64,000 nt of DNA from positions 28,788-92,787 of the forward strand of contig SHMQ01000006.1 of the NCBI GenBank assembly GCA_008534395.1. Reading direction: 5' to 3'. Below are positions 1-64,000 of this stretch, piece by piece. Numbering within the stretch: position 1 is the first letter of the stretch; each line of letters opens with the position of its first letter. The position numbers were made by a program, and so were the translations under genes. Below the pieces are notes generated by a model. It saw only the letters and a list, made by a program, of their open reading frames with translations, ran no database searches and was not told the origin of the DNA. This DNA is from Candidatus Acidulodesulfobacterium acidiphilum. GTDB lineage: Bacteria > SZUA-79 > Acidulodesulfobacterales > Acidulodesulfobacteraceae.

Positions 1-1553
1 TATTTATCGTATGATATTCCAAGCATTTGAGCAAGTTTGTCGGAACCTTTTTTGGGTATTACGCCGGTTGCAAGAACAACCATATCGGCAGCTATTTCTA
101 CCTGATTCCCGGAAAGAGTATCGGCTCCTTTTACTATAAGTTTTCCGTTGTCTTCATATATTTTAGATACCCTGCCTCTTAAATAAACCGCTCCGTCCTG
201 CTCCATAGTTCCTCTTACGAACTCTTCGTATCCCTTGCTTGTAGATCTTATATCTATATAAAAAACATAGCTTTGCGAGCCGTGAACCTTATGAGCAAAA
301 AGTTTTGCGTGCTTTGCCGTGTACATACAACAAACTTTGGAACAATACGGAACTCCTTTTTCGGGGTCCCTCGAACCTACGCACTGAACAAACACTATAG
401 TCTGAGGCGTTTTTCCGTCAGAAGGTCTTTTTATTACGCCCTCGGTAGGTCCGGAGGCAGAAAGAAGCCTTTCAAACTGCAATCCCGAAACCACGTCTTT
501 ATATTTTCCGTAACCGTATTCGCCGTACATGGAAGTTTCCATGAGGTCGTATCCGGTTGCGGCTACTATTGCGCCGACCGTTTCTTCTATTATTTCGTCC
601 TGCATGCTGAAATCTATACACTTTGGACCGCAGGCGTCGAAACATTTCTGACATTTTCCGCCTTTTTTAAAATGAAGGCATACGGAGCGGTCTAACACGG
701 GCACTAATGGCACCGCCTGAGGAAACGGAACGTATATTGCGGTTCTTTCCGACAAGTTTAGATTAAACTCGCTTTTAACGTTTTTGTGCATAGGACAAGC
801 ATTCCAACATTCGCCGCATCCAGTACAGTCTTTTTCGACGACGCTTCTTGCCTTTTTCTTTATTTTTACTTTGAAATTTCCTATATAGCCGGAAACGTCT
901 TCTATTTCGGAATATGTATATAATTTAATGTTCGGATGCTGGTTTGCTTCGACCATTTTCGGGGTCATTATGCAGCTGGAACAGTCTAAAGTAGGAAAGG
1001 TTTCGTCGAGCTGTATCATTCTGCCGCCTATAGACGGTTCTTTCTCGACTAATATAACTTCTACTCCGCCGTTCGCGATATCTAAGGCGGCCTGTATTCC
1101 CGAAATGCCTCCGCCTATAACCAGCGCTTTTTTATTTAATGGAACTCTGACGTCTTCTATGGGCTTATCTCTTTTTACCTTTTCAACCATCATTTTCATT
1201 AAATCGACGGCTTTTGCGGTAGCTCTTTCTTTATCTTCGTGAACCCATGAAACCTGTTCCCTGATATTTGCAATTTCTACGAAATACGGATTCAATCCTT
1301 CTTTTACCGCAGCTTTCCTAAATGTGTTTTCGTGCATATGAGGCGAACATGCGGCAAGAACGACGCCCGTTAAATTTTTCTCTTTAATTACGTTCCTCAA
1401 GCTGTTCTGTCCCGGGTCGGAACACATATATTTGTAATCGACGGCGCTGACTACTCCGGGTATTTTTGCAGCTTCCTCTCTTACTTTTTCTACGTCGACG
1501 GTGCTCGCTATATTAGAACCGCACCAGCAGACAAACACGCCTATTCTTGACAT
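1..1553 (-). CDS. hdrA: HdrA-like heterodisulfide reductase subunit A (C-terminus beyond left edge)
   Basis: FAD- and Fe-S-binding subunit A of a heterodisulfide reductase-type complex; the family moves electrons between a flavin and Fe-S clusters and often bifurcates them. Translating the minus strand from ATG 1551-1553 gives about 517 residues with no stop before the window edge, so the C-terminus is missing. Visible are an N-terminal CWCGSN segment, a dinucleotide-binding glycine motif (VIGGGISGIQAAL) near residue 150, a ferredoxin motif CTGCGECWNACP, a second cysteine group CQKCFDACGPKC, and the HdrA-typical CVGSRDP followed by CSKVCC. It lies downstream of hdrC and hdrB on the same strand, 142 bp after hdrB. 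Whether a flavin or hydrogenase partner follows cannot be seen. Confidence 0.93.
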   Translation of the reverse strand, partial: MSRIGVFVCWCGSNIASTVDVEKVREEAAKIPGVVSAVDYKYMCSDPGQNSLRNVIKEKNLTGVVLAACSPHMHENTFRKAAVKEGLNPYFVEIANIREQVSWVHEDKERATAKAVDLMKMMVEKVKRDKPIEDVRVPLNKKALVIGGGISGIQAALDIANGGVEVILVEKEPSIGGRMIQLDETFPTLDCSSCIMTPKMVEANQHPNIKLYTYSEIEDVSGYIGNFKVKIKKKARSVVEKDCTGCGECWNACPMHKNVKSEFNLNLSERTAIYVPFPQAVPLVPVLDRSVCLHFKKGGKCQKCFDACGPKCIDFSMQDEIIEETVGAIVAATGYDLMETSMYGEYGYGKYKDVVSGLQFERLLSASGPTEGVIKRPSDGKTPQTIVFVQCVGSRDPEKGVPYCSKVCCMYTAKHAKLFAHKVHGSQSYVFYIDIRSTSKGYEEFVRGTMEQDGAVYLRGRVSKIYEDNGKLIVKGADTLSGNQVEIAADMVVLATGVIPKKGSDKLAQMLGISYDK

Positions 1554-1695
1554 AATATTTTACCTCTCGTATGTAACTTAATAAATAATCTTAATTTCCG
1601 ATTTTAGGGAAAACCTAAATATTCAATTTTATGAAATTAATTTCATTCAGTTTACTGCGAAACCGGAATTTATTTACATAAATAATCTATACTGC

Positions 1696-2574
1696 TTATT
1701 TAGATAATTCTTCTATTTTTTTTAGTACTCTGTCTGCCGCAACCATATGTCCGTCTATCGCAAGGTCTTTAGGATTAATTCCGAAAGAAAGGCCCAGAAG
1801 CTCCGTAATAAACAAAACCGGCAGACCTATTTTTTCTTCGTATTTTCTTTCTATTTCTTTCTGCCTGACGTCTAAATTTGAATGGCACAGGGGGCAGGCG
1901 ACTACTACGACGTCTGCTCCGTGATTTTTGGCATCGTACAAAACTTTTCCCGTCAAAGCCATAACTACGTCCGGTTTGGAAAGAGAATTAATAGCCCCGC
2001 AACATTCGGTTTTATAAGAATAGTCGACCGGCTCCGCTCCGGTAAGAGAAACCAGCTCGTCCATGGTAACGGGATTTTCGGGATCGTCGAACTGCATAAC
2101 TTTAGGAGGTCTTACTAATAAACAGCCGTAATACGATGCAACCTTAAGTCCCGCAAGCGGTTTTTTAACCATCGATTTTATCTTGTCTTTGCCGACTATT
2201 CCTATGAGGAATTCGAGCATGTTATTTATGCTCATTTCGGAATCATAGGGCATTTCCAAAGAATTGGTTATTTTCTTTTTCAGTATATCGTCTCTTTTTA
2301 GTTCATAATCGGCGTTTTTGAGCCTGTTGGAGCATGCGGCGCATGGAGCAAGGACGGATTCGAAACCGTCCTTTTCGGCTATGGCAAGGTTTCTTGCCGG
2401 AAGAGCTATAGCAAGATTATGGTTTATGCTGTGGGCGGCTGAAGCTCCGCAGCAGTTCCAGTCGGGAATCTCCTTGACCTCTATGTTCATAGCTTCAAGA
2501 ATTTTTAACAACGAAACTTCATATTCAAAAGACGTTCCTTTTAACGAACATCCGGGGTAATATGCTAATTTCAT
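1696..2574 (-). CDS. hdrB: HdrB-like heterodisulfide reductase subunit B (two CCG domains)
   Basis: 292 residues, typical HdrB length. In the family the two cysteine-rich CCG domains hold noncubane [4Fe-4S] clusters that reduce disulfides. The first domain shows C9, C41-C42 (CCGASAAHS) and C78/C81 (CAAC). The second shows CCGAINSLS and CPLC. No signal peptide or membrane segment is present, so it acts in the cytoplasm. The ATG is 25 bp after the hdrC stop, which supports one transcript hdrC-hdrB-hdrA. The natural disulfide substrate is unknown; in sulfur-metabolising bacteria such sets are tied to sulfur or thiol redox rather than methanogenic CoM-S-S-CoB. Confidence 0.93.
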   Translation of the reverse strand: MKLAYYPGCSLKGTSFEYEVSLLKILEAMNIEVKEIPDWNCCGASAAHSINHNLAIALPARNLAIAEKDGFESVLAPCAACSNRLKNADYELKRDDILKKKITNSLEMPYDSEMSINNMLEFLIGIVGKDKIKSMVKKPLAGLKVASYYGCLLVRPPKVMQFDDPENPVTMDELVSLTGAEPVDYSYKTECCGAINSLSKPDVVMALTGKVLYDAKNHGADVVVVACPLCHSNLDVRQKEIERKYEEKIGLPVLFITELLGLSFGINPKDLAIDGHMVAADRVLKKIEELSK

Positions 2575-2599
2575 ATTTTTTAATTTCTCCTTTAACTTT

Positions 2600-3148
2600 T
2601 TACTCGAAATCCTTAAAAATTTTTGCTATTTGATTTAAGCCTGAAAGATTTTCTCCGTGCATTTTAAGTTTTCCTTTTTCAAACATTTTTGGAGCCAAAA
2701 ACATATCTCTGAAAAGATGTTTTGTTTTTAATTTATATTTGCCGACCAATTCAAGTTCGAAAATTCTTCCGTGCGACTTGACGTTTTCCAGAAAAACTTC
2801 GTGAAACATCTGTACTTCTTTTTCCGTTTTTGAAGTTATTCCTTTTCTTTCGGCTATTTCCCTAAGAACGTCCATTATTCCGGTAACTTCAAATCCTTTC
2901 GGACATCTGGTCGAACAGGTATTGCACGAAACGCACAGCCATATCGTTTTAGAATTTAAAACGGTATCTTCCATTCCAAGTTCGGTCATTTTTATAATCT
3001 GGTTTGGAGTATAATCCATTTCAAAATTAACGGGGCATCCCGCCGAACATTTGCCGCATTGATAGCACTTGGATAGTTTGTCGTGCAGCATAGACTCGAC
3101 CTGTGCGACAAAATTCCGCCTGTTTTGTTCATTTAAAACCGTTTTCAT
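2600..3148 (-). CDS. hdrC: HdrC-like heterodisulfide reductase subunit C
   Basis: 182-residue ferredoxin-type subunit that links HdrA to HdrB. Two classical [4Fe-4S] motifs are visible: CYQCGKCSAGCP (C28, C31, C34, C38) and CVSCNTCSTRCP (C72, C75, C78, C82). The remaining C-terminal half is helical in appearance, as in HdrC of this size. It has no membrane segments, so this is the soluble HdrABC type, not HdrDE. It is the first gene of the hdr operon, about 95 nt downstream of a good minus-strand promoter at 3249-3277. Confidence 0.93.
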   Translation of the reverse strand: MKTVLNEQNRRNFVAQVESMLHDKLSKCYQCGKCSAGCPVNFEMDYTPNQIIKMTELGMEDTVLNSKTIWLCVSCNTCSTRCPKGFEVTGIMDVLREIAERKGITSKTEKEVQMFHEVFLENVKSHGRIFELELVGKYKLKTKHLFRDMFLAPKMFEKGKLKMHGENLSGLNQIAKIFKDFE

Positions 3149-3248
3149 AGCTATTGTCCCTGAATTAAAATTGAATTTATTTTATGTTTTCGGATTGAAA
3201 ATCGTATATTTTTTGTTTTTTTATTCGATTTTAAAATGCCGTTCTTAA

Positions 3249-3277
3249 ATTATAAACCTTAATTAAATTTTAGTCAA
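3249..3277 (-). promoter_or_regulatory. Sigma70-type promoter for hdrCBA
   Basis: On the minus strand TTGACT (3272-3277) is followed after exactly 17 bp by TATAAT (3249-3254). The predicted start of transcription, near 3242, leaves a leader of about 95 nt before the hdrC ATG at 3148. Read by eye. Confidence 0.7.
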
Positions 3278-3294
3278 GAATTTTTTACTTCTAA

Positions 3295-4641
3295 TTATAT
3301 AGCCGAGGGCGTGCATAACAGGTCGTAGCCCTTAATTTTATTGATGTTAACATATATAAAATTTTTTTTTGCAATATATCCGCGACTATTTTTTAAGTCT
3401 TCTGAATACATATAAGTATATCCGTCGATATCGGGCGACTGAAAGTAAGTTCTAAGCTTTACCGTTTTATTGTTTATTTCGTCTATTACAGCTTCGTACG
3501 TCCGACCTATGTGTTTAGACATTATTGAGCCGATTAGCGATTTTTGAGTTTCCATTAAAATTTTATATCTTTCGGATTTAATTTTTGCGCTTACTTTTTG
3601 ATTATATTTATATGAAACGGCCGACATTTCGTCCGAATATTTAAAAACTCCGAGGTTGTCGAATTTTACGTCCTTAACGAACGCCGATAATTCTTCGAAG
3701 TCTTTATCCGTTTCTCCGGGGAAACCGATAATAAGGGAAGTCCTTAATGCGGCGCCGGGGATTTCGTTTTTTATTTTTTCTATAATTCTTAAAACGTCTT
3801 TTTTTGATTCGCCGCGTTTCATTAATTTAAGAATTTTATCGCTAATATGTTGAACCGGCATATCTATATATTTTAAAATTTTTTCTTCATTATTAAACAG
3901 GCTTATTAAATCATCGGTAAACAAAGCCGCCGAAGGATAAAGATACATAAGCCTTATCCACTTGACGCCTTTTATTTTTATAAGCTCTTTCAGCAGAACG
4001 TATAAACCGTTTTTAACTCCCGCATCCGTTCCGTAATAAGATGTATCTTGGGAAACGATTATTAATTCTTCGACTCCGGCCGAAGCTAAATAGGCGGCTT
4101 CTTTTTTAATCTCTTCTATAGATTTCGAGCGGTATGCGCCCCTAATTGAAGGAATAGTGCAGAAAGAACAAGACCTGCTGCATCCTTCGGATATTTTAAG
4201 GTATGCCGTGCTTTTTAAGTTAAAATGCTCCCTTTCGAATTCTTTATATTCTTTTGAGGAAGCCTGCCTGCCCGATATTTTTTTTCCCGCCGCAGTTTCA
4301 ATTTCTTCTACTATTTTTTCTTCGTCGAAAGTAGCCAGAAAAATATCGACTTCGGGCAGTTCTTTTTTAAGTATTTCTATGTTGTTGTTTACCATGCATC
4401 CCGTCACCGCAATATATTTTACTGCGCCGGACTTTTTTTTCTCGACCGCTTCCATTATTACGCCTATAGATTCTTTTCTTGCCGCTTCTATAAAACCGCA
4501 GGTGTTTACTACGCAGATATCGCATGAATCGGAGTCGGAAGTAAATCTTATGTCCGACTTTTCGAGACGGGTAAATATATTTTCGGAATCTACCTGATTT
4601 TTAGGACATCCCAAACTTATTAGATTAAAACTTAACGGCAT
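3295..4641 (-). CDS. rimO: RimO, ribosomal protein S12 methylthiotransferase
   Basis: Radical SAM methylthiotransferase of 448 residues that in the family adds a methylthio group to an aspartate of ribosomal protein S12. The N-terminal UPF0004 domain has the RimO-like start LISLGCPKNQVDSE and further cysteines for the auxiliary cluster. The radical SAM cluster motif is CSRSCSFCTIP (CX3CX2C), followed by RGAYRSK typical of RimO. A TRAM-like C-terminal segment follows. It is transcribed away from the tolC operon with a shared 225-bp upstream region. MtaB at 13554 is a paralogue with the tRNA-type CKLNQFES motif, so the two are distinguishable. Confidence 0.95.
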   Translation of the reverse strand: MPLSFNLISLGCPKNQVDSENIFTRLEKSDIRFTSDSDSCDICVVNTCGFIEAARKESIGVIMEAVEKKKSGAVKYIAVTGCMVNNNIEILKKELPEVDIFLATFDEEKIVEEIETAAGKKISGRQASSKEYKEFEREHFNLKSTAYLKISEGCSRSCSFCTIPSIRGAYRSKSIEEIKKEAAYLASAGVEELIIVSQDTSYYGTDAGVKNGLYVLLKELIKIKGVKWIRLMYLYPSAALFTDDLISLFNNEEKILKYIDMPVQHISDKILKLMKRGESKKDVLRIIEKIKNEIPGAALRTSLIIGFPGETDKDFEELSAFVKDVKFDNLGVFKYSDEMSAVSYKYNQKVSAKIKSERYKILMETQKSLIGSIMSKHIGRTYEAVIDEINNKTVKLRTYFQSPDIDGYTYMYSEDLKNSRGYIAKKNFIYVNINKIKGYDLLCTPSAI

Positions 4642-4660
4642 CGGCTAGAAAATATTTATA

Positions 4661-4689
4661 TTGACAAATGACTTTAAAGTCATTATGAT
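4661..4689 (+). promoter_or_regulatory. Promoter of the tolC-macA-macB efflux operon
   Basis: Consensus -35 TTGACA (4661-4666), a 17-bp spacer and -10 TATGAT (4684-4689). Transcription would start near 4696, giving a leader of about 170 nt before tolC at 4867. That leader includes the hairpin at 4787-4815. The spacer is almost entirely a palindrome, listed separately. Confidence 0.75.
4667..4684. promoter_or_regulatory. 18-bp perfect palindrome in promoter spacer (probable operator)
   Basis: AATGACTTTAAAGTCATT is a perfect inverted repeat filling the spacer between the -35 and -10 boxes of the efflux promoter. A dimeric repressor bound here would block RNA polymerase. TetR- and MarR-type regulators of efflux operons commonly use such sites. 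No regulator gene of that type is in the window, so the partner is unknown. Confidence 0.6.
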
Positions 4690-4786
4690 TATTATTGATT
4701 AACATCATTTAATGAATTATTATGCATTATATTTTTTGTTTATGATTTATTAATTATTTATTAACAATGCGACGTTATAATTTGTG

Positions 4787-4815
4787 ATGAGGACATAATT
4801 GAATTCTGTCCTCAT
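4787..4815. repeat. Family-B palindrome in tolC leader
   Basis: ATGAGGACA and TGTCCTCAT form a perfect 9-bp stem around TAATTGAATTC. The inner part resembles the CAGAATTCAATTCTG core of the other family-B repeats. It lies in the untranslated leader of the efflux operon, so it will form an RNA hairpin, but no U-run follows and it is not an obvious terminator. Confidence 0.6.
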
Positions 4816-4866
4816 AATTTAATATAATATCGATATATAATAATCTATATAATATAATAATATAAA

Positions 4867-6216
4867 ATGAATATTAATACCATAAAAAAAATAATATTGC
4901 CTTTTCTTTTCTTAATTATAGCTATATTATTTACCAACGCCGGAAATTCTTACGGCGCAACAAAAAAAAATATAACCTTTAAAGATGCGTTAAGGCTTGC
5001 GGTCAAACTTTACCCCGGAATATTAACTTCAAAATATTCATATCTTTCGTCCGTATATACAAAAAATGAAACTCTTTCTCAATATTATCCGCAAATTTCC
5101 GCAAGCGCCGGATTTTCAAAAAATTCGGTTATGGACGTAGATAATAATACCGTAATTTCCGGAGGACAGGTAATTACGGAACCTGGTATAAATTATTCGC
5201 TTAACGACTATTCGGCGTCTTTGAATGCGACGTATATGCTTTATTCTTTCGGCTCGCGCTATTACGGTTATCTTAACGCAAAATATCAGATGAAAGGCGC
5301 TGACGCAGGTTATAATTATGCCGTAAACAGCGATTTATATAACGTTATTTTAAATTTTGCCGAATATTTTGCCGACAAAGAATTAATGAAAGCCGACAAA
5401 GAAAACCTTAAAAACGACGAAATGCAGTATAAAGCCGCAGAAGCATTTTACAAAGTAGGTACGGGCGACCTTTTAGACGCGGAAACGGCAAAAGCGACAA
5501 TGGAAACCGCAAAAGCCGCTTATATAAATTCTATATTCAACGTCCGCATAACAAGGCTGGCTCTTTTAAATTCCATAGGGCTTCCGCCTTCGAAAAACTA
5601 CGTTTTCATAAATACCTTGAAATTTAAACCTTTTAAAAGCAAACTGCAAAGGCTGATTAAATCGGCAGTTAAAAATAATCCTCAGCTAAAACAGGCTCTG
5701 TATGCGGTAAAAGCGGCAAAAGCTTCCGTAAAACAGTCCGACAGCGGTTATTATCCGTCTTTTAACGCAGATTTTTCATATACCGGAGTAAATTCGGCTT
5801 TTCCGCTTAACAGAAATTATTCTGCGGGACTTTCCGTTTCAATACCTATTTTTAACGGATTTTTAACTCAAAATAAAATAGATTATTCCAAAGCGGCGTT
5901 AAACGGCTCCATTTGGAATAAAAAACTTACCGAAAACAACTTGATTTACGGCGTTTCAAGCGATTATTACGCTTTAAACAATCAGTATTTAACCGTTAAG
6001 GCGCTGAAATCTTCCGAAAAGGCTTCAAAACTTGCTTATACTCTTGCTTTTAAAAGCTACGAAGTGGGAGTAGGTTCCATGGTTCAGCTCGTAACGGCAA
6101 ACGCCCAGTATATTTCGGCATTGACAAGCTATATAAACGGCAGATACACATATTTTTATCTAAAAGCTAAACTATATTCCGACCTAGGATTAATACCGCA
6201 ACATTATTTAAAATAA
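4867..6216 (+). CDS. TolC-family outer-membrane efflux protein
   Basis: 449 residues beginning with a hydrophobic signal peptide (about residues 8-30, ending near NSYGA). The mature part has the duplicated long-helix and beta-strand pattern of outer-membrane efflux proteins, for example AKATMETAKAAYINS in the first half and YEVGVGSMVQLVTANAQY in the second, the usual OEP repeat signature. Trimers of this family make a periplasm-spanning channel. It is followed after 13 bp by a periplasmic adaptor and then an ABC ATPase and permease, so it supplies the exit duct of a MacAB-like tripartite pump. Substrate is not predictable. Confidence 0.92.
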   Translation: MNINTIKKIILPFLFLIIAILFTNAGNSYGATKKNITFKDALRLAVKLYPGILTSKYSYLSSVYTKNETLSQYYPQISASAGFSKNSVMDVDNNTVISGGQVITEPGINYSLNDYSASLNATYMLYSFGSRYYGYLNAKYQMKGADAGYNYAVNSDLYNVILNFAEYFADKELMKADKENLKNDEMQYKAAEAFYKVGTGDLLDAETAKATMETAKAAYINSIFNVRITRLALLNSIGLPPSKNYVFINTLKFKPFKSKLQRLIKSAVKNNPQLKQALYAVKAAKASVKQSDSGYYPSFNADFSYTGVNSAFPLNRNYSAGLSVSIPIFNGFLTQNKIDYSKAALNGSIWNKKLTENNLIYGVSSDYYALNNQYLTVKALKSSEKASKLAYTLAFKSYEVGVGSMVQLVTANAQYISALTSYINGRYTYFYLKAKLYSDLGLIPQHYLK

Positions 6217-6229
6217 TAAAGGTGAAACA

Positions 6230-7420
6230 ATGAAAAAAAATAAAAAAATTATTATAATCGCGATTATAATTTTACTTGCGATATTTATCGCGTCTTATTT
6301 TATTATAAAGTCTAAAACGCATAAAGTTTCTTACGACCTTTATCAGGTAAAACCCATTACCATACAAAAATATGTTACTACTACCGGAACGGCTAATCCT
6401 ATAAATACTATAAACGTGGGAGCGCAGGTATCGGGAATATTTTCAAAACTTTACGTCTGGTACAACTCGATAGTTAAAAAAGGACAGCTTCTCGCTCAAA
6501 TAGACCCTGCCCCCTTTATCCAAAAAGTCGACCAGGATAAAGCAAATCTTGCTTCCGCCGAAGCAAACGTCCTTAAGCAAAGGGCGGCGTTATCGTACGA
6601 CAGGCTGACTTATATCAGGGACGAAAAACTATGGAAAGAAAACTTGATAGCGCATCAGACGGAACAAAACGCCTACAGCGTTTATCTGCAGGATATAGCC
6701 CAGCTTAAATATTTAGAAGATGCGGTAAATGCGGCTAAGGCGCAATTGGGTCAGGACGAAACAAACCTTTCTTACACAAATATATATTCGCCGGTTAACG
6801 GCATTATAATAAACGTAGGGGTCGTGGTCGGTCAGACCGTCGCTTCAAGTTTTCAGACGCCGAACCTTTTCGTAATAGGCGAAAACATAAAAAAAATGGA
6901 AATAGATACGACTACAAACGAAGCGGACCTCGGCGGCATTAAAAAAGGCGATGAGGCTTCATTTACCGTATATGCATATCCAGATAAAACCGTATGGGGC
7001 AGCGTTCATAATATAAGAATTAATCCTACGACCGTTTCCGGAGTCGTCAGCTATAACGTCACGATATTTTTTAATAACGACGACGAGAAGGTGCTTCCTG
7101 GAATGACCGCTATAGTTAAAATTTACGTTTCGGAAAAAAAAGGCGTCCTCGGCGTCCCTAATTCAGCTTTAAGATTTATTCCGACCGGAGAAAACAAACA
7201 GATTTTAAATAATATCACTAAAAAATTAAAAGTCGGCGAAGGCGTCGTATGGGTACTGGAAAACGGCGTTCCCAAACCGGTTATAGTAAAACTTGGTATA
7301 AATAACGACGAATATACGGAGGTCGCCTCGAAAGATATTAAGAGCGGCACCGAAGTAATAACGGGCATACAATCTTCCTCTAAAGGCGCCGCGGCTCCTG
7401 GAAGAAGGATGTTCTTCTAA
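6230..7420 (+). CDS. MacA-like periplasmic adaptor (HlyD/RND membrane fusion family)
   Basis: 396 residues. One N-terminal membrane anchor (about residues 5-25), then the lipoyl-like half motif (VGAQVSGIFSKLYVWYNSIVKKGQLLAQID), a coiled-coil hairpin around residues 95-170, the second lipoyl half (IYSPVNGIIINVGVVVGQTV) and beta-barrel domains. Such adaptors bridge an inner-membrane transporter and TolC. The layout next to tolC and an ABC pair fits a MacA type. A family-A repeat lies between its stop and the ATPase gene, splitting an otherwise tight operon by 188 bp. Confidence 0.92.
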   Translation: MKKNKKIIIIAIIILLAIFIASYFIIKSKTHKVSYDLYQVKPITIQKYVTTTGTANPINTINVGAQVSGIFSKLYVWYNSIVKKGQLLAQIDPAPFIQKVDQDKANLASAEANVLKQRAALSYDRLTYIRDEKLWKENLIAHQTEQNAYSVYLQDIAQLKYLEDAVNAAKAQLGQDETNLSYTNIYSPVNGIIINVGVVVGQTVASSFQTPNLFVIGENIKKMEIDTTTNEADLGGIKKGDEASFTVYAYPDKTVWGSVHNIRINPTTVSGVVSYNVTIFFNNDDEKVLPGMTAIVKIYVSEKKGVLGVPNSALRFIPTGENKQILNNITKKLKVGEGVVWVLENGVPKPVIVKLGINNDEYTEVASKDIKSGTEVITGIQSSSKGAAAPGRRMFF

Positions 7421-7460
7421 AAAATGTGCAGAACAAGTTGCAAATGGAAAAAGACGCCAT

Positions 7461-7594
7461 GGAAAAAGGTGTCAGATTTTATTTTACGCATACGAAAAGA
7501 AACAATTAACTATAAAAGATTTTGCGTAAAATTAATCTGACACCTTTTTCCAAAATCAAAAAATCTTGGTAGTAAAATCTGACACTTTTTTTCC
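7461..7594. repeat. Family-A palindromic repeat, copy A1
   Basis: Left arm GGAAAAAGGTGTCAGATT (from 7461), an inner stem TTTTACGCA/TGCGTAAAA, a loop containing CAATTAACTATAAAAGATT, and right arm AATCTGACACCTTTTTCC ending about 7552. A further half-arm AAAATCTGACACTTTTTTTCC follows to 7594. It lies between macA-like and ATPase genes. The asymmetric loop gives it an orientation, which is forward here. Confidence 0.8.
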
Positions 7595-7608
7595 TAAGGA
7601 AATATAAT

Positions 7609-8331
7609 ATGGCAAACAGCTATAATACTAAAGACGACGTTCCTCTGATAAGGCTTGAAAATATCGGCATGATTTATAAAATAGGCGATATTTCCTATGA
7701 AGTACTTAAAGGAATAAACCTTACCGTAGAAAACGGGGAATTCGTTTCGATAATGGGCGCATCCGGCTCAGGGAAATCTACTCTAATGAACATATTGGGA
7801 TGTTTGGATAAACCTACTTCCGGAAGCTATTTTCTTGAAGGGAAGGATGTCTCCGGACTTACGCCGGACGAACTTGCCGAAATTAGAAATAAAAAAATAG
7901 GCTTCGTATTTCAGGGTTTTAATCTTATACAAAGGCTTTCTATTATTGAAAACGTTATGCTGCCTCTTTATTATTCGGGCTATCACTCAAAAGACTCCGA
8001 AGAAATGGCGCTAAAAGCTTTAAAACTCGTCGATCTTTCGGAAAAAGGAAATAAATTTCCGAATCAGATATCCGGCGGAGAACAGCAAAGAGTGGCTATA
8101 GCAAGAGCCGTAGTAAACGACGCTCCTATAATAATGGCTGACGAACCTACGGGTAATCTCGACTCCGTAAGAGGGGCGGACGTTATGAATTTTTTTGAAA
8201 AAATTAATACTGAAAGGGGCGCTACTATAATTCTGGTAACGCACGATAAGCATATAGCAGATTATGCAAAAAGACTTATAACGGTAAAAGACGGAATTAT
8301 TTTGTCTTCGGAAACCATAAAAAAAATATGA
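7609..8331 (+). CDS. MacB-type ABC transporter ATP-binding protein
   Basis: 240-residue nucleotide-binding domain of the MacB/LolD class. Walker A is GASGSGKST, the signature is ISGGEQQR, Walker B is IIMADEP followed by TGNLD, and the switch histidine lies in ILVTHD. It powers the adjacent permease. In E. coli MacB the ATPase and permease are fused; here they are separate genes whose ends overlap by four bases (ATGA at 8328-8331), implying coupled translation. The start at 7609 has AAGGA about 8 bp upstream. Confidence 0.95.
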   Translation: MANSYNTKDDVPLIRLENIGMIYKIGDISYEVLKGINLTVENGEFVSIMGASGSGKSTLMNILGCLDKPTSGSYFLEGKDVSGLTPDELAEIRNKKIGFVFQGFNLIQRLSIIENVMLPLYYSGYHSKDSEEMALKALKLVDLSEKGNKFPNQISGGEQQRVAIARAVVNDAPIIMADEPTGNLDSVRGADVMNFFEKINTERGATIILVTHDKHIADYAKRLITVKDGIILSSETIKKI

Positions 8332-9563
8332 AACGAAAACGCGTAAAATTTGCTTTTTTTCTTGACTTGGAATCGGCATATAAAACCCTGTTGAGGAATA
8401 AAATAAGGTCGTTCTTGACGATACTCGGAATTATTATAGGCGTAGGCTCGGTTATCGCAACGATAGGCATCGGACAGGGCGCATCTAAAGCCATTCAGGC
8501 ATCGATTAACTCGATGGGTTCCAATATGCTGATTATACTTCCCGGTTCGTCGTCGCTCGGAGGAATACACAGCGGTTTCGGAGTTCTGCCTACGCTTACG
8601 CTGAACGATGCATATGCAATAAGAAAACTTTCTTCGGTTAAAACCGATACCGCAATGCTCGGAATGTCCCAGCAGGTAATATGGAGGGGAAACAACTGGT
8701 CAACTTTAATCAACGGATCAAACTCTACATTTCCGATAGTAAGGAAATGGCCGGTAGCAAAAGGCGTTTTTTTTACTCACCAGCAGGTTGCTTCAGCGGC
8801 TAACGTAGCCGTAATAGGAAACACGGCGGCAACCGAACTTTTCGGGCTTATAAATCCCATAGGACACATAATAATTATTCACAGCGTTCCGTTTACCGTT
8901 ATAGGTCTTTTATCTATTAAAGGATTTAACGCTTTCGGACAGGACCAGGACGACACGGTGATTATACCTATAACGACTATGATGGAAAAGATTGCCGGCA
9001 CGACATGGGTGCACGCCATAGCAGTTTCCGCAAAAACTCAGAAAGACACGGTTATTGCCCAGTCTCAAATTACGCGTCTATTAAGGCAAAGACATCATAT
9101 ACCGGTGAATAAACCTAACGACTTTTTCGTCAGAAACCTTACCGAAATAGCCCAGGCGGCAAATTCCAGCGCCGCTACTTTTACCATTCTTCTCGCAAGC
9201 ATTGCCGCAGTATCCCTGCTGGTAGGCGGCATAGGCATAATGAACATAATGCTTGTTTCCGTAACCGAAAGAACCAAAGAAATAGGAATAAGAATGGCTA
9301 TAGGCGCTAAAAAATCCGATATCCTTAAACAGTTTCTGATAGAATCGGCCGTTTTAAGCCTTTTCGGCGGACTGCTCGGCATCGGTCTAGGCTTCGGAAT
9401 TTCAAGCGCAATTTCCGCTTTCTCTCCCCTTAAAACCGTAGTGACGGCGGAACCTATAATAATCTCAGTCGTATTTTCCCTGTGCGTAGGAATATTTTTC
9501 GGCTTTTATCCGGCCTATAAAGCCTCAAGGATGAATCCCGTAGAAGCATTAAGGTACGAATAG
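8328..9563 (+). CDS. MacB-type ABC transporter permease (FtsX/MacB_PCD family)
   Basis: 411 residues with the MacB topology: one N-terminal membrane segment (SFLTILGIIIGVGSVIATI), a large periplasmic MacB_PCD domain (about residues 65-270), then three C-terminal membrane segments after ATFTILLASIAAVSLLVGG. The motif GIGIMNIMLVSVTERTKEIG and the C-terminal NPVEALRYE are family signatures. Such mechanotransmitter pumps move peptides, lipoproteins or macrolide-like molecules from periplasm to the TolC duct. It ends the efflux operon; a repeat and a remnant of a second copy of this gene's 3' end follow. Confidence 0.94.
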   Translation: MKRKRVKFAFFLDLESAYKTLLRNKIRSFLTILGIIIGVGSVIATIGIGQGASKAIQASINSMGSNMLIILPGSSSLGGIHSGFGVLPTLTLNDAYAIRKLSSVKTDTAMLGMSQQVIWRGNNWSTLINGSNSTFPIVRKWPVAKGVFFTHQQVASAANVAVIGNTAATELFGLINPIGHIIIIHSVPFTVIGLLSIKGFNAFGQDQDDTVIIPITTMMEKIAGTTWVHAIAVSAKTQKDTVIAQSQITRLLRQRHHIPVNKPNDFFVRNLTEIAQAANSSAATFTILLASIAAVSLLVGGIGIMNIMLVSVTERTKEIGIRMAIGAKKSDILKQFLIESAVLSLFGGLLGIGLGFGISSAISAFSPLKTVVTAEPIIISVVFSLCVGIFFGFYPAYKASRMNPVEALRYE

Positions 9564-9574
9564 ATTTGCCTAGA

Positions 9575-9712
9575 GGAAAAGGTGTCAGATTAATTTTCCG
9601 TAAATAACTTTTAATAAATACTAGAACAGCATTCAATTATAACAAGTTGCAAATAAAAAACGTTACGTATGCGGAAAATAAAATCTGACACCTTTTCCCT
9701 GACACCTTTTCC
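9575..9712. repeat. Family-A palindromic repeat, copy A2
   Basis: Arms GGAAAAGGTGTCAGATT and AAATCTGACACCTTTTCC plus an extra half-arm CTGACACCTTTTCC, ending at 9712. The loop differs from other copies and holds AACAAGTTGCAAAT (9641-9654), a 14-mer also found just before copy A1 (7432-7445). The two copies therefore bracket the ATPase-permease pair with related sequence. Confidence 0.75.
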
Positions 9713-9713
9713 T

Positions 9714-9743
9714 AACCCAGTTGAAGCATTAAGATATAAATAG
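9714..9743 (+). pseudogene. 3' remnant of a second MacB-type permease gene
   Basis: Codons AAC CCA GTT GAA GCA TTA AGA TAT AAA TAG read NPVEALRYK-stop, nearly the same as the end of the intact permease (NPVEALRYE-stop at 9534-9563). Five codons differ only at silent positions and one changes E to K. This is the pattern of coding divergence rather than of a target-site duplication. It is inferred to be the last nine codons of a deleted paralogue, with repeat A2 at the junction. Confidence 0.6.
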
Positions 9744-9856
9744 TCCTGTAGCCCGCTTTCATATTTTTTATATTTCTGTTATATTAATAAGATAAATATA
9801 AAAAATATTTGGAATATTATTTCGTATTAATCATATTTTTATATACTGCGCAAAAG

Positions 9857-10507
9857 ATGTTTAAAACTCTAAGAGAAAATATAAATTCGGTTTACGAAAG
9901 AGATCCTGCCGCCAGAAACGCTCTGGAGGTTTTGCTCTGCTACCCGGGGCTTCATGCCGTATATTTTCATAAAATATCGCATTTTTTATGGAAACATAAA
10001 TTCAGGCTTTTGGCAAGGCTCGTTTCGCAGGCGGGAAGATTTTTTACGGGAATTGAAATTCATCCCGGCGCAAAAATAGGCAGAAGATTTTTTATAGACC
10101 ACGGCATGGGAGTCGTAATAGGCGAAACCGCTGAAATAGGAGACGACGTTACTATTTATCACGGCGTTACGCTTGGCGGGACAAGCTGGAAAAAGGAAAA
10201 AAGGCATCCTACCGTAGGGGACAGGGTGATAATAGGCACGGGAGCAAAAATACTAGGCCCTTTAACTATAGGGCACGACTCTAAAGTAGGGGCCAATTCG
10301 GTGGTCGTCAACGAAGTTCCTGCTCATTCTACGGTAGTCGGAATACCGGCGAAATCGACGAAGCGGGACGAATCGGAAGTTCACGACAATATAGACCTTG
10401 AACATAACAGACTTTTTGACCCCGCTTTTTACGAGATATCGCTTTTAAAATCAAAAATATCCGAGCTTGAAAACAGGATAAAAGAGATTGAGGCATCTAA
10501 AAAATAA
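9857..10507 (+). CDS. cysE: Serine O-acetyltransferase CysE
   Basis: 216 residues from ATG 9857. An upstream in-frame TTG at 9809 would add 16 hydrophobic residues atypical of the family, so the internal ATG ([21 protein letters not shown]) is preferred. It transfers acetyl from acetyl-CoA to L-serine, the first step to cysteine. The N-terminal helical part is followed by the left-handed beta-helix hexapeptide repeats, with [20 protein letters not shown] and [13 protein letters not shown] carrying the catalytic His region. The last ~30 residues form a coiled coil. It precedes an Rrf2 regulator by 2 bp and nifS, a cysteine/Fe-S supply cluster. Confidence 0.95.
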
Positions 10508-10509
10508 AA

Positions 10510-10974
10510 ATGAAACTTTCTTCTAAAGGTCAATACGCCGTAAGGGCGCTGATATATCTGTCGTATAATTCAAAGGACAACTCGGTTCCTGTAAGTTTAA
10601 AGGATATTGCCGCAGGAGAATATATTTCCCTGCACTATTTGGAACAGATATTTTTTACTTTAAAAAAAGCCGGTATAGTAAGAAGTTTAAGAGGTCCGAA
10701 CGGCGGTTATCTGCTTAATAAAAAACCTTCGGAGCTATTTATCGGAGATATAATAGAATCGGTAGAGCCGATAGAAATTACAAGCTGCATAAGCAAATCT
10801 AAAGCAAAAAAAGAATGCGGCAGAAAATCGTTTTGTTTAGCTTTCGATATGTGGAATTCCGTATCGAAGAAAATCACCGAATTACTTAATTCCATAACTA
10901 TACAAGACGTAATAGACGAATACAAACAAAAACTGTCATCATCTAATACATCTAATACATCTAATAGAACATAG
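10510..10974 (+). CDS. Rrf2-family transcriptional regulator (IscR/CymR type)
   Basis: 154 residues. An N-terminal winged helix begins MKLSSKGQYAVRALIYLS and contains the recognition segment SLHYLEQIFFTLKKAGIVRSLRGPNGGY, typical of Rrf2 proteins. Three cysteines follow (SCIS, KKECG, SFC) with spacing CX9CX5C, similar in position to the Fe-S ligands of IscR, so it may sense Fe-S or cysteine status. It sits between cysE and nifS and probably controls this cluster. The C-terminus ends in a low-complexity SNTSNTSN stretch encoded by three 9-bp direct repeats (10941-10967). Confidence 0.92.
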   Translation: MKLSSKGQYAVRALIYLSYNSKDNSVPVSLKDIAAGEYISLHYLEQIFFTLKKAGIVRSLRGPNGGYLLNKKPSELFIGDIIESVEPIEITSCISKSKAKKECGRKSFCLAFDMWNSVSKKITELLNSITIQDVIDEYKQKLSSSNTSNTSNRT

Positions 10975-10996
10975 TGCCAGAATTCAATTCCGGCAC
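10974..10996. repeat. Family-B-like hairpin between rrf2 gene and nifS
   Basis: GTGCCAGAATT pairs with AATTCCGGCAC (one G-U in RNA) around a very short loop. It starts on the last base of the regulator's stop codon. Same AATTCAATT core as the other family-B repeats. No U-run follows, so readthrough into nifS is likely. Confidence 0.6.
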
Positions 10997-11041
10997 CGTA
11001 ACAAAATAGAAAATAGCGCCAAAATTAAATAACGGAAATAT

Positions 11042-12208
11042 ATGCCGAGAATTTATTTAGATTATAATGCGACTACTCCGGTGGACACTGCGGTTCTTGA
11101 AGAAGTAGTAAATACCCTTAAAAATTATCAGGGCAATCCGTCTTCGGTTTATGAAGAAGGACGCGCCGCAAGAATACTGATAGAAGACTCCCGCGATTTA
11201 GTCAAATCTTTTCTGGATGCCGGAAATTCAGGAGAAGTTATTTTTACGTCTTCGGGTTCGGAATCCATTAACCTTGCGATAACGGGTTCCGTTTACGCTT
11301 ATATGAAAAACAATAAAAAAAAAGTTCCGCATATTATAACTTCCACTGTTGAACACCATGCTGTATTAAACACCTTTAAATTTTTGGAATCTATAGGCAT
11401 AGAAACTACTTATGTCGGAGTAAACGAATTCGGCATGATCGATATCGAGGAAATAACCGGAGCTATAAGGGAAAATACCTCGTTGGTTTCTATTATGGGG
11501 GCAAATAACGAAACCGGTACGCTTTTCCCGATTAAACAAATTTTTGAAGAAGTTAAAAAAATTAAGGAAGACGTTATCTGCCACAGCGACTTAGTTCAAG
11601 TTATAGGCAAAGCGCATTTCAGCTTAAAAGACGTTCCTTTGGATATGTGCAGTTTTTCGGGACATAAATTTTATGCTTTAAAAGGATGCGGCGCTCTATA
11701 TGTAAAAAAGGGGGTAAATATAGAGCCTATTATCCACGGCGGTCATCAGGAGCGAGGCTTAAGAGCCGGTACGGAAAATATAGCGGGTATAGTTTCTATA
11801 GCGAAAGGCATGAGCATATTAAAAAATATCATGAACGAAGAAGCGGCGAGAATTAATTCGCTTGGAAGCATTTTTCACGACAAACTTTTTTACGGCATAG
11901 AAGGCATAAAGCTTAACGGAAATCCCGTAAACAGGCTGAAAAATACCTTGAATGTTTCTTTTGACGGCGTCAAATCTGAAACCCTTCTGTTTAATCTCGA
12001 CCTTTACGGAATAAGCGCTTCAGCCGGTTCCGCCTGCAATGCCGGAACGGTTTCGCTGTCTCACGTATTAAAGGCTCACGGATACGACGCAAAAAGAATA
12101 GAATCGGCTATAAGATTCAGCATAGGAAGATATACTACGGAAGACGATATAGATTATGCCGTAAGCGCTATTAAAAAGGGCGTGTTAAAATTGCGGACGG
12201 GCAGTTGA
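11042..12208 (+). CDS. Cysteine desulfurase (NifS/IscS family)
   Basis: 388-residue class V PLP enzyme that removes sulfur from cysteine and passes it to Fe-S assembly or tRNA thiolation. Visible are the N-terminal YLDYNATTPVD, the PLP region SGSESINLAI, STVEHHAVL, the lysine motif SGHKFYALKGCGALYV, RAGTENI, and the active-site cysteine loop SAGSACNAGT with the usual GxxS context. Position after cysE and an IscR-like gene and before mnmA matches iscR-iscS-(iscU)-mnmA operons. The scaffold gene iscU, often between nifS and mnmA, is absent here; a repeat element occupies the gap. Confidence 0.95.
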   Translation: MPRIYLDYNATTPVDTAVLEEVVNTLKNYQGNPSSVYEEGRAARILIEDSRDLVKSFLDAGNSGEVIFTSSGSESINLAITGSVYAYMKNNKKKVPHIITSTVEHHAVLNTFKFLESIGIETTYVGVNEFGMIDIEEITGAIRENTSLVSIMGANNETGTLFPIKQIFEEVKKIKEDVICHSDLVQVIGKAHFSLKDVPLDMCSFSGHKFYALKGCGALYVKKGVNIEPIIHGGHQERGLRAGTENIAGIVSIAKGMSILKNIMNEEAARINSLGSIFHDKLFYGIEGIKLNGNPVNRLKNTLNVSFDGVKSETLLFNLDLYGISASAGSACNAGTVSLSHVLKAHGYDAKRIESAIRFSIGRYTTEDDIDYAVSAIKKGVLKLRTGS

Positions 12209-12225
12209 TTTCAAAGTATATTTTC

Positions 12226-12421
12226 ATCCTGCAATAGAACAAAAACCTATTGAATGTGTTATAATGACTATAAAACTGTCCATGAAAAAGGTGTCAGATT
12301 TTATTTTATGCATGAAAAATGAAAAAGGTGTCAGATTTTATTTTACGTAAACGAAAAGAGGCAATTAACGATAAAAGATTTTGCGTAAAATTAATCTGAC
12401 ACCTTTTTCACAATGCAGGAT
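12226..12421. repeat. Composite family-A repeat, copy A3 with outer inverted repeat
   Basis: Core with arms GAAAAAGGTGTCAGATT and AATCTGACACCTTTTTC (12284-12409, including one duplicated half-arm) and the conserved loop CAATTAACGATAAAAGATT. Outside it, ATCCTGCA (12226-12233) and TGCAGGAT (12414-12421) make a second, outer inverted repeat. The ~55-bp left flank resembles the right flank of copy A6 read on the other strand. It fills the nifS-mnmA gap (12209-12442). Confidence 0.75.
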
Positions 12422-12442
12422 TAAATATGTATTTATATTATT

Positions 12443-13531
12443 ATGCTTATTAAATCCAATAAAACCGTCGCAGTAGCAATGTCGGGCGGCGTCGACAGCT
12501 CGGTAAGCGCTATAATTCTTAAAAAAAGGGGCTACTCGGTAATCGGCGTTTCTATGCATCTCGTTTCGGAAGATGCGTCCTCCGGAACTTTAAAAACCTG
12601 TTGCAGCACGGACGATATAATTTCGGCAAAAAGGGTTTGCGTAAAACTCGGTATACCCCATTTCGTCGTAAATCTAGAAAATGAATTTAAAACCGAAGTA
12701 ATAGACCGGTTCGTCACGGAATATTTAAACGGAAAAACGCCTAATCCCTGTATCGTATGCAACTGCGTTATGAAGTTTGACCTGCTGATTAAAAGAGCAA
12801 AAGAACTCGGCGCAGATTTTCTGGCTACGGGACATTATGCAAGAATAACGGCAGATACGGACGGACGCTATTTTCTCCTTAAATCTAAAGATTTATCTAA
12901 GGACCAGTCTTACGTTCTTTACGGCCTTTCGCAGGAAAACCTTAAAAGCATAATGTTTCCGGTAGGCAATATGAATAAAATGCAGACGCGCAGGATAGCT
13001 TCGAATGCCGGATTTACCGATATTTCCGGCAAAAAAGACAGCGTAGAAATATGCTTCGTTCCGGATAAAGATTATGCAGGATTCATTAAAAAGCATTCGG
13101 CGATATGCTTAAAAAAGGGGGTTATTAAAAATTTAAGAGGGGAAATAATAGGGGAACATAGCGGTATTTTTAACTACACCGTAGGGCAGAGGAAAAGGCT
13201 CGGAGTTTCTTCTAAAAATCCTCTATACGTAGTTAATATTTCGGCGGAAAATAATGAAATTTTCGTCGGAAATATGGAAGACTGTATGTCCGATTCTTTG
13301 ACGGTTAAAAATTTTAATTTTATTAACCCCGAATATAAAAACTTGCTCGAAGAGATAAAAACCTCCGTAAAGATAAGATATTCTTCGCCTGATTATAGAT
13401 GTAAAGCCCGTATTTTAGAAGACGGCTCCGTAAAAATAAAATTCGGCGAAAAAGTTAAATTTATAACTCCGGGACAGTCCGCCGTACTTTATTCCGGAAT
13501 TAAAGTTATAGGCGGCGGAATTATAGAATAA
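12443..13531 (+). CDS. mnmA: tRNA-specific 2-thiouridylase MnmA
   Basis: 362 residues. It thiolates U34 of tRNAs for Lys, Glu and Gln using ATP and persulfide sulfur from a cysteine desulfurase. Seen are the PP-loop AMSGGVDSSVSA, the first catalytic-cysteine context NPCIVCNCVMKFD, GHYARI, KDQSYVLYGLSQ, and the second cysteine motif SVEICFVPDKDY. The C-terminal beta-barrel ends with GQSAVLYSG. The start is ATG 12443. Gene order after nifS fits sulfur delivery from that enzyme. Confidence 0.96.
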   Translation: MLIKSNKTVAVAMSGGVDSSVSAIILKKRGYSVIGVSMHLVSEDASSGTLKTCCSTDDIISAKRVCVKLGIPHFVVNLENEFKTEVIDRFVTEYLNGKTPNPCIVCNCVMKFDLLIKRAKELGADFLATGHYARITADTDGRYFLLKSKDLSKDQSYVLYGLSQENLKSIMFPVGNMNKMQTRRIASNAGFTDISGKKDSVEICFVPDKDYAGFIKKHSAICLKKGVIKNLRGEIIGEHSGIFNYTVGQRKRLGVSSKNPLYVVNISAENNEIFVGNMEDCMSDSLTVKNFNFINPEYKNLLEEIKTSVKIRYSSPDYRCKARILEDGSVKIKFGEKVKFITPGQSAVLYSGIKVIGGGIIE

Positions 13532-13553
13532 TAAATTAAAATATACGAAAAAC

Positions 13554-14873
13554 ATGACCATAACGGAAAATATAATTGCGGAACTGTTCGGGAAAGAAAA
13601 TCTGCACGGCAAAAAGGAAACCGTTAAATGCGCCGTCGTTTCTTCGGGATGCAAACTTAACCAGTTTGAATCAGGCCAGCTTTCCGAAATATTTAAACGG
13701 TTTAATATTTCCGCCGCAGAATACGGCGAACCGGAAATCGACGTCTTTTTGATAAATACCTGTACCGTTACGGACAAAGCGGATATTGAAACCGAAAGAA
13801 CCGTAAGAAAAATTAAAAAACGCTATCCCGAAAGCCGTTTGATTATTACCGGATGTTCGGTTCAGATTAATAAAAACAGATTTTTGGACATCGACGGTTT
13901 AAAACTTATGGATAACGCAAAAAAAGCCGAGCTTATAAAAAATTCTGCAGACGAATTTCCGAATTCGGTTTTTAATCAAAAACGAACCAGACCTTATTTG
14001 AAAATTCAGGAAGGCTGCGAACTTGAATGTTCTTACTGCATAATACCCAAAGCAAGACCCGTCAAATGGTCGCTGGGCATAAAAAAAGTTTTGCGTTATA
14101 TAGAAGAATTCGACAGACAAGGTTTTAGCGAAATAATATTAACCGGAGTAAATATAGGCTCGTATAAAGACAAAAAATCCGGCTCCGGATTAAAAGAACT
14201 GCTTATTGCCGCAGAAGAGCTAAAAAACGGGGTCAAAATAAGGATTAGCTCCATAGACCCTATATACATAGACGACGAAATGATTAAAATTTTTGCGGAT
14301 TCTAGAAAAATCAGAAATCATTTTCATATACCTCTCCAAAGCGCTTCCAACCGAATACTTAAGCTAATGAAAAGAAATTATTCTTTTAACGACTATTTAA
14401 AAATTACGGAAAAAATTTGCGAATCGGTACCGGATGCCGCGATAGGAACGGACATAATAAGCGGCTTTCCGGGTGAAACCGAAAACGATTTTTACGAAAC
14501 GATGGAAAATATTGAAAAATTGCCTATCTATTATATACATGCTTTTTCTTATTCCGACAGAGAAGGAACTGTATCTTATTTTTTAAAACCTAAAATTAAA
14601 GAGACTGAAATTAAAAGAAGAACCGGCATAATAAGAGAAATTTCTCTCAAAAAAAAAATAAAATTTCATAATAAATTTCGCGGTAAAACTTTAGAATTTC
14701 TCAGCCTTACAGACGATAAAGCGATAAGTTCGAATTATATTAAAGCAAAAATATCGGGGAATCCTAAATTAACTCAAGGAACGGAATTTAAAGGAAAAAT
14801 TATAAATATAGGCGGACGCGTTAGGAAAGACGAGGTTTCGGAAGTAACAGTAGAAATTGAAGCTTTTATATAA
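13554..14873 (+). CDS. mtaB: MtaB, tRNA t6A37 methylthiotransferase
   Basis: 439-residue radical SAM methylthiotransferase; MtaB converts t6A37 to ms2t6A in tRNA. The N-terminal domain has the tRNA-type SSGCKLNQFESGQL motif and later cysteines NTCTV and TGCSV for the auxiliary cluster. The radical SAM motif is CELECSYCIIP. A weak TRAM-type C-terminus follows. An N-terminal extension of about 22 residues precedes the conserved core, so a slightly later start cannot be excluded. It lies 22 bp after mnmA and 3 bp before rnc, probably co-transcribed. Confidence 0.92.
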   Translation: MTITENIIAELFGKENLHGKKETVKCAVVSSGCKLNQFESGQLSEIFKRFNISAAEYGEPEIDVFLINTCTVTDKADIETERTVRKIKKRYPESRLIITGCSVQINKNRFLDIDGLKLMDNAKKAELIKNSADEFPNSVFNQKRTRPYLKIQEGCELECSYCIIPKARPVKWSLGIKKVLRYIEEFDRQGFSEIILTGVNIGSYKDKKSGSGLKELLIAAEELKNGVKIRISSIDPIYIDDEMIKIFADSRKIRNHFHIPLQSASNRILKLMKRNYSFNDYLKITEKICESVPDAAIGTDIISGFPGETENDFYETMENIEKLPIYYIHAFSYSDREGTVSYFLKPKIKETEIKRRTGIIREISLKKKIKFHNKFRGKTLEFLSLTDDKAISSNYIKAKISGNPKLTQGTEFKGKIINIGGRVRKDEVSEVTVEIEAFI

Positions 14874-14876
14874 GAA

Positions 14877-15569
14877 ATGGATTATAATATCATTGAAAAA
14901 AGAATAGGATATTCGTTTAAGGACAGGTCGTTAATAAACCTTGCTTTTACGCATAAATCCGTAAGCGCCGAGAAAAACTATGAAAGATTGGAATTTCTCG
15001 GCGATGCGGTTATAGGCGCTATAGTAACGGAATATCTTTATAAAAATTACATAAATTTAAACGAGGGAGAACTTTCCAAATATCGGGCGTCGCTCGTAAG
15101 ACTGGATGCTCTTTATAATATAGCTCAAAATATTAAGATTTCCGAGTTTATAATTAAAGAACGCGATAACGGCGCCGCAGAGTTAAAAGCTAAAAATAAA
15201 AGAATAATCGGCAATGTTTACGAAGCCGTGATCGGAGCGGTATTTCTCGACTCATCCTTTGAAAAAACAAAAGAAATACTTATAAAACATATTTTAAAAG
15301 TTACTCCGGATATCGATGAAGAAATCTTAAAAAATTCAGATTTTAAAACCGAGCTTCAGGAGATGGTTCAAAAAGAAACGGGCAGAACGCCGCGATATTT
15401 TACTATTAACAAAGAAGGTCCAGACCACAATGCCGTTTTTACGATATGCGTTAAAATAGACGACGAGATTTTTGCTTTAGGGCGCGGCAATACAAAAAAA
15501 GATGCTGAACAAAACGGAGCCAAAATTGCAATTAAGAAATTTATGGAGAAACTAAATGATAAAAAGTAA
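14877..15569 (+). CDS. rnc: Ribonuclease III
   Basis: 230 residues, typical RNase III length. The endonuclease domain carries the signature RLEFLGDAVIGAIVTEYLY with its catalytic carboxylates, and NVYEAVIGAVFLD supplies the second acidic site. A double-stranded RNA-binding domain occupies the C-terminus (DFKTELQEMVQKE to KDAEQNGAKIAIKKFM). It processes rRNA precursors and other duplex RNA. The last 14 bases overlap der in another frame, pointing to translational coupling. Confidence 0.96.
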   Translation: MDYNIIEKRIGYSFKDRSLINLAFTHKSVSAEKNYERLEFLGDAVIGAIVTEYLYKNYINLNEGELSKYRASLVRLDALYNIAQNIKISEFIIKERDNGAAELKAKNKRIIGNVYEAVIGAVFLDSSFEKTKEILIKHILKVTPDIDEEILKNSDFKTELQEMVQKETGRTPRYFTINKEGPDHNAVFTICVKIDDEIFALGRGNTKKDAEQNGAKIAIKKFMEKLNDKK

Positions 15570-16902
15570 AGATTTTTTCGTACTTATAATCGGCAGGCCT
15601 AATGTAGGAAAATCGACGATATTTAATAAAATAACGGGGAAAACTTCGGCTTTGTCGTCTAAAATCGCCGGTACTACTTTAGATTTAAATATAAAAAAAA
15701 TATCCTTTAACGGAACGGATTTTTTTATTTCAGACAGCGGAGGGTTTAACGTCTCGCCCGCAAACGAAACAGAAAAAAAAATCAGGGACAAAGTTTTCGA
15801 ATATTCAAAAAAAGCCGGCTTAATTTTATTTGCGGTCGATTATAAAAGCGGGTTTTTACCGGAAGACAAAGAGATTTTTAAACGCCTTAAAAAAAACGGC
15901 TCTAATATTATCTTGGTAATAAATAAAGTCGATTCTCCCAAGGATGCAAACGGAGCGGAAAGCGAATTTATAGGTCTCGGCATAAAAACGGTTTTAACCG
16001 CAAGCGCGGAAAAAGGAACGGGCATATATGAAATTCTCGAAAAAATAGCCGAAGAAATAAATATTAAAAAACCGGTAAAACCTAAAAAAACCGGCGAAGA
16101 AAACGAAAATTCTTTTAAAATAGCCATAATCGGAAGACCTAACAGCGGAAAATCTACTTATATAAACACCTTGTTAAAAGAAGACCTGCTTTTTACCGAC
16201 GACAAACCCGGCACCACGCGCGATTCCATAGACACGTATATCAGATATAAAGGGCGTTCGATAACTTTAGTAGATACTGCAGGCATCAGAAAAAAAAATA
16301 AACTTGATTTAAATTCCGAAGCCTTCCAAAAACAGAGCCTTAATCAAATAAAGAGGGCGGATGTGGTAGTTCTTTTTATAGATATAAATTCGGATGTTAC
16401 GCATGAAGACCTGTCATTACTGAGAAGAATAACGCTTGAAAAAAAACCCGTCATAATAGCATTTACGAAGTGGGATTTAAAAGAAAAACTGCCGGAAAAC
16501 GCAGTACAGTTAAAAAATGAAATTAAGTATAAGTTAAAAGAGTTTTCCGGAATGCCTTTCGTATATATTTCATCAAAGACGAATAAAAATTTAAACAAGA
16601 TATTAGATATGTCTATGGAAATATTCGATTCAAAAAGCGTAAAAATAAAAAAGAAAGATTTAAACAGATTCATCGAAACCGCGAAAACTGAGCCGCGCAG
16701 CGGCAGGATTTATAAATACATAAGCTACGGCGTACAAAAAGAAGGAGAAAAAATTCCTACTTTTATATTTTTTACGGGCAATAAAGGAAAAATATTTACT
16801 ATGACGGATATAAAGTTTTTAAGAAACAGCATAAAAGAAGCATTCGGTATAAAATCGAACGTCGAAGTCGTAATGGAATATAAAAAATACGACGCCGATT
16901 AA
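15556..16902 (+). CDS. der: GTPase Der (EngA)
   Basis: 448 residues with the diagnostic double GTPase arrangement. The first G domain has GRPNVGKSTIFNK, DSGGF and NKVD; the second has GRPNSGKSTYIN, DTAGIRKK and TKWD. A C-terminal KH-like domain follows and includes PRSGRIYKYISYGVQ. Der is essential for maturation of the 50S ribosomal subunit. It starts inside rnc and ends the plus-strand run that began at cysE; the next gene converges on it with a 16-bp gap. Confidence 0.96.
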   Translation: MIKSKDFFVLIIGRPNVGKSTIFNKITGKTSALSSKIAGTTLDLNIKKISFNGTDFFISDSGGFNVSPANETEKKIRDKVFEYSKKAGLILFAVDYKSGFLPEDKEIFKRLKKNGSNIILVINKVDSPKDANGAESEFIGLGIKTVLTASAEKGTGIYEILEKIAEEINIKKPVKPKKTGEENENSFKIAIIGRPNSGKSTYINTLLKEDLLFTDDKPGTTRDSIDTYIRYKGRSITLVDTAGIRKKNKLDLNSEAFQKQSLNQIKRADVVVLFIDINSDVTHEDLSLLRRITLEKKPVIIAFTKWDLKEKLPENAVQLKNEIKYKLKEFSGMPFVYISSKTNKNLNKILDMSMEIFDSKSVKIKKKDLNRFIETAKTEPRSGRIYKYISYGVQKEGEKIPTFIFFTGNKGKIFTMTDIKFLRNSIKEAFGIKSNVEVVMEYKKYDAD

Positions 16903-16918
16903 GATTAAGGGATTACCG

Positions 16919-17212
16919 CTATTTTTTATTTGTAAGCTCTTCTATCTTTGCTTCTAATTTTTGGATTTTTTTGGTCAGCTCTTCTACGTCGTAAGTAGAA
17001 GCGAAATTCATTTCGTCAAGCAGAATATCGGCGACTTTTTCTTTTATAGACTTAAAAATAACGCCTGATTCATATTTAACGGTTTCGATAATCTGGTCTG
17101 CCGCTTCCCTGCTCTCTTCATCCGATATATCGACATAATCGTCTAATTTTTCCTGTGCGATAATCGAAAGACCTTTAAGTGCTTTAAGAACTACGTTTAT
17201 AGTATCGGACAT
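16919..17212 (-). CDS. Small coiled-coil protein, possibly phasin-like
   Basis: 97 residues with no recognised catalytic motif. It is highly charged and helical, and the last ~25 residues (VEELTKKIQKLEAKIEELTNKK) form a clear heptad coiled coil. The pattern of short amphipathic helix plus C-terminal coiled coil recalls phasin-like granule-associated proteins, but the match is by feel only. It lies just downstream of sdhE on the same strand and may be the last gene of the sdhABE operon. Confidence 0.7.
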   Translation of the reverse strand: MSDTINVVLKALKGLSIIAQEKLDDYVDISDEESREAADQIIETVKYESGVIFKSIKEKVADILLDEMNFASTYDVEELTKKIQKLEAKIEELTNKK

Positions 17213-17240
17213 TTTAACCTTCCTCTTTTTATTTTTTTTA

Positions 17241-18128
17241 TTATATTTCGTTCTGCCTGACTTTGGCCATTACGCCCCTAAGCGAAACGTTATGCCTCGA
17301 AAAACCCATTTCGGCATAATCGGCGCCTAAGGCTATGCCTATTAGCTGAGGCAAATGAAGTATAGGCAGAGATAATTTTTTGTTTATGTTTTTTGCCGCA
17401 ACCGTCTGATAAGTATCTAAACTTAAGTGGCATAAAGGGCAAGGGGTAACCATGACGTCGGCATTTTTCTCCTGAGCCTCGTAAATGGCGTTGCCCGCAA
17501 GCGAAGTAGAAGTTGATTCGTTTACGAGTATCGTTTGAAATCCGCAGCATTTGGTCCTTCTGACATAAGATACCGGTTCGCCGCCCAGAGCCTTAATCAG
17601 CTCTTCAAATCCTTGAGGATTTTCCACGTCGTCGAACTTAACTGCGCTTGACGGCCTGAGTATATGGCATCCGTAAAACGGGGCTATTTTTATTCCTTTC
17701 AGGCTTTTAACCGCTTTTTCTTTTAATTTATCGAATCCTATGTCGTCTCTTACGGCATATAAAATATGCTTCACTTTAACTTTTCCGGTATATCTCAGAC
17801 CTATTTTAGCAAGATATTGGTTTGTTTTTTCTAATGATTCGGGATTATTTATAAGTTCTTCGTTTACCTCGCTGAGAGTCAGAGTGCAGGTGTTGCATAT
17901 AGTCATTATATCGAGCCCTTCTTTTTCCGCCAAAGCAAGGGTTCTTCCGTTTATAAAAAGCTTTAAGTTTTTATCGAAGCCGTCGATAACTCCGCCTCCG
18001 CAACATGATGCCTCAGGCATAGGAATTAAATTTATGCCTAATTTGCCTGCAATAAATTTTGTGGCGTTATCGAGTTCTTTGCCGCTTTCCTGAGCTACGC
18101 ACCCCGGATAATAAGCATATGTAATCAT
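17241..18128 (-). CDS. SdhE/MfrE-type CCG subunit of succinate dehydrogenase/fumarate reductase
   Basis: 295 residues, HdrB-like, with two CCG domains: SCCGGGVIDGF with CNTC in the first, KCCGFQTILV with CPLC in the second. Downstream of sdhA and sdhB, such a protein replaces the usual cytochrome b anchor. Known cases are archaeal SdhABEF-type enzymes and the epsilonproteobacterial methylmenaquinol:fumarate reductase MfrABE. It has no membrane segments, so attachment would rely on an amphipathic surface. Its ATG overlaps the end of sdhB by four bases. It is a paralogue of HdrB at 1696 but its neighbours assign it to fumarate/succinate chemistry. Confidence 0.88.
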   Translation of the reverse strand: MITYAYYPGCVAQESGKELDNATKFIAGKLGINLIPMPEASCCGGGVIDGFDKNLKLFINGRTLALAEKEGLDIMTICNTCTLTLSEVNEELINNPESLEKTNQYLAKIGLRYTGKVKVKHILYAVRDDIGFDKLKEKAVKSLKGIKIAPFYGCHILRPSSAVKFDDVENPQGFEELIKALGGEPVSYVRRTKCCGFQTILVNESTSTSLAGNAIYEAQEKNADVMVTPCPLCHLSLDTYQTVAAKNINKKLSLPILHLPQLIGIALGADYAEMGFSRHNVSLRGVMAKVRQNEI

Positions 18129-19123
18129 AATTTATCCTCCAAGTCCAGCTCTTTATATGCAAGCCGAATATCTTCCATATCTTTTATTAATTTATGCCTG
18201 AAAGGCGGTATCTTCCCCTTTAGGCCTGCGCCGAACGCAACGGGCAGATCGTTTAAAAGCCCGGTAACGCCTCCGGATTCAAATGCAACTTTTATTTCGT
18301 CTAACCTTCCCGTTTCGCCTATAGATCTTGCTATAGAAACCACATGCTTTGAGCCTGACGAAAAAGTAATGGAATTTTTAACCGATTTTTCATGCAGCCT
18401 TACTATCGATTTTACCGGAGAAATGCCTTTCGGGCAGAACTGTTCGCATGACTGGCAGTGAACGCAGTCCCAAAAACCGTTAGGCATAGAACCGTTTACT
18501 AAACGCGAACCGTTTTTATCGTTATCTCTCGGATCTTCGGCATATCTGTATAATTTAGCGAGAGCGGCAGGTCCAAGATAGTCTTTATTGCCGACTACTC
18601 CGCCGCATTCGGAATAGCAACATTCGCATAAAATGCAATTGGGCGTATCTTCGTTTCCGGTCAAATTTTTAAACTCCGATTTATCGTAAACCGGCTGACT
18701 GATTTTTTCGCCTTCTTTTAATGCGTGGAAACGGTTATGCGCTTCGTCTTCCCTCTGTCCGAGCAGATAAGGTTTTATAGCTTTTATTTTATCGAAAAAG
18801 ACCTCCTGATCGACGATTAAATCGCGAATTACGGGCATATTGGCAAGTGGTTCGACGTTAAGTATTCCAAATTTATCGATTTCTAAACTAACCTGCGTTT
18901 TACATGCAAGCTTTGTTATTCCGTTTATTTTCATCGCGCAGGAACCGCAGATAGCGCTTCTGCATGACCTTCTAAAGCTGAGCGTTCCGTCAAGCTCCGA
19001 TTTTATTTTTATTAAGGCGTTTAAAACCGTCATACCCGGATAGTCTTCTACCGTATATTCTTTGTAGTACGGTTTTTCGTCGGTTTCCGGATTAAATCTG
19101 TATGCTCTTACCTTGAATTCCAT
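18125..19123 (-). CDS. sdhB: Succinate dehydrogenase/fumarate reductase iron-sulfur subunit
   Basis: 332 residues, about 80 longer than classical SdhB. The N-terminal [2Fe-2S] domain has CRSAICGSCAMKINGITKLAC. The C-terminal domain has CILCECCYSECGGV and CVHCQSCEQFCPKG for the [4Fe-4S] and [3Fe-4S] clusters. Extra sequence follows the last cysteine motif, as in enzymes that pair with a CCG subunit (Mfr/SdhE type). It passes electrons between the flavoprotein and SdhE. Genes run sdhA-sdhB-sdhE with tight spacing. Confidence 0.94.
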   Translation of the reverse strand: MEFKVRAYRFNPETDEKPYYKEYTVEDYPGMTVLNALIKIKSELDGTLSFRRSCRSAICGSCAMKINGITKLACKTQVSLEIDKFGILNVEPLANMPVIRDLIVDQEVFFDKIKAIKPYLLGQREDEAHNRFHALKEGEKISQPVYDKSEFKNLTGNEDTPNCILCECCYSECGGVVGNKDYLGPAALAKLYRYAEDPRDNDKNGSRLVNGSMPNGFWDCVHCQSCEQFCPKGISPVKSIVRLHEKSVKNSITFSSGSKHVVSIARSIGETGRLDEIKVAFESGGVTGLLNDLPVAFGAGLKGKIPPFRHKLIKDMEDIRLAYKELDLEDKL

Positions 19124-19149
19124 TATATTTTTTCCTCGCTATTAATACG

Positions 19150-20826
19150 TTAATACGTCCTCGGCTGAGGTTTAAATTTAGTTATCGCAACTTCGGAAAA
19201 ATCGAATTTTATGTTTCCGTTTCCGTCTAATGTCGCAAGCGTATGTTTGAGCCAGTTGGAATCGTCTCTTTCCGGAAAATCCGTCCTGTAATGAGCTCCC
19301 CTCGATTCCTTCCTGAGTATAGCTCCTCTAGCGATTACTTCGGCTATAAGCAGTATATTGCTAAACTCGAATGCTTCTACGATATCTGTATTAAATGTTT
19401 TCGATTTGTCGTCTATTCCTATATTTTTTGCGCGTTCTTTGAGTTCGCTTATTTTATCTAAAGCCTTTTTCATGGCATTTTCTTCCCTGAATACCCCGAC
19501 GTCCGCTCTCATCTCTTCCTGAAGTTCGGATTTTAAAAGGCCGTGTCTTTCTTTTCCCGACGATTTTTTTAATTTTTCGAATTTTTCTTCGTCTCTTTTT
19601 ATCGCCGATTCGTCGAATTTTCTGTCTCCGGCGGCAGATTTAAGATATTCGGCTATGTCTATTCCCGCCCTTCTGCCGAATACTACCGTATCGAGAAGGG
19701 AATTTCCGCCGAGTCTGTTTGCTCCGTGGACGCTGACGCAGGCAGACTCGCCTGCCGAATAGTAACCTTCTATTACGGTTCTTCCGTTATAATCCGTTTT
19801 AATTCCGCCCATAGAGTAATGAGCGCCCGGTCTAATAGGAATAGGCTCGTGAATAGGATTAACGCCTTCAAAATCTATAGATAACTGCATAATCTGAGGT
19901 AGTCTTTCCATTATTCTTTCTTTGCCGAGATGCCTTATATCTAAAAGAATTGCTCCGTCGACGCCCCTGCCTTCGTTTATTTCGGTCTGCTCCGCTCTTG
20001 CAACCACGTCTCTTGGCGCAAGTTCCATAGCTTTAGGAGCATATTTAGACATAAAGCGGACGCCGAGCGAATTAAGCAGATAAGCGCCTTCTCCTCTTGC
20101 TCCCTCCGTTACCAATATTCCGGTGCTTTTAAGCGTAGTTGGATGAAACTGTACGAATTCCATATCCATCAGCGGAACTCCGGCATTAATAGATATCGCC
20201 ATGCCGTCTCCGGTATTTATTAACGCATTGGTATTGGAAGAATAAACCTGTCCGTAACCTCCGGTAGCGAATAAAACCGCCTTTGCGGCAATACCCTCGA
20301 ATTTTCCGTTTTTAATATCGTATGCCACTACGCCGCTGACTTTTCCATTATCGGTAAGCAGGCTTGTAACGAAATATTCATACAAAATTTTGGTTTTATA
20401 TTTAAGTACGTTGTCGAACAATCCGTGCAGCATCATATGTCCCACGGCATCCGCATAGTAGCAGGAACGAGGGAAACTTTGTCCGCCGAAAGGCCTCTGT
20501 GCTATGCCGCCTTTATCGTTTCTGTTAAAAACGACGCCCATGCTCTGAAGTTCAAGTATGTTTCCGGGGGCTTCGCTCGTCAGTATTTCTATGGCATCCT
20601 GGTCGCCGAGATAATCGCTGCCTTTTACGGTATCGAAAAAATGGGATTCCCATGAATCGTTTTCGTCAAACGCGGCGTTGACTCCGCCTTGAGCCGCTCC
20701 CGAATGGGAACGCGTAGGATAAACCTTGCTGACTATTACGACATCTATGCCTTTTTTCCTAAGTTCTACGGCCGCCCTTAATCCCGCAAGTCCGGCGCCG
20801 ACAATAACAACGTCATGTTTTAACAT
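19150..20826 (-). CDS. sdhA: Succinate dehydrogenase/fumarate reductase flavoprotein subunit
   Basis: 558 residues. The FAD fold begins VVIVGAGLAGLRAAVELR. The covalent-flavin histidine region is RSHSGAAQGGVNAAF. Catalytic segments include QFHPTTLKSTGILVTEGARGEGA and RPGAHYSMGGIKTDY. The C-terminal helical domain has RGAILRKESRGAHYRTDFP. It interconverts succinate and fumarate. With a CCG partner and no SdhC/D genes nearby, direction (fumarate reduction with menaquinol or succinate oxidation) cannot be decided from sequence. It is the first gene after the promoter at 20923-20951. Confidence 0.95.
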   Translation of the reverse strand: MLKHDVVIVGAGLAGLRAAVELRKKGIDVVIVSKVYPTRSHSGAAQGGVNAAFDENDSWESHFFDTVKGSDYLGDQDAIEILTSEAPGNILELQSMGVVFNRNDKGGIAQRPFGGQSFPRSCYYADAVGHMMLHGLFDNVLKYKTKILYEYFVTSLLTDNGKVSGVVAYDIKNGKFEGIAAKAVLFATGGYGQVYSSNTNALINTGDGMAISINAGVPLMDMEFVQFHPTTLKSTGILVTEGARGEGAYLLNSLGVRFMSKYAPKAMELAPRDVVARAEQTEINEGRGVDGAILLDIRHLGKERIMERLPQIMQLSIDFEGVNPIHEPIPIRPGAHYSMGGIKTDYNGRTVIEGYYSAGESACVSVHGANRLGGNSLLDTVVFGRRAGIDIAEYLKSAAGDRKFDESAIKRDEEKFEKLKKSSGKERHGLLKSELQEEMRADVGVFREENAMKKALDKISELKERAKNIGIDDKSKTFNTDIVEAFEFSNILLIAEVIARGAILRKESRGAHYRTDFPERDDSNWLKHTLATLDGNGNIKFDFSEVAITKFKPQPRTY

Positions 20827-20922
20827 TTATAACCTCTATTATTTTAACAATTCTTGGCGGCGGCAGACTTCATCCCGCCGTTTAAATCGATTGATTTTTA
20901 TTATAAGAATACGGTTTTTGAT

Positions 20923-20951
20923 ATTATAGGATAAACGTTTAAAATTTGCAA
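20923..20951 (-). promoter_or_regulatory. Sigma70-type promoter for sdhABE
   Basis: On the minus strand TTGCAA (20946-20951), 17-bp spacer, TATAAT (20923-20928). It lies in the 159-bp gap between moaC and sdhA, about 95 bp upstream of the sdhA start. Confidence 0.65.
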
Positions 20952-20985
20952 TAAATTTTTTTAACCCAAATCCCGATTTAGGGTT

Positions 20986-21471
20986 TTACTTTCTTTTATA
21001 CGTTCCGCTTTTTCCGCCTTCTTTGCTTATAAGGTAAATATCAGATATTTCTATGGATTTATCCGCAGCCTTCAGCATATCGTAAACGGTAAGCGCCGCT
21101 ACGGATACGGCCGTCAAGCTTTCCATTTCTACGCCGGTTTTTCCCGATATTTTAACGGAGGATATTATATTGATAGAATTTTCTTTCTCGTCCGTTTTAA
21201 ACAAAATATCGCATCCTTCTATATTTAAAGGATGGCATAAAGGAATTAATTCCGACGTTTTTTTAGCCGCCATAATTCCGGCTATCTTTGCAGTTCCGAA
21301 GACGTCTCCCTTTTTTCCTCCTCCGCCGGTCGCAAGTTTAAAAGCTTCTTCCGACATAGTAACTTTTGCATGGGCGGAAGCTATTCTGACCGTGCCGTTT
21401 TTTTCAGACACGTCAACCATTTTAGGCATTCCGTTTTCGTCCAGATGAGTCAGCTTTGTTTCTTTTTCCAT
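20986..21471 (-). CDS. moaC: MoaC, cyclic pyranopterin monophosphate synthase
   Basis: 161 residues, full length. MoaC turns 3',8-cyclo-7,8-dihydro-GTP, the MoaA product, into cyclic pyranopterin monophosphate in molybdenum cofactor synthesis. Seen are MVDVSEK near the N-terminus, the substrate-binding LIPLCHPLNIEGCDI, TGVEMESLTAVSVAALTVYDMLKA, and the C-terminal GGKSGTYKRK. It is separate from moaA (36225) by 15 kb, so Moco genes are dispersed: moaC here, mobB at 29162, and moeA, moaA and mobA near 35-38 kb. Confidence 0.96.
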   Translation of the reverse strand: MEKETKLTHLDENGMPKMVDVSEKNGTVRIASAHAKVTMSEEAFKLATGGGGKKGDVFGTAKIAGIMAAKKTSELIPLCHPLNIEGCDILFKTDEKENSINIISSVKISGKTGVEMESLTAVSVAALTVYDMLKAADKSIEISDIYLISKEGGKSGTYKRK

Positions 21472-21529
21472 TATAATTTCCTCCGCATTTAAGTTTATAA
21501 CGTTCGAAAAAAATTGAATAGTTTTTTAA

Positions 21530-23185
21530 TTAATCGTTAAATTCAGCGTAATACCATTTTCTTATATCGTAACCTATTCCTGCAGGCGCGGGCTTTATTC
21601 CCTTTACCGACCTGACGACAACAGGCATAGCATAAGGAACGTACAAAAAAGTATAAGGGGCATCTTTTGCGAGAATGCGCTGTATTTTAAAATAATACTT
21701 TTTCTGCTTTTTTAAATTAAACGTCGACCTTGCTTTTCTGAACAAATCGTCAATTTCGAGGTTATTAAAAGAGGTAAAATTTAAGCCTTTAGGAACAATA
21801 TTAGAACCGGTAAATATCGAAGCGTTATCATAAGGGTCTGGCGTTATGGTAAATCCCAGCAAAACGGTCTGAAAATTTTTTTTCATAATAAATTCGGATA
21901 TCAAGGACGTCCATTCCATAGCTCTTATGTCTGCTTTTATACCTATTTTTTTTAAATTTTGCTGTATTATCTCTGCAGCGGAAAGCCTTTCCTGATTTCC
22001 TTGCGGAGTGAGTATCGTAAACCTGAAAGGAGTGCCGTTTTTTTCCAAAATTCCGTTTTTTAAGCGCCAACCGGCTTGCCTTAAAAGCCTAAGCGCTTTA
22101 TCGGGGTTATAGCTGTATTTTTTTACGTTCTTATCATAAAAATAAGTTCCCGGCATAAAAGGGCCATAGCAGTGAACGCCTAATCCAAAAAGTGCGCCTT
22201 TTATTATCTCTTTTTTATTTATCGCATAGCTCAAAGCCTGCCTAACTTTTATGTTTTTAAAAAGAGGATCTAGAAGATTATAACCTAAAAAAGTAAAACT
22301 TAAAGAGGGATGAATATATTTTTTGAACTTTGAATTAAACCCCTTTCCGTTGGATTCGTATTTATACTGAATAGGGCTTAACCCCATGTAACTTATGCCA
22401 TTAGACTTAAGCATCAGGAACATAGACGAAATGTCAGGCACTATCTTATATACGAGGCGCTTTATTTTTGGAGCGCCCATAAAATAATGAGGGTTGGCTT
22501 TCAGGACTATTTCGTATCCGTGAACCCATTTATCGAATTCGTATGGGCCGGTACCTATAGGATGGCTTCTCAATTTAGTAGTTAAAAGATTTTTTCCTTT
22601 TAAAAGTTTTTCCGGCAGTATGCTCAATCCCCATGAAGAAAGAGCGGGGGCGTAAGGCTTTTTGTAAGTTACCCGAAAAATATATTTTCCTATAGTTTGG
22701 GCTTTATAAACCTTAAGGTATTCTGCGGCATAAGGCGTGGGCGTTTTAGGGTTTACCATCAAGCGGTATGTAAACATAACGTCTTTTGCCGTAAATTTTT
22801 GTCCGTTCTGCCAATAAACTTTGCGCCTTAAATAAAAAGTAATAGTTTTGCCGCCGTTGCTTATTTTCCAAGATTTTGCAAGATCGGGAACTATCTTGAA
22901 ATTACGGTTATACCTGACCAGCCCGTCGTAAATTTGAGAGGTAACTTCTGCGGTAGGCGCATCTGCCGCCATATTGCCTATAAGATTTGTCGCATCGGCA
23001 GGCAAACCGATAATTAACGACGAATTTTTAATTTTTTTTATAGGTTTTACTATTTTATTGCGGTTATTTTTAGCGCCCGATTTTGATTTTGAATGAAAAA
23101 ATACGGCCGATGCTGCAGATAGCGTTAAAACCGCAATAATAAGAAGCAGATACTTAGTTCGTTTTTTATATCCGGATAATTTCAT
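21530..23185 (-). CDS. ABC transporter substrate-binding protein, family 5 (oligopeptide/nickel type)
   Basis: 551 residues. An N-terminal signal or membrane anchor (YLLLIIAVLTLSAASAVFF) leads into a family 5 solute-binding fold. Visible are APTAEVTSQIYDGLVRYN, LAKSWKISNGGKTITFYLRRKVYWQNG, KDVMFTYRLM and the later VRQALSYAINKKEII. The family binds peptides, nickel complexes or sugars in the periplasm. No permease or ATPase genes adjoin it, so its membrane partners must be elsewhere. The sequence is rich in Lys, as are other exported proteins here. Confidence 0.88.
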   Translation of the reverse strand: MKLSGYKKRTKYLLLIIAVLTLSAASAVFFHSKSKSGAKNNRNKIVKPIKKIKNSSLIIGLPADATNLIGNMAADAPTAEVTSQIYDGLVRYNRNFKIVPDLAKSWKISNGGKTITFYLRRKVYWQNGQKFTAKDVMFTYRLMVNPKTPTPYAAEYLKVYKAQTIGKYIFRVTYKKPYAPALSSWGLSILPEKLLKGKNLLTTKLRSHPIGTGPYEFDKWVHGYEIVLKANPHYFMGAPKIKRLVYKIVPDISSMFLMLKSNGISYMGLSPIQYKYESNGKGFNSKFKKYIHPSLSFTFLGYNLLDPLFKNIKVRQALSYAINKKEIIKGALFGLGVHCYGPFMPGTYFYDKNVKKYSYNPDKALRLLRQAGWRLKNGILEKNGTPFRFTILTPQGNQERLSAAEIIQQNLKKIGIKADIRAMEWTSLISEFIMKKNFQTVLLGFTITPDPYDNASIFTGSNIVPKGLNFTSFNNLEIDDLFRKARSTFNLKKQKKYYFKIQRILAKDAPYTFLYVPYAMPVVVRSVKGIKPAPAGIGYDIRKWYYAEFND

Positions 23186-23261
23186 ATTTATTTATTATCT
23201 CAGATTAAGAGGTAATGTTTCAAGGAAAAACAATATTCTTAATTCTGCAAATTTTCTTTAG

Positions 23262-23451
23262 AAAAAGTTATCGGATTTTATTTTTTGCATAAGAGAAAAA
23301 GGTGTCAGGAGAAAAAGGTGTCAGATTTTATTTTTTGCATGTTTAACAGTCAATTAATATTAAAAATTATTTGCAAAAAATTAATCTGACACCTTTTTCT
23401 CGCAAACGCAGTCGGGAGTAAAAGAATAAATAGATCTGACACCTTTTTTGT
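23262..23451. repeat. Family-A palindromic repeat, copy A4 (multiple half-arms)
   Basis: Several GAAAAAGGTGTCAG left half-arms (from 23295) lie in tandem, with a diverged partial before them. Then come a loop containing CAATTAATATTAAAAATTATT, a right arm AATCTGACACCTTTTTC, and another half-arm GATCTGACACCTTTTTTG ending about 23451. It fills the gap 23186-23469 between argC and the binding-protein gene. Confidence 0.75.
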
Positions 23452-23469
23452 AAAAATAAACGGGGTCTA

Positions 23470-24555
23470 TTAAGGATACGGCGAATACTGCGGTATTCCG
23501 AAGTCGGGCTCCAAACCGAACATAAGATTCATATTCTGAATTGCCTGGAGGGAAGCTCCTTTTCCGAGGTTGTCTATGGCGCTGACTATTTTAACCATTA
23601 AACCTGCCGAACCTGCGGCGTTTTCTTCGCGTATTTCAAAAGCGATATGGCAGTTATTGGTATAGACGACGTTTTTTATATTGCAGTCTTCTATATTATT
23701 AAGTATCGATACAAAAGGGCTACCCGAATAAAAACTTTCATATATGCCGGCTATATTTTCCATAGTTGAATCTTTATTTAATTTTAAATATACAGTGGTC
23801 AGTATGCCTCTGGAAACCGGAATAACATGAGGAGTAAATATAACGTCGGGCGTAAGTTTGCAGGCTTTTTCTATTTTTTCTTTAATTTCCGGCAGATGCC
23901 TGTGCGTCCAGACGTTATAGGCCTTTGCGGAATTTTCTATCTCGCAAAAAAGATTCTGCAGTTTTAAGCCTCTGCCTGCGCCGGAAATCCCAGACATAGA
24001 GTCTATTATAACCGGAAACGAAAAATCGACGCATCCTTTAAAAACAAGTGGCAATATCGGCAGTAAAGCGCCCGTCGGATAACAACCGGGATTGGCGATA
24101 AATTGCGAATTTTTGATTTTATCGTAAAAAACGTCGGAAAGACCGTAAACGAAACCGCCGTTTAATTCCGGAGCGTTATGCCTGCCATAATTCCGCTCAT
24201 AGACCGATACGTCGTCGAATCTGAAATCGGCTCCTATATCGATTATTTTAACGTCTTTGTTTTTTTTTAAAACAGCCGGTATAAGTTTAGAACTTTCGTT
24301 GTGCGGAAGACAAAAAAATACGGCATCCGAAGACCCGCCTATTAAGTCTGCATCAAAAAGCGAAAATTTAATCTTGGATAATAAACTGTTTTTAGGAAAT
24401 GTTTTTGCAAATAGCGGAAAAAAATCTGAAAGTTTTTTACCGGCATTACTGTTTGAAGTAATTACCGATATAGAAACATCCGGTCTTGACGACAGCGCCC
24501 GTATAAGATATACGCCGCTGTAACCGGATGCCCCTACAATCGAAACTCTTATCAT
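23470..24555 (-). CDS. argC: N-acetyl-gamma-glutamyl-phosphate reductase ArgC
   Basis: 361 residues. It reduces N-acetylglutamyl phosphate with NADPH in arginine synthesis. The dinucleotide-binding start is VSIVGASGYSGVYLIRAL; the active-site cysteine lies in NPGCYPTGALLPILPL (C158), with DSMSGISGAGRG and the HRHLPEI histidine motif downstream. It follows rpsI by 20 bp on the same strand and may be co-transcribed with the ribosomal genes. Confidence 0.95.
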   Translation of the reverse strand: MIRVSIVGASGYSGVYLIRALSSRPDVSISVITSNSNAGKKLSDFFPLFAKTFPKNSLLSKIKFSLFDADLIGGSSDAVFFCLPHNESSKLIPAVLKKNKDVKIIDIGADFRFDDVSVYERNYGRHNAPELNGGFVYGLSDVFYDKIKNSQFIANPGCYPTGALLPILPLVFKGCVDFSFPVIIDSMSGISGAGRGLKLQNLFCEIENSAKAYNVWTHRHLPEIKEKIEKACKLTPDVIFTPHVIPVSRGILTTVYLKLNKDSTMENIAGIYESFYSGSPFVSILNNIEDCNIKNVVYTNNCHIAFEIREENAAGSAGLMVKIVSAIDNLGKGASLQAIQNMNLMFGLEPDFGIPQYSPYP

Positions 24556-24575
24556 TTATGGATATAACGATTATA

Positions 24576-24971
24576 TTATCTCTTAGAGAACTGGAATCTT
24601 GCTCTTGCCGCTTTCTGCCCGTATTTCTTTCTTTCTTTGACCCTGGGATCCCTTGTAAGCATAGAGGCTTTTGCAAGAGTTTCTTTTAATTCCGGATTTA
24701 CAAGAAGAATAGCTTTTGCGAGAGCCAGTCTTACCGCTCCGGCTTGGCCGCTTAATCCGCCGCCGGATACGTTTATATATACGTCAAACTTATTTTCTAT
24801 AGAATAAAAAGCTAAAGGTCTTACTGCAGAAACCCTGTGGCTTTCAAGCGGAAAATATTGCTCGAAATCTCTTCCGTTAATAATTATTTTGCCGGCGCCT
24901 TCTTTAAAATAAGCCCTTGCAATACCTGTTTTTCTTTTACCTACCGCGTGTATAATGCTTTTTTTAGCCAT
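24576..24971 (-). CDS. rpsI: 30S ribosomal protein S9
   Basis: 131 residues, full length. Typical features are AVGKRKTGIARAYFKEGAGKI, INGRDFEQYF, SGGGLSGQAGAVRLALAKA and the basic C-terminal tail ending RARFQFSKR. It follows rplM by about 60 bp, the standard rplM-rpsI pair. Confidence 0.98.
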   Translation of the reverse strand: MAKKSIIHAVGKRKTGIARAYFKEGAGKIIINGRDFEQYFPLESHRVSAVRPLAFYSIENKFDVYINVSGGGLSGQAGAVRLALAKAILLVNPELKETLAKASMLTRDPRVKERKKYGQKAARARFQFSKR

Positions 24972-25033
24972 CAGCTTTTACCTTATTAATTATATCTTGA
25001 TTTAATTTCTATATTTTAATTGTTTACTTTATA

Positions 25034-25450
25034 TTACTTTACCTTATCGGCTATTTCTACCCTCACCGGCTTTTGCGCAGCATGAGGATGCTCTTCGCCT
25101 TCGTATATTTTAACTTTTTTTATTACCGCGTCGGACAGTTTATTCTTCGGAAGCATTCCTTTTATAGCCGAAAGCAGAGGATACGAATGGTCTTTTTTTA
25201 CCATATCTCTATATTTGAACGTCTTAAGTCCTCCCGGATAACCGCTGTGAAAATGGTACTCTTTGTCTTCGGTTTTTTTTCCGGTTAATTTAGCTTTGGC
25301 GCTGTTTATTATTATAACGAAATCTCCGTTGTCGGCATACGGCGTCCAGTCCGCTTTATCTTTGCCCATAAGCCTGTTGGCCGTAAAACTTGCTACTCTT
25401 CCAAGGCTTATATCTTTTGCGTCAACCAATATCCACTTGCTTTCAGTCAT
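25034..25450 (-). CDS. rplM: 50S ribosomal protein L13
   Basis: 138 residues, full length. Visible L13 features are WILVDAKDISLGRVASFTANRL, DNGDFVIIINSAKAKLTGKK, HSGYPGG, and MLPKNKLSDAVIKKVKIYEGEEHPHAAQ. It is the first gene of the rplM-rpsI operon and has a strong promoter at 25512-25540. Confidence 0.98.
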   Translation of the reverse strand: MTESKWILVDAKDISLGRVASFTANRLMGKDKADWTPYADNGDFVIIINSAKAKLTGKKTEDKEYHFHSGYPGGLKTFKYRDMVKKDHSYPLLSAIKGMLPKNKLSDAVIKKVKIYEGEEHPHAAQKPVRVEIADKVK

Positions 25451-25511
25451 TCAAAATCTCCCGAAATAAAATATAAAATAATATATATGTATAATTTAAG
25501 CGTAGTTTTAT

Positions 25512-25540
25512 ATTATTAAATAATTATGCTTTTTTGTCAA
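25512..25540 (-). promoter_or_regulatory. Promoter of rplM-rpsI
   Basis: Minus strand TTGACA (25535-25540), 17-bp spacer, AATAAT (25512-25517). The leader before rplM is about 55 nt. Confidence 0.65.
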
Positions 25541-25608
25541 GATTTTTTTTATGCTTGTCATTTAAATTTTAAAACCGAACCATTTTTATATAATTTAAAT
25601 TTTAAAAC

Positions 25609-25696
25609 GAAAAAGGTGTCAGATTTATTTTACGCAACATCTTTTATCGTTAATTGTTCATTTTAGTATGCGTAAAATAAATCTGACACCTTTTTC
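25609..25696. repeat. Family-A palindromic repeat, copy A5
   Basis: The cleanest copy. GAAAAAGGTGTCAGATTTATTTTACGCA pairs with TGCGTAAAATAAATCTGACACC and the trailing TTTTTC. The loop, read on the minus strand, has CAATTAACGATAAAAGAT, so this copy is inverted relative to A1 and A3. It lies in the gap between rplM and the convergent-side HPP gene. Confidence 0.85.
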
Positions 25697-25714
25697 TAGT
25701 TGACTTTTTCTATC

Positions 25715-26263
25715 TTACCACCAATATTCCGGATATTTCCTGTATTTAGAAAAATTATTTACTACTACTGCGACTATTAATAGTATTAACGCTCCCAAAC
25801 CTACCGGCATCAGCGGATAAAGAAAACCAAGCTTATAAATTCCTTTACCCCCTATAACCGCTATTAAAGCAGTGGCACCCCCTGGAGGGTGAAGGGTTTT
25901 AGTGGCATGCATAAGCATAATTGCAAACGAAACCGCCACCGCGGCCGCTAAAGGCATATTTATATGACCGAGCAGTTTATAGCTTGCGACTCCTACAAAA
26001 CCTGAAAGAATATGACCGCCCATAAGATTTCTCGGCTGTGCGAGAGGGGTTTTAATAGCGCCGTATATAAGAACCGCCGACGCTCCGAAAGAACCTATAA
26101 GTAAAGTCAAGTCGTACGGATTGAAAAATTTTGCGGATATATATGCAACCACGCCTATACCGATTATAGAAGCTAAACCCGACCAAAAGATTACGTGCAG
26201 GCTTATGGTAGTTGCGTTTTCTCCTCCGCCTTTCATTCTGTCAAAGTATTCTTTAATCCACAT
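25715..26263 (-). CDS. HPP-family integral membrane protein
   Basis: 182 residues with four to five hydrophobic segments (about residues 22-45, 52-72, 82-100, 103-120, 147-170) and the family signature TLHPPGGATALIAV. HPP proteins are small membrane proteins; a plant chloroplast member has been linked to nitrite transport, and many bacterial ones carry CBS domains. Here the CBS part is a separate gene just upstream (26307-26912), on the same strand, so the two probably form a regulated transport unit. Substrate unknown. Confidence 0.9.
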   Translation of the reverse strand: MWIKEYFDRMKGGGENATTISLHVIFWSGLASIIGIGVVAYISAKFFNPYDLTLLIGSFGASAVLIYGAIKTPLAQPRNLMGGHILSGFVGVASYKLLGHINMPLAAAVAVSFAIMLMHATKTLHPPGGATALIAVIGGKGIYKLGFLYPLMPVGLGALILLIVAVVVNNFSKYRKYPEYWW

Positions 26264-26306
26264 TTTAGTTTCCCCGCTATAATTATAGTTAATTTTATTT
26301 ATTTTT

Positions 26307-26912
26307 TTAATTTTTATCGATATGTTTTATTATATCCGTCATAGATATTACGCCGGCGAGTTTTCCGTTAATATCGACGACCGGCATAACTTTTATGCGT
26401 TTTTCGTTAAATACCGACGCCGCTTTTTTAATACACGTGTCCGTCGATACGGTAATTGCGGGCGAAGTCATAATATCTTTAACATTTTTGGCATCGATAG
26501 TTCTTTGAGAATGAGGGGTAGGCTCGCCTATAAGGTGTCTTACCAAATCTTTAAACGTGTGTTTTTTTATGACTCCCGCGCTGGTTAAGATATCGGAATC
26601 GGACAGAAATCCGACGACTGCGTTTTCGTCGTTAACTACCGGAGCGCATGTCAGCCTTTTTTCCGCAAGCAGATTCATTGCATCGTGTATTCCAGAATTT
26701 TCATGCACTGAAACCGCATTTTTCGACATCACTTTATCGACGGTAATGCCATGAACTTTATCCTTCGCCAGCGCAAACGCATCTTTGTAAATTTTAATGA
26801 AATCGCCCAAAGATATATCGATGTAAGTTTTGTGTTTTTCGAATGCTTCCCTGATATCTTCTTCGGTCACTTCTATGCAGCTTTTTTCTTTTTCTTCGTT
26901 TAAGTTTTCCAT
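26307..26912 (-). CDS. CBS-domain pair protein
   Basis: 201 residues. After an N-terminal ~70-residue helical part (SCIEVTEEDIREAFEKH) there are two CBS domains: VDKVMSKNAVSVHENSGIHDAMNLLAEKRL to GFLSDSDIL, and VKDIMTSPAITVSTDTCIKKAASVFNEKRI to GVISMTDIIKHI. CBS pairs bind adenine nucleotides and tune linked transporters or enzymes. The neighbour is an HPP membrane protein 43 bp downstream, most likely its target. A CRP/FNR-like site lies about 100 bp upstream. Confidence 0.92.
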   Translation of the reverse strand: MENLNEEKEKSCIEVTEEDIREAFEKHKTYIDISLGDFIKIYKDAFALAKDKVHGITVDKVMSKNAVSVHENSGIHDAMNLLAEKRLTCAPVVNDENAVVGFLSDSDILTSAGVIKKHTFKDLVRHLIGEPTPHSQRTIDAKNVKDIMTSPAITVSTDTCIKKAASVFNEKRIKVMPVVDINGKLAGVISMTDIIKHIDKN

Positions 26913-27010
26913 AATTTTTTCCTCAATTTTTAAAATTAAATTAGGGGATTTTTATTGTTTATTTATATTGTATGTTTTATTTAATATTAGCAAACGGTAT
27001 ATTTTTAATA

Positions 27011-27026
27011 TATGACTTATGTCACA
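27011..27026. promoter_or_regulatory. CRP/FNR-family-like operator
   Basis: TATGACTTATGTCACA; on the other strand TGTGACATAAGTCATA, close to the TGTGA-N6-TCACA pattern of CRP/FNR/DNR-type regulators. The central TGACATAAGTCA is a perfect 4+4 palindrome around ATAA. It lies between the polyferredoxin stop and the CBS/HPP operon, about 100 bp upstream of that operon. No regulator of this family is in the window. Confidence 0.4.
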
Positions 27027-27028
27027 AA

Positions 27029-28180
27029 TTAAAAATTATTTTTATTTTGAAGGAGAATTTTTTCTACGGAAATATCTTTTATGTCGGATGCCTTATACAT
27101 TCTTATCGCTCCGAAACTGCATATATCCTTGCAAAGACCGCAGGAAGTACAAAAAAACGGCTCAAGCGATATTTTGTTTTCCTTAAAAATTAATGCGCCG
27201 GCAGGACACATTTCCCAGCAGTTAGAGCAAAAGACGCAATTTTCGTTTATTTTAGGCAGTTTTATATTAAAAAGCGGCACCAACTCTTTGTTTTCCTTCA
27301 AAAACTTATAAATTTTTTTCTGCCTTTTTAATAACGAATAATTTATGTTTTTATCGTTTTTTCCGGCAGGAATGAATTGGGAATATAGTTCGGATAAAGG
27401 AAGGTCTTCGATAGAAACGTTTTCTGCGAGCTTTTTTGCGTTGTCTTTCAAACTTTTAAACGAATTTTTAAAAAACTCTCTTCGGTCTAACGTCCCCGCA
27501 GTTTTAACCCCGCCGGCGTTTTCAATACTTCTTTTATCCTTTTCGCTATCTGATGCTTTATCTCCGGTATGATTAAAATTATATACCCTTTTCTCTTTGT
27601 TATGCTTTTCCTCAAACTCTTTAAAATTAAAATCCTCCGCGTTAATTTCCTTAAAAGCGTTTTCTTCGTTTAAAAACTTTGTTATTTCGTTTATTCTTTT
27701 GATTTTTTTATTATGAAAATATTTAAGCCTGCATGATTTGCAGTCGGACGAAACGAATGTTATGTCAAATCTATTTTTTAAGGAAGAAATTATATCTACG
27801 TCTTCTAATTCGTAAATACATTTTATAAGGTAATTAGCGCCGGCCGCGGAAATTTTAAAATTTTTAAAATATTTTTCGGTTTTACCGCAAAAATAAAAAT
27901 TCTTTAAATTTTTATCGGCTTCATCTTTCTTATTCTTATTCTTAACGTAAAAAACGGAATTAGGGCATAAGTAAAGACAAGCGTTGCAGTTTGAGCAGTT
28001 TTCCAGAATATTGATTTCGGCATCGGTTATTTTTATAGATAAATCGGGACATCTTTCTATGCATTCATAGCAGCCCGCCATAGGGGTTTTAAGCCTGACG
28101 CAAAAATCGGAATTTATCAAAATCCGTCCGTCATCTGCGCGTGCGTTTAAAAATTTATCCAGCAGATTCAGAATATTCAT
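27029..28180 (-). CDS. Polyferredoxin-like 4Fe-4S protein
   Basis: 383 residues. The N-terminal half has cysteine groups CYECIERCP and CSNCNACLYLCP, then CKSCRLKYF in the middle. The C-terminal end has CVFCSNCWEMCP and CTSCGLCKDICSFG, so about four [4Fe-4S] clusters at the two ends are separated by a ~200-residue charged linker. No catalytic domain or signal peptide is seen. Its start overlaps dus by 26 bases, so they are translationally coupled. It is probably a cytoplasmic electron carrier; the partner is unknown. Confidence 0.75.
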   Translation of the reverse strand: MNILNLLDKFLNARADDGRILINSDFCVRLKTPMAGCYECIERCPDLSIKITDAEINILENCSNCNACLYLCPNSVFYVKNKNKKDEADKNLKNFYFCGKTEKYFKNFKISAAGANYLIKCIYELEDVDIISSLKNRFDITFVSSDCKSCRLKYFHNKKIKRINEITKFLNEENAFKEINAEDFNFKEFEEKHNKEKRVYNFNHTGDKASDSEKDKRSIENAGGVKTAGTLDRREFFKNSFKSLKDNAKKLAENVSIEDLPLSELYSQFIPAGKNDKNINYSLLKRQKKIYKFLKENKELVPLFNIKLPKINENCVFCSNCWEMCPAGALIFKENKISLEPFFCTSCGLCKDICSFGAIRMYKASDIKDISVEKILLQNKNNF

Positions 28181-29153
28181 TAGACGCTACTTGTGTTCTA
28201 AGCATTTTTAAAATTTCGTCCGTCTCTTTTCCGCTTTTTGCGCTATTGACTGACGCCCTTAGTTCTTTGGAGCCTTTGAATCCCTTTAAAAAATTATAAA
28301 GATGCGGTTTAATAATGTTACATCCTCTTGTTTCACCGTAAAAAGAAGATATTTCTTCGTTTAATTCAAGCAGTATATCTATTTTATCAGTCATATCCGT
28401 TTCTTTTTTTTCAGTCTGCCCCTGTCCGCCGGCATCCGATATATTTGCATAATCCCTGAATATCCATGGTTTACCTGCGGCTCCCCTTGCGAACATAATT
28501 CCGTCGGCGCCGGTATAACTCATCGTATTCAAGGCATCGTCCGCCGTAAATATGTCGCCGCTTGCATAAACTGGAATGCTAACTAATTCCTTAAGTTTTT
28601 TAGTCTGGGAATGGTCCGCCGTTCCGCCGAACATCTGAGAGCGCGTCCTCGGATGAAAAAAAAGAGCATTTATACCGGAATCTTCGGCAATTTTTCCTAT
28701 CTCGACAAAATTTACCGAATTAAAATCGAAACCGCTTCTAAATTTTACGGTGAAAAAAGCGTCTTTGACCGATTTTCTGACGGAAGCTGCTATGTCCGCA
28801 AAAAGAGCGGAATCTTTTAATAATGCGCTTCCGGCGCCGGTTTTAACAACCTTTTTAACCGGACAGCCGGCATTTATGTCTATAACCTTAAACCCTTGAT
28901 CGAATGCTTTTTTAGCGGCTTCCGACAATACGGCGGCAGAATTGCCGAATAACTGAATGCCCGTTTTTGAAATACCGCTTCCGGTTTCAAGAAGTTCAAG
29001 CGTTTTCTTATCATTGCGCAAAAAACCTTCGGCGCTTATCATCTCCGTAAAAGAAAATTCCGCCCCGTATTTCAGGCATATTTTCCTGAAAGGATATCCC
29101 GTAATCCCCGCCATGGGTGCCAAAATACTTCTGCCGAGGCTGATTTCTCTCAT
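28155..29153 (-). CDS. tRNA-dihydrouridine synthase (DusB-like)
   Basis: 332 residues. An FMN TIM-barrel enzyme that reduces uridines in tRNA. Visible are LAPMAGITGYPFRKICLKYGAEFSFTEMISAEG, IQLFGNSA, the active-site cysteine motif DINAGCPVKKVVKTGAGSALL, FHPRTRSQMF, YASGDIFTADDAL and GADGIMFARGAAGKPWIF. The order of motifs fits DusB better than DusA or DusC. It lies 8 bp after mobB, so mobB-dus-polyferredoxin form one operon. Confidence 0.93.
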   Translation of the reverse strand: MREISLGRSILAPMAGITGYPFRKICLKYGAEFSFTEMISAEGFLRNDKKTLELLETGSGISKTGIQLFGNSAAVLSEAAKKAFDQGFKVIDINAGCPVKKVVKTGAGSALLKDSALFADIAASVRKSVKDAFFTVKFRSGFDFNSVNFVEIGKIAEDSGINALFFHPRTRSQMFGGTADHSQTKKLKELVSIPVYASGDIFTADDALNTMSYTGADGIMFARGAAGKPWIFRDYANISDAGGQGQTEKKETDMTDKIDILLELNEEISSFYGETRGCNIIKPHLYNFLKGFKGSKELRASVNSAKSGKETDEILKMLRTQVASNEYSESAG

Positions 29154-29161
29154 ATGCTTAT

Positions 29162-29704
29162 TTATATATTATAATTAGTCAGAATAATCTCTTTTTCTAT
29201 AAAATCAGATATTTTTTCTGCGTCGTTAATATTTATTTGAGGAACGCTCAAACCGCTTATCGGCTCATCGGCGCAGACAAGAATAAGGTTAGGGTCGTTT
29301 TTAAATCTTAATTCTAAACCGCCTGCATCTTTTCTCGCAAGCTCAACTTTTTTTATGCCGAGTTCTTTAAAACCCTCTACTATAACTATGTCGGATCCTT
29401 TAAAAAAATTAGATTTTAAAAGGTCTATGTTGATATCGGCGGACGTCTCTATATCGCTGAAAAATGAAATTTTTTCTTTAGATATAAGCATTGTTGAAAA
29501 TGCTCCGGCATTTTTATGCCTCCAAGAATCTTTCCCTTCCTTATCGGCAGAAACGTTATGGTCGGTGTGTTTTATAGAAGAGACTTTATATCCCTTTTGA
29601 GACAGTATTTTTATTATTTTTTCTAATAAAGTCGTCTTACCCGTACCCGACCTTGCCAGAAAAGAAACGACTGCAGGAATTTTATCGCTTTTTGTTTTAA
29701 TCAT
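29162..29704 (-). CDS. mobB: MobB, molybdopterin-guanine dinucleotide biosynthesis adaptor
   Basis: 180 residues. A P-loop GTP-binding protein that assists MobA in attaching GMP to molybdopterin. It shows SFLARSGTGKTTLLEKII (Walker A), KHTDHNVSADKEGKDSWRHKNAGA and IVIVEGFKELGIKKVEL. It is separated from mobA (34737) by 5 kb. Its presence implies bis-MGD enzymes such as the molybdoenzyme at 39506. Confidence 0.94.
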   Translation of the reverse strand: MIKTKSDKIPAVVSFLARSGTGKTTLLEKIIKILSQKGYKVSSIKHTDHNVSADKEGKDSWRHKNAGAFSTMLISKEKISFFSDIETSADINIDLLKSNFFKGSDIVIVEGFKELGIKKVELARKDAGGLELRFKNDPNLILVCADEPISGLSVPQININDAEKISDFIEKEIILTNYNI

Positions 29705-29731
29705 AAATTTTTACCGTTTGTAAGTATTTTC

Positions 29732-29896
29732 ATCCTGTATTAGAAGAAAAAGATGTCAGATTAATTTTACGCAAAATCTTTTATCGTTAATTGTTTCTTT
29801 CGGTATGCGTAAAATAAAATCTGACGCCTTTTTCTGACAAATCTTTCTAATCATTATAACATATCCAAGAAGTTTTTGTCGTTCTATTGCAGGATT
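29732..29896. repeat. Composite family-A repeat, copy A6 with outer inverted repeat
   Basis: The core 29745-29835 has arms GAAAAAGATGTCAGATT and AATCTGACGCCTTTTTC (slightly diverged) and the conserved loop in minus orientation. Outside it are ATCCTGTATTAGAAG on the left and TTCTATTGCAGGAT on the right. The right flank (about 29836-29895), read on the minus strand, matches the left flank of copy A3. It lies in the 355-bp gap 29705-30060 together with a weak promoter and a family-B repeat. Confidence 0.75.
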
Positions 29897-29906
29897 AAAG
29901 CAGTAT

Positions 29907-29936
29907 TTGTATGTATAAAGCATATTGATGTATAAT
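29907..29936 (+). promoter_or_regulatory. Possible promoter of the P-type ATPase gene
   Basis: TTGTAT (29907-29912), 18-bp spacer, TATAAT (29931-29936), about 125 bp upstream of ATG 30061. Weak -35, good -10. Confidence 0.35.
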
Positions 29937-30001
29937 ATAAAATCGTAAAAATTAGAACACGACGTAAAAGCATTTATTAATAATTATAACATAATTAATT
30001 A

Positions 30002-30036
30002 ATTACAGGGACAGAATTCAATTCTGCCCCTGTAAT
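30002..30036. repeat. Family-B palindrome upstream of P-type ATPase
   Basis: ATTACAGGG at the left and CCCTGTAAT at the right enclose the core CAGAATTCAATTCTG, giving a nearly perfect 35-bp inverted repeat. It ends about 15 bp before the ribosome-binding region of the ATPase gene and will form a hairpin in its leader. Confidence 0.75.
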
Positions 30037-30060
30037 TAATTGGAAAGGATAAAGGATAAA

Positions 30061-32391
30061 ATGGATATGGACAAAGAAATAAAAGGGCTATCGTCTTCCG
30101 AAGCCGAAGAGTTAACTAAAAGGTACGGCTTAAACGAAATAAAAGAGAAAAAAAAGCATCCGGTTGAAATTTTTCTATTAAAATTTTGGAATCCTGTAGC
30201 ATGGATGCTGGAGTTTACTTTTATAATCGAATTAATATTAGGAAAAAACATAGAAGCATATATTATTATCGGTTTAATCTTATTTAACGCTATTATATCG
30301 TTTCAACAGGAGAACAAGGCGGAAAAAGCTCTGGAGCTTTTAAAAAAACAGTTAAAAATTATATCAAAGGTTTTAAGGGATGGAAAGTGGATCAAATTAA
30401 GCGCCGAACAATTAGTTCCAGGCGATATAATTCATGTAAGAATGGGTGATTTGGTTCCGGCGGATACCGAAATTATTTCCGGAAACGTATTGGTCGACCA
30501 GTCGGCATTAACCGGAGAATCACAGCCGGTGGACAGAAACGAAGGCGGACTTATATATTCCGGTTCAGTCATTAAAAGAGGGGAAGCCACCTGCAAGGTT
30601 ACGGCGACCGGAGAAAAAAGCTATTTCGGGAAAACGGCGGAACTTATAAAATCGGCAAAAACTAAGGGTCACATAGAAGAATTAATTCTAAAAATCGTAC
30701 GCTATTTTATTATGATTGACGGCATTCTCGTAGTTTTAATACTTGCATACGCCCTTATATACAAATTGAATTTTGCCGAAATGCTGCCTTTTGCTTTAAT
30801 CCTCTTAGTAGCGTCTATACCGGTCGCCCTGCCGGTTACTTTTACTTTGGCTACGGCGCTTGCTTCTATGGAACTTGCAAGCAGGGGAATATTGGTAACG
30901 CATCTTTCTGCAATAGAAGATATTGCCTCTATGGAAGAATTATGTTCCGATAAAACAGGCACATTAACGGCAAATAAACTTTCTCTTACAGCTTTTAAAC
31001 CGCTTGAACCTTTCGGCGAAAATGAACTTTTTGCATACGCAGCGGCGGCATCGGACGAGTCTACGCAGGACCCGATAGATTTATCCATACTGTCTTATAT
31101 AAAAAACAATAAATTAAATCTGCCTGAAATAGGAAAAACAGTTAAATTTATACCTTTTGACCCGCAGACTAAAAGAGCCGAAGCAGTAATGGAAACATAC
31201 AAAAACGGAGAAAAAAATTTAATAACGTCCATAAAAGGTTCTCCTATAATAGTCGCAAAAAATTTGGATGAAACCGGAGCTAAAATATTGTCGGAAGAAT
31301 CGGAAAAATTAGAGGCTATGGGGTATCGGGTAATAGCTGTAACGATAAAAAACGAAGAAAATAAATATTTTCCGGTGGGAATCCTTGGACTGTCCGACCC
31401 TCCAAGGGACGACTCTAAAGAACTGCTAAAAGAACTTAAAGATTTAGGAATAAGGGTTAGAATGGTAACCGGCGATACGGAGCTTACGGCTAAAACGACT
31501 GCCCGCTTAATAGGACTTGGAGACGGCGTATGCACGAAGGAAAAATTTAAAAATCCATCCGGTTGCGATGTGTTTGCGGGAGTTTTCCCTGAAGACAAGT
31601 TTCATCTCGTACAGGGTTTGCAGAAACTAAAAAAGATTACAGGAATGACCGGCGACGGAGTAAACGATGCGCCTGCGCTTAAACAGGCGGAGGTCGGCAT
31701 TGCCGTAGCTAATGCTACGGACGTTGCAAAGGCATCGGCTAGCCTGATATTGACGGAACCGGGTCTTGCAAATATCGTGGATGCCGTAAAATACGGCAGA
31801 ATGGTATACAGGAGAATGCTTACTTATACTTTAAATAAAATATCAAAAACCTTTCAGGTTGCTCTTTTTTTGAGTTTAGGTCTTATATTTTTCGGGAAGT
31901 TCGTTACTACCCCGAAACTTATTCTTATACTGATTTTTGCTAACGATTTTGTAACTATGTCCATAGCTAAAGACAATGCCGTATATTCCAATAAACCTGA
32001 TAAATGGAAAATAAAACTTATAGTATCGGCATCTCTTATAATAGCAGGGGCATGGCTGATTTATTCTTTTATTTCATATTATATAGGATATTACGTTATA
32101 GGAATGAATATGCCGGAGGTTCAAACGTTTGCATTTTTATCGCTTGTATTCAGCGCACAGGCGACGGTATATTTAGTAAGGGAAGAACGTCATTTCTGGA
32201 GTTCTAAACCGGGAAACTATTTAATGCTGGCAAGCGCTTTAGATTTAATAATTATAACTTTAATGGCCGGTTTCGGCATACTTATGGCTAAAGTTCCTTT
32301 CACATATATATTTATACTGCTTGTTGCAACTTTTATTTATATGGTTGCATTAGACTACGTCAAGAAACCCCTGATGGAAAAACTCAGATAA
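30061..32391 (+). CDS. P-type plasma-membrane H+-ATPase (P3A type)
   Basis: 776 residues from ATG 30061. A TTG at 30040 would add seven residues, but AAGGAT before 30061 favours the ATG. Short N-terminal cytoplasmic part (GLSSSEAEELTKRYGLNEI), the actuator motif DQSALTGESQPV, the phosphorylation site CSDKTGTLTANKLS, KGSP for ATP binding, VTGDTELTAKTTARLIGL and the hinge MTGDGVNDAPALKQAEVGIAV are all present, with about ten membrane helices. The length and motifs match proton-exporting P3A ATPases known from plants, fungi, archaea and some acid-tolerant bacteria. A role in pH homeostasis is inferred. It is flanked by family-B repeats. Confidence 0.92.
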   Translation: MDMDKEIKGLSSSEAEELTKRYGLNEIKEKKKHPVEIFLLKFWNPVAWMLEFTFIIELILGKNIEAYIIIGLILFNAIISFQQENKAEKALELLKKQLKIISKVLRDGKWIKLSAEQLVPGDIIHVRMGDLVPADTEIISGNVLVDQSALTGESQPVDRNEGGLIYSGSVIKRGEATCKVTATGEKSYFGKTAELIKSAKTKGHIEELILKIVRYFIMIDGILVVLILAYALIYKLNFAEMLPFALILLVASIPVALPVTFTLATALASMELASRGILVTHLSAIEDIASMEELCSDKTGTLTANKLSLTAFKPLEPFGENELFAYAAAASDESTQDPIDLSILSYIKNNKLNLPEIGKTVKFIPFDPQTKRAEAVMETYKNGEKNLITSIKGSPIIVAKNLDETGAKILSEESEKLEAMGYRVIAVTIKNEENKYFPVGILGLSDPPRDDSKELLKELKDLGIRVRMVTGDTELTAKTTARLIGLGDGVCTKEKFKNPSGCDVFAGVFPEDKFHLVQGLQKLKKITGMTGDGVNDAPALKQAEVGIAVANATDVAKASASLILTEPGLANIVDAVKYGRMVYRRMLTYTLNKISKTFQVALFLSLGLIFFGKFVTTPKLILILIFANDFVTMSIAKDNAVYSNKPDKWKIKLIVSASLIIAGAWLIYSFISYYIGYYVIGMNMPEVQTFAFLSLVFSAQATVYLVREERHFWSSKPGNYLMLASALDLIIITLMAGFGILMAKVPFTYIFILLVATFIYMVALDYVKKPLMEKLR

Positions 32392-32393
32392 AC

Positions 32394-32504
32394 ACAGGGT
32401 CAGAATTCAATTCTGGCCCTGTCACAAATCGGAAAGTAAGGGGCAGAATTCAATTCTGACCCTGTCGCAAACTGGAAAATTGGAAAACAGGGACAGAATT
32501 TAAT
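32394..32504. repeat. Cluster of three family-B repeats
   Basis: Copy one, 32394-32422 (ACAGGGTCAGAATT to AATTCTGGCCCTGT), begins 3 bp after the ATPase stop. Copy two is 32439-32463 (AGGGGCAGAATTC to AATTCTGACCCT). A third half copy, ACAGGGACAGAATTTAAT (32487-32504), follows. The spacers also resemble one another (CACAAATCGGAAAGT and CGCAAACTGGAAAAT). The first hairpin could slow transcription out of the ATPase gene, though no U-tract follows. Confidence 0.75.
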
Positions 32505-32694
32505 GCCCGATGCTTAATGCGTAGTTGACGTATTTTATGAATTCTTCTTTCGTGGGGTAATTTTTAACGCCGATGTTAAAAACCTTCCTTTTCTTTTCAT
32601 ACCACTTATCGAAATTTTCGGAAGATACGGAGCGCACTTCTATTAATAATTCTTCCAGTAAAACGGTAAGAGGTTTTTCGTTTTCGCTATTCAT
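32500..32694 (-). CDS. Small hypothetical protein (64 residues)
   Basis: 64 residues, acidic N-terminus and mixed helical sequence (LTVLLEELLIEVRSVSSENFDKWYEKK). No motif recognised. Codon use and composition look like real coding sequence of this genome. The stop codon (32500-32502) and last residues lie inside a family-B repeat, so the original C-terminus may have been altered by the repeat. It is upstream-adjacent to no other minus-strand gene for over 2 kb. Confidence 0.5.
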   Translation of the reverse strand: MNSENEKPLTVLLEELLIEVRSVSSENFDKWYEKKRKVFNIGVKNYPTKEEFIKYVNYALSIGH

Positions 32695-32810
32695 AATTTA
32701 TCACCGCTTTGTATGCATAGTATATCTAAATTATATATTGTTAAATTAAATCTTCGACGTTAATAACATATTTTTTAACATATTAAGTATTTTAATATGT
32801 TAATTACCGG

Positions 32811-34136
32811 TTACCGCCAGTTAGTCCTTGAAAATTCTGGAAGGTCTTCGAAATCTCCCCTTATGGCATAGCCTTCATTTATATTGTATATTTCAAATTC
32901 GTTATCTATTACGAATGAATATATGTTGCCGTTTAAAAATTCGTCTTTATATTTTAGGCATTTTAATCCCTGTCTTATAATTGCCGATAATATTCCGCTG
33001 CCGGAAATATCGCCTAGTAGTATAGCTCCTACGAGTACTTCTCCATCATATACTAATTTTCTGTAAATCTTATCGTCTTGAAATACGTAAACATTCTGCG
33101 TTTCGTTAGAAGGATTGGTTAAACCTATAGTTACTATAGGAAGTCCATAAATTTCGACGGAATTTAAACCCATACCGCCAGGATATTCTCTGTAAACGCC
33201 CGCCATATTCGTGCCTGCAACCCTTCCTTCTTCACAGGCAAGCGGAACTATGGCTATTATATTTGGACGCTTGTTTATAACGTCATATATTACGGCGGCG
33301 TCCCCTCCGGCATATACGTCCTTAACGCTCGTCATCATAGTTTTATCTACTATTATGCCTCTGTCTATTTTTATTCCGCTGCCTTCAAGAAATGCAACGT
33401 TAGGCCTGACGCCTACACCGACTACTACGATATCCGCAGGCAATTCTTTCCCGCTTTTCAATAATACGCTGACGGGATTACCGGACTCGTCTAAATTAAT
33501 TTTTGTGACAGTTTCGCCCGTAGCAGTATCTATGCCGTTTTCGTTCAGTTTTTTTGAAGTAATATTTCCTGATACTTCGTCGAGGGCAAGTCCTAGAACT
33601 CTCGGCAACAATTCTACTATCGTCGTATGAAGGCCTAATGCCCTTAGACCTTCGGATGCTTTAAGCCCTATAAGCCCGCCGCCTACGACTATCGCTTCTT
33701 TTCTTTTAGACATTTTTGCGGCTTTTTCCATTTTTTTTGCGTCGTCGAATCGAGTAAAAGTACCCATCATTGGAGAATCGGGGTTAAATCCTTCCGTCGG
33801 CGGTATAAAAGGCGTTCCGCCGGGACCTATAAAAAGTTTGTCGTAATTCACGGCCGCTCCGTCATCCAAAACTAACCTTTTAGCCGAAGTATCTACTGAA
33901 ACTACTTTTTTCCCGAGCATTAAATCGAAATTATTTTTTTCGTAATAATCGTCTTCTTTATACCATATTGTTTCGTCTGTAGTTTTTCCTTCCAAATAAT
34001 ATGAAATCAAAGGCCTTGCATAAGCCCTGTAGTTTTCGTCAGATATTATTACGACTTCTCCGGACTTGTCGAAACGCCTGATTGCATCGGCGCAGGATAA
34101 GCCCGCGTATGAATTTCCTATAATAACGTATTTCAT
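32811..34136 (-). CDS. FAD/NAD(P)-dependent oxidoreductase (NirB/rubredoxin-reductase-like)
   Basis: 441 residues. Two nucleotide-binding folds: FAD at YVIIGNSYAGLSCADAIRR and NAD(P) at EAIVVGGGLIGLKASEGLRALG, plus VYAGGDAA for the flavin ribityl. No redox-active CXXC is visible, so it belongs to the class that hands electrons to a separate carrier. The carrier is probably the four-cluster ferredoxin encoded 21 bp upstream (34158). Last gene of the moeA-moaA-ptps-mobA-ferredoxin run. It may connect the NAD(P)H pool to the molybdoenzyme; this is inference from context. Confidence 0.88.
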   Translation of the reverse strand: MKYVIIGNSYAGLSCADAIRRFDKSGEVVIISDENYRAYARPLISYYLEGKTTDETIWYKEDDYYEKNNFDLMLGKKVVSVDTSAKRLVLDDGAAVNYDKLFIGPGGTPFIPPTEGFNPDSPMMGTFTRFDDAKKMEKAAKMSKRKEAIVVGGGLIGLKASEGLRALGLHTTIVELLPRVLGLALDEVSGNITSKKLNENGIDTATGETVTKINLDESGNPVSVLLKSGKELPADIVVVGVGVRPNVAFLEGSGIKIDRGIIVDKTMMTSVKDVYAGGDAAVIYDVINKRPNIIAIVPLACEEGRVAGTNMAGVYREYPGGMGLNSVEIYGLPIVTIGLTNPSNETQNVYVFQDDKIYRKLVYDGEVLVGAILLGDISGSGILSAIIRQGLKCLKYKDEFLNGNIYSFVIDNEFEIYNINEGYAIRGDFEDLPEFSRTNWR

Positions 34137-34157
34137 AATCTTATCCCCTTTTTAATA

Positions 34158-34706
34158 TTACTTAACTATTGATTTTATATAAGGTCCGTATATTTTTTTT
34201 GCGACGGAAAGCCTTCTTTCATATGAATAATTTTTAATTCCTATTCTTTTTAACGCCCCTTTTTTACAGGCTTCTACGCATTTAGGGGTATCCTCGTCCG
34301 AACAGCCGTCGCATTTTGAAGCAAAATGGCCTTTTCCTATTCTTTCTATAGCTCCGAACGGACACGACATTACGCACATCCAGCATCCGACGCATTTTTT
34401 ATAGTTTGTTACCGTCCATCCCGATTCCAAGTCTTTATATCTTGCACCCGGCATACATGCATCGACGCATGGCGCTTCGTCGCAATTGTGGCATATCAGA
34501 GGGAAAAATTTGTTTCCTTTCTTTTTTATATTTATTCTGGCTCCAGTATATTTTGAGCCGTATTTTTCAGCCATATGCGATTCGCATGCTTTTACGCATG
34601 CCGCAAAACCTTCGCTTTCGCATCCGTCGCATTTTGAAGGATAGAGCATTATTTCTATTTGATTTTTCTTTAAATCTTCCTCTAAATTGGTAAGTTTTTT
34701 ACTCAT
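34158..34706 (-). CDS. Four-cluster ferredoxin-type electron carrier
   Basis: 182 residues. Four cysteine groups: CDGCESEGFAACVKAC, CHNCDEAPCVDAC, CVGCWMCVMSCP and CDGCSDEDTPKCVEAC. This is the DmsB/HycB/CooF arrangement of four [4Fe-4S] clusters. There is no signal peptide. It is encoded between mobA and an FAD oxidoreductase. It resembles the ferredoxin at 38739, so the locus has two related carriers, one at each end of the cofactor genes. Confidence 0.9.
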   Translation of the reverse strand: MSKKLTNLEEDLKKNQIEIMLYPSKCDGCESEGFAACVKACESHMAEKYGSKYTGARINIKKKGNKFFPLICHNCDEAPCVDACMPGARYKDLESGWTVTNYKKCVGCWMCVMSCPFGAIERIGKGHFASKCDGCSDEDTPKCVEACKKGALKRIGIKNYSYERRLSVAKKIYGPYIKSIVK

Positions 34707-34736
34707 AACAGCCTCTTTTTATTTTATTATTTTTGT

Positions 34737-35690
34737 TTACTTGCATATTTCTTGGCTAAATGCGCCTGCATCTCCTCGAATCGTTTTAATTAATTTTCCG
34801 CCCATAAAATCTAATCCGCCTGCGTAATATTTGTCGGCGTCTTTTTTAAAATAGCCGTATGACTTTTTTAAATATATGAAATTTCCCGTTTTTGAATATA
34901 TCCACCAATAATAAAGCGCGTTTGCAAGTATGCCCGACGGTTTTCCCGACGGATTTTTTACGTTGAAAAATCTGTTTGCCTTTCTTATTTTAACGCTTTT
35001 TGCGTATTTTTTTTTAACGGTATTAATTTTCTCCGCCAAGTAATTTTCAATATCTTCCTTAGAATTAATATTCATAAAAAATTCAATTTTTAAATCCGGA
35101 TTTTTTTTTATAATATCTAATATATTATAGTAATATACGGACGGCAAAAATCTTGAAATATTCACCGAATCCTTAAAAGGAAAATTTTTTTCTAGATTCA
35201 ACGCATAATCGTTCAGCATTTCTAAAACCGCAGCCGTCTTCTTTATATTATAAATTCCAAGGAGGGGTTCTACGGTGGAATCCGGCCATAAAGGCAGTAC
35301 CGCACCGACTTTCTCCTTCTCCATTTTTTTTATAAGTTCGTTTGCCGCCGAAAAATTAAATAAAGGCGCGTCGCACTCCATAACAAGGACATATTTGCCT
35401 TTAAGATGCTTAATGCAACTGTAAATTCCTCTAAGAGGCCCTATAAAACCGCAGTTTTTATCGTCGGCTATTGCATGCGGATTTATATTCAATTTTTTTT
35501 TTAATTCGTTGCTATACCGTTCTGCGCCTTCTTTATCTCTTGCCGAAATTATTATATCGCCGCTTAATTTTAATGCGGTTTCCGCCGCTCTTTCTATAAA
35601 CGATTTTCCATTAAAATTAAAAAAAGCTTTATTTTCTCCGAATCTTTTAGATTCGCCGCCGGCAAGTATTATACAGCTTAATTTTTGCAT
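34737..35690 (-). CDS. mobA: MobA, molybdenum cofactor guanylyltransferase with extra C-terminal domain
   Basis: 317 residues; typical MobA is about 190-210. The N-terminal ~220 residues are a MobA nucleotidyltransferase: CIILAGGESKRFGENKAF, a central VMECDAPLF with the metal-binding acidic pair, and PLWPDSTVEPLLGIYN. It transfers GMP to molybdopterin. The extra ~90 residues (from about residue 228, containing FFNVKNPSGKPSGILANAL and AGGLDFMGGKLIKTIRGDAG) match no domain I recognise. They are aromatic-rich and continuous with the reading frame, so this is a fusion or an extension rather than readthrough. Confidence 0.88.
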   Translation of the reverse strand: MQKLSCIILAGGESKRFGENKAFFNFNGKSFIERAAETALKLSGDIIISARDKEGAERYSNELKKKLNINPHAIADDKNCGFIGPLRGIYSCIKHLKGKYVLVMECDAPLFNFSAANELIKKMEKEKVGAVLPLWPDSTVEPLLGIYNIKKTAAVLEMLNDYALNLEKNFPFKDSVNISRFLPSVYYYNILDIIKKNPDLKIEFFMNINSKEDIENYLAEKINTVKKKYAKSVKIRKANRFFNVKNPSGKPSGILANALYYWWIYSKTGNFIYLKKSYGYFKKDADKYYAGGLDFMGGKLIKTIRGDAGAFSQEICK

Positions 35691-35715
35691 TTAATTAAAT
35701 AGCACGGCCGCAAAA

Positions 35716-36201
35716 TTATAATTCTATCTTTATTCTGCCTCTTTGGCCGTGGCCTTCGCTTAACGTAACTTCAAAATAATTTATTGGGTTAAACATTTCC
35801 CTGTTTTTTAAATCTGAGGCGAGTTCGCCTGCGAAATAAACCGTTAAATCTTCGATATTTAACGACGGACACTTTATTTTAAAAATATCGGCTTTCGGTA
35901 TAAGATACATTTTGCCGTTAATTTCTATCCTGTAATGCTGTTCTTCCACTGCAATGCGCTGAACGCTTTCAGGGTAATCGGCTATTAATATTTTATCCTC
36001 GAACGTGGAACATATTCTTTTTATAACGGCTTTTAAGTTATAAAGATGGACTATCCTTCTTTTATCGTCGAATTCTCCGTCGATTAAAACGTCCACGTAA
36101 TGAAAATGAGGATGTATTCTCGAACAATCTCCTCTTCCAGGCACTATATGCATGCATTCAAACGTTAATCCGGCTTCTTTTCCGTTAAGTTCGACTATCA
36201 T
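35716..36201 (-). CDS. QueD/PTPS-like protein with altered active site
   Basis: 161 residues. It has the zinc and cysteine pattern of 6-pyruvoyl-tetrahydropterin synthase/QueD proteins: H18, then C26SRIHPH with C26, H30 and H32 (CX3HXH), and a C-terminal VTLSEG with the conserved glutamate position. The Asp-His pair (LDHK in QueD) appears here as FEDK, so the catalytic histidine is replaced. A canonical QueD is encoded at 48384, so this copy is not needed for queuosine. It sits between a moaA-like gene and mobA, which suggests a pterin substrate, but the reaction is unknown. Confidence 0.7.
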   Translation of the reverse strand: MIVELNGKEAGLTFECMHIVPGRGDCSRIHPHFHYVDVLIDGEFDDKRRIVHLYNLKAVIKRICSTFEDKILIADYPESVQRIAVEEQHYRIEINGKMYLIPKADIFKIKCPSLNIEDLTVYFAGELASDLKNREMFNPINYFEVTLSEGHGQRGRIKIEL

Positions 36202-36224
36202 TTAATTTTATTTACCTCTAATAT

Positions 36225-37067
36225 TTAATAATAAAAATTTTTTAGAACGCCGTTGGGCAGAAGCCTCATGCCGCTGCATCTGTCTCCGGTAGATTTACAG
36301 ACGTCGTTTACCTTTCTGCATAGCGTTATTTTAGAATTTTTAATTTTAAAAAACTGTCTGTCATTAGTATCGTCGTTTAAAAAATCTAATCCCGCTTTCT
36401 TTAACGTTAAGTATGGGTCGGCATAAAACTTAGAATATGAAGTTTCGTCGGTTTCGTTAGATAATTCTATAAACTGCAAATCGAAATCGTTATTTATGCA
36501 ATAATCTATTAATTTGTTTAAAGACGATTTTGCGGAATTTATTTTTTTTAGCAAAACTGCATCTATTTCTACATTGTATCCATAATCTTTCAAAATTTTT
36601 AAACCTGAAAGAACTTCATATAGATAATCTTTTCCGGTAATATATTTATAAAACCTTGGATCTAACGTATCTAAGCTTACCGATATTTTATCTATAATAT
36701 TGGGGCTAAGATCTTTTATTCTTTTTCTTATAAGAGTGCCGTTCGTAGTAATATATAGCTTTAAGTCATTGATATGTTTGACTTTATATAAAAGATTTTT
36801 TAAATCTTTATAGAGCAGAGGTTCGCCGCCGGTAAATTTAATTTTTTTAAGTCCGAAATTTTTAAGCGAATATACGACGTTTATTATATCTCCGGTCTGA
36901 ATAGTCGAAGAAATTTTTTTGGGAACTCCTTCGTTATGGCAGTAAAAACAATTTTCGTTGCATTTGCCTGAAAGAGAAACTCTTAAGGACGGGATTTTAA
37001 ATTTAAATCTTTCGAAATTTGAATCGTATTCTTTATTTTCAAATAATTCAAATAAATACTGTTTCAT
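36225..37067 (-). CDS. MoaA-like radical SAM enzyme, atypical C-terminus
   Basis: 280 residues, shorter than MoaA (about 320-340). The radical SAM motif is CNENCFYCHNEG (C36, C40, C43), followed by KFTGGEPLLYKDL and VSLDTLDPRFYKYITG as in MoaA, which makes 3',8-cyclo-dihydro-GTP. The C-terminal cluster that holds GTP in MoaA has spacing CX2CX13C. Here the cysteines are C250, C257 and C264, the position of the last ligand is not Cys (NGVLKNFYY-stop), and the catalytic Gly-Gly tail is absent. It may be a MoaA variant or a related enzyme with a different product. Neighbours moeA and mobA favour the molybdenum pathway. Confidence 0.78.
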   Translation of the reverse strand: MKQYLFELFENKEYDSNFERFKFKIPSLRVSLSGKCNENCFYCHNEGVPKKISSTIQTGDIINVVYSLKNFGLKKIKFTGGEPLLYKDLKNLLYKVKHINDLKLYITTNGTLIRKRIKDLSPNIIDKISVSLDTLDPRFYKYITGKDYLYEVLSGLKILKDYGYNVEIDAVLLKKINSAKSSLNKLIDYCINNDFDLQFIELSNETDETSYSKFYADPYLTLKKAGLDFLNDDTNDRQFFKIKNSKITLCRKVNDVCKSTGDRCSGMRLLPNGVLKNFYY

Positions 37068-37079
37068 AATTATTTTGTA

Positions 37080-38369
37080 TTAATATTCTATTTCGTAATC
37101 GTTTAACGTAACGTCTATAAAAGTTCCGGCCTTTAAATTCGTAATATGCTCTTCCATAACAAAACTGCCGTCGGCTTTTATCATTGGACTTAATGACCTT
37201 GCGGCGGACGGAGGTTTAGGAGCGGATATTACTTCTGCATATAAAGAATCGCCGCTCTTAGTTAACTTAACCTGAAAATATTTTCTTATGCCTTCTTCTT
37301 TTATTATATCATTTTTTAAAGCGGCTTTAACGGAAGGGTATCTTTTATATAGGTCTTTATAGTTAGACATTCTTTGAATAACAGGCCTTACAAATAGGTC
37401 GAACGTAATAAGAACGGAATAAGGCCAGCCCGCAAGCGCAAAAATAGGCGTGCCGTTATTAAGCATGCCGAACGACGTCGGCTTGCCCGGAACTAATTTT
37501 ACTCCGTGGAATAATAATTTTCCGGTCTTTTCTATAGCGGAAGGAACTAGGTCGTAAAAGTTTTTTATCTCTTTATTTTCCAAAACCAAAAAACTGGCGC
37601 CCGTTCCACCGGTAGAAACAATAAGGTCGTATTTTGAAGACTCGTCGCTTTTTTTTAAAGTTTGCGTTAATTTTTCAAAGTCGTCTTCTACCGCTCCTAT
37701 TACTTCAGGTACGCCTCCGGCATCCGACACTAAAGACTTAAGAACCGTCGTATTTATATCGTATATTTTATTTGTTTTTAACTTTTTGCCCGGCGGCGTT
37801 AGTTCGTTTCCTCCGGACAATATTCCTACCAAAGGTTTTTTATAAACGGAAACCGAACTCATTCCTATTCCGGATAGGGCGGCAATATCGCAGAATCTTA
37901 TTCTATGACCTTTCTCAAAAAGAATTTCTCCAGCCTTAATGTCGTCCCCTATGGGAGATATATACGAACCTTTTTCGAATTTCTTTTTGTAAATCATATA
38001 TCCGCCTGCATATTCTTCTACGTCTTCTATTAATACCACGCTGTCTGCATTGGGAGGAATAGGAGCGCCCGTAGTTACGAAGGCGGCTTCTCCAGAATTA
38101 AGCGGTTTTATTTCTTTTGAATAACCTGCGGTTATTTGGTTTTCTACCCTGAATTTATTTATTTTTTTTTCTAAAAAATCGCTTGATATAACCGCAAAAC
38201 CGTCAACGGCCGATCTTATAAAAGGAGGAACTTCGTTTTGAGGAATTATATCTTCCGATATTATTCTGCCGAGAGAATCTTCGACGGAAATAATTTCGCC
38301 GTCCTTAATTTTTTTAATATTTTCTGCGGTAATATCAAGTAATGTTTTAACCGTTTTTTTATCTTGCAT
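37080..38369 (-). CDS. moeA: MoeA, molybdopterin molybdenumtransferase
   Basis: 429 residues. It inserts molybdate into adenylylated molybdopterin. Visible are ISVEDSLGRIISEDI, PPFIRSAVDGFAV, VTTGAPIPPNADSVVLIED, GDDIKAGEILFEKGHRI, SGGNELTPPGKKLKTNKIYDINTTVL and VPGKPTSFGML. The usual SGGVSVGD segment reads STGGTGASFL here, a mild variant. It is the first gene after the terminator at 38387-38428, so moeA, moaA-like, ptps-like, mobA, ferredoxin and FAD oxidoreductase may start from their own promoter or by readthrough. Confidence 0.94.
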   Translation of the reverse strand: MQDKKTVKTLLDITAENIKKIKDGEIISVEDSLGRIISEDIIPQNEVPPFIRSAVDGFAVISSDFLEKKINKFRVENQITAGYSKEIKPLNSGEAAFVTTGAPIPPNADSVVLIEDVEEYAGGYMIYKKKFEKGSYISPIGDDIKAGEILFEKGHRIRFCDIAALSGIGMSSVSVYKKPLVGILSGGNELTPPGKKLKTNKIYDINTTVLKSLVSDAGGVPEVIGAVEDDFEKLTQTLKKSDESSKYDLIVSTGGTGASFLVLENKEIKNFYDLVPSAIEKTGKLLFHGVKLVPGKPTSFGMLNNGTPIFALAGWPYSVLITFDLFVRPVIQRMSNYKDLYKRYPSVKAALKNDIIKEEGIRKYFQVKLTKSGDSLYAEVISAPKPPSAARSLSPMIKADGSFVMEEHITNLKAGTFIDVTLNDYEIEY

Positions 38370-38386
38370 GAAGTTTTTATTTTTTT

Positions 38387-38428
38387 AAACAATAACGGCC
38401 GTCGATAGTTTGACGGCCGTTATTGTTT
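38387..38428. terminator. Perfect long hairpin, probable bidirectional terminator
   Basis: AAACAATAACGGCCGTC and GACGGCCGTTATTGTTT form a perfect 17-bp stem around an 8-base loop. In the minus-strand transcript the 3' arm ends in a U-rich run (UUAUUGUUU), a rho-independent terminator shape. It separates the molybdoenzyme genes (38438-42969) from moeA and the cofactor genes. Confidence 0.75.
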
Positions 38429-38437
38429 AACGTTAAT

Positions 38438-38683
38438 TTAAAAATATGGTTCTATGGGATATGTTTTTATTCCTGCTTTTTTAATCGCCTTTAAAGCTTT
38501 TTCTTCTTCTTCTAAGCTTACGAATATAGTTGCATGGTAAGGCGTCACGCTTGCGACGTTTCTTCCCACAATATGAACGTTTTCTTTTTTTAATGCTTCT
38601 TCAGCCTTGTCGAAGTCTCCGTTTACATAATCGACTCTTATAGGCGCATTATACACGGTTCCAGACTTTAGTATCTCTGCCAT
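38438..38683 (-). CDS. Small conserved-looking protein of the molybdoenzyme locus (81 residues)
   Basis: 81 residues with alternating strand-helix pattern (APIRVDYVNGDFDKAEEALKK, ATIFVSLEEEEKALKAIKKAG) suggesting a small ferredoxin-like alpha/beta fold of the ACT type, without cysteines. It follows the ferredoxin gene by 55 bp and precedes a terminator, so it ends the molybdoenzyme transcript. A good ribosome-binding site (GGAGGT) lies just upstream of its ATG. Function unknown; possible chaperone or regulatory subunit by position only. Confidence 0.65.
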   Translation of the reverse strand: MAEILKSGTVYNAPIRVDYVNGDFDKAEEALKKENVHIVGRNVASVTPYHATIFVSLEEEEKALKAIKKAGIKTYPIEPYF

Positions 38684-38738
38684 AAATAACCTCCTTGTTT
38701 TATTTTTAATATTTTTACAAATATAGTCAAATATTTAA

Positions 38739-39395
38739 TTATCCGACTTTAACCTCGTTATCGGTGTCGTTTGCATTAGACGTTCCCATTTGGCTTGGAT
38801 TAGGAGCGACAAAACCGAATAAATGTTCCGTTAATTTTCTGGCGGTCTTTTCTCTGTCGATAGTCGATATTCTGTTTATATTACCGAACCATAATGCATC
38901 GGTCGAACACAAAGTTACGCATGCAGGTAAAAGTCCGACGTCGATTCTGTGTTTGCAGTAATCGCATTTCGTTACCTTTCCGGTCGCTTCGTTAAACTGA
39001 GGAGAACCGAAAGGACAAGCGTGTATGCAAGATTTACAGCCTATGCAGGTATTAGGGTCGTTAAATACGATACCGTCTGCTCTTTTCTGCATAGAACCTG
39101 TCGGACAGGCTTTTACGCATGCCGCATCGTCGCAGTGAAAACAGTTCATGGGAAGATAAACCGTTTTTAGTTGTCCTTTTTTAATAAAATATGGTCCAAC
39201 CTGTATAACCCTCATTCTGCGGGGCCCAACGGGAAGATTGTGTTCTTTTTTACAAGATACTTCGCAAGACATACAGCCTATGCATCTTTCTACATTTACT
39301 TTCATAGAATATTTTGGAGTGGAAGACTTCAGGGTAATCCTGGAAGCTCTTTCTTCTCCAAGGTGAACTCTATCAAATCCGTATTCCGAAGACAT
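38739..39395 (-). CDS. Four-cluster ferredoxin subunit of the molybdoenzyme (DmsB/PsrB type)
   Basis: 218 residues. Four cysteine groups: CIGCMSCEVSC, CFHCDDAACVKAC, CIGCKSCIHAC and CDYCKHRIDVGLLPACVTLC, the standard order of the electron-transfer subunit of DMSO-reductase-family enzymes. No Tat or Sec signal. It lies 110 bp after the catalytic gene. The usual third, membrane-anchoring NrfD/DmsC subunit is not encoded nearby, so the complex is probably soluble. Confidence 0.92.
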   Translation of the reverse strand: MSSEYGFDRVHLGEERASRITLKSSTPKYSMKVNVERCIGCMSCEVSCKKEHNLPVGPRRMRVIQVGPYFIKKGQLKTVYLPMNCFHCDDAACVKACPTGSMQKRADGIVFNDPNTCIGCKSCIHACPFGSPQFNEATGKVTKCDYCKHRIDVGLLPACVTLCSTDALWFGNINRISTIDREKTARKLTEHLFGFVAPNPSQMGTSNANDTDNEVKVG

Positions 39396-39505
39396 ATTTA
39401 TACTCCTATTTTTTATTTAAGTTAAATTTCTTTTAACATCCGGAAATTTGCGTTTTATTGTTTTTTCAATTAATTACTCACGCAAATTTCCGGTTAAATT
39501 TAATT

Positions 39506-42049
39506 TTAGTATTTACGAATATCGCAGGAAACAGGCGTACATTCGACCGGCTCTTTAAAATTAACAAGCTTTTTCCAGCCTATGCTAAGTTCATGATATT
39601 CTTTCCAGTGATTTTTCCATTTTCCGACGATAATATTTTTATCCTGGTGCTTAGGATCCCAAACTTCCGGAAATCTTTTCTGCAAAAATTCTAGCGTCTT
39701 TTTTGCTGTGGTATCCGGATCGGTATCGCCTTTTCTATAAACCCTGCAAAGGACGGCTTTAAATTGTATCTGTCCATAAACCGGGTCTTTTATAATATCG
39801 TCTATAACGGTATTAATAGATTCATATGGATGAAACGGCTGATATCTGTCAAACCCGAAGTTTGCCCATATTCCGTCTTCAGGTACCATTTCTGTTACCC
39901 ATGCCGGACCTTCAACCCATCCTCTGTCGTTTTCTACTATAACCATGTCTCCGTCTTCGATACCCATAACCGCTGCGGTAGTAGGATTTATCTCTATATT
40001 TCTGTCGGGTTCGAGTTCGTCGTTCCACGGCCACCAGTGGCCTCCTTCATGAAAGGACTGCGCTATTCTGGTAGTATTCAGTACTAACGGATACTTCTTG
40101 GCTCTTTCAAAATTTCCGAGAGGCGATTCGGAACCCTCAACCTGCGTAGGAACTTTGTACCAGCCAATTTTCTCCAAAGCTTCGGAAGCTAGTTCGATTT
40201 TGCCGGAAGGCGTCGGGAATCTCTTGTCGGATTCGGGATAATTTTCTCCTTCTTTATACATTATCCATTTACCCCTTAAAACGGCTTCGTCGTCTTGGAA
40301 AACAGCTTCTTCTTTCGACATTACGGGCCACATCAAACCGCCTTTCGGATTTTTTTCGGGATTAAGAAGTTCGTAAGTAATACCTCTTGTAAAAGATTCC
40401 TGTTCGTTAAAGAAATCGGTCATTTTAATTTCGTTTACTCTTCCTTTATCAGGACCTTCTTTATAATATCCCCACGGATTAAATTCGACTTTGTCGAAAT
40501 GTCCGGCTTTACCTTTAAGCCTTTTCGCAAGACCGTCGAAAACATCGATATCGGCTCTGTGTTCATGCTGATAAGGTATTATTTTATTGTGCCACTGAAG
40601 AAGCCTGTTGTTTCCGTGATGGCAAACGCTGTCTGTTTCTACTGAGATTGCTATAGGAAACGCGACATGACTAAACATATATGTATGGTTTGGATATATG
40701 GAAAGATGAATATTGATTATATTTTTCTTCATCGCTTCTTCCATTTTCCATGAATTCGGAAACTGCGGCAGGTGGTCGCCGTTCCATATAATGCCCTTAA
40801 CAGGATAGGGTTTTTCATACATCATCGCATTTATTATGCACGGTACCGAACTGTCTCCCCATGATATTAATTTGTCCGTTATCTGCGGTCTTTTAAAACC
40901 CGGCAGATCGTTCAAATCGTGTCCATAATTCAGAGGAGGACGGCAGTTATGCAGCCAGTTCCAGCCGCCGCCTTTTACGCCTATAGATCCGGTAAGAGCT
41001 AACAATGCCGCTATCGACCTGTTGACGTTGTTCGAGTTATATATCTGCGCAGTACCGAGATTTCCCGTTACGGATGCCGGTCTTGCCGAGCCGAATCTTC
41101 TTGCGGCTTCTATAATCATTTCCTTGGGAACGTATGTAAGTTTTTCGGCTCTTTCAGGCGTCCATTGGGCGCATTCTTTTGCATACTCTTCAAAACCTTC
41201 AACCCATTTATCGACAAATTCTTTGTTGTAAAGTTTTTCTTTTATTATGATATTGCCCATAGCTAAAAACAATATAGCGTCCGAACCCGAACGGATTCTC
41301 ATGCCTATATCGCATTTTGAAAGCGTTGCGTTAAAACGCGGATCGACGCCTATTAAAAATGCCCCGTTATCTCTTGCATCGAGAAGGTGGGTCATCGTAA
41401 TAGTTTCCTGCGCCGCCATATTTGTGCCGACTACAAGAATACACTTGGAATTTTTCCAGTCCTGAGTAGGATTCATAAGCCTGCCGAGTCCTTTTGCGCC
41501 GAAAACATAGTTCATAGAAACGCCGGGGCTTTCACAGCATATAGGTCCCTGTCCGTAAACGTTAGGCGTACCGAATATCCTGGCGAATCTTGCGCCGCCT
41601 TCTTTATTGCCGAACGAAGACCTTCCAGTCCTGAAAACAGTCAATGCCTCAGGGCCGTATTCGTCATGAAGTTTTATTAATCTTTCGGCCGCAAAATCAA
41701 GCGCATCATCCCATGAAACCCTTTTAAAATCGTCTGATAAAGATTTCCTTATCATCGGATGATGAACTCTTAGCGGGTCATACCACCATTGAATCTGTCC
41801 GACGCCTTTAGAGCAAAGACCGCCTCTGTTCTGGGGGTGTTCCGGATCTCCCATAACATCGACAATTTTGCCGTCTTTCAAGAATATTTTAAGACCGCAT
41901 CCGCTTTCGCACATATTGGTACAAGTGGAATAGCGTACAGTGTCGTATTCTTTCGTCGATTCCTGCGGACGATGATCAGGCTTTATTTTTATAAGCCTGT
42001 TATCTTTTACGCGCATGAACTTTTCGTTTTTTAACTCCTCAAAATCCAT
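39506..42049 (-). CDS. Molybdopterin oxidoreductase catalytic subunit (DMSO-reductase family, cytoplasmic)
   Basis: 847 residues. The N-terminal [4Fe-4S] motif is C43-X3-C47-X3-C51-X27-C79. The likely Mo/W ligand is a cysteine in PICCESPG (C171 or C172); most relatives have a CH pair here. Further family features are GGARFARIFGTPN, ILVVGTNMAAQE, GVDPRFNAT and a C-terminal MGIEDGDMVIVENDRGW in the MGD-binding domain. There is no twin-arginine signal, so it works in the cytoplasm. It shares a strand with a CCG protein upstream and a ferredoxin downstream. The substrate is not evident; the sequence is neither a clear formate dehydrogenase nor nitrate reductase. Sulfur-compound or acetylene-hydratase-like chemistry cannot be excluded. 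Confidence 0.88.
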   Translation of the reverse strand: MDFEELKNEKFMRVKDNRLIKIKPDHRPQESTKEYDTVRYSTCTNMCESGCGLKIFLKDGKIVDVMGDPEHPQNRGGLCSKGVGQIQWWYDPLRVHHPMIRKSLSDDFKRVSWDDALDFAAERLIKLHDEYGPEALTVFRTGRSSFGNKEGGARFARIFGTPNVYGQGPICCESPGVSMNYVFGAKGLGRLMNPTQDWKNSKCILVVGTNMAAQETITMTHLLDARDNGAFLIGVDPRFNATLSKCDIGMRIRSGSDAILFLAMGNIIIKEKLYNKEFVDKWVEGFEEYAKECAQWTPERAEKLTYVPKEMIIEAARRFGSARPASVTGNLGTAQIYNSNNVNRSIAALLALTGSIGVKGGGWNWLHNCRPPLNYGHDLNDLPGFKRPQITDKLISWGDSSVPCIINAMMYEKPYPVKGIIWNGDHLPQFPNSWKMEEAMKKNIINIHLSIYPNHTYMFSHVAFPIAISVETDSVCHHGNNRLLQWHNKIIPYQHEHRADIDVFDGLAKRLKGKAGHFDKVEFNPWGYYKEGPDKGRVNEIKMTDFFNEQESFTRGITYELLNPEKNPKGGLMWPVMSKEEAVFQDDEAVLRGKWIMYKEGENYPESDKRFPTPSGKIELASEALEKIGWYKVPTQVEGSESPLGNFERAKKYPLVLNTTRIAQSFHEGGHWWPWNDELEPDRNIEINPTTAAVMGIEDGDMVIVENDRGWVEGPAWVTEMVPEDGIWANFGFDRYQPFHPYESINTVIDDIIKDPVYGQIQFKAVLCRVYRKGDTDPDTTAKKTLEFLQKRFPEVWDPKHQDKNIIVGKWKNHWKEYHELSIGWKKLVNFKEPVECTPVSCDIRKY

Positions 42050-42084
42050 TTTTTTACCTCCGTTTTAATTAAAGTATTTTTATT

Positions 42085-42969
42085 TTATAACCGGCACTCT
42101 TCCGATATTAAGCTTTCTGATTCGACTTCGCTGCGGGATATATAGTTTAATAATTCCCCGCAATCGTCAATGTCAAGTATATAACCTATAAATTCTACCA
42201 ATCCTATTACGGGCGCAAATATATCAAGGTCGGACAATTTCATGCCGTCGTCAATATTTTTTTCGCACATGGAACAAACCGTGACTATATAGTCTGAATT
42301 TGTTTCGTCGGCTTTTTTATTTATCAGCTTGAAAAAATTATCGGCTATATTTGCGTTTTCAATTCTTTTAGAATGTATCGGGGTCATATTTTGCAATTTT
42401 TCGCCTCCACAACAATCATTGAAAATATTAACTTCGGCACCCATAATATTAAATATTTTTTTTAAAGATTCTATTTTAGCTTCGTTTTTATAACATCCGA
42501 CATAAAGAAGTATGGAGTTCCCTTTTATTTTTGACGGAACGGTTTTTAGCAGTTTGTCTTCGGTAGCGGCATCTGCAATTATATCGATAATATGAATTGC
42601 TCCCGTCTTTGAAGGATCCGACTCTTTAAGCATCGCATTAAACGGCCTAAGACTATAATCCGCCTGTTTTCTAAACATGGAATCGGAATTTATAAGTTTA
42701 ACGGATTCGTTTATCTGATTTACGCATACCGAACAGCCGGAATATAAAAAATTTTCGCCGCCATTCTGACATAAACCTAAATTTCTCAGGGGCATTACCG
42801 CTTTATTAAAAAAATCCGGCTTATAGTGCGATGGCGGAGCACCGCAGCAGTTCCATTCGGAAACCGGCTTAATATCTATATCTAATGCTCTAAAAATGTT
42901 TTCTATTTTTGTTTTAGGGTCGTAAGAATTTGCGCAGCCCGGAAAATAAATAATATGATTTTTCAACAT
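42085..42969 (-). CDS. CCG-domain (HdrB-like) protein of the molybdoenzyme locus
   Basis: 294 residues, HdrB length. Two CCG-type domains: IIYFPGCAN with CCGAPPSH and CSVC in the first half, CCGGEKLQN and CSMC in the second. It lacks membrane segments. It is 35 bp upstream of the molybdoenzyme gene and probably forms the first gene of that transcript. By analogy with HdrB and SdhE it may carry a noncubane cluster that exchanges electrons with a thiol/disulfide or with a quinone. It is the third HdrB-like protein of the window. Confidence 0.85.
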   Translation of the reverse strand: MLKNHIIYFPGCANSYDPKTKIENIFRALDIDIKPVSEWNCCGAPPSHYKPDFFNKAVMPLRNLGLCQNGGENFLYSGCSVCVNQINESVKLINSDSMFRKQADYSLRPFNAMLKESDPSKTGAIHIIDIIADAATEDKLLKTVPSKIKGNSILLYVGCYKNEAKIESLKKIFNIMGAEVNIFNDCCGGEKLQNMTPIHSKRIENANIADNFFKLINKKADETNSDYIVTVCSMCEKNIDDGMKLSDLDIFAPVIGLVEFIGYILDIDDCGELLNYISRSEVESESLISEECRL

Positions 42970-42992
42970 TAAACCTATATTTTATTTTTAAA

Positions 42993-43021
42993 AGTGTACT
43001 TAAAAAAAATAGATTAGACAA
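42993..43021 (-). promoter_or_regulatory. Candidate promoter of the molybdoenzyme operon
   Basis: Minus strand TTGTCT (43016-43021), 17-bp spacer, TACACT (42993-42998), immediately upstream of the CCG gene. Four of six matches at each box; tentative. Confidence 0.35.
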
Positions 43022-43226
43022 TTGCTGTATTTTTTACATCCTTTTTAGTTTATTACAAAAAAAAAATTAAATCAATATTTTTTTTAAAAAAATATAACAT
43101 TGTTTTTAAATTGAAGATAAATAAATATAAAATATAAGCGCCTTGCATGTTTATCTATTTAATATTTTATAAACCTTTAAAGAGGATTGATTTATTAGGA
43201 AGGTTAATTGCGCTTTTATTTAAAGG

Positions 43227-43302
<76 letters not shown>

Positions 43303-43437
43303 ATTAAACATGATAAGTTTTATTATATTATCATAAAACTTATTTAAATACAAATATTTTTAAGCGTGCCGTTTAATTTTTATACGGAGAGACGTAAAAA
43401 AAGACTCTAAAAACTAAAAATCAGATAAATATCTTTA

Positions 43438-43525
43438 TGGTGCCGAGGGCCGGAATCGAACCGGCACGGAACAAAGTTCCGAGGGATTTTAAGTCCCTTG
43501 CGTCTACCACTTCCGCCACCCCGGC
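43438..43525 (-). tRNA. tRNA-Leu (TAA)
   Basis: The reverse strand begins GCCGGGGTGGCGGAAGTGG and ends CCTCGGCACCA. Class II tRNA with a long variable arm (CTCGGAACTTTGTTCCG). Anticodon loop CTTAAAA gives UAA. The acceptor stem has one G-U pair. 88 nt with encoded CCA, 135 bp upstream of tRNA-Phe on the same strand, so probably co-transcribed. Confidence 0.97.
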
Positions 43526-43600
43526 AATTATTTAATTGAGAAGATGCGCTTCAAAAAATGCATTATATAATATCTCACAAATCGCAATATTTGTCAAATA

Positions 43601-45022
<1,422 letters not shown>

Positions 45023-45059
45023 TTATAAATTGTCTGCTATACTCTCTATACTTATAAAA

Positions 45060-45905
45060 TTAAGCAGTTAAATTATGGTGTGCTTTCATATGGCAATCAT
45101 ACGAAGTTTTTTCTTCTTCCTTATAAAATTTAAGCCTGTTCATAAGGTTGTCGAAATCCACTAAATGCCCGTCGAAGTCGGGACCGTCTACGCAAGCAAA
45201 TTTTGTTTTATTGCCCACCAAAACCCTGCATGCACCGCACATTCCCGTTCCGTCTATCATAATTGGATTTAAACTTACGATTGTTTTTATGGATTTTTCT
45301 TTGGTTAGGTCGCTTACGGCTTTCATCATAATTACCGGACCGATGGCGATAACCCTGTCTATCTGTATTTTTTTATCGTAAATAAGGCTTCTTAAAACAT
45401 CTGTGACGATGCCTTTAGTACCGTAGCTTCCGTCGTTTGTAGCGGCAAGAACTTCACTGCTCGCCGATTTCATCTCGTCTTCCATCAAAAGAAGCTCTTT
45501 GTTTCTTGCTCCGATTATAGATATGACGTGATTTCCTTCCGCCTTCATAGCTTTGGCTATAGGATATATTGCCGCAGTTCCAAAACCGCCTCCGATGCAG
45601 ACTACGGTTCCAAATTTTTTTATTTCGGTAGGAACACCGAGAGGCCCTACTAAATCAACTAAACTTTCCCCGACGTTTAATTCGCTGAGCAGGTGCGTAG
45701 TTTTTCCAAGCGTCTGCACAAGTATAGTAATAGTTTTGTCGTTTTTGTCTGAACTTGCGATAGTAATAGGAATTCTTTCGCCGTTTTTATTTACCCTCAA
45801 TATGATAAATTGGCCGGGTAACGCTTTTAACGCAATATCCGGAGCCGATATATTGTATAAATTTATCCCTTCGCCGAGATTTTTCTTGCCGATTATTTGA
45901 TACAT
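45060..45905 (-). CDS. NfnA-like FAD/[2Fe-2S] NADH-binding subunit
   Basis: 281 residues. An FAD-binding barrel (PGQFIILRVNKNGERIPITI), an NAD-binding domain (GTVVCIGGGFGTAAIYPIAKAM) and a C-terminal [2Fe-2S] site with DGTGMCGACRVLV and FACVDGPDFDGH, as in dihydroorotate dehydrogenase electron-transfer subunits and NfnA. Together with the gene 43 bp downstream it would bifurcate electrons from NADPH to NAD+ and ferredoxin or the reverse, linking pools used by the HdrABC and molybdoenzyme systems. Confidence 0.9.
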   Translation of the reverse strand: MYQIIGKKNLGEGINLYNISAPDIALKALPGQFIILRVNKNGERIPITIASSDKNDKTITILVQTLGKTTHLLSELNVGESLVDLVGPLGVPTEIKKFGTVVCIGGGFGTAAIYPIAKAMKAEGNHVISIIGARNKELLLMEDEMKSASSEVLAATNDGSYGTKGIVTDVLRSLIYDKKIQIDRVIAIGPVIMMKAVSDLTKEKSIKTIVSLNPIMIDGTGMCGACRVLVGNKTKFACVDGPDFDGHLVDFDNLMNRLKFYKEEEKTSYDCHMKAHHNLTA

Positions 45906-45939
45906 ATTTTTATCGATAGGTTATCGTTTTATGCTGTCA

Positions 45940-46014
45940 TGGAGGCGGCACTCGGAATTGAACCGAGGTATAAAGGTTTTGCAGACCTCTGCCTTACCGC
46001 TTGGCTATGCCGCC
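45940..46014 (-). tRNA. tRNA-Cys (GCA)
   Basis: The reverse strand begins GGCGGCATAGCCAAGCGG and ends TGCCGCCTCCA. Acceptor stem GGCGGCA/TGCCGCC, anticodon loop CTGCAAA (GCA), T arm with GGTTCAATTCC, discriminator U as usual for tRNA-Cys. 75 nt with CCA. It lies 34 bp upstream of nfnA on the same strand. Confidence 0.97.
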
Positions 46015-46084
46015 TTAATTAAAATATTATTGGACATTCTTTTATTGTATTATTTTTTCACTTTTTTTTAAATAGTTTTTTCTT

Positions 46085-47185
46085 TTATTTGTACAGCAAC
46101 AGGCTTTTTGCTCGTATTCTGCGGTTTACCTTCGGCACTCCCGACTTAAGCTGTTTAAAATTTATACCTTCCGGTTTAGCATAAATAGAGAATGTTCCGA
46201 CCTTGTTAAATACGGTTTTTACTAAAGCGATACCTTTATTAAAAGCTTTAAAGTTGAATACGCTACTCCTTTCTATTCCGCCGGAAGAGACTAAGGACAA
46301 TTTAACTTTACCGCTTATGCGGTCGGCATTTGTTATTACGTTGCCGAATTTATCGACCGCCACTATTTTAATTATAAAAGGTCTTCCTGCCGGAATTTGG
46401 GCAATGTTTGTAGAAATAAGAAACTTTTTAAAATAAGAAGGTCTTATGTTTATATTTTTACTTATAAAAATATGGGTCCTGCCGCCGTAATTAATGGCAA
46501 AGTTTAACTGTCCTATCCCCGCCCTGTCCGAAATAAAATTGAATTTACCGGCACCGTCGTTTATGTAACTGGCTGGTATTATTCTGGGTCTTATGCTGAA
46601 GTTGTCTCCGGTTAAATAAACTTTTATGCTGCCGTTTGATTTCGGCATTAATTTTACGGGGTTTCCGTACTGATCGGCAGCATATATTTTTACTTTAAAC
46701 GGAACGCCGGCTATAACGTTTTTCGGAGCCGATATTTTTAAATTATGGAACGGTCCTGCATAAATATGAATGGGCGTACTTTCGTCTTCTACGCCTTCAA
46801 ATGAGCTCGAAATCTCTATTTTGCCGGCTTTTTTATAAGAAACGTCAAAGTTTACTATGCCTTTCTTAAACTCTGAGGCGGGAATATTCAACTGTTCTTG
46901 ATTGCTTTGCCCGCCGATATTTACGTTAATGTTCAATCCCTCGTATTTCTTGGCAAAATCTGTAATTACGTTGCCGTAATCGTCTAAAGCAACCAATCTG
47001 ACATCAAATTTGCTGCCGGCCTGGACGCTGTGCGGCACGTTTATCCTGAAATTATTAAGCTTTCCGGGAAGAATGGTTATAGTAGTAAATGCATAACCGT
47101 TAACGGAAAACATAGAAATTAAGCAAAAAAGCAGTAAAGAGAAAATAACGGCGTAAAAAGTTATTTTTTTTGCATTAAAATTCAT
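46085..47185 (-). CDS. Exported protein with three Ig-like repeats
   Basis: 366 residues from ATG 47183-47185, which has AAGGGG about 9 bp upstream. A start 12 codons earlier (47221) would place hydrophilic residues before the signal peptide, so it is less likely. A signal peptide (FYAVIFSLLLFCLISMFSV) precedes three repeats of about 100 residues, each with a strand such as VQAGSKFDVRLVALDDYGNVI, VIAGVPFKVKIYAADQYGNPV or IPAGRPFIIKIVAVDKFGNVI. These resemble Big_1/invasin-type Ig-like modules. Probably periplasmic or surface located. It ends a four-gene minus-strand group of envelope-type genes with queD. Confidence 0.78.
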   Translation of the reverse strand: MNFNAKKITFYAVIFSLLLFCLISMFSVNGYAFTTITILPGKLNNFRINVPHSVQAGSKFDVRLVALDDYGNVITDFAKKYEGLNINVNIGGQSNQEQLNIPASEFKKGIVNFDVSYKKAGKIEISSSFEGVEDESTPIHIYAGPFHNLKISAPKNVIAGVPFKVKIYAADQYGNPVKLMPKSNGSIKVYLTGDNFSIRPRIIPASYINDGAGKFNFISDRAGIGQLNFAINYGGRTHIFISKNINIRPSYFKKFLISTNIAQIPAGRPFIIKIVAVDKFGNVITNADRISGKVKLSLVSSGGIERSSVFNFKAFNKGIALVKTVFNKVGTFSIYAKPEGINFKQLKSGVPKVNRRIRAKSLLLYK

Positions 47186-47226
47186 AATCGGATTCCCCTT
47201 AATAAAAAAATAATGTTTCATATTTA

Positions 47227-48315
47227 TTATCGTATTTTTTTTGAAATATTTAAATAATATTTAATTTTTTCATCGGAAGGATTCAACTCTAAAGCTTTCC
47301 TAAAACTGTATTCGGCGTTGGAAAACATTTTTAAACGCATGTACGACAGTCCCAGAATAAAATTTATCTGCCATAATTTTTTGTGCTCAAGCGCTTTTTT
47401 GGCATAATACACGGATGCCCTGTAATTTTTAATTTCGTATTCGTCCAAGGCGGCATTTGATAATGCCCTGTAATTATCCGGATTATAACTTAAGGCTTTT
47501 TTAAACATAATCAATGCAGTGCTGAAATCGTTTTGCGAAAACGATAAAACTCCTTTTTTATTATAAAAATTTGATTCTTGAATGCCTGATTTTTTAATGA
47601 AAGCAGTTTTTTTTGCTAATTTTCTATAAACTCTTTCGGATATATTTGATTTTTTCTTTATTTTTTCATAATTTAAAGAAACGTCTTTTGGCTTTGCAGC
47701 GGTTTTTTTATTTTTCTTAACGATATATAAAAACGGATTTATAGTTCCGAGATCTTTCGGCTTCTTTATATATCGCTTAGATTTCAAAATGCTTTTTAAC
47801 GCATCTTGTCTGCTTATAACATATGCAGCCAAGATTGAGGAAAAATTTACCGAATTGTTTTTATTTATATTTTTACCGATATAGAATTTTTTAAAATTTA
47901 TTTTATAATTATACTCTAAATCTTTAACAAAGGAATATATATCGCGTGGATTTCCGAAGCCGGAAACTTTAAAATAAAAATCGGCGGCTGTATTTTTTTT
48001 ATTTAATTTTATAAATTTAACGGCATCCAATTTTATTCGATATTTTTTTCCGGCGCTTATAATTTCCGAAATGAAATATTTTTCGTTTTTATTGAAAGAA
48101 TATCCGTAGCGTAAAATAGGAAAGTCGGTTTTTCGTATTCCTTTTATGCTTTCGTCTATCTTGATTTGAATACTTTTTAGCTCGGCGATTCTTTTGTTTA
48201 TCAAAAAGTTTATTTTATTTTCTTTTGCCGTAATGCTTTTATATATAAAAAAAACGGCAAACACCGATATTATAAAAAATGTTACGGCAAAATAATATGC
48301 TATTTTTTTATTCAC
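47227..48315 (-). CDS. Membrane-anchored protein with PilO-like and TPR regions
   Basis: 362 residues. One N-terminal membrane helix (IAYYFAVTFFIISVFAVFFIY), a short coiled coil, then a region with the strand pattern seen in PilO/GspM-type proteins (DFYFKVSGFGNPRDIYSFVKDLEYN). The C-terminal ~110 residues form about three TPR repeats (GVLSFSQNDFSTALIMFKKAL, YRASVYYAKKAL, FSNAEYSFRKALELNP). Very Lys-rich. The combination is unusual; it could scaffold an envelope or pilus-like assembly. No pilus genes are nearby. Function unknown. Confidence 0.65.
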   Translation of the reverse strand: MNKKIAYYFAVTFFIISVFAVFFIYKSITAKENKINFLINKRIAELKSIQIKIDESIKGIRKTDFPILRYGYSFNKNEKYFISEIISAGKKYRIKLDAVKFIKLNKKNTAADFYFKVSGFGNPRDIYSFVKDLEYNYKINFKKFYIGKNINKNNSVNFSSILAAYVISRQDALKSILKSKRYIKKPKDLGTINPFLYIVKKNKKTAAKPKDVSLNYEKIKKKSNISERVYRKLAKKTAFIKKSGIQESNFYNKKGVLSFSQNDFSTALIMFKKALSYNPDNYRALSNAALDEYEIKNYRASVYYAKKALEHKKLWQINFILGLSYMRLKMFSNAEYSFRKALELNPSDEKIKYYLNISKKIR

Positions 48316-48383
48316 GACATTATATTTTTTTAAAATTAAATTAATATATTATATATATTTAATACATTATTAAAAATTTTAAG

Positions 48384-48767
48384 TCAATCAATTTTGTAAT
48401 AGGACGCCATAGACGTATCCGTTTCATAGACGTTTACGCTTTTTACGGCTATGCCGTTATGTTGCGTAGATTTAATTTTTTTTTCAAATTCGTTATATAT
48501 ATACATAGCTAAATTTTCCGCAGAAGGGTTTGCGTTTAAAAAAAAGGGGGTCTCGTTGATGAACTTATGGTCGAGCGTTTCCAATACTTCGTTAAGATAA
48601 TTTTTCAGCAGTTTAAAATCTATTGCAATTCCTATTTCGTTTAACTTAGATGCAGAAACGACGGCTTCAACCTTCCAATTGTGCCCGTGAATGTTTTCGC
48701 ATTTTCCTTGATAGCCTCTTAAGGCATGCGCAGACGAAAAACCCGACGTTATTTTTAAATCGAACAT
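48384..48767 (-). CDS. queD: 6-carboxy-tetrahydropterin synthase QueD
   Basis: 127 residues. Zinc ligands H14, H27 and H29, catalytic C23 (CENIHGH), the Asp-His pair in LDHKFIN, and the C-terminal glutamate in NVYETDTSMASYY are all intact. It makes 6-carboxy-tetrahydropterin in queuosine synthesis. It lies 10 bp downstream of a SurA-like gene on the same strand. It serves as the intact comparison for the altered homologue at 35716. Confidence 0.94.
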   Translation of the reverse strand: MFDLKITSGFSSAHALRGYQGKCENIHGHNWKVEAVVSASKLNEIGIAIDFKLLKNYLNEVLETLDHKFINETPFFLNANPSAENLAMYIYNEFEKKIKSTQHNGIAVKSVNVYETDTSMASYYKID

Positions 48768-48777
48768 AATTATTTTA

Positions 48778-49401
48778 TTACGAACCGGTAAAATTATCGT
48801 TAATTTTAATTTTTGCGTGCATTCTGAGATTTACAATCATATTTTTAAGTTTCTTCGCCAGTTCAACCGCATATTTTTGCTTTTGTTTTTTTGCAGTTCC
48901 TCTTCCGTTTTCGATAGTAAATAAAAAGAATTGCAGTCTGTATTTTATGAATTTTTTTTCTATTATAATTTTTTTTAAAAAATTATAGAAACCGTTTTTA
49001 TCAAAACCAAACTTGCTTAAAAATACCGAAAAACTTGTGCGCCTATGAAGAACCGCAAACTTCTTTTTAAAATTTTGAGCCATAGCCTTTAAAGCAGGAT
49101 TGCTTATAATTAAGCCGCCGGCCTTTTCCTGCTGATTAAGAATAATAATCCTGTTTATATATATATTCGTCAAATGCTTTAATTCGCCGTTGGTTAACGT
49201 TTTGTTAATTTTAACATATTTTAAATTATTTACCATATTAAAATTATATAAAAAGTATAAATCATTTAGCGTTATAGCAGTATTGTCAACCGAGGCGGCT
49301 ATAGAATCAACCTGAAATCCGCTTGAAACACTAGCAAAAACCGAAGTCAAAAAAAATGCAAAAAAAAATGACAGCCAAGCAGTTTTTATTTTATATTTCA
49401 T
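48778..49401 (-). CDS. Exported SurA-N-like protein without PPIase domain
   Basis: 207 residues. A signal peptide (LSFFFAFFLTSVFASVSSG) is followed by a SurA/PpiD N-terminal chaperone-like start (VDSIAASVDNTAITLNDLYFLYNF) and helices. The parvulin domain expected after it is absent, so this is a chaperone-like fragment or a free-standing SurA_N protein of the periplasm. Codon use is like its neighbours and there is no sign of a frameshift. It is divergent from the sensor kinase at 49446 with a 44-bp gap. Confidence 0.65.
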   Translation of the reverse strand: MKYKIKTAWLSFFFAFFLTSVFASVSSGFQVDSIAASVDNTAITLNDLYFLYNFNMVNNLKYVKINKTLTNGELKHLTNIYINRIIILNQQEKAGGLIISNPALKAMAQNFKKKFAVLHRRTSFSVFLSKFGFDKNGFYNFLKKIIIEKKFIKYRLQFFLFTIENGRGTAKKQKQKYAVELAKKLKNMIVNLRMHAKIKINDNFTGS

Positions 49402-49445
49402 TATTTCTAATAGAAATTATTAAAAATTTATTATAAAATCTTTCT

Positions 49446-50699
49446 ATGCATTACAATATAGCATCTATATTTTATATTTTAATATTATCATTATTTTTAT
49501 TTTTTTTATATATTTTTTTATTTAAAAATATACAGTATTTATTTGCTAAAAATAAATTAAGGGAATATACGCGTGAAATTGAAATTTATAAAACCATATT
49601 AAACAACATTAAAGAAGGGGTTGCCGTTATAAACAAAGAAAAAGAAATCTTATTCGTAAACGAATCTTTCGGCAAAAACATAAGGTCGGCAAAAACTGAC
49701 GGCAAAATTATTAATAATCGATTCGATTTTTTAACTAGAAATATAGAACTTAATTCATTAATAGACGGAGCCGTTAAAAATAATTTTTTTAAAATAACCG
49801 AAAAAAAAATTTCTTACTACGATAGGGCCGAAAAAAAAACTGCCGATTGCATAATCTTTAAGATAAATAATAATGATAAATATGCGGTAATAGTTAAAGA
49901 TATCACCGACATGCAGAAAATAGAAGATATCAGGTCGTCTTTTATTCAGAACGTTTCCCATGAATTACAAACGCCGGTAACGGCTATAACCGGTTTTGCC
50001 GAAACTTTAAAAAACGGTGCTATCGATAACCCTTCCGTCAGGTTGAAATTCGTGAATATAATCGAACAGCACGCAAAACGGCTTCGATTTTTAATTGACG
50101 ACCTGATTACGCTTTCCAATATCGAAACGGAAAAGTTTCCGGTTAAGTTAGAAAATATAGATATTAAAACTAATATAGAAAATTCTTTAATTTTATTTGA
50201 ACATGAAATAAAAGAAAAAAATTTATCCGTTATTAATAAAGCGAAAAATGATACATTTATTTCGGATACCGGCAAAATAAGCCTTATAATAAACAACCTT
50301 ATTCAGAATGCCGTGAAATACGGCAATAAAAACGGCATAGTATCGATAGAAGGGTACGCCTGCGACAAGGCGGCGGCATTGAATTTTATTTCTGAAGCCG
50401 AAGAAACATCGGTTTTATGGAATTTTTATTTCCTTAACGAAGACGACTCGCAATTTCTTTTCTTTTCAATAATCGATAACGGTATTGGCGTAAACTATAC
50501 TAATCTTTTAAGGCTGGGCGAAAGATTTTTCAGGATCGACGGCTCGCATAAAAATTCAGCCAAAGGTTCCGGGCTCGGACTGGCTATCGTAAAGCACACC
50601 CTGAAATTATTAAGAGGCAGCGCCGTCATTAAAAGCAGTATGGGAAACGGATTTAAGTTTTCTTTCGTTATACCGGTAAAACGGTTAAACAAAATTTAA
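49446..50699 (+). CDS. Sensor histidine kinase (PhoR-like)
   Basis: 417 residues. One N-terminal membrane helix (SIFYILILSLFLFFLYIFLF), a PAS-like domain (about residues 45-155, EIYKTILNNIKEGVAVINKE), a HisKA dimerisation domain with the phospho-accepting histidine in FIQNVSHELQTPVTAITGFAETL, and a HATPase_c domain with the N box (LIINNLIQNAVKYG), DNGIGV and GSGLGLAIVKH. No response regulator is adjacent, so it is an orphan kinase here. The 3' end overlaps the convergent mqnA by 15 bases. Confidence 0.92.
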   Translation: MHYNIASIFYILILSLFLFFLYIFLFKNIQYLFAKNKLREYTREIEIYKTILNNIKEGVAVINKEKEILFVNESFGKNIRSAKTDGKIINNRFDFLTRNIELNSLIDGAVKNNFFKITEKKISYYDRAEKKTADCIIFKINNNDKYAVIVKDITDMQKIEDIRSSFIQNVSHELQTPVTAITGFAETLKNGAIDNPSVRLKFVNIIEQHAKRLRFLIDDLITLSNIETEKFPVKLENIDIKTNIENSLILFEHEIKEKNLSVINKAKNDTFISDTGKISLIINNLIQNAVKYGNKNGIVSIEGYACDKAAALNFISEAEETSVLWNFYFLNEDDSQFLFFSIIDNGIGVNYTNLLRLGERFFRIDGSHKNSAKGSGLGLAIVKHTLKLLRGSAVIKSSMGNGFKFSFVIPVKRLNKI

Positions 50700-51569
50700 C
50701 TCTGGAGTAGATTTTATAAGCTTATATTTGTAAAGTAAATCGGCATAAATATTAAAACCCCTTATTTCATCGGGTCCTAAGTTAAAACTCAGACAGTCCG
50801 TCCAATATTCCATAAGCTCTTCAAAAGATATGAAGTCATAATCGCCGGATTTTATCGCCGTTTCGGCTGCATCTTTAAAACCGGATAACGCTTTTATTTT
50901 TGATTTTATCAAATAATCGTATAAAACGGAAAATTCATTTTTATTGCCGTCGTAAGATTCTTTTCTTATTATAAAAAGAGCAAAAACAAAAGGGGAAGAC
51001 GTATGTCTGTACCATAAATCCGCTAAGTCGTATGCATAATAGCCGTCCGGAATATTTTTTACAAGTTTTAAGGCATTATTGCCTATATGCAGGAAACTGT
51101 TTCCTTCAGCTATTTTTCGATAATAATCCGAATCTATCTCAAGCTCTAAATTTTCGTTTTGTTTCAAACTTAAAAATTTCATTTCGTTTAAATCCATTTT
51201 ATAAAATTCTGCCAATAAAACTTTTAATAAATTTAACGAGGTAAGGGTTTCCGGCGTAACGTATACCGTTTCGTTCTTATTGAAATTCTCTATGGATTTA
51301 TTTGAAAAAAGATATATGCTTTTTACTTTTTTCTTGGAACTTATCGAAAGGTTGGGAAATATATAAGAATTATCGTAATTAGAAATATAGTAAAAAGAAG
51401 ATGAAGGGCTTATATCTATGCCGCCGTATTGTAATTTACTATTCAAAAAAGCCGGCGTTCCGGAAATAAAATCCGCAAAATTATTTCTGTTTTCGCCGTT
51501 AAGTATTTTTTTTAAATAATAGTAGATAGGATATACGTTAAGATAATTTATTTCTCCTATTTTAATCAT
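50685..51569 (-). CDS. mqnA: MqnA, chorismate dehydratase (futalosine menaquinone pathway)
   Basis: 294 residues. It dehydrates chorismate to 3-enolpyruvyl-benzoate, first step of the futalosine route to menaquinone. Visible are IGEINYLNVYPIYYYL at the start, a central DISPSSSFYYI, and PDGYYAYDLADLWYRHTSSPFVFALFII, all MqnA-type. The family resembles solute-binding proteins but has no signal peptide. It implies menaquinone as the quinone of the organism, consistent with an MfrABE-like fumarate reductase. 15 bp downstream of the HAD gene. Confidence 0.88.
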   Translation of the reverse strand: MIKIGEINYLNVYPIYYYLKKILNGENRNNFADFISGTPAFLNSKLQYGGIDISPSSSFYYISNYDNSYIFPNLSISSKKKVKSIYLFSNKSIENFNKNETVYVTPETLTSLNLLKVLLAEFYKMDLNEMKFLSLKQNENLELEIDSDYYRKIAEGNSFLHIGNNALKLVKNIPDGYYAYDLADLWYRHTSSPFVFALFIIRKESYDGNKNEFSVLYDYLIKSKIKALSGFKDAAETAIKSGDYDFISFEELMEYWTDCLSFNLGPDEIRGFNIYADLLYKYKLIKSTPELNFV

Positions 51570-51584
51570 AAAATGATGCTCGTA

Positions 51585-52220
51585 TTACGGTAAAATTTGC
51601 GAAATTTCTTTATATAAATAATCTGGATTGTATCCTTTTAGTTCGTCGTATTCGTGATTCCCCGAAGCAACGGCGCATATATGAATGCCGGCATTTTTTG
51701 CGGCCATTATGTCTATCGGGGAATCGCCGATTAATATTGTATACTCTTTTGGAATAGCAGTCATATCGACGATTTTGTTTATCATTTCCGGCGACGGCTT
51801 GCCTTCTAAACCGTCGAATACACCGTAAACGCAATCAAAAAGACCAATGATCTGCAGATGCTTTAAAAGTTCACGCGATATAGAACCGGTTTTATTAGTC
51901 GCTACGCTAAGAATTTTATTTTCGCTTTTTAATTTTAAAAGAAGTTCTTTCGCGCCTTTTATCAACGTTGTTTTATCGAAACAGACTTCCGTGTATTTTT
52001 TTCTAAAAACGGCGATAGCTTCTTCTTCATTCTCTTTTCCGAAAAGTTTGCCGAGCAGGCCTTCAAGCGGAACGCCTACGTAAGAACTGGATTCTTCCGG
52101 CGTTATCTGCCTGCTTTGGAATTTAGAAAACACGGCGTCGAAGGCATCGTTTATAGCTTCAAACGAATCTATAAGCGTCCCGTCTAAATCAAAAATTATT
52201 GAATTATATTTTTTTAAAAT
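51585..52220 (-). CDS. HAD-family phosphatase (phosphoglycolate phosphatase-like), apparent ATT start
   Basis: The frame contains the HAD nucleophile motif IIFDLDGTLIDS upstream of the first possible GTG (52133). Between the in-frame stop upstream and that GTG there is no ATG, GTG or TTG. The best start is ATT at 52218-52220, with GAGAGG 9 bp before it, giving (M)LKKYNSIIFDLDGT and 211 residues. Other motifs: SVATNKTGSISRELL, the lysine in GLEGKPSPEMI and LIGDSPIDIMAAKNAG. It overlaps the end of galT by 7 bases. A sequencing error is the alternative. Substrate is likely a phosphosugar or phosphoglycolate. Confidence 0.82.
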   Translation of the reverse strand: MLKKYNSIIFDLDGTLIDSFEAINDAFDAVFSKFQSRQITPEESSSYVGVPLEGLLGKLFGKENEEEAIAVFRKKYTEVCFDKTTLIKGAKELLLKLKSENKILSVATNKTGSISRELLKHLQIIGLFDCVYGVFDGLEGKPSPEMINKIVDMTAIPKEYTILIGDSPIDIMAAKNAGIHICAVASGNHEYDELKGYNPDYLYKEISQILP

Positions 52221-53299
52221 TTTAAAAAACCTCTCATAAATTCGGCGGTTTCTTCGGGAATAGCCGTATTAATGGACATTCCGGTTCCTATCTCGAAACC
52301 GGCTTTCATAGTCAGTCTTGGAATAATTCTTAAACTCCAGTGATAATAGTCTTCTTTTTCGTCTGCTATCGGCGGATTATTAAATACGAAATTATAATCC
52401 GGATTGTCGAGCGCATCATACATACCTTTAAGAATCTTTTTGACTATTATGCCGAGAGCCTTAACCTTATCCATAGAAATATTTGAAAAACAGGGCTCGT
52501 GCGACAGCGGCATTATCCATGTTTCAAAAGGGCTCGCCGAAGCAAACGGATGAAAAACTATGAAATCGTCGGTCTGCATTATTATCCTTCTGCCGTCCAC
52601 TATTTCAGCCTGTATCATATCGCAAAAAATACATCTTCCAACTTCGTCATAATAAAATCTGGCCTGCGAAATATTATTTCTAAGGCTCAGCGGTATTACG
52701 GGCGCGGCTATAATCTGCGAATGGGAATGTATGATGGAAGTTCCGGCGTTAGCGCCGCTGTTTTTAAAAATTATGATATATTTAAATTTAGAATTGTTGC
52801 GCAGGCTCAAATACCTCTGCCTGTACATCAAAAAAAGCTCCTGCACCTGCTTGTCCGAAAAAAAAGGTATCGTTTCGTTATGTTTAGGCGTATCTATTAC
52901 TACTTCGTGCGTACCTATTCCGGGTTTAGTCCTGAAAACTTCCGTTGCCCTGGGAAAAAAATATCCCGTAAAATCGGTATTTACGGATTTTATCCCTTCA
53001 TAAGCGTTTAAATTTTCTTCAGAATTAAGAGAAAGAGCGGCAAATTTATTAGGAATTACTCTTATCCACCAGCCTTTAGAATTTGTCGGAGTGCCATAAG
53101 TCCTGAAAGCATCTACTTCATGGGGCGAGAAGTGTTCGTTTCCCGAACAAAAAGGGCAATCCGCCGAATATTCGCCGAGCTTTTCGAGCGTATCTTTTTT
53201 ATGTGCGGAGTCCCCGCCGAATTCGTTAGGCCTTCTTCTTCTTTCGGTAGCTATTATGACCCATTCTCTTGTGGTAGGATCCTGCCTTAATTCCGACAT
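52214..53299 (-). CDS. galT: Galactose-1-phosphate uridylyltransferase
   Basis: 361 residues, full length. Zinc site CPFCSGNE near residue 50, the second half with CIFCDM, and the catalytic HSHSQIIAAP (HXHXQ). It exchanges UMP between UDP-glucose and galactose-1-phosphate, or serves a related sugar nucleotide or ADP-glucose phosphorylase role; bacterial members of this length are often multifunctional. The start MSELRQDPTTREWVIIATERRRRP is typical. Flanked by a phosphodiesterase and the HAD phosphatase. Confidence 0.9.
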   Translation of the reverse strand: MSELRQDPTTREWVIIATERRRRPNEFGGDSAHKKDTLEKLGEYSADCPFCSGNEHFSPHEVDAFRTYGTPTNSKGWWIRVIPNKFAALSLNSEENLNAYEGIKSVNTDFTGYFFPRATEVFRTKPGIGTHEVVIDTPKHNETIPFFSDKQVQELFLMYRQRYLSLRNNSKFKYIIIFKNSGANAGTSIIHSHSQIIAAPVIPLSLRNNISQARFYYDEVGRCIFCDMIQAEIVDGRRIIMQTDDFIVFHPFASASPFETWIMPLSHEPCFSNISMDKVKALGIIVKKILKGMYDALDNPDYNFVFNNPPIADEKEDYYHWSLRIIPRLTMKAGFEIGTGMSINTAIPEETAEFMRGFLKF

Positions 53300-53344
53300 A
53301 TTTAATATTTATATATAATCTATATTTTATAATTTTTTATATTT

Positions 53345-55033
53345 TTATTGCTTTATATATTCATTATATAAAAAATCATGAATTTTACAAGAATTATTTA
53401 CGTCAGAGAAGTTAAACCGCAGAGATTTATTCCAGACCGCAAAAGGCTTGTTCTGTTCGCCGCCTATTCCGCCGTGGGCTCCCATCTGATTTTCAAAATT
53501 TATTATATTTTTGCCGTCGTATGCGCCGAACAAAATTAAATCTCCCGAATTTTTAAACTCGATAAATCTTTCTAAAGAGGAGAAAGCCGTTTCCGACTCT
53601 GCTTTTGTTTTGCAAGAATCGATTATCCTGCCTATAGTAAAATTTTTGCCTGCTAAATTATTTATGAAATATTTTAAAACGTAAAATTTTTGGTCTTCTT
53701 TGTCGTATATGGACGCTTCGCCTTTTTCGTTAATGCCGGCTATAAAGCCTATGCCTTTTAAGTTAGCAAGCATGTTTATTAATTTACTGTATTTATTTTC
53801 AATCTCTTCAAGAGTCATTCTTTGATATTTCCCCGAAAAATAGATATTAGCCATAGGTCCGGAATCCATTATGTATATCGTTTTTTCGTTCTGCCATTGA
53901 AACGTAAGTATACTTTCCGGTTCTTTAACCGATTTCATTCCTCCTATAAATCCGTTATAAATTTTTTTGCATGTACCTTTCTTAAAAAAATCGCCCATAT
54001 ATAAAAACAATCTTTTAAAAACCGCATTGTAACCGGTATCGAATTCATACACTTTTAATTCAGGATCGCTAACATATTCGCTAATTGCGTCTTTGAGCAT
54101 TTTACCGCCGTTCGCTTTTTGAAAAGGTACGGATGGCGTGTGTCCATGATCTGATATTATAAAAATGTCGTATTTTCGTTCCGATTTTAAAACGGCTTTA
54201 TTTATGTGATAAATTTTTCTGTCTATAGCCTTTAATGTTCTTAATGCGCTGTATGAATATGGCCCCCTGTGATGCGAAAGTTCGTCGTATCCTATATAAT
54301 CCGAATATATAGAAGGTACTCCGCGGGAAATATCCATTATGGCGCCGAAAGTTTCTATCTCTTTAAATATAACGTTAGTCATCGCCCTTGCAAAAGGAAA
54401 AAAACCTTCGGGACGAACTTCCCGCTTCTTCGCTATATCCTGTATTTTTTCGAATATTTCCAATATAGCCTCAAAAAACACGTAAAAGAATGTTTTCAAA
54501 AAAGTAAAAATATGAAAAACGAAAACTATAAAGATATCGAAATTCCTAACTTTTTTTTTAAATAAATATCTTATTGAAAACGTTGAAAGAGTGAAGGTTG
54601 AGCGCGACGCTCCGCCGGAAAACAGATTGACGTAACTTGAGCCGCCTTTCAAAAGACCGGGACTTCTTCCCGCCAAGCGCTCCTCTATCCGTCCGGCGCT
54701 TTCGGGTTTCTTAAATATTATTTCTTCTCCCGTTTCTCTTTCTATCCATCTGAAACCGGGTATATCGTCGTTATTTCCGTATAAAAGACCTGCCTGAAAA
54801 AACGGCGTGTCGCTGGGTACGCCCGTAAAATAATCGGCAAGCAAATAATCTCCGGAATTTATCATTTTCTTAAGGTGAGGCATCAAATTTAACGAGAGGG
54901 CTTTTTTTAAAGCGGTATAAGAAAGCCCGTCTATTTGAAATATAACAAAGCCTTTTTTTTCGATAGACTTAGCTATTTTTATTTTTCTTATAGATTTTTT
55001 AAAAATATTTAACAGGCTTAATTTCATATTCAA
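53345..55033 (-). CDS. Alkaline-phosphatase-superfamily phosphodiesterase with a membrane insert
   Basis: 562 residues. Metal and nucleophile motifs of the type I phosphodiesterase/nucleotide pyrophosphatase family: FQIDGLSYTAL (D35), GVPSDTPFFQAG (S74 to T76), YSDYIGYDELSHHRGP, IISDHGHTPSVPF and MGAHGGIGGEQNKP. An unusual hydrophobic segment (about residues 165-195, FDIFIVFVFHIFTFLKTFFYVFF) interrupts the catalytic domain and could anchor it to the inner membrane. No signal peptide, so the catalytic side is uncertain. Its first four bases overlap the end of the ABC-2 permease gene. Confidence 0.85.
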   Translation of the reverse strand: MNMKLSLLNIFKKSIRKIKIAKSIEKKGFVIFQIDGLSYTALKKALSLNLMPHLKKMINSGDYLLADYFTGVPSDTPFFQAGLLYGNNDDIPGFRWIERETGEEIIFKKPESAGRIEERLAGRSPGLLKGGSSYVNLFSGGASRSTFTLSTFSIRYLFKKKVRNFDIFIVFVFHIFTFLKTFFYVFFEAILEIFEKIQDIAKKREVRPEGFFPFARAMTNVIFKEIETFGAIMDISRGVPSIYSDYIGYDELSHHRGPYSYSALRTLKAIDRKIYHINKAVLKSERKYDIFIISDHGHTPSVPFQKANGGKMLKDAISEYVSDPELKVYEFDTGYNAVFKRLFLYMGDFFKKGTCKKIYNGFIGGMKSVKEPESILTFQWQNEKTIYIMDSGPMANIYFSGKYQRMTLEEIENKYSKLINMLANLKGIGFIAGINEKGEASIYDKEDQKFYVLKYFINNLAGKNFTIGRIIDSCKTKAESETAFSSLERFIEFKNSGDLILFGAYDGKNIINFENQMGAHGGIGGEQNKPFAVWNKSLRFNFSDVNNSCKIHDFLYNEYIKQ

Positions 55034-55803
55034 TTATCTTCTCTTTCAAAAAGAAAGTTTGAAAGAAAAACCATTAAAATTAAAAAACCGGCAATAAAAA
55101 TAAAATTCCATATAAGCGGCGTTTCGGGCATAAACAGCGTCTTTTTTTTATCGTAAAAAAACAGGTACTTCAGTATATCTACGGAATAAGTAACCGGATT
55201 TATATAAGCAAGTATTTTTAAAAATAACGGAAATTTTTTAATAGGATAAAGCGCTCCGCTTACAAAAAACATAGGTTGCACCAATAAATTAATTATGGAA
55301 TTAAACCCCTCGAAAGACGTCATCTTAGATGCTATTACTATGCCGAAAGCCGTAATGGAGCATGATATTAAAAATAAAGAAGCTGCAATCAGCAAAAATG
55401 AAATAACGGTAATATGGATTCCCAAAAAAGGGGCGAAAGCCAGCATTATAAGAGCCTGAACCGTACTTATAATTCCGCCCGACGTAATTTTTGCCAGAAC
55501 AAACGTTTTTCTTGAAACCGGCGAAACCAATATTTCTTTTAAAACGCCGAACTCCCTGTCCCAGATAATCGATATGGATGAAAATATAGACCTGAAAAGT
55601 ACCGTCATAATAAGTATGCCGGGAAAAATATACTGCATATAAGAGCCGTTTTTCATTTTTACGAGAGTGGAAATTCCATAACCGACGAATAAAAGCCATA
55701 TAACCGGCCTTGAAAGATCGGTAACGAGCCTCGATTTCTGTCTCGTAAATTTTAAAATTTCCCTTTTATTTATAGCTATAAAAGCTCTAAGTTCGCTTTT
55801 CAT
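55030..55803 (-). CDS. ABC-2-type transporter permease
   Basis: 257 residues with six membrane segments, DrrB/NodJ-like. Motifs KFTRQKSRLVTDLSRPVIWLL near the N-terminus and LVQPMFFVSGALYPIKKFPLFLKILAYINPVTYSVDILKYLFF near the C-terminus are typical of ABC-2 membrane proteins. The ATPase partner, usually just upstream, is not here; a methyltransferase occupies that place. Overlap with the phosphodiesterase suggests a joint role in exporting or modifying an envelope component. Confidence 0.92.
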   Translation of the reverse strand: MKSELRAFIAINKREILKFTRQKSRLVTDLSRPVIWLLFVGYGISTLVKMKNGSYMQYIFPGILIMTVLFRSIFSSISIIWDREFGVLKEILVSPVSRKTFVLAKITSGGIISTVQALIMLAFAPFLGIHITVISFLLIAASLFLISCSITAFGIVIASKMTSFEGFNSIINLLVQPMFFVSGALYPIKKFPLFLKILAYINPVTYSVDILKYLFFYDKKKTLFMPETPLIWNFIFIAGFLILMVFLSNFLFEREDN

Positions 55804-55823
55804 AAACAGTAAAAGTTATCCTT

Positions 55824-56669
55824 TTATTTTTTTACGCAAGTAATTAAGAAATCGGTTTTAGAAACTAATATATCTTCTTTTTCGGAATTTAAAAATTTAT
55901 AATAATCGTTTAATCCAATGTGATATTCCGGCGGCGTAATCATTTTTTTTTCAAAAAGATTTTTTTTTACCGATTCAAATTCGTTCTGTAATAACAAAAA
56001 TGCATTTTTAATCTGCCCGGCACTGCCGTAATCGTTTTTTCTTTTAAAAAAAATCTGGGTAAACGGTTTTATTTTAATATCGCAAAAACCGCCTGACGAT
56101 AAAAATGAAGGTAATTTTTTAGAAATATTTCTGTCGCCTCCGTTTAGAGCCTGATAACGCGAATAGGCATTGAACAATTTTTTTGAATTATCGGTCGGCT
56201 CAGGATAATAGAGCGTCATATCGTCTTCTATGTCTATTAAAATCAACAATCCGCCGTATTTTAAAGTTCTTTTGATTTCCGAAAGAAAAGGGGGCGAAAT
56301 GTTTATATGTTGAAAAACATATCTTGCAAAAATTGCGTCGAATATTTCGGCTTTGAAAGGCATGCTTCGGACGTCGGCGTTAATATAAGACGTGTTTGCG
56401 GAACCGTTGATAGCCGCCGCAGTTTTTAAAGAGCCTGCGTCTAAATCGAATGCTATAATTTTTAAAGGATTTTTTTCTTTAAGAACGCATGGAAGTATTC
56501 CAAGACCAGTACCTGCATCGCATATTATTTTTCCGGTAAAGGAATATTCCAGTTCGTTAACCTGACGCAATAAAAACGGCGCAGTTAAATAGGATTGGAA
56601 AGCTATATAACGTGCATCCGCGGAATTAGTTTCCGCTAAAGCCGCGTCTAAAAATTGTCTGCAATACAA
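55824..56669 (-). CDS. SAM-dependent methyltransferase (class I)
   Basis: 281 residues. The Rossmann-type motif I is ICDAGTGLGILP, followed by the acidic IIAFDLDAGS, SYINADVRSMPFKAEIFDAIFARYVFQHI, and LKYGGLLILIDIED. The C-terminal ~80 residues lack known motifs. The family methylates small molecules, quinones or lipids. It lies between purA and the ABC-2 permease. Substrate unknown. Confidence 0.87.
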   Translation of the reverse strand: MYCRQFLDAALAETNSADARYIAFQSYLTAPFLLRQVNELEYSFTGKIICDAGTGLGILPCVLKEKNPLKIIAFDLDAGSLKTAAAINGSANTSYINADVRSMPFKAEIFDAIFARYVFQHINISPPFLSEIKRTLKYGGLLILIDIEDDMTLYYPEPTDNSKKLFNAYSRYQALNGGDRNISKKLPSFLSSGGFCDIKIKPFTQIFFKRKNDYGSAGQIKNAFLLLQNEFESVKKNLFEKKMITPPEYHIGLNDYYKFLNSEKEDILVSKTDFLITCVKK

Positions 56670-56677
56670 AACCCGTC

Positions 56678-57970
56678 CTAAAATATATTTTTTAAATTTA
56701 TAATCTGCATTCTTTCTTTCCCGATAGAAAGCATATTAATTTTCAATCCGGTAAGCTCTTCTATTCTTAAAATATATTTCTGCGCATTAACCGGAAGGTC
56801 TTTAAAATCTTTGATTTGCGATATATCGCCGCTCCATCCTTCCGTTTCTTCATAAAGCGGAACCGTTTTTTCATAATCGGATGAAGAAAAAGGCAGATGA
56901 TTAATTACTGAACCTTTAAGCATATAACCGGTACAAATTTTAATCTTCGGCAGATCCGATAAAACGTCGAGCTTCGTAACTATCATTCCGGTAATTCCGT
57001 TTAAACGGCCTGCTTCTTTAATTAAATTTACGTCGAACCAGCCGCATCTTCTCGGCCTTCCCGTAACGGAACCGAACTCTTCTCCTTTATCCCTGATGTT
57101 CTTGCCGTCGCCGCCTTTTAATTCCGTCGGAAAATAACCCTCCCCTACACGTGTAGTATATGCTTTAGTAATACCGATAACTTCATCGATTTTCGTCGGA
57201 CCTAAACCTACGCCCGCAAGCGAAGAACCTCCTACCGTATTAGATGACGTAACGTAAGGATAAGTGCCGTGGTCGACGTCTAAAAAAGTACCTTGCGCGC
57301 CTTCCAGCATAACGTTAAGTCCCTGTTCCAATTTTTCGTTTATATATATAGACGTATCTATAAGGAATTCCTTTATTTTTTCTCCGTAATTTAAATATTC
57401 TTCAATTAAATCGTCTGGATTAAATATGTCTTCTCCAAGTACGTTTTTAAAAAGATAATTTTTTTCTTTCAGGCTCAAAACTATTTTACCGTACAGCACG
57501 TCTCTGTTTAGCAGATCGACGGCACGTATTCCGAGTCTTGCAACCTTATCTTCATATGCCGGACCTATACCTCTTCCGGTAGTGCCTATCATTCCGGCGC
57601 CTCTTAATCTTTCCCTTGCCGTATCAAGTCTTTTATGATAAGGCATAATTATATGCGATTTATAAGATATAAAAAATCTGTTCTTAATATTTATTCCGAC
57701 GGCTTTTAAATCCTCAAGCTCCTGAAAAAGAACGGACGGGTCTATTACTACGCCGTTTCCAAGAATACAGATTTTATCTTCGTTTAATATGCCCGAAGGC
57801 ACTAATCTGAATACCAAACTTAATTCGCCGCACACGACGGTATGCCCGGCATTATTTCCGCCCTGATAACGCGCTACTATATCTGCGTTTTTAGCAAGCA
57901 AATCTACTATTTTACCCTTTCCTTCGTCTCCCCACTGAAGACCGACGACTATAATATTTTTTTTTCTCAT
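56678..57970 (-). CDS. purA: Adenylosuccinate synthetase PurA
   Basis: 430 residues. It joins IMP and aspartate with GTP to give adenylosuccinate in AMP synthesis. Signatures are VVGLQWGDEGKGKIVDLLA, QGGNNAGHTVV, GTTGRGIGPAYEDK, LEGAQGTFLDVDHGTYPYVTSSN and GRPRRCGWFD. hisZ is directly upstream, an arrangement common in proteobacteria. Confidence 0.97.
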   Translation of the reverse strand: MRKKNIIVVGLQWGDEGKGKIVDLLAKNADIVARYQGGNNAGHTVVCGELSLVFRLVPSGILNEDKICILGNGVVIDPSVLFQELEDLKAVGINIKNRFFISYKSHIIMPYHKRLDTARERLRGAGMIGTTGRGIGPAYEDKVARLGIRAVDLLNRDVLYGKIVLSLKEKNYLFKNVLGEDIFNPDDLIEEYLNYGEKIKEFLIDTSIYINEKLEQGLNVMLEGAQGTFLDVDHGTYPYVTSSNTVGGSSLAGVGLGPTKIDEVIGITKAYTTRVGEGYFPTELKGGDGKNIRDKGEEFGSVTGRPRRCGWFDVNLIKEAGRLNGITGMIVTKLDVLSDLPKIKICTGYMLKGSVINHLPFSSSDYEKTVPLYEETEGWSGDISQIKDFKDLPVNAQKYILRIEELTGLKINMLSIGKERMQIINLKNIF

Positions 57971-57988
57971 ATTTTTTTGATTATAATT

Positions 57989-59251
57989 TTATATATTTTC
58001 GGTAAATTTTTTAAGTTCCGATATATTTTTAAATTTTATTTCTTTGCCGGTATTTATATCGCCGAACAAAATATGGTCTTCCGTTATGTTTATAATTTTT
58101 TTTATTCTATTTTCCTTCATATATTTTACGGTCTCTAAATATCCGTAGTTCATAAAATTTGTTTCTACGGCATATCCTTTTTTGCGCAAAAATAAAATAA
58201 TTTCGACCTCAGGTTTTTTGTCGGCCGTTTTATTAAAAACAAGAAAATCTCTTTTTTTAAATCCGCTTTGCGAAAAATCGCCATATCTGCATAAAGTATC
58301 GAGATTTACTGCAAAACCCGCTCCGGCACAATTCTCGCCGAACCTGCCGATTAAATTGTTATATCTTCCGCCTCCGAAAATTTCGTAACCTACATGGGGC
58401 GCAAAACATTCAAATATTGTTCCGGTATAATAGTTTAACCCTCTTATCTCGCCAAGGTCTATAGTTATATATTCTTCTAACTTATAATATTTTATATACG
58501 AAAGTATCCGCTCAAGGGTTTCCAACGCTTCTTGCGACTTTTCGTCGGAAGCCATTTTCCATGCTTTTTTTATAACGGATTTTTCGCCGAAAATAAACGG
58601 AAGCTCGCTTATAACTTCTTTCTTTTTTTGCGGTATAGAAACTCCGTCAAGAAAAACGTTTAAGCCCGAAGAATCTTTTCTTAAAATAAATTCTTCTATT
58701 TTTTCTCTTACGGCGCGGTCTATGTCGGATACGATTCCTTTAAAAAATTCTACGTTTCCTATGTCTACGCTGAAATCTTCAACTCCGAGCCGCTTTAAAG
58801 ATTCAATGCCCATTATTATGAGCTCTGCATCGCTTTCGGGACTTTCCGGTCCGACCGATTCTACCCCTGCTTGCCATATTTCTCTGGGTCTGCCTAGAAC
58901 CGGGTCTAAATTCCTTAAAACCGGACCGCAGTAAGAAAACTTATAAGGCAGGGCGACCGAATTTTTTAATGCCGAGCTTAACCTTGCTATCTGAGGAGTA
59001 AAATCGCTTCTCAATGACAGCATCTCGCCGGTGCTTATATCGGCAACTTTAAAAAGTTCGCGTGCTTTAGAACTCAATAAAAACACGTCTAAAAAATCTA
59101 TGCTTGGAGTTATAACCTTTCCGTAACCCCATCTAGAGAATTCGTCAAGAAGCGTATCTGCAACCCTGTCGATATTATCCGTTTCAGCAATTAAAAAATC
59201 TCTGGTTCCGGGAGGCGGCTGAGAAGAAAACGTCAAGTTTTTCTTGTTCAC
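57989..59251 (-). CDS. hisZ: HisZ, ATP phosphoribosyltransferase regulatory subunit
   Basis: 420 residues, histidyl-tRNA synthetase-like. Motif 2-like region LSLRSDFTPQIARL and YRGPVLR-like FSYCGPVLRN, and YEIFGGGRYNNLIGRFG near the C-terminus. Start GTG shares its first G with the serA stop (TAGTG). It begins PPPGTRDFLIAE. In HisZ the synthetase activity is lost and the protein regulates the short HisG. HisS is the alternative; the divergent C-terminal region and location before purA favour HisZ. Confidence 0.85.
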   Translation of the reverse strand: MNKKNLTFSSQPPPGTRDFLIAETDNIDRVADTLLDEFSRWGYGKVITPSIDFLDVFLLSSKARELFKVADISTGEMLSLRSDFTPQIARLSSALKNSVALPYKFSYCGPVLRNLDPVLGRPREIWQAGVESVGPESPESDAELIIMGIESLKRLGVEDFSVDIGNVEFFKGIVSDIDRAVREKIEEFILRKDSSGLNVFLDGVSIPQKKKEVISELPFIFGEKSVIKKAWKMASDEKSQEALETLERILSYIKYYKLEEYITIDLGEIRGLNYYTGTIFECFAPHVGYEIFGGGRYNNLIGRFGENCAGAGFAVNLDTLCRYGDFSQSGFKKRDFLVFNKTADKKPEVEIILFLRKKGYAVETNFMNYGYLETVKYMKENRIKKIINITEDHILFGDINTGKEIKFKNISELKKFTENI

Positions 59252-60828
59252 TATAACTCTAAATATTTAGCTTCCGTTATATTAGGTTCTGATTTTAGCT
59301 CGTTAATTACTTCGCCTTTAACTTCTGAATCAAGCTGTAAAATAGAGATGGCTTTATCTAAATGTCTTCCGAGATGCATCCTTGCAATGTTAATTTTATT
59401 TTTACCGAGTACTTTTCCTATAGATGCAATAACGCCTGGCTTATCCAGATTAAAAATAACCAGAATATGTCCTTCCGGAATAGCTTCGATTGAATAATCG
59501 TCCACTTTTACTATCCATGGATTCTTCTTGCCGAATATCGCTCCGGATATAGTGAAAGTTTTAACGTCTGTTTTCGCGGAAATAGATATGGTGCTGGTAT
59601 AATCTAATGCCTGATCGGATTTTGATTCTACTACCGATATACCCCTTGTTTTTGCAACCTCCACGGCATTGACGTAGTTAATGTCTTCTCTGAGTATAGG
59701 ATAAAGAATGCCTTTTACTACGTTAGGCGTTATAGCGCTTATATTGTGCTTAGATACCGCACCGTTATAATCTATTTTAATTTCGGTAATTCCGCCCGTT
59801 ATAATATTGCCGAGCAGTTTGCCTATTTTTTCGCCGAGATTGAGGTAAGGACCTATAATATCGACCTCTTCTTTTGTTACGGACGGAACGTTAACCGCAT
59901 TTTTTATAGTTCCGTTAATAAGATAGTCGGCAATTTGGTTGCATATTGCCACTGCCACGTTTGTCTGCGCTTCTTCGGTAGATGCTCCAAGATGCGGCGT
60001 TGCAATAACGTTGTCTAAGGTCAAAAGCGGATTATTTACCGGCGGTTCAACCTCGAATACGTCTAACGCGCAGGCTGAAACCTTGCCTGATTTTAGAGCT
60101 TCGTATAAATCAGCTTCGTTTATTATTCCGCCTCTTGCTATATTAAGCAGTTTGACTCCGTCTTTCATCTTGGCTATAGTTTCTTTGTTTATCATGCCTT
60201 TCGTTTCTTTGACTAAAGGCGTATGAACGCTTATATAGTCCGATTTTGCATATATTTCGTCTAAATCGACGAGATTTATTTCAAGTTCTTTTGCTTTTTC
60301 TTTAGATAAAAGAGGATCGTAACCGATAGGATTCATGCCGAAACATTTTGCGCGGTTATAAAGAACCTGCCCTATATTGCCCATTCCGATAATACCTAAA
60401 GTTTTTCCGTAAACTTCCGTACCTTGAAATTTGCTTTTTTCCCATTTGCCTTCCTTTATAGAAAGAAAAGATTGAGGTATATACCTAGACATAGCCATAA
60501 GCATGCCGAAAGTAAGCTCTGCCGTCGTTACCGTATTTCCGCCGGGCGTGTTCATAACGACTATTCCTGCGGCTGTAGCTGCGGCTTTATCTACGTTATC
60601 CAATCCGCTTCCGGCCCTTCCTATAACTTTAAGATTTTTAGCGGCTTCTAAAACGTCTTTTGTGAGCTTGGTTGCGCTTCTTATTACTATGCCGTCGTAC
60701 TCTCCGATTATTTGTTTAAGCTCTTCGGGCTTTAATCCGGTTTTAACGTCAACTTGAATTTTACCTGTTTTCGCTAATATGTCGATACCTTCTTTGGAAA
60801 GTTTATCGCTTACGATAACTTTAAACAT
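59251..60828 (-). CDS. serA: D-3-phosphoglycerate dehydrogenase SerA
   Basis: 525 residues, the long type with an intervening domain and C-terminal ACT domain. NAD-binding motif GKTLGIIGMGNIGQVLYNRA, catalytic Arg in NIARGGIINE, Glu in VEPP, and His in ATPHLGASTEEAQ. The ACT domain (VIFNLDKPGVIASIGKVLGKNKINIARMHLGR) binds serine for feedback. First step of serine synthesis. An aminotransferase is encoded just upstream; two family-B repeats lie between them. Confidence 0.96.
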   Translation of the reverse strand: MFKVIVSDKLSKEGIDILAKTGKIQVDVKTGLKPEELKQIIGEYDGIVIRSATKLTKDVLEAAKNLKVIGRAGSGLDNVDKAAATAAGIVVMNTPGGNTVTTAELTFGMLMAMSRYIPQSFLSIKEGKWEKSKFQGTEVYGKTLGIIGMGNIGQVLYNRAKCFGMNPIGYDPLLSKEKAKELEINLVDLDEIYAKSDYISVHTPLVKETKGMINKETIAKMKDGVKLLNIARGGIINEADLYEALKSGKVSACALDVFEVEPPVNNPLLTLDNVIATPHLGASTEEAQTNVAVAICNQIADYLINGTIKNAVNVPSVTKEEVDIIGPYLNLGEKIGKLLGNIITGGITEIKIDYNGAVSKHNISAITPNVVKGILYPILREDINYVNAVEVAKTRGISVVESKSDQALDYTSTISISAKTDVKTFTISGAIFGKKNPWIVKVDDYSIEAIPEGHILVIFNLDKPGVIASIGKVLGKNKINIARMHLGRHLDKAISILQLDSEVKGEVINELKSEPNITEAKYLEL

Positions 60829-60856
60829 ATTATTTATCTCCTATATATTTTGTTAC

Positions 60857-60920
60857 GGGACGGAATTGAATTCCGTCCTACTTTATTGCGACGGGGACAG
60901 AATTTAATTCTGTCCCCGTC
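60857..60920. repeat. Two family-B repeats between the aminotransferase gene and serA
   Basis: GGGACGGAATTGAATTCCGTCC (near 60857-60879) and GACGGGGACAGAATT to AATTCTGTCCCCGTC (60890-60920). The second is a perfect 15-bp arm palindrome. They sit in the leader of serA and immediately after the aminotransferase stop. Confidence 0.8.
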
Positions 60921-60932
60921 ATATTTAATTAT

Positions 60933-62075
60933 TTATTCGCCGAATAAAGCCTTTTGCGCGGCTTTAAGTCCGCTGCCGATTTCAAACTTATATCCTAATT
61001 CTTTTAATACGGCTTCCAATGCAGATATTGCCGTTATAACGTCAAAACATCCGGCATATCCAAGATGCGCTATTCTGAATATCTTGCCCTTTGCGGCATC
61101 CTGTCCGCCTGCTATGGTAATACCGTATTTTTCCCTTATAAGCTTTGTTATTTTGCCGGCATCCATACCTTCGGGCGCCCATACGGCCGTAAGAGCGTTG
61201 GAAGGCTCGTCTACCGTATAAAGTTTTAATCCCATAGCCTGAACGGCAACTCTGACGGCATTTGCAAGATTTGCATGTCTTTTGAATACTTTTTCCAATC
61301 CCTCTTCTTTAATTTCCCTTAATATTTCCCTTAATCCTACTATAAGCTGAACGTTGGGAGTATATGCATTCTGATTTTTTTCCAATGATTTCTTTTCTTT
61401 TTTAAAATTAAAATAGTACTTCGGCAGAGTCGATTTTTCTACGAAACTCCATGCTTTTTCGCTCAAAGAAGCAAAAGCGAGTCCTGGGGGCAGCATAAGG
61501 GCTTTCTGGGAACCGGTAACGACTACGTCAATTCCCCATTCGTCCTGCGGAATATTTGTTACTCCAAGCGCCGTAATAGCATCTACGACGAGAATAGTAT
61601 TAGGTCTTTTTTTAACGATATCGGCAATTTCTTTAACAGGATGAAAGACTCCCGTGGACGTTTCGGATGCCTGTATATAAACGGCTTTTATTTCAGGGTC
61701 TTCGTTTAATGCATCTTCTATAGACTTCGGCGAAACGGTATGTCCCCACTCCACGTCTATAGCTTTTACGTTAACAGAGTATGCCTTGCATATATCGAAC
61801 CATCTTTCCCCAAATTTTCCGCCTCTGACTGCAAGTGCATGGTCGCCGGCTGAAAGCAGGTTTGTAACGCATCCTTCCATAGCGCCTGTTCCGCTTGAAG
61901 TAAAAATTAATACTTCCTGTTTAGTCTGAAACAGGAATTTAAGATTATCTCTGACTTCCTGCAGAATGACGGAATATTCGGGAGCGCGGTGATGAATTAT
62001 AGGAAGCGACATATCGGCTAAAGCGCGTTCGGGCACCGGCGTAGGTCCGGGCGCCAATAAATACTTTTTTTGCAT
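60933..62075 (-). CDS. Class V aminotransferase (serine-glyoxylate/alanine-glyoxylate type)
   Basis: 380 residues. N-terminal LLAPGPTPVPERAL and IHHRAPEY, PLP lysine in VVTGSQKALMLPPGLA, cofactor contacts FTSSGTGAMEG and VVDAITALG, and a C-terminal FRIAHLGYAGCFD. The family includes serine-pyruvate and alanine-glyoxylate aminotransferases. Immediately upstream of serA, it probably works in serine metabolism, perhaps in place of SerC. No serC or serB is in the window. Confidence 0.9.
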   Translation of the reverse strand: MQKKYLLAPGPTPVPERALADMSLPIIHHRAPEYSVILQEVRDNLKFLFQTKQEVLIFTSSGTGAMEGCVTNLLSAGDHALAVRGGKFGERWFDICKAYSVNVKAIDVEWGHTVSPKSIEDALNEDPEIKAVYIQASETSTGVFHPVKEIADIVKKRPNTILVVDAITALGVTNIPQDEWGIDVVVTGSQKALMLPPGLAFASLSEKAWSFVEKSTLPKYYFNFKKEKKSLEKNQNAYTPNVQLIVGLREILREIKEEGLEKVFKRHANLANAVRVAVQAMGLKLYTVDEPSNALTAVWAPEGMDAGKITKLIREKYGITIAGGQDAAKGKIFRIAHLGYAGCFDVITAISALEAVLKELGYKFEIGSGLKAAQKALFGE

Positions 62076-62239
62076 TTTTAAACCCCTTTAAAATATTAAA
62101 ATTAATTTGAAAAAATTATAACTATAAAATTAAATTTAAAACATTATATACTAAAACAAATTTAATAAAAAAAGTCAAGGATTTAATGTATTTTTATACT
62201 TCTAAAGATTTATATTTTTTTATAAAATTTTTTTAAAAT

Positions 62240-62268
62240 TTGACTTTTCGTTATATAGACATTATAAT
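62240..62268 (+). promoter_or_regulatory. Sigma70-type promoter of the mltD-like gene
   Basis: TTGACT (62240-62245), exactly 17 bp, TATAAT (62263-62268). The leader to ATG 62358 is about 80 nt. The rest of the gap 62076-62357 is AT-rich and shows nothing else. Confidence 0.7.
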
Positions 62269-62357
62269 TTATGATGTATTTATTTGCTTGATATTTTTTT
62301 ATCTATTAAATATAAGTATATGACATATAATTTTAACTTTTAACCTTTACAATATAA

Positions 62358-64000
62358 ATGGAAAATATGCGCAGTATTCATAAATTTAAAGAAATTTGTT
62401 TTTCTATACTAGCCTTTTTAATATTAACTTTTTTTATCTTGACCGTTCCTTCATATGCTTCCAAATCTAAATCTAATAAAAAAAAATATACGGGCAGTTT
62501 TTTAAATATAAGATTTACGACGAGTAAGCTTAATAAAAATAAAATTAGCGGAAAAAACGGCGCCGCACAAGTAGTTATTGTTTCTTCCGCAAATACAAAT
62601 AATAGTTCTCAGGACAATAAGGTATTTATAAAAAAAATAAAGCCGAAAAAACATGAAACGGCAAAAAAAACGGCGGTTGTTGCCGACGCCTCCATTAAAC
62701 AGCTAAACTCATCGGGCGGTTTAGCTGTATCCGGTCTGCTTGCAAAAAAAGGCGATTTTTCGAATTATCAAAAAAATATGACCCATATATTTCCTATGAT
62801 TATAAATAAGGAAATAATACATTACATTCATTATTATCAGACTACGGGACGTGATTTTTTTAAATATGCGCTTTCAAGATCGGAAAGATATATACCCATG
62901 ATAAAAAAAATTTTTAAAAAAATAGGTCTTCCTAACGATCTCGCTTATCTTGCAATGGTTGAAAGCGGTTTTTCGCCCACCGCATATTCTTACGCCGGCG
63001 CAAGCGGAATGTGGCAGTTTATACCTTCTACCGGCAGATTATTCGGTCTGACGATGAACTGGTGGGTCGATGAAAGGAGAAATCCTGTGGAATCTACATA
63101 TGCAGCTGCAAAATACTTGAAAGATTTATTTAACAAATTCGGCTCATGGTATCTTGCGGCGGCGGCTTATAACAGCGGAGAATTAACTATAGAAAGAGCT
63201 TTATCCGTTGATCCCGGCGGTAATTTCTGGTCTATATCGCAGAACAAACCTTATCTTTTGCCTGGACAGACAAGAAGATACGTTCCTAAAATTATTGCGG
63301 CGGCAATTATTGCAAAAGATCCGGCAAATTTCGGCTTCCACAACATTAATTATCAAAAACCTATAAAATTTAAACAGGTAAAAGTGCCTTATTCGGTCAG
63401 CCTTTACGATTTGGCTAAATGCATAGACGTTTCCGAGTATGAATTGCAGAAGATGAATCCCGAACTTTTAAGAAACGTTACGCCGCCGGACGATCCCGAG
63501 TTTATGCTTAATATTCCTGCAAGCGATTACGGTAAATTCTTAAAAAATTTCAAAAATCTTAAAAGATATACGACTAATCAACCTGTAATAAAATATACGG
63601 CTTATTCAAGGCCTGCGAATAATACGGTTTATACCGTAGAACCGGGCGATACGCTTATGGGAATCGCTTCCAAGTATGGAGTGCCCCTATCAACTATAGA
63701 AAGGTACAACGGACTTAACGGCTATTCCATACTTAAAGTAGGAGAAAAAATAACAATACCGGGGATAAATACCGCAAATACAAATTACGCGGCAAATACT
63801 TCCGGTTCTAATACCGTTTATACCGTAGAACCGGGCGATACGCTTATGGGAATCGCTTCCAAGTACGGAGTATCTCTATCGACTATAGAGAGATACAATG
63901 GACTTAACGGCTATTCTATACTAAAAGTAGGAGAAAAAATAACTATTCCTGGAAGAAACAACGCTAATACAAATTACGCGGCAAATAATTCAGGCTCTAA
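62358..64000 (+). CDS. mltD: MltD-like lytic transglycosylase with LysM repeats (truncated by right edge)
   Basis: From ATG 62358 the frame stays open to the window end (547 codons). Signal peptide in the first ~35 residues, then a Lys/Ser-rich linker. The SLT domain has catalytic E202 in MVESGFSPTAYS, with ASGMWQFIPSTGRLFGL and AAAAYNSGE. It cleaves murein glycan strands in the periplasm. A degenerate LysM-like unit near residue 340 is followed by two near-identical LysM units starting at residues 424 and 487 (VYTVEPGDTLMGIASKYGV), with a linker to a third at the edge. The unit period is 189 bp. Confidence 0.92.
   Translation, partial: MENMRSIHKFKEICFSILAFLILTFFILTVPSYASKSKSNKKKYTGSFLNIRFTTSKLNKNKISGKNGAAQVVIVSSANTNNSSQDNKVFIKKIKPKKHETAKKTAVVADASIKQLNSSGGLAVSGLLAKKGDFSNYQKNMTHIFPMIINKEIIHYIHYYQTTGRDFFKYALSRSERYIPMIKKIFKKIGLPNDLAYLAMVESGFSPTAYSYAGASGMWQFIPSTGRLFGLTMNWWVDERRNPVESTYAAAKYLKDLFNKFGSWYLAAAAYNSGELTIERALSVDPGGNFWSISQNKPYLLPGQTRRYVPKIIAAAIIAKDPANFGFHNINYQKPIKFKQVKVPYSVSLYDLAKCIDVSEYELQKMNPELLRNVTPPDDPEFMLNIPASDYGKFLKNFKNLKRYTTNQPVIKYTAYSRPANNTVYTVEPGDTLMGIASKYGVPLSTIERYNGLNGYSILKVGEKITIPGINTANTNYAANTSGSNTVYTVEPGDTLMGIASKYGVSLSTIERYNGLNGYSILKVGEKITIPGRNNANTNYAANNSGS

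What the first reader, a model, noticed from the sequence alone, without database searches (positions are those of the whole stretch)
32811..42969. Self-contained cytoplasmic molybdoenzyme locus with its own cofactor genes
Seen: a single-strand run encodes a CCG protein, a DMSO-reductase-family enzyme without Tat signal, a four-cluster ferredoxin and an 81-residue unknown. After a terminator come moeA, a moaA variant, a PTPS variant, mobA with an extra domain, another four-cluster ferredoxin and an FAD/NAD(P) oxidoreductase. The membrane subunit typical of such enzymes is missing. Known: CCG proteins handle thiol/disulfide or quinone electrons in HdrB and SdhE. Inference: a soluble molybdenum (or tungsten) enzyme joined to a CCG module and a pyridine-nucleotide reductase, a combination I do not recognise as a characterised system.
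Basis: partly seen in the sequence, partly recalled or inferred. Interest (0 to 1): 0.75.

Follow-up and report, generated by a model that had tools for sequence, protein, structure and literature searches.

The report
Cytoplasmic molybdoenzyme linked to sulfur metabolism
A set of eleven neighbouring genes in an acid-loving bacterium encodes a soluble molybdenum enzyme of a family nobody appears to have characterised, and its relatives in other bacteria and archaea sit beside the genes for breathing or burning sulfur, so it is probably an overlooked enzyme of the sulfur cycle.

Summary
The host belongs to phylum SZUA-79 (Ca. Acidulodesulfobacterales). The MopB is 89-100% identical in 25 of 30 genomes of the phylum. 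The ten-gene order recurs in Sulfobacillus-type Bacillota. The core (MopB, ferredoxin, 81-aa gene, usually a TorD-type chaperone) recurs in Nitrospirae, Actinomycetota and, partly, Chloroflexota and archaea. All homologues form one tight clade (support 100), at most 31% identical to the reference enzymes, and lack the formate dehydrogenase histidine. New link: homologues lie beside dsrABCMK, aprA-qmoAB and LbpA/LipS genes; dsrA occurs in 18 of 34 MopB genomes outside the phylum against 26 of 356 in background. The second ferredoxin and FAD protein match AorA/AorC. Best reading: a soluble cytoplasmic sulfur-compound oxidoreductase exchanging electrons with NAD(P)H. Substrate and direction are inferred, not shown.

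The parts
42085..42969 (-). CCG (HdrB-like) protein, 294 aa, two complete Cys-rich CCG motifs (C12..CC41-42..C79xxC82; C159..CC186-187..C232xxC235)
   Evidence: PF02754 x2; all motif cysteines invariant between SZUA-79 and Sulfobacillus-type loci at ~25% identity
39506..42049 (-). MopB/DMSO-reductase-family catalytic subunit, 847 aa, no Tat signal, Cx3Cx3C...C Fe4S4 site, probable Mo ligand Cys171 in GQGPICCESPG
   Evidence: Pfam, alignments and tree, AF2 model pLDDT 77.7 with full MopB fold
38739..39395 (-). four-cluster ferredoxin 1 (FDX1), 218 aa, DmsB/PhsB-like electron-transfer subunit
   Evidence: PF13247; adjacent to MopB in nearly every locus that extends past MopB
38438..38683 (-). 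81-aa ACT-like protein, conserved motif PYHATI
   Evidence: no Pfam hit; next to FDX1 in the bacterial loci with enough flank; AF2 beta-alpha-beta-beta-alpha, pLDDT 64.9; Foldseek best hits are ACT domains of aspartokinase
38385..38430 (.). intergenic hairpin, terminator/attenuator-like
   Evidence: a different G+C-rich hairpin stands at the same place in most SZUA-79 relatives, often with a T-run
37080..38369 (-). MoeA-type molybdenum insertase
   Evidence: PF03453, PF00994, PF03454
36225..37067 (-). MoaA variant: radical-SAM Cx3Cx2C kept, second (GTP-binding) cluster ligands not conserved
   Evidence: PF04055; alignment A6, C-terminal Cys set absent in Sulfobacillus-type orthologues
35716..36201 (-). 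PTPS-fold variant: Zn histidines and Cys kept, catalytic Asp-His is Asp-Lys here
   Evidence: PF01242; alignment A5
34737..35690 (-). MobA with a conserved C-terminal extension (about 100 aa, no Pfam match)
   Evidence: PF12804; extension tested alone and aligned
34158..34706 (-). four-cluster ferredoxin 2 (FDX2), AorA-like
   Evidence: match to 8c0z chain C and HDCR HycB subunits
32811..34136 (-). FAD/NAD(P)H oxidoreductase, AorC/PadH-like
   Evidence: best solved match 8c0z chain E over residues 1-404; NF045765 PadH 284 bits, below its cut-off
32500..32694 (-).
   Evidence: hidden-Markov hits in nearly all SZUA-79 loci that reach past the FAD gene; hhalign 86.5% to the 76-82 aa genes upstream of MopB in L080/L081/L084

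Best explanation
The locus encodes a soluble cytoplasmic molybdoenzyme complex of an undescribed MopB clade, with its maturation genes. MopB (bis-MGD, one Fe4S4, Cys-ligated Mo) carries out a two-electron redox reaction on a small sulfur compound of the cytoplasmic Dsr/Apr/sHdr pathway, most likely an oxyanion such as sulfite or thiosulfate. Electrons pass between MopB, ferredoxin 1 (stabilised or regulated by the ACT-like protein), ferredoxin 2, the FAD protein and NAD(P)H, which is an AorA/AorC-type relay; in SZUA-79 and Sulfobacillus the CCG protein adds a thiol/disulfide (HdrB-like) branch. Shown: gene set, conservation, clade status, Cys ligand motif, relay homology, co-location and co-occurrence with sulfur genes. 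Inferred: physical complex, substrate, direction.
For: Conserved core in many phyla. Compact clade with support 100, at most 31% identical to references. Cys171 aligns with the polysulfide reductase ligand in the profile alignment. FDX2 and FAD match chains C and E of 8c0z. Sulfur context: dsrA, dsrB, dsrC, dsrM, dsrK, MOT1, MopB, FDX1 run on one strand in L071; aprA and qmoA/B near MopB in L059 (plus qmoC) and L064, qmoA/B also in L065 and L072; LbpA, LplA, LipS1, LipS2, MOT1, MopB in L082. dsrA above cut-off in 18 of 34 MopB genomes outside the phylum versus 26 of 356 in background. Genomes lacking dsrA (Sulfobacillus-type, G016, L082) hold a LipS1-type gene, and the window's genome itself has dsrA, aprA and LbpA-LipS1-LipS2. 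A TorD-type chaperone accompanies MopB in most other lineages.
Against: No substrate is demonstrated. In the SZUA-79 genome of the window the MopB locus is not next to dsr, apr or LbpA genes. MopB and DsrA are separable: G018 has dsrA without MopB, G016 and others have MopB without dsrA. Most Dsr organisms in the sample lack MopB. Background genomes are bacterial and related genomes are not independent. Sulfobacillus already has SoeABC-like enzymes (PMC4378227), so a sulfite role would be redundant there.
Confidence: 0.45

Rival explanations
1. Formate dehydrogenase / CO2 reductase of a divergent type, feeding NAD(P)H or an Hdr complex.
For: Best NCBIfam and PDB scores are to formate dehydrogenases; Hdr-linked formate dehydrogenases exist.
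Against: Score 280 against a cut-off of 666. The residue after the ligand Cys is Cys or Thr and then Glu, never the catalytic His. The window's genome has a separate true formate dehydrogenase, L001, 839 bits. A TorD-type chaperone is the usual companion.
Confidence: 0.07
2. NAD(P)H-dependent sulfur/polysulfide or DsrC/LbpA-persulfide reductase (or oxidase): a zero-valent or protein-bound sulfur substrate rather than an oxyanion.
For: Same sulfur context; Cys ligand like PsrA; HdrB-like CCG protein suits disulfide chemistry.
Against: PhsA model 230 against 694; the adjacent CCG gene is absent from most lineages of the clade.
Confidence: 0.22
3. Reductase of another oxyanion (arsenate, selenate, nitrate) or an organic-substrate hydroxylase/dehydrogenase, with the sulfur neighbours coincidental.
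For: MopB enzymes are versatile; AorA/AorC and PadH/PadI relays serve aldehyde and aromatic enzymes; many conserved Trp/His in motifs likely to line the pocket.
Against: Three independent co-locations with sulfur genes and strong dsrA enrichment; no aromatic-degradation or ars genes noticed in the clade loci.
Confidence: 0.18
4. Catalytically dead scaffold, like the cofactor-less Molybdop protein of archaeal Hdr clusters (PMC12054007).
For: Hdr-type neighbours in some lineages.
Against: Mo-ligand Cys171 invariant and Fe4S4 cysteines near-invariant; moeA, mobA and MOT1 genes recur beside the enzyme.
Confidence: 0.03

Closest known systems
MopB/DMSO-reductase superfamily (cytoplasmic formate dehydrogenases, PsrA/PhsA, NasC/NapA)
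   Same: Full domain set, Fe4S4 site, Cys ligand, fold (best VIA Z 38.9, 655 residues, rmsd 2.5)
   Different: Own clade, at most 31% identity to the references tested; CCESP ligand motif; no equivalog cut-off reached
AorABC aldehyde oxidoreductase of Aromatoleum (8c0z) and PadHI
   Same: Ferredoxin plus FAD/NAD(P)H relay proteins
   Different: Catalytic subunit is MopB, not an AOR-family tungsten enzyme
HdrB / SdhE / DsrK CCG proteins
   Same: Two complete CCG motifs expected to bind non-cubane [4Fe-4S] clusters
   Different: Below all equivalog cut-offs; paired with MopB and no HdrA/C in the run
MOLY cluster of sulfur disproportionators (PMC12998232)
   Same: MopB + Fe-S subunit + TorD chaperone, sulfur context
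   Different: MOLY enzymes are described as likely extracellular; this one lacks a Tat signal; sequences not compared here
SoeABC / SreABC
   Same: MopB enzymes of sulfur metabolism (SoeABC faces the cytoplasm)
   Different: Those have a membrane subunit; none here

Membership tests
MopB/DMSO-reductase superfamily | Molybdopterin, Molydop_binding and Fe4S4 domains above gathering scores | tested here: met
   112.4, 67.4 and 53.9 bits
Formate dehydrogenase | Sec/Cys ligand followed by catalytic His | tested here: not met
   CCESP or CTESP in the aligned clade members, CH/UH in references
Formate dehydrogenase | TIGR01591 curated cut-off | tested here: not met
   280.5 vs 666.25 bits
PsrA/PhsA thiosulfate-polysulfide reductase | PhsA model cut-off and membrane (NrfD-type) subunit | tested here: not met
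   230 vs 694 bits; no membrane subunit in the run
PsrA/PhsA thiosulfate-polysulfide reductase | Cys ligand to Mo at the PsrA Cys position | tested here: met
   Cys171 aligned with the PsrA Cys; sequence alignment only
Assimilatory/periplasmic nitrate reductase | NasC/NapA model cut-offs | tested here: not met
   188.5 vs 1100 and 83-91 vs 904-931 bits
HdrB-type CCG protein | Two CX(n)CCGX(n)CXXC motifs | tested here: met
   invariant across two phyla
AorABC | AorA- and AorC-like electron relay | tested here: met
   8c0z chains C and E
AorABC | AOR-family catalytic subunit in the operon | tested here: not met
   no such domain in the run
MoaA (GTP 3',8-cyclase) | second [4Fe-4S] cluster ligands at the C-terminus | tested here: not met
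   Cys set not conserved in alignment A6
MOLY cluster | Tat-exported MopB | tested here: not met
   no twin-arginine motif in the N-terminus
MOLY cluster | orthology with MolyA | not tested
   no MolyA sequence at hand

The most novel reading that the evidence does not exclude
A new route in the cytoplasmic sulfur pathway: a soluble Mo enzyme that interconverts sulfite and sulfate (or cleaves/forms thiosulfate) with direct NAD(P)H coupling, working with DsrAB, Apr-Qmo or sHdr-LbpA, and in acidophiles fitted with a MoaA/PTPS variant pair that may make a variant pterin cofactor.
Probability: 0.2. Interest if true: 0.85.

Novelty: new variant of a known kind. Interest (0 to 1): 0.62.

Why it matters
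If right, organisms running Dsr or sHdr sulfur metabolism carry a cytoplasmic molybdoenzyme that current maps of the sulfur cycle omit. The clade signature (GQGPICCESPG, GWNWLHN) is easy to use as a marker, and the compact gene set is expressible and testable.

Tried and rejected
Formate dehydrogenase reading: rejected on the missing His and the curated cut-off. PTPS variant as a MoaC replacement: rejected, the genome has canonical moaC and moaA. PTPS relatives in other phyla (13 genomes, weak): nine were inspected and none lies beside MoaA or MopB, so the pair is specific to this cassette. Closest plasmid hits (Nostoc, Streptomyces; about 27-29%) form a separate branch; the Nostoc one has a Tat-like signal. 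Structure searches gave the general MopB fold without a single nearest function. The literature held does not describe the locus in Sulfobacillus AMDSBA1 or Acidulodesulfobacterales as far as searched; the library is not exhaustive. Metagenome collection not available.

Full report
OBSERVATION. Both ferredoxins carry sixteen cluster cysteines. The MopB lacks an RR motif and the run has no membrane subunit. An 11th gene of 64 aa (32500-32694) belongs to the run: it is conserved in the phylum and is related to a 76-82 aa gene directly upstream of MopB in three MAGs labelled Rhodobacteraceae. Between the 81-aa gene and moeA lies a strong hairpin; a hairpin of different sequence stands at that place in most relatives, often followed by a T-run, so it is probably a real attenuator or terminator-like element.

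HOST AND CONSERVATION. The window lies in a 2.09 Mb genome of a phylum with 30 held genomes; named relatives are isolate SZUA-79 and Ca. Acididesulfobacter diazotrophicus. MopB is found in 25 of 30 genomes at 89-100% identity. Two more (G006, G009) have the PTPS gene, so their MopB may be lost in assembly gaps. Within the phylum MopB, FDX1, FDX2 and FAD change slowly, whereas CCG, MoaA-v and MobA change fast, which points to MopB plus relay as the functional core.

RELATIVES. A sample of 356 bacterial genomes outside the phylum held one homologue at E <= 1e-90 (55% identity), already with FDX1 and the 81-aa gene downstream. A scan of genome contigs with the alignment gave 59 loci: SZUA-79, Sulfobacillus-type Bacillota, Nitrospirae, Thermoleophilia/Gaiellales, Chloroflexota, MAGs labelled Rhodobacteraceae, and archaea (mainly Hydrothermarchaeota). 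The scan used the peptides GWNWLHN and RGKWIMY, so members without them would be missed. The ten-gene order is kept in SZUA-79 and Sulfobacillus-type loci. MopB-FDX1 stand together in nearly all loci that extend past MopB; the 81-aa gene follows in the bacterial ones with enough flank; the Hydrothermarchaeota-type loci have a second FDX1-like ferredoxin and TorD instead; TorD-type chaperones follow in most non-SZUA lineages; FDX2-FAD accompany in several; MoeA-MobA are divergent neighbours in many archaeal loci; MOT1 molybdate transporters stand beside in others.

FAMILY. No curated MopB model is reached. In a tree with FdhF, FdnG, NapA, NasC-type, DmsA, PsrA, HDCR FdhF and the genome's own paralogues, all homologues form one compact clade with support 100 and a long stem; identities to references are 22-31%. 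PsrA and HDCR FdhF entered only as the aligned fragments printed. The Fe4S4 motif has Cx3C like DmsA, the ligand motif is GQGPICCESPG, and the formate dehydrogenase His is absent. The AF2 model (pLDDT 77.7, pTM 0.83) has the full MopB fold without singling out one function. The 81-aa protein is modelled with moderate confidence (pLDDT 64.9) as an ACT-like fold.

ACCESSORIES. FDX2 and FAD match chains C and E of the Aromatoleum aldehyde oxidoreductase complex 8c0z, an NAD(P)H-linked relay. The CCG protein keeps both complete CCG motifs across two phyla. MoaA-v keeps the radical-SAM cysteines but lacks the second cluster set. PTPS-v keeps Zn ligands and Cys but has Asp-Lys for Asp-His in SZUA-79. 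Since canonical moaC and moaA exist elsewhere, these two are additions whose role is unknown.

SULFUR LINK. In Chloroflexota L071, dsrA, dsrB, dsrC, dsrM, dsrK, then MOT1, MopB and FDX1 lie on one strand within 12 kb; dsrA and dsrM score below their curated cut-offs, dsrB, dsrC and dsrK above. In Nitrospirae L059, aprA-qmoA-qmoB-qmoC precede MopB by about 4 kb; L064 has aprA and qmoA/B, L065 and L072 have qmoA/B, all with a CCG protein in the latter three. In marine Anaerolineales L082, LbpA-type proteins, LplA-type ligases, LipS1, LipS2 and MOT1 precede MopB, a gene set known from sHdr sulfur oxidation (PMC10332631 by its abstract; own knowledge). dsrA over the curated cut-off occurs in 18 of 34 MopB genomes outside the phylum against 26 of 356 background genomes (odds ratio 14, p about 1e-10, not corrected for relatedness). 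Those without dsrA include the Sulfobacillus-type genomes and SZUA-79 G016, which carry a LipS1-type gene (several score just below the cut-off), and Sulfobacillus is known to have Hdr-like sulfur oxidation clusters (PMC4378227). The window's own genome has dsrA and aprA on one contig and LbpA-LipS1-LplA-LipS2 on another. Published work treats SZUA-79 as capable of sulfate reduction and perhaps sulfide oxidation (PMC6776010 as cited in PMC7596348; PMC10591310).

MECHANISM. Shown: genes, conservation, clade, ligand motif, relay homology, sulfur co-location. Inferred: a soluble complex MopB-FDX1-ACT handing electrons through FDX2-FAD to or from NAD(P)H, acting on a small sulfur compound in the cytoplasm. 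Sulfite or thiosulfate is the first guess because these are cytoplasmic intermediates shared by Dsr, Apr and sHdr routes (own knowledge); polysulfide or protein persulfide is the main rival. Direction cannot be told.

VERDICT.

Noticed in passing
window 1-3148 and L122 (G000:C6:19000-32500): HdrC-HdrB-HdrA(660 aa)-MvhD-like plus further Fe-S and FAD/NAD-type genes: an HdrABC-Flx-like electron-bifurcation cluster about 39 kb from the MopB locus, on the same strand.
   Followed up: partly
L123 (G000:C31) and L124 (G016:C3): Two LbpA-like (GcvH-like) genes with LipS1, LipS2 and a ligase in the window's genome, and a similar set in G016; the window's genome also has dsrA and aprA, so it seems to hold two cytoplasmic sulfur routes.
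   Followed up: partly
window 43601-45905: Nfn-like pair (281 and 471 aa) just upstream of the CCG gene; adjacency is kept only in the closest relatives (L032-L034).
   Followed up: partly
window 20986-21471: Canonical moaC lies in the same window, outside the locus.
   Followed up: yes
window 30040-32391: P-type ATPase resembling plasma-membrane proton pumps (783 aa), convergent with the locus; fits an acidophile.
   Followed up: no
L057 and L086: One single-cell assembly (Altiarchaeales WOR_SM1_SCG) holds two distinct MopB loci on contigs with coverage 23 and 3689; contamination by a Nitrospirae-like genome is likely.
   Followed up: no
L063, L069-L078, L087, L090: A conserved ~100-aa gene of unknown family sits between two FDX1-type ferredoxins in many archaeal loci.
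   Followed up: partly
L060-L062, L083: A 750-800 aa VWA-domain protein follows the 81-aa gene in Nitrospirae loci, perhaps a maturation factor.
   Followed up: partly
L047:17376-17914: FDX2 is split into two ORFs (frameshift or assembly error) in the SZUA-79 isolate.
   Followed up: no
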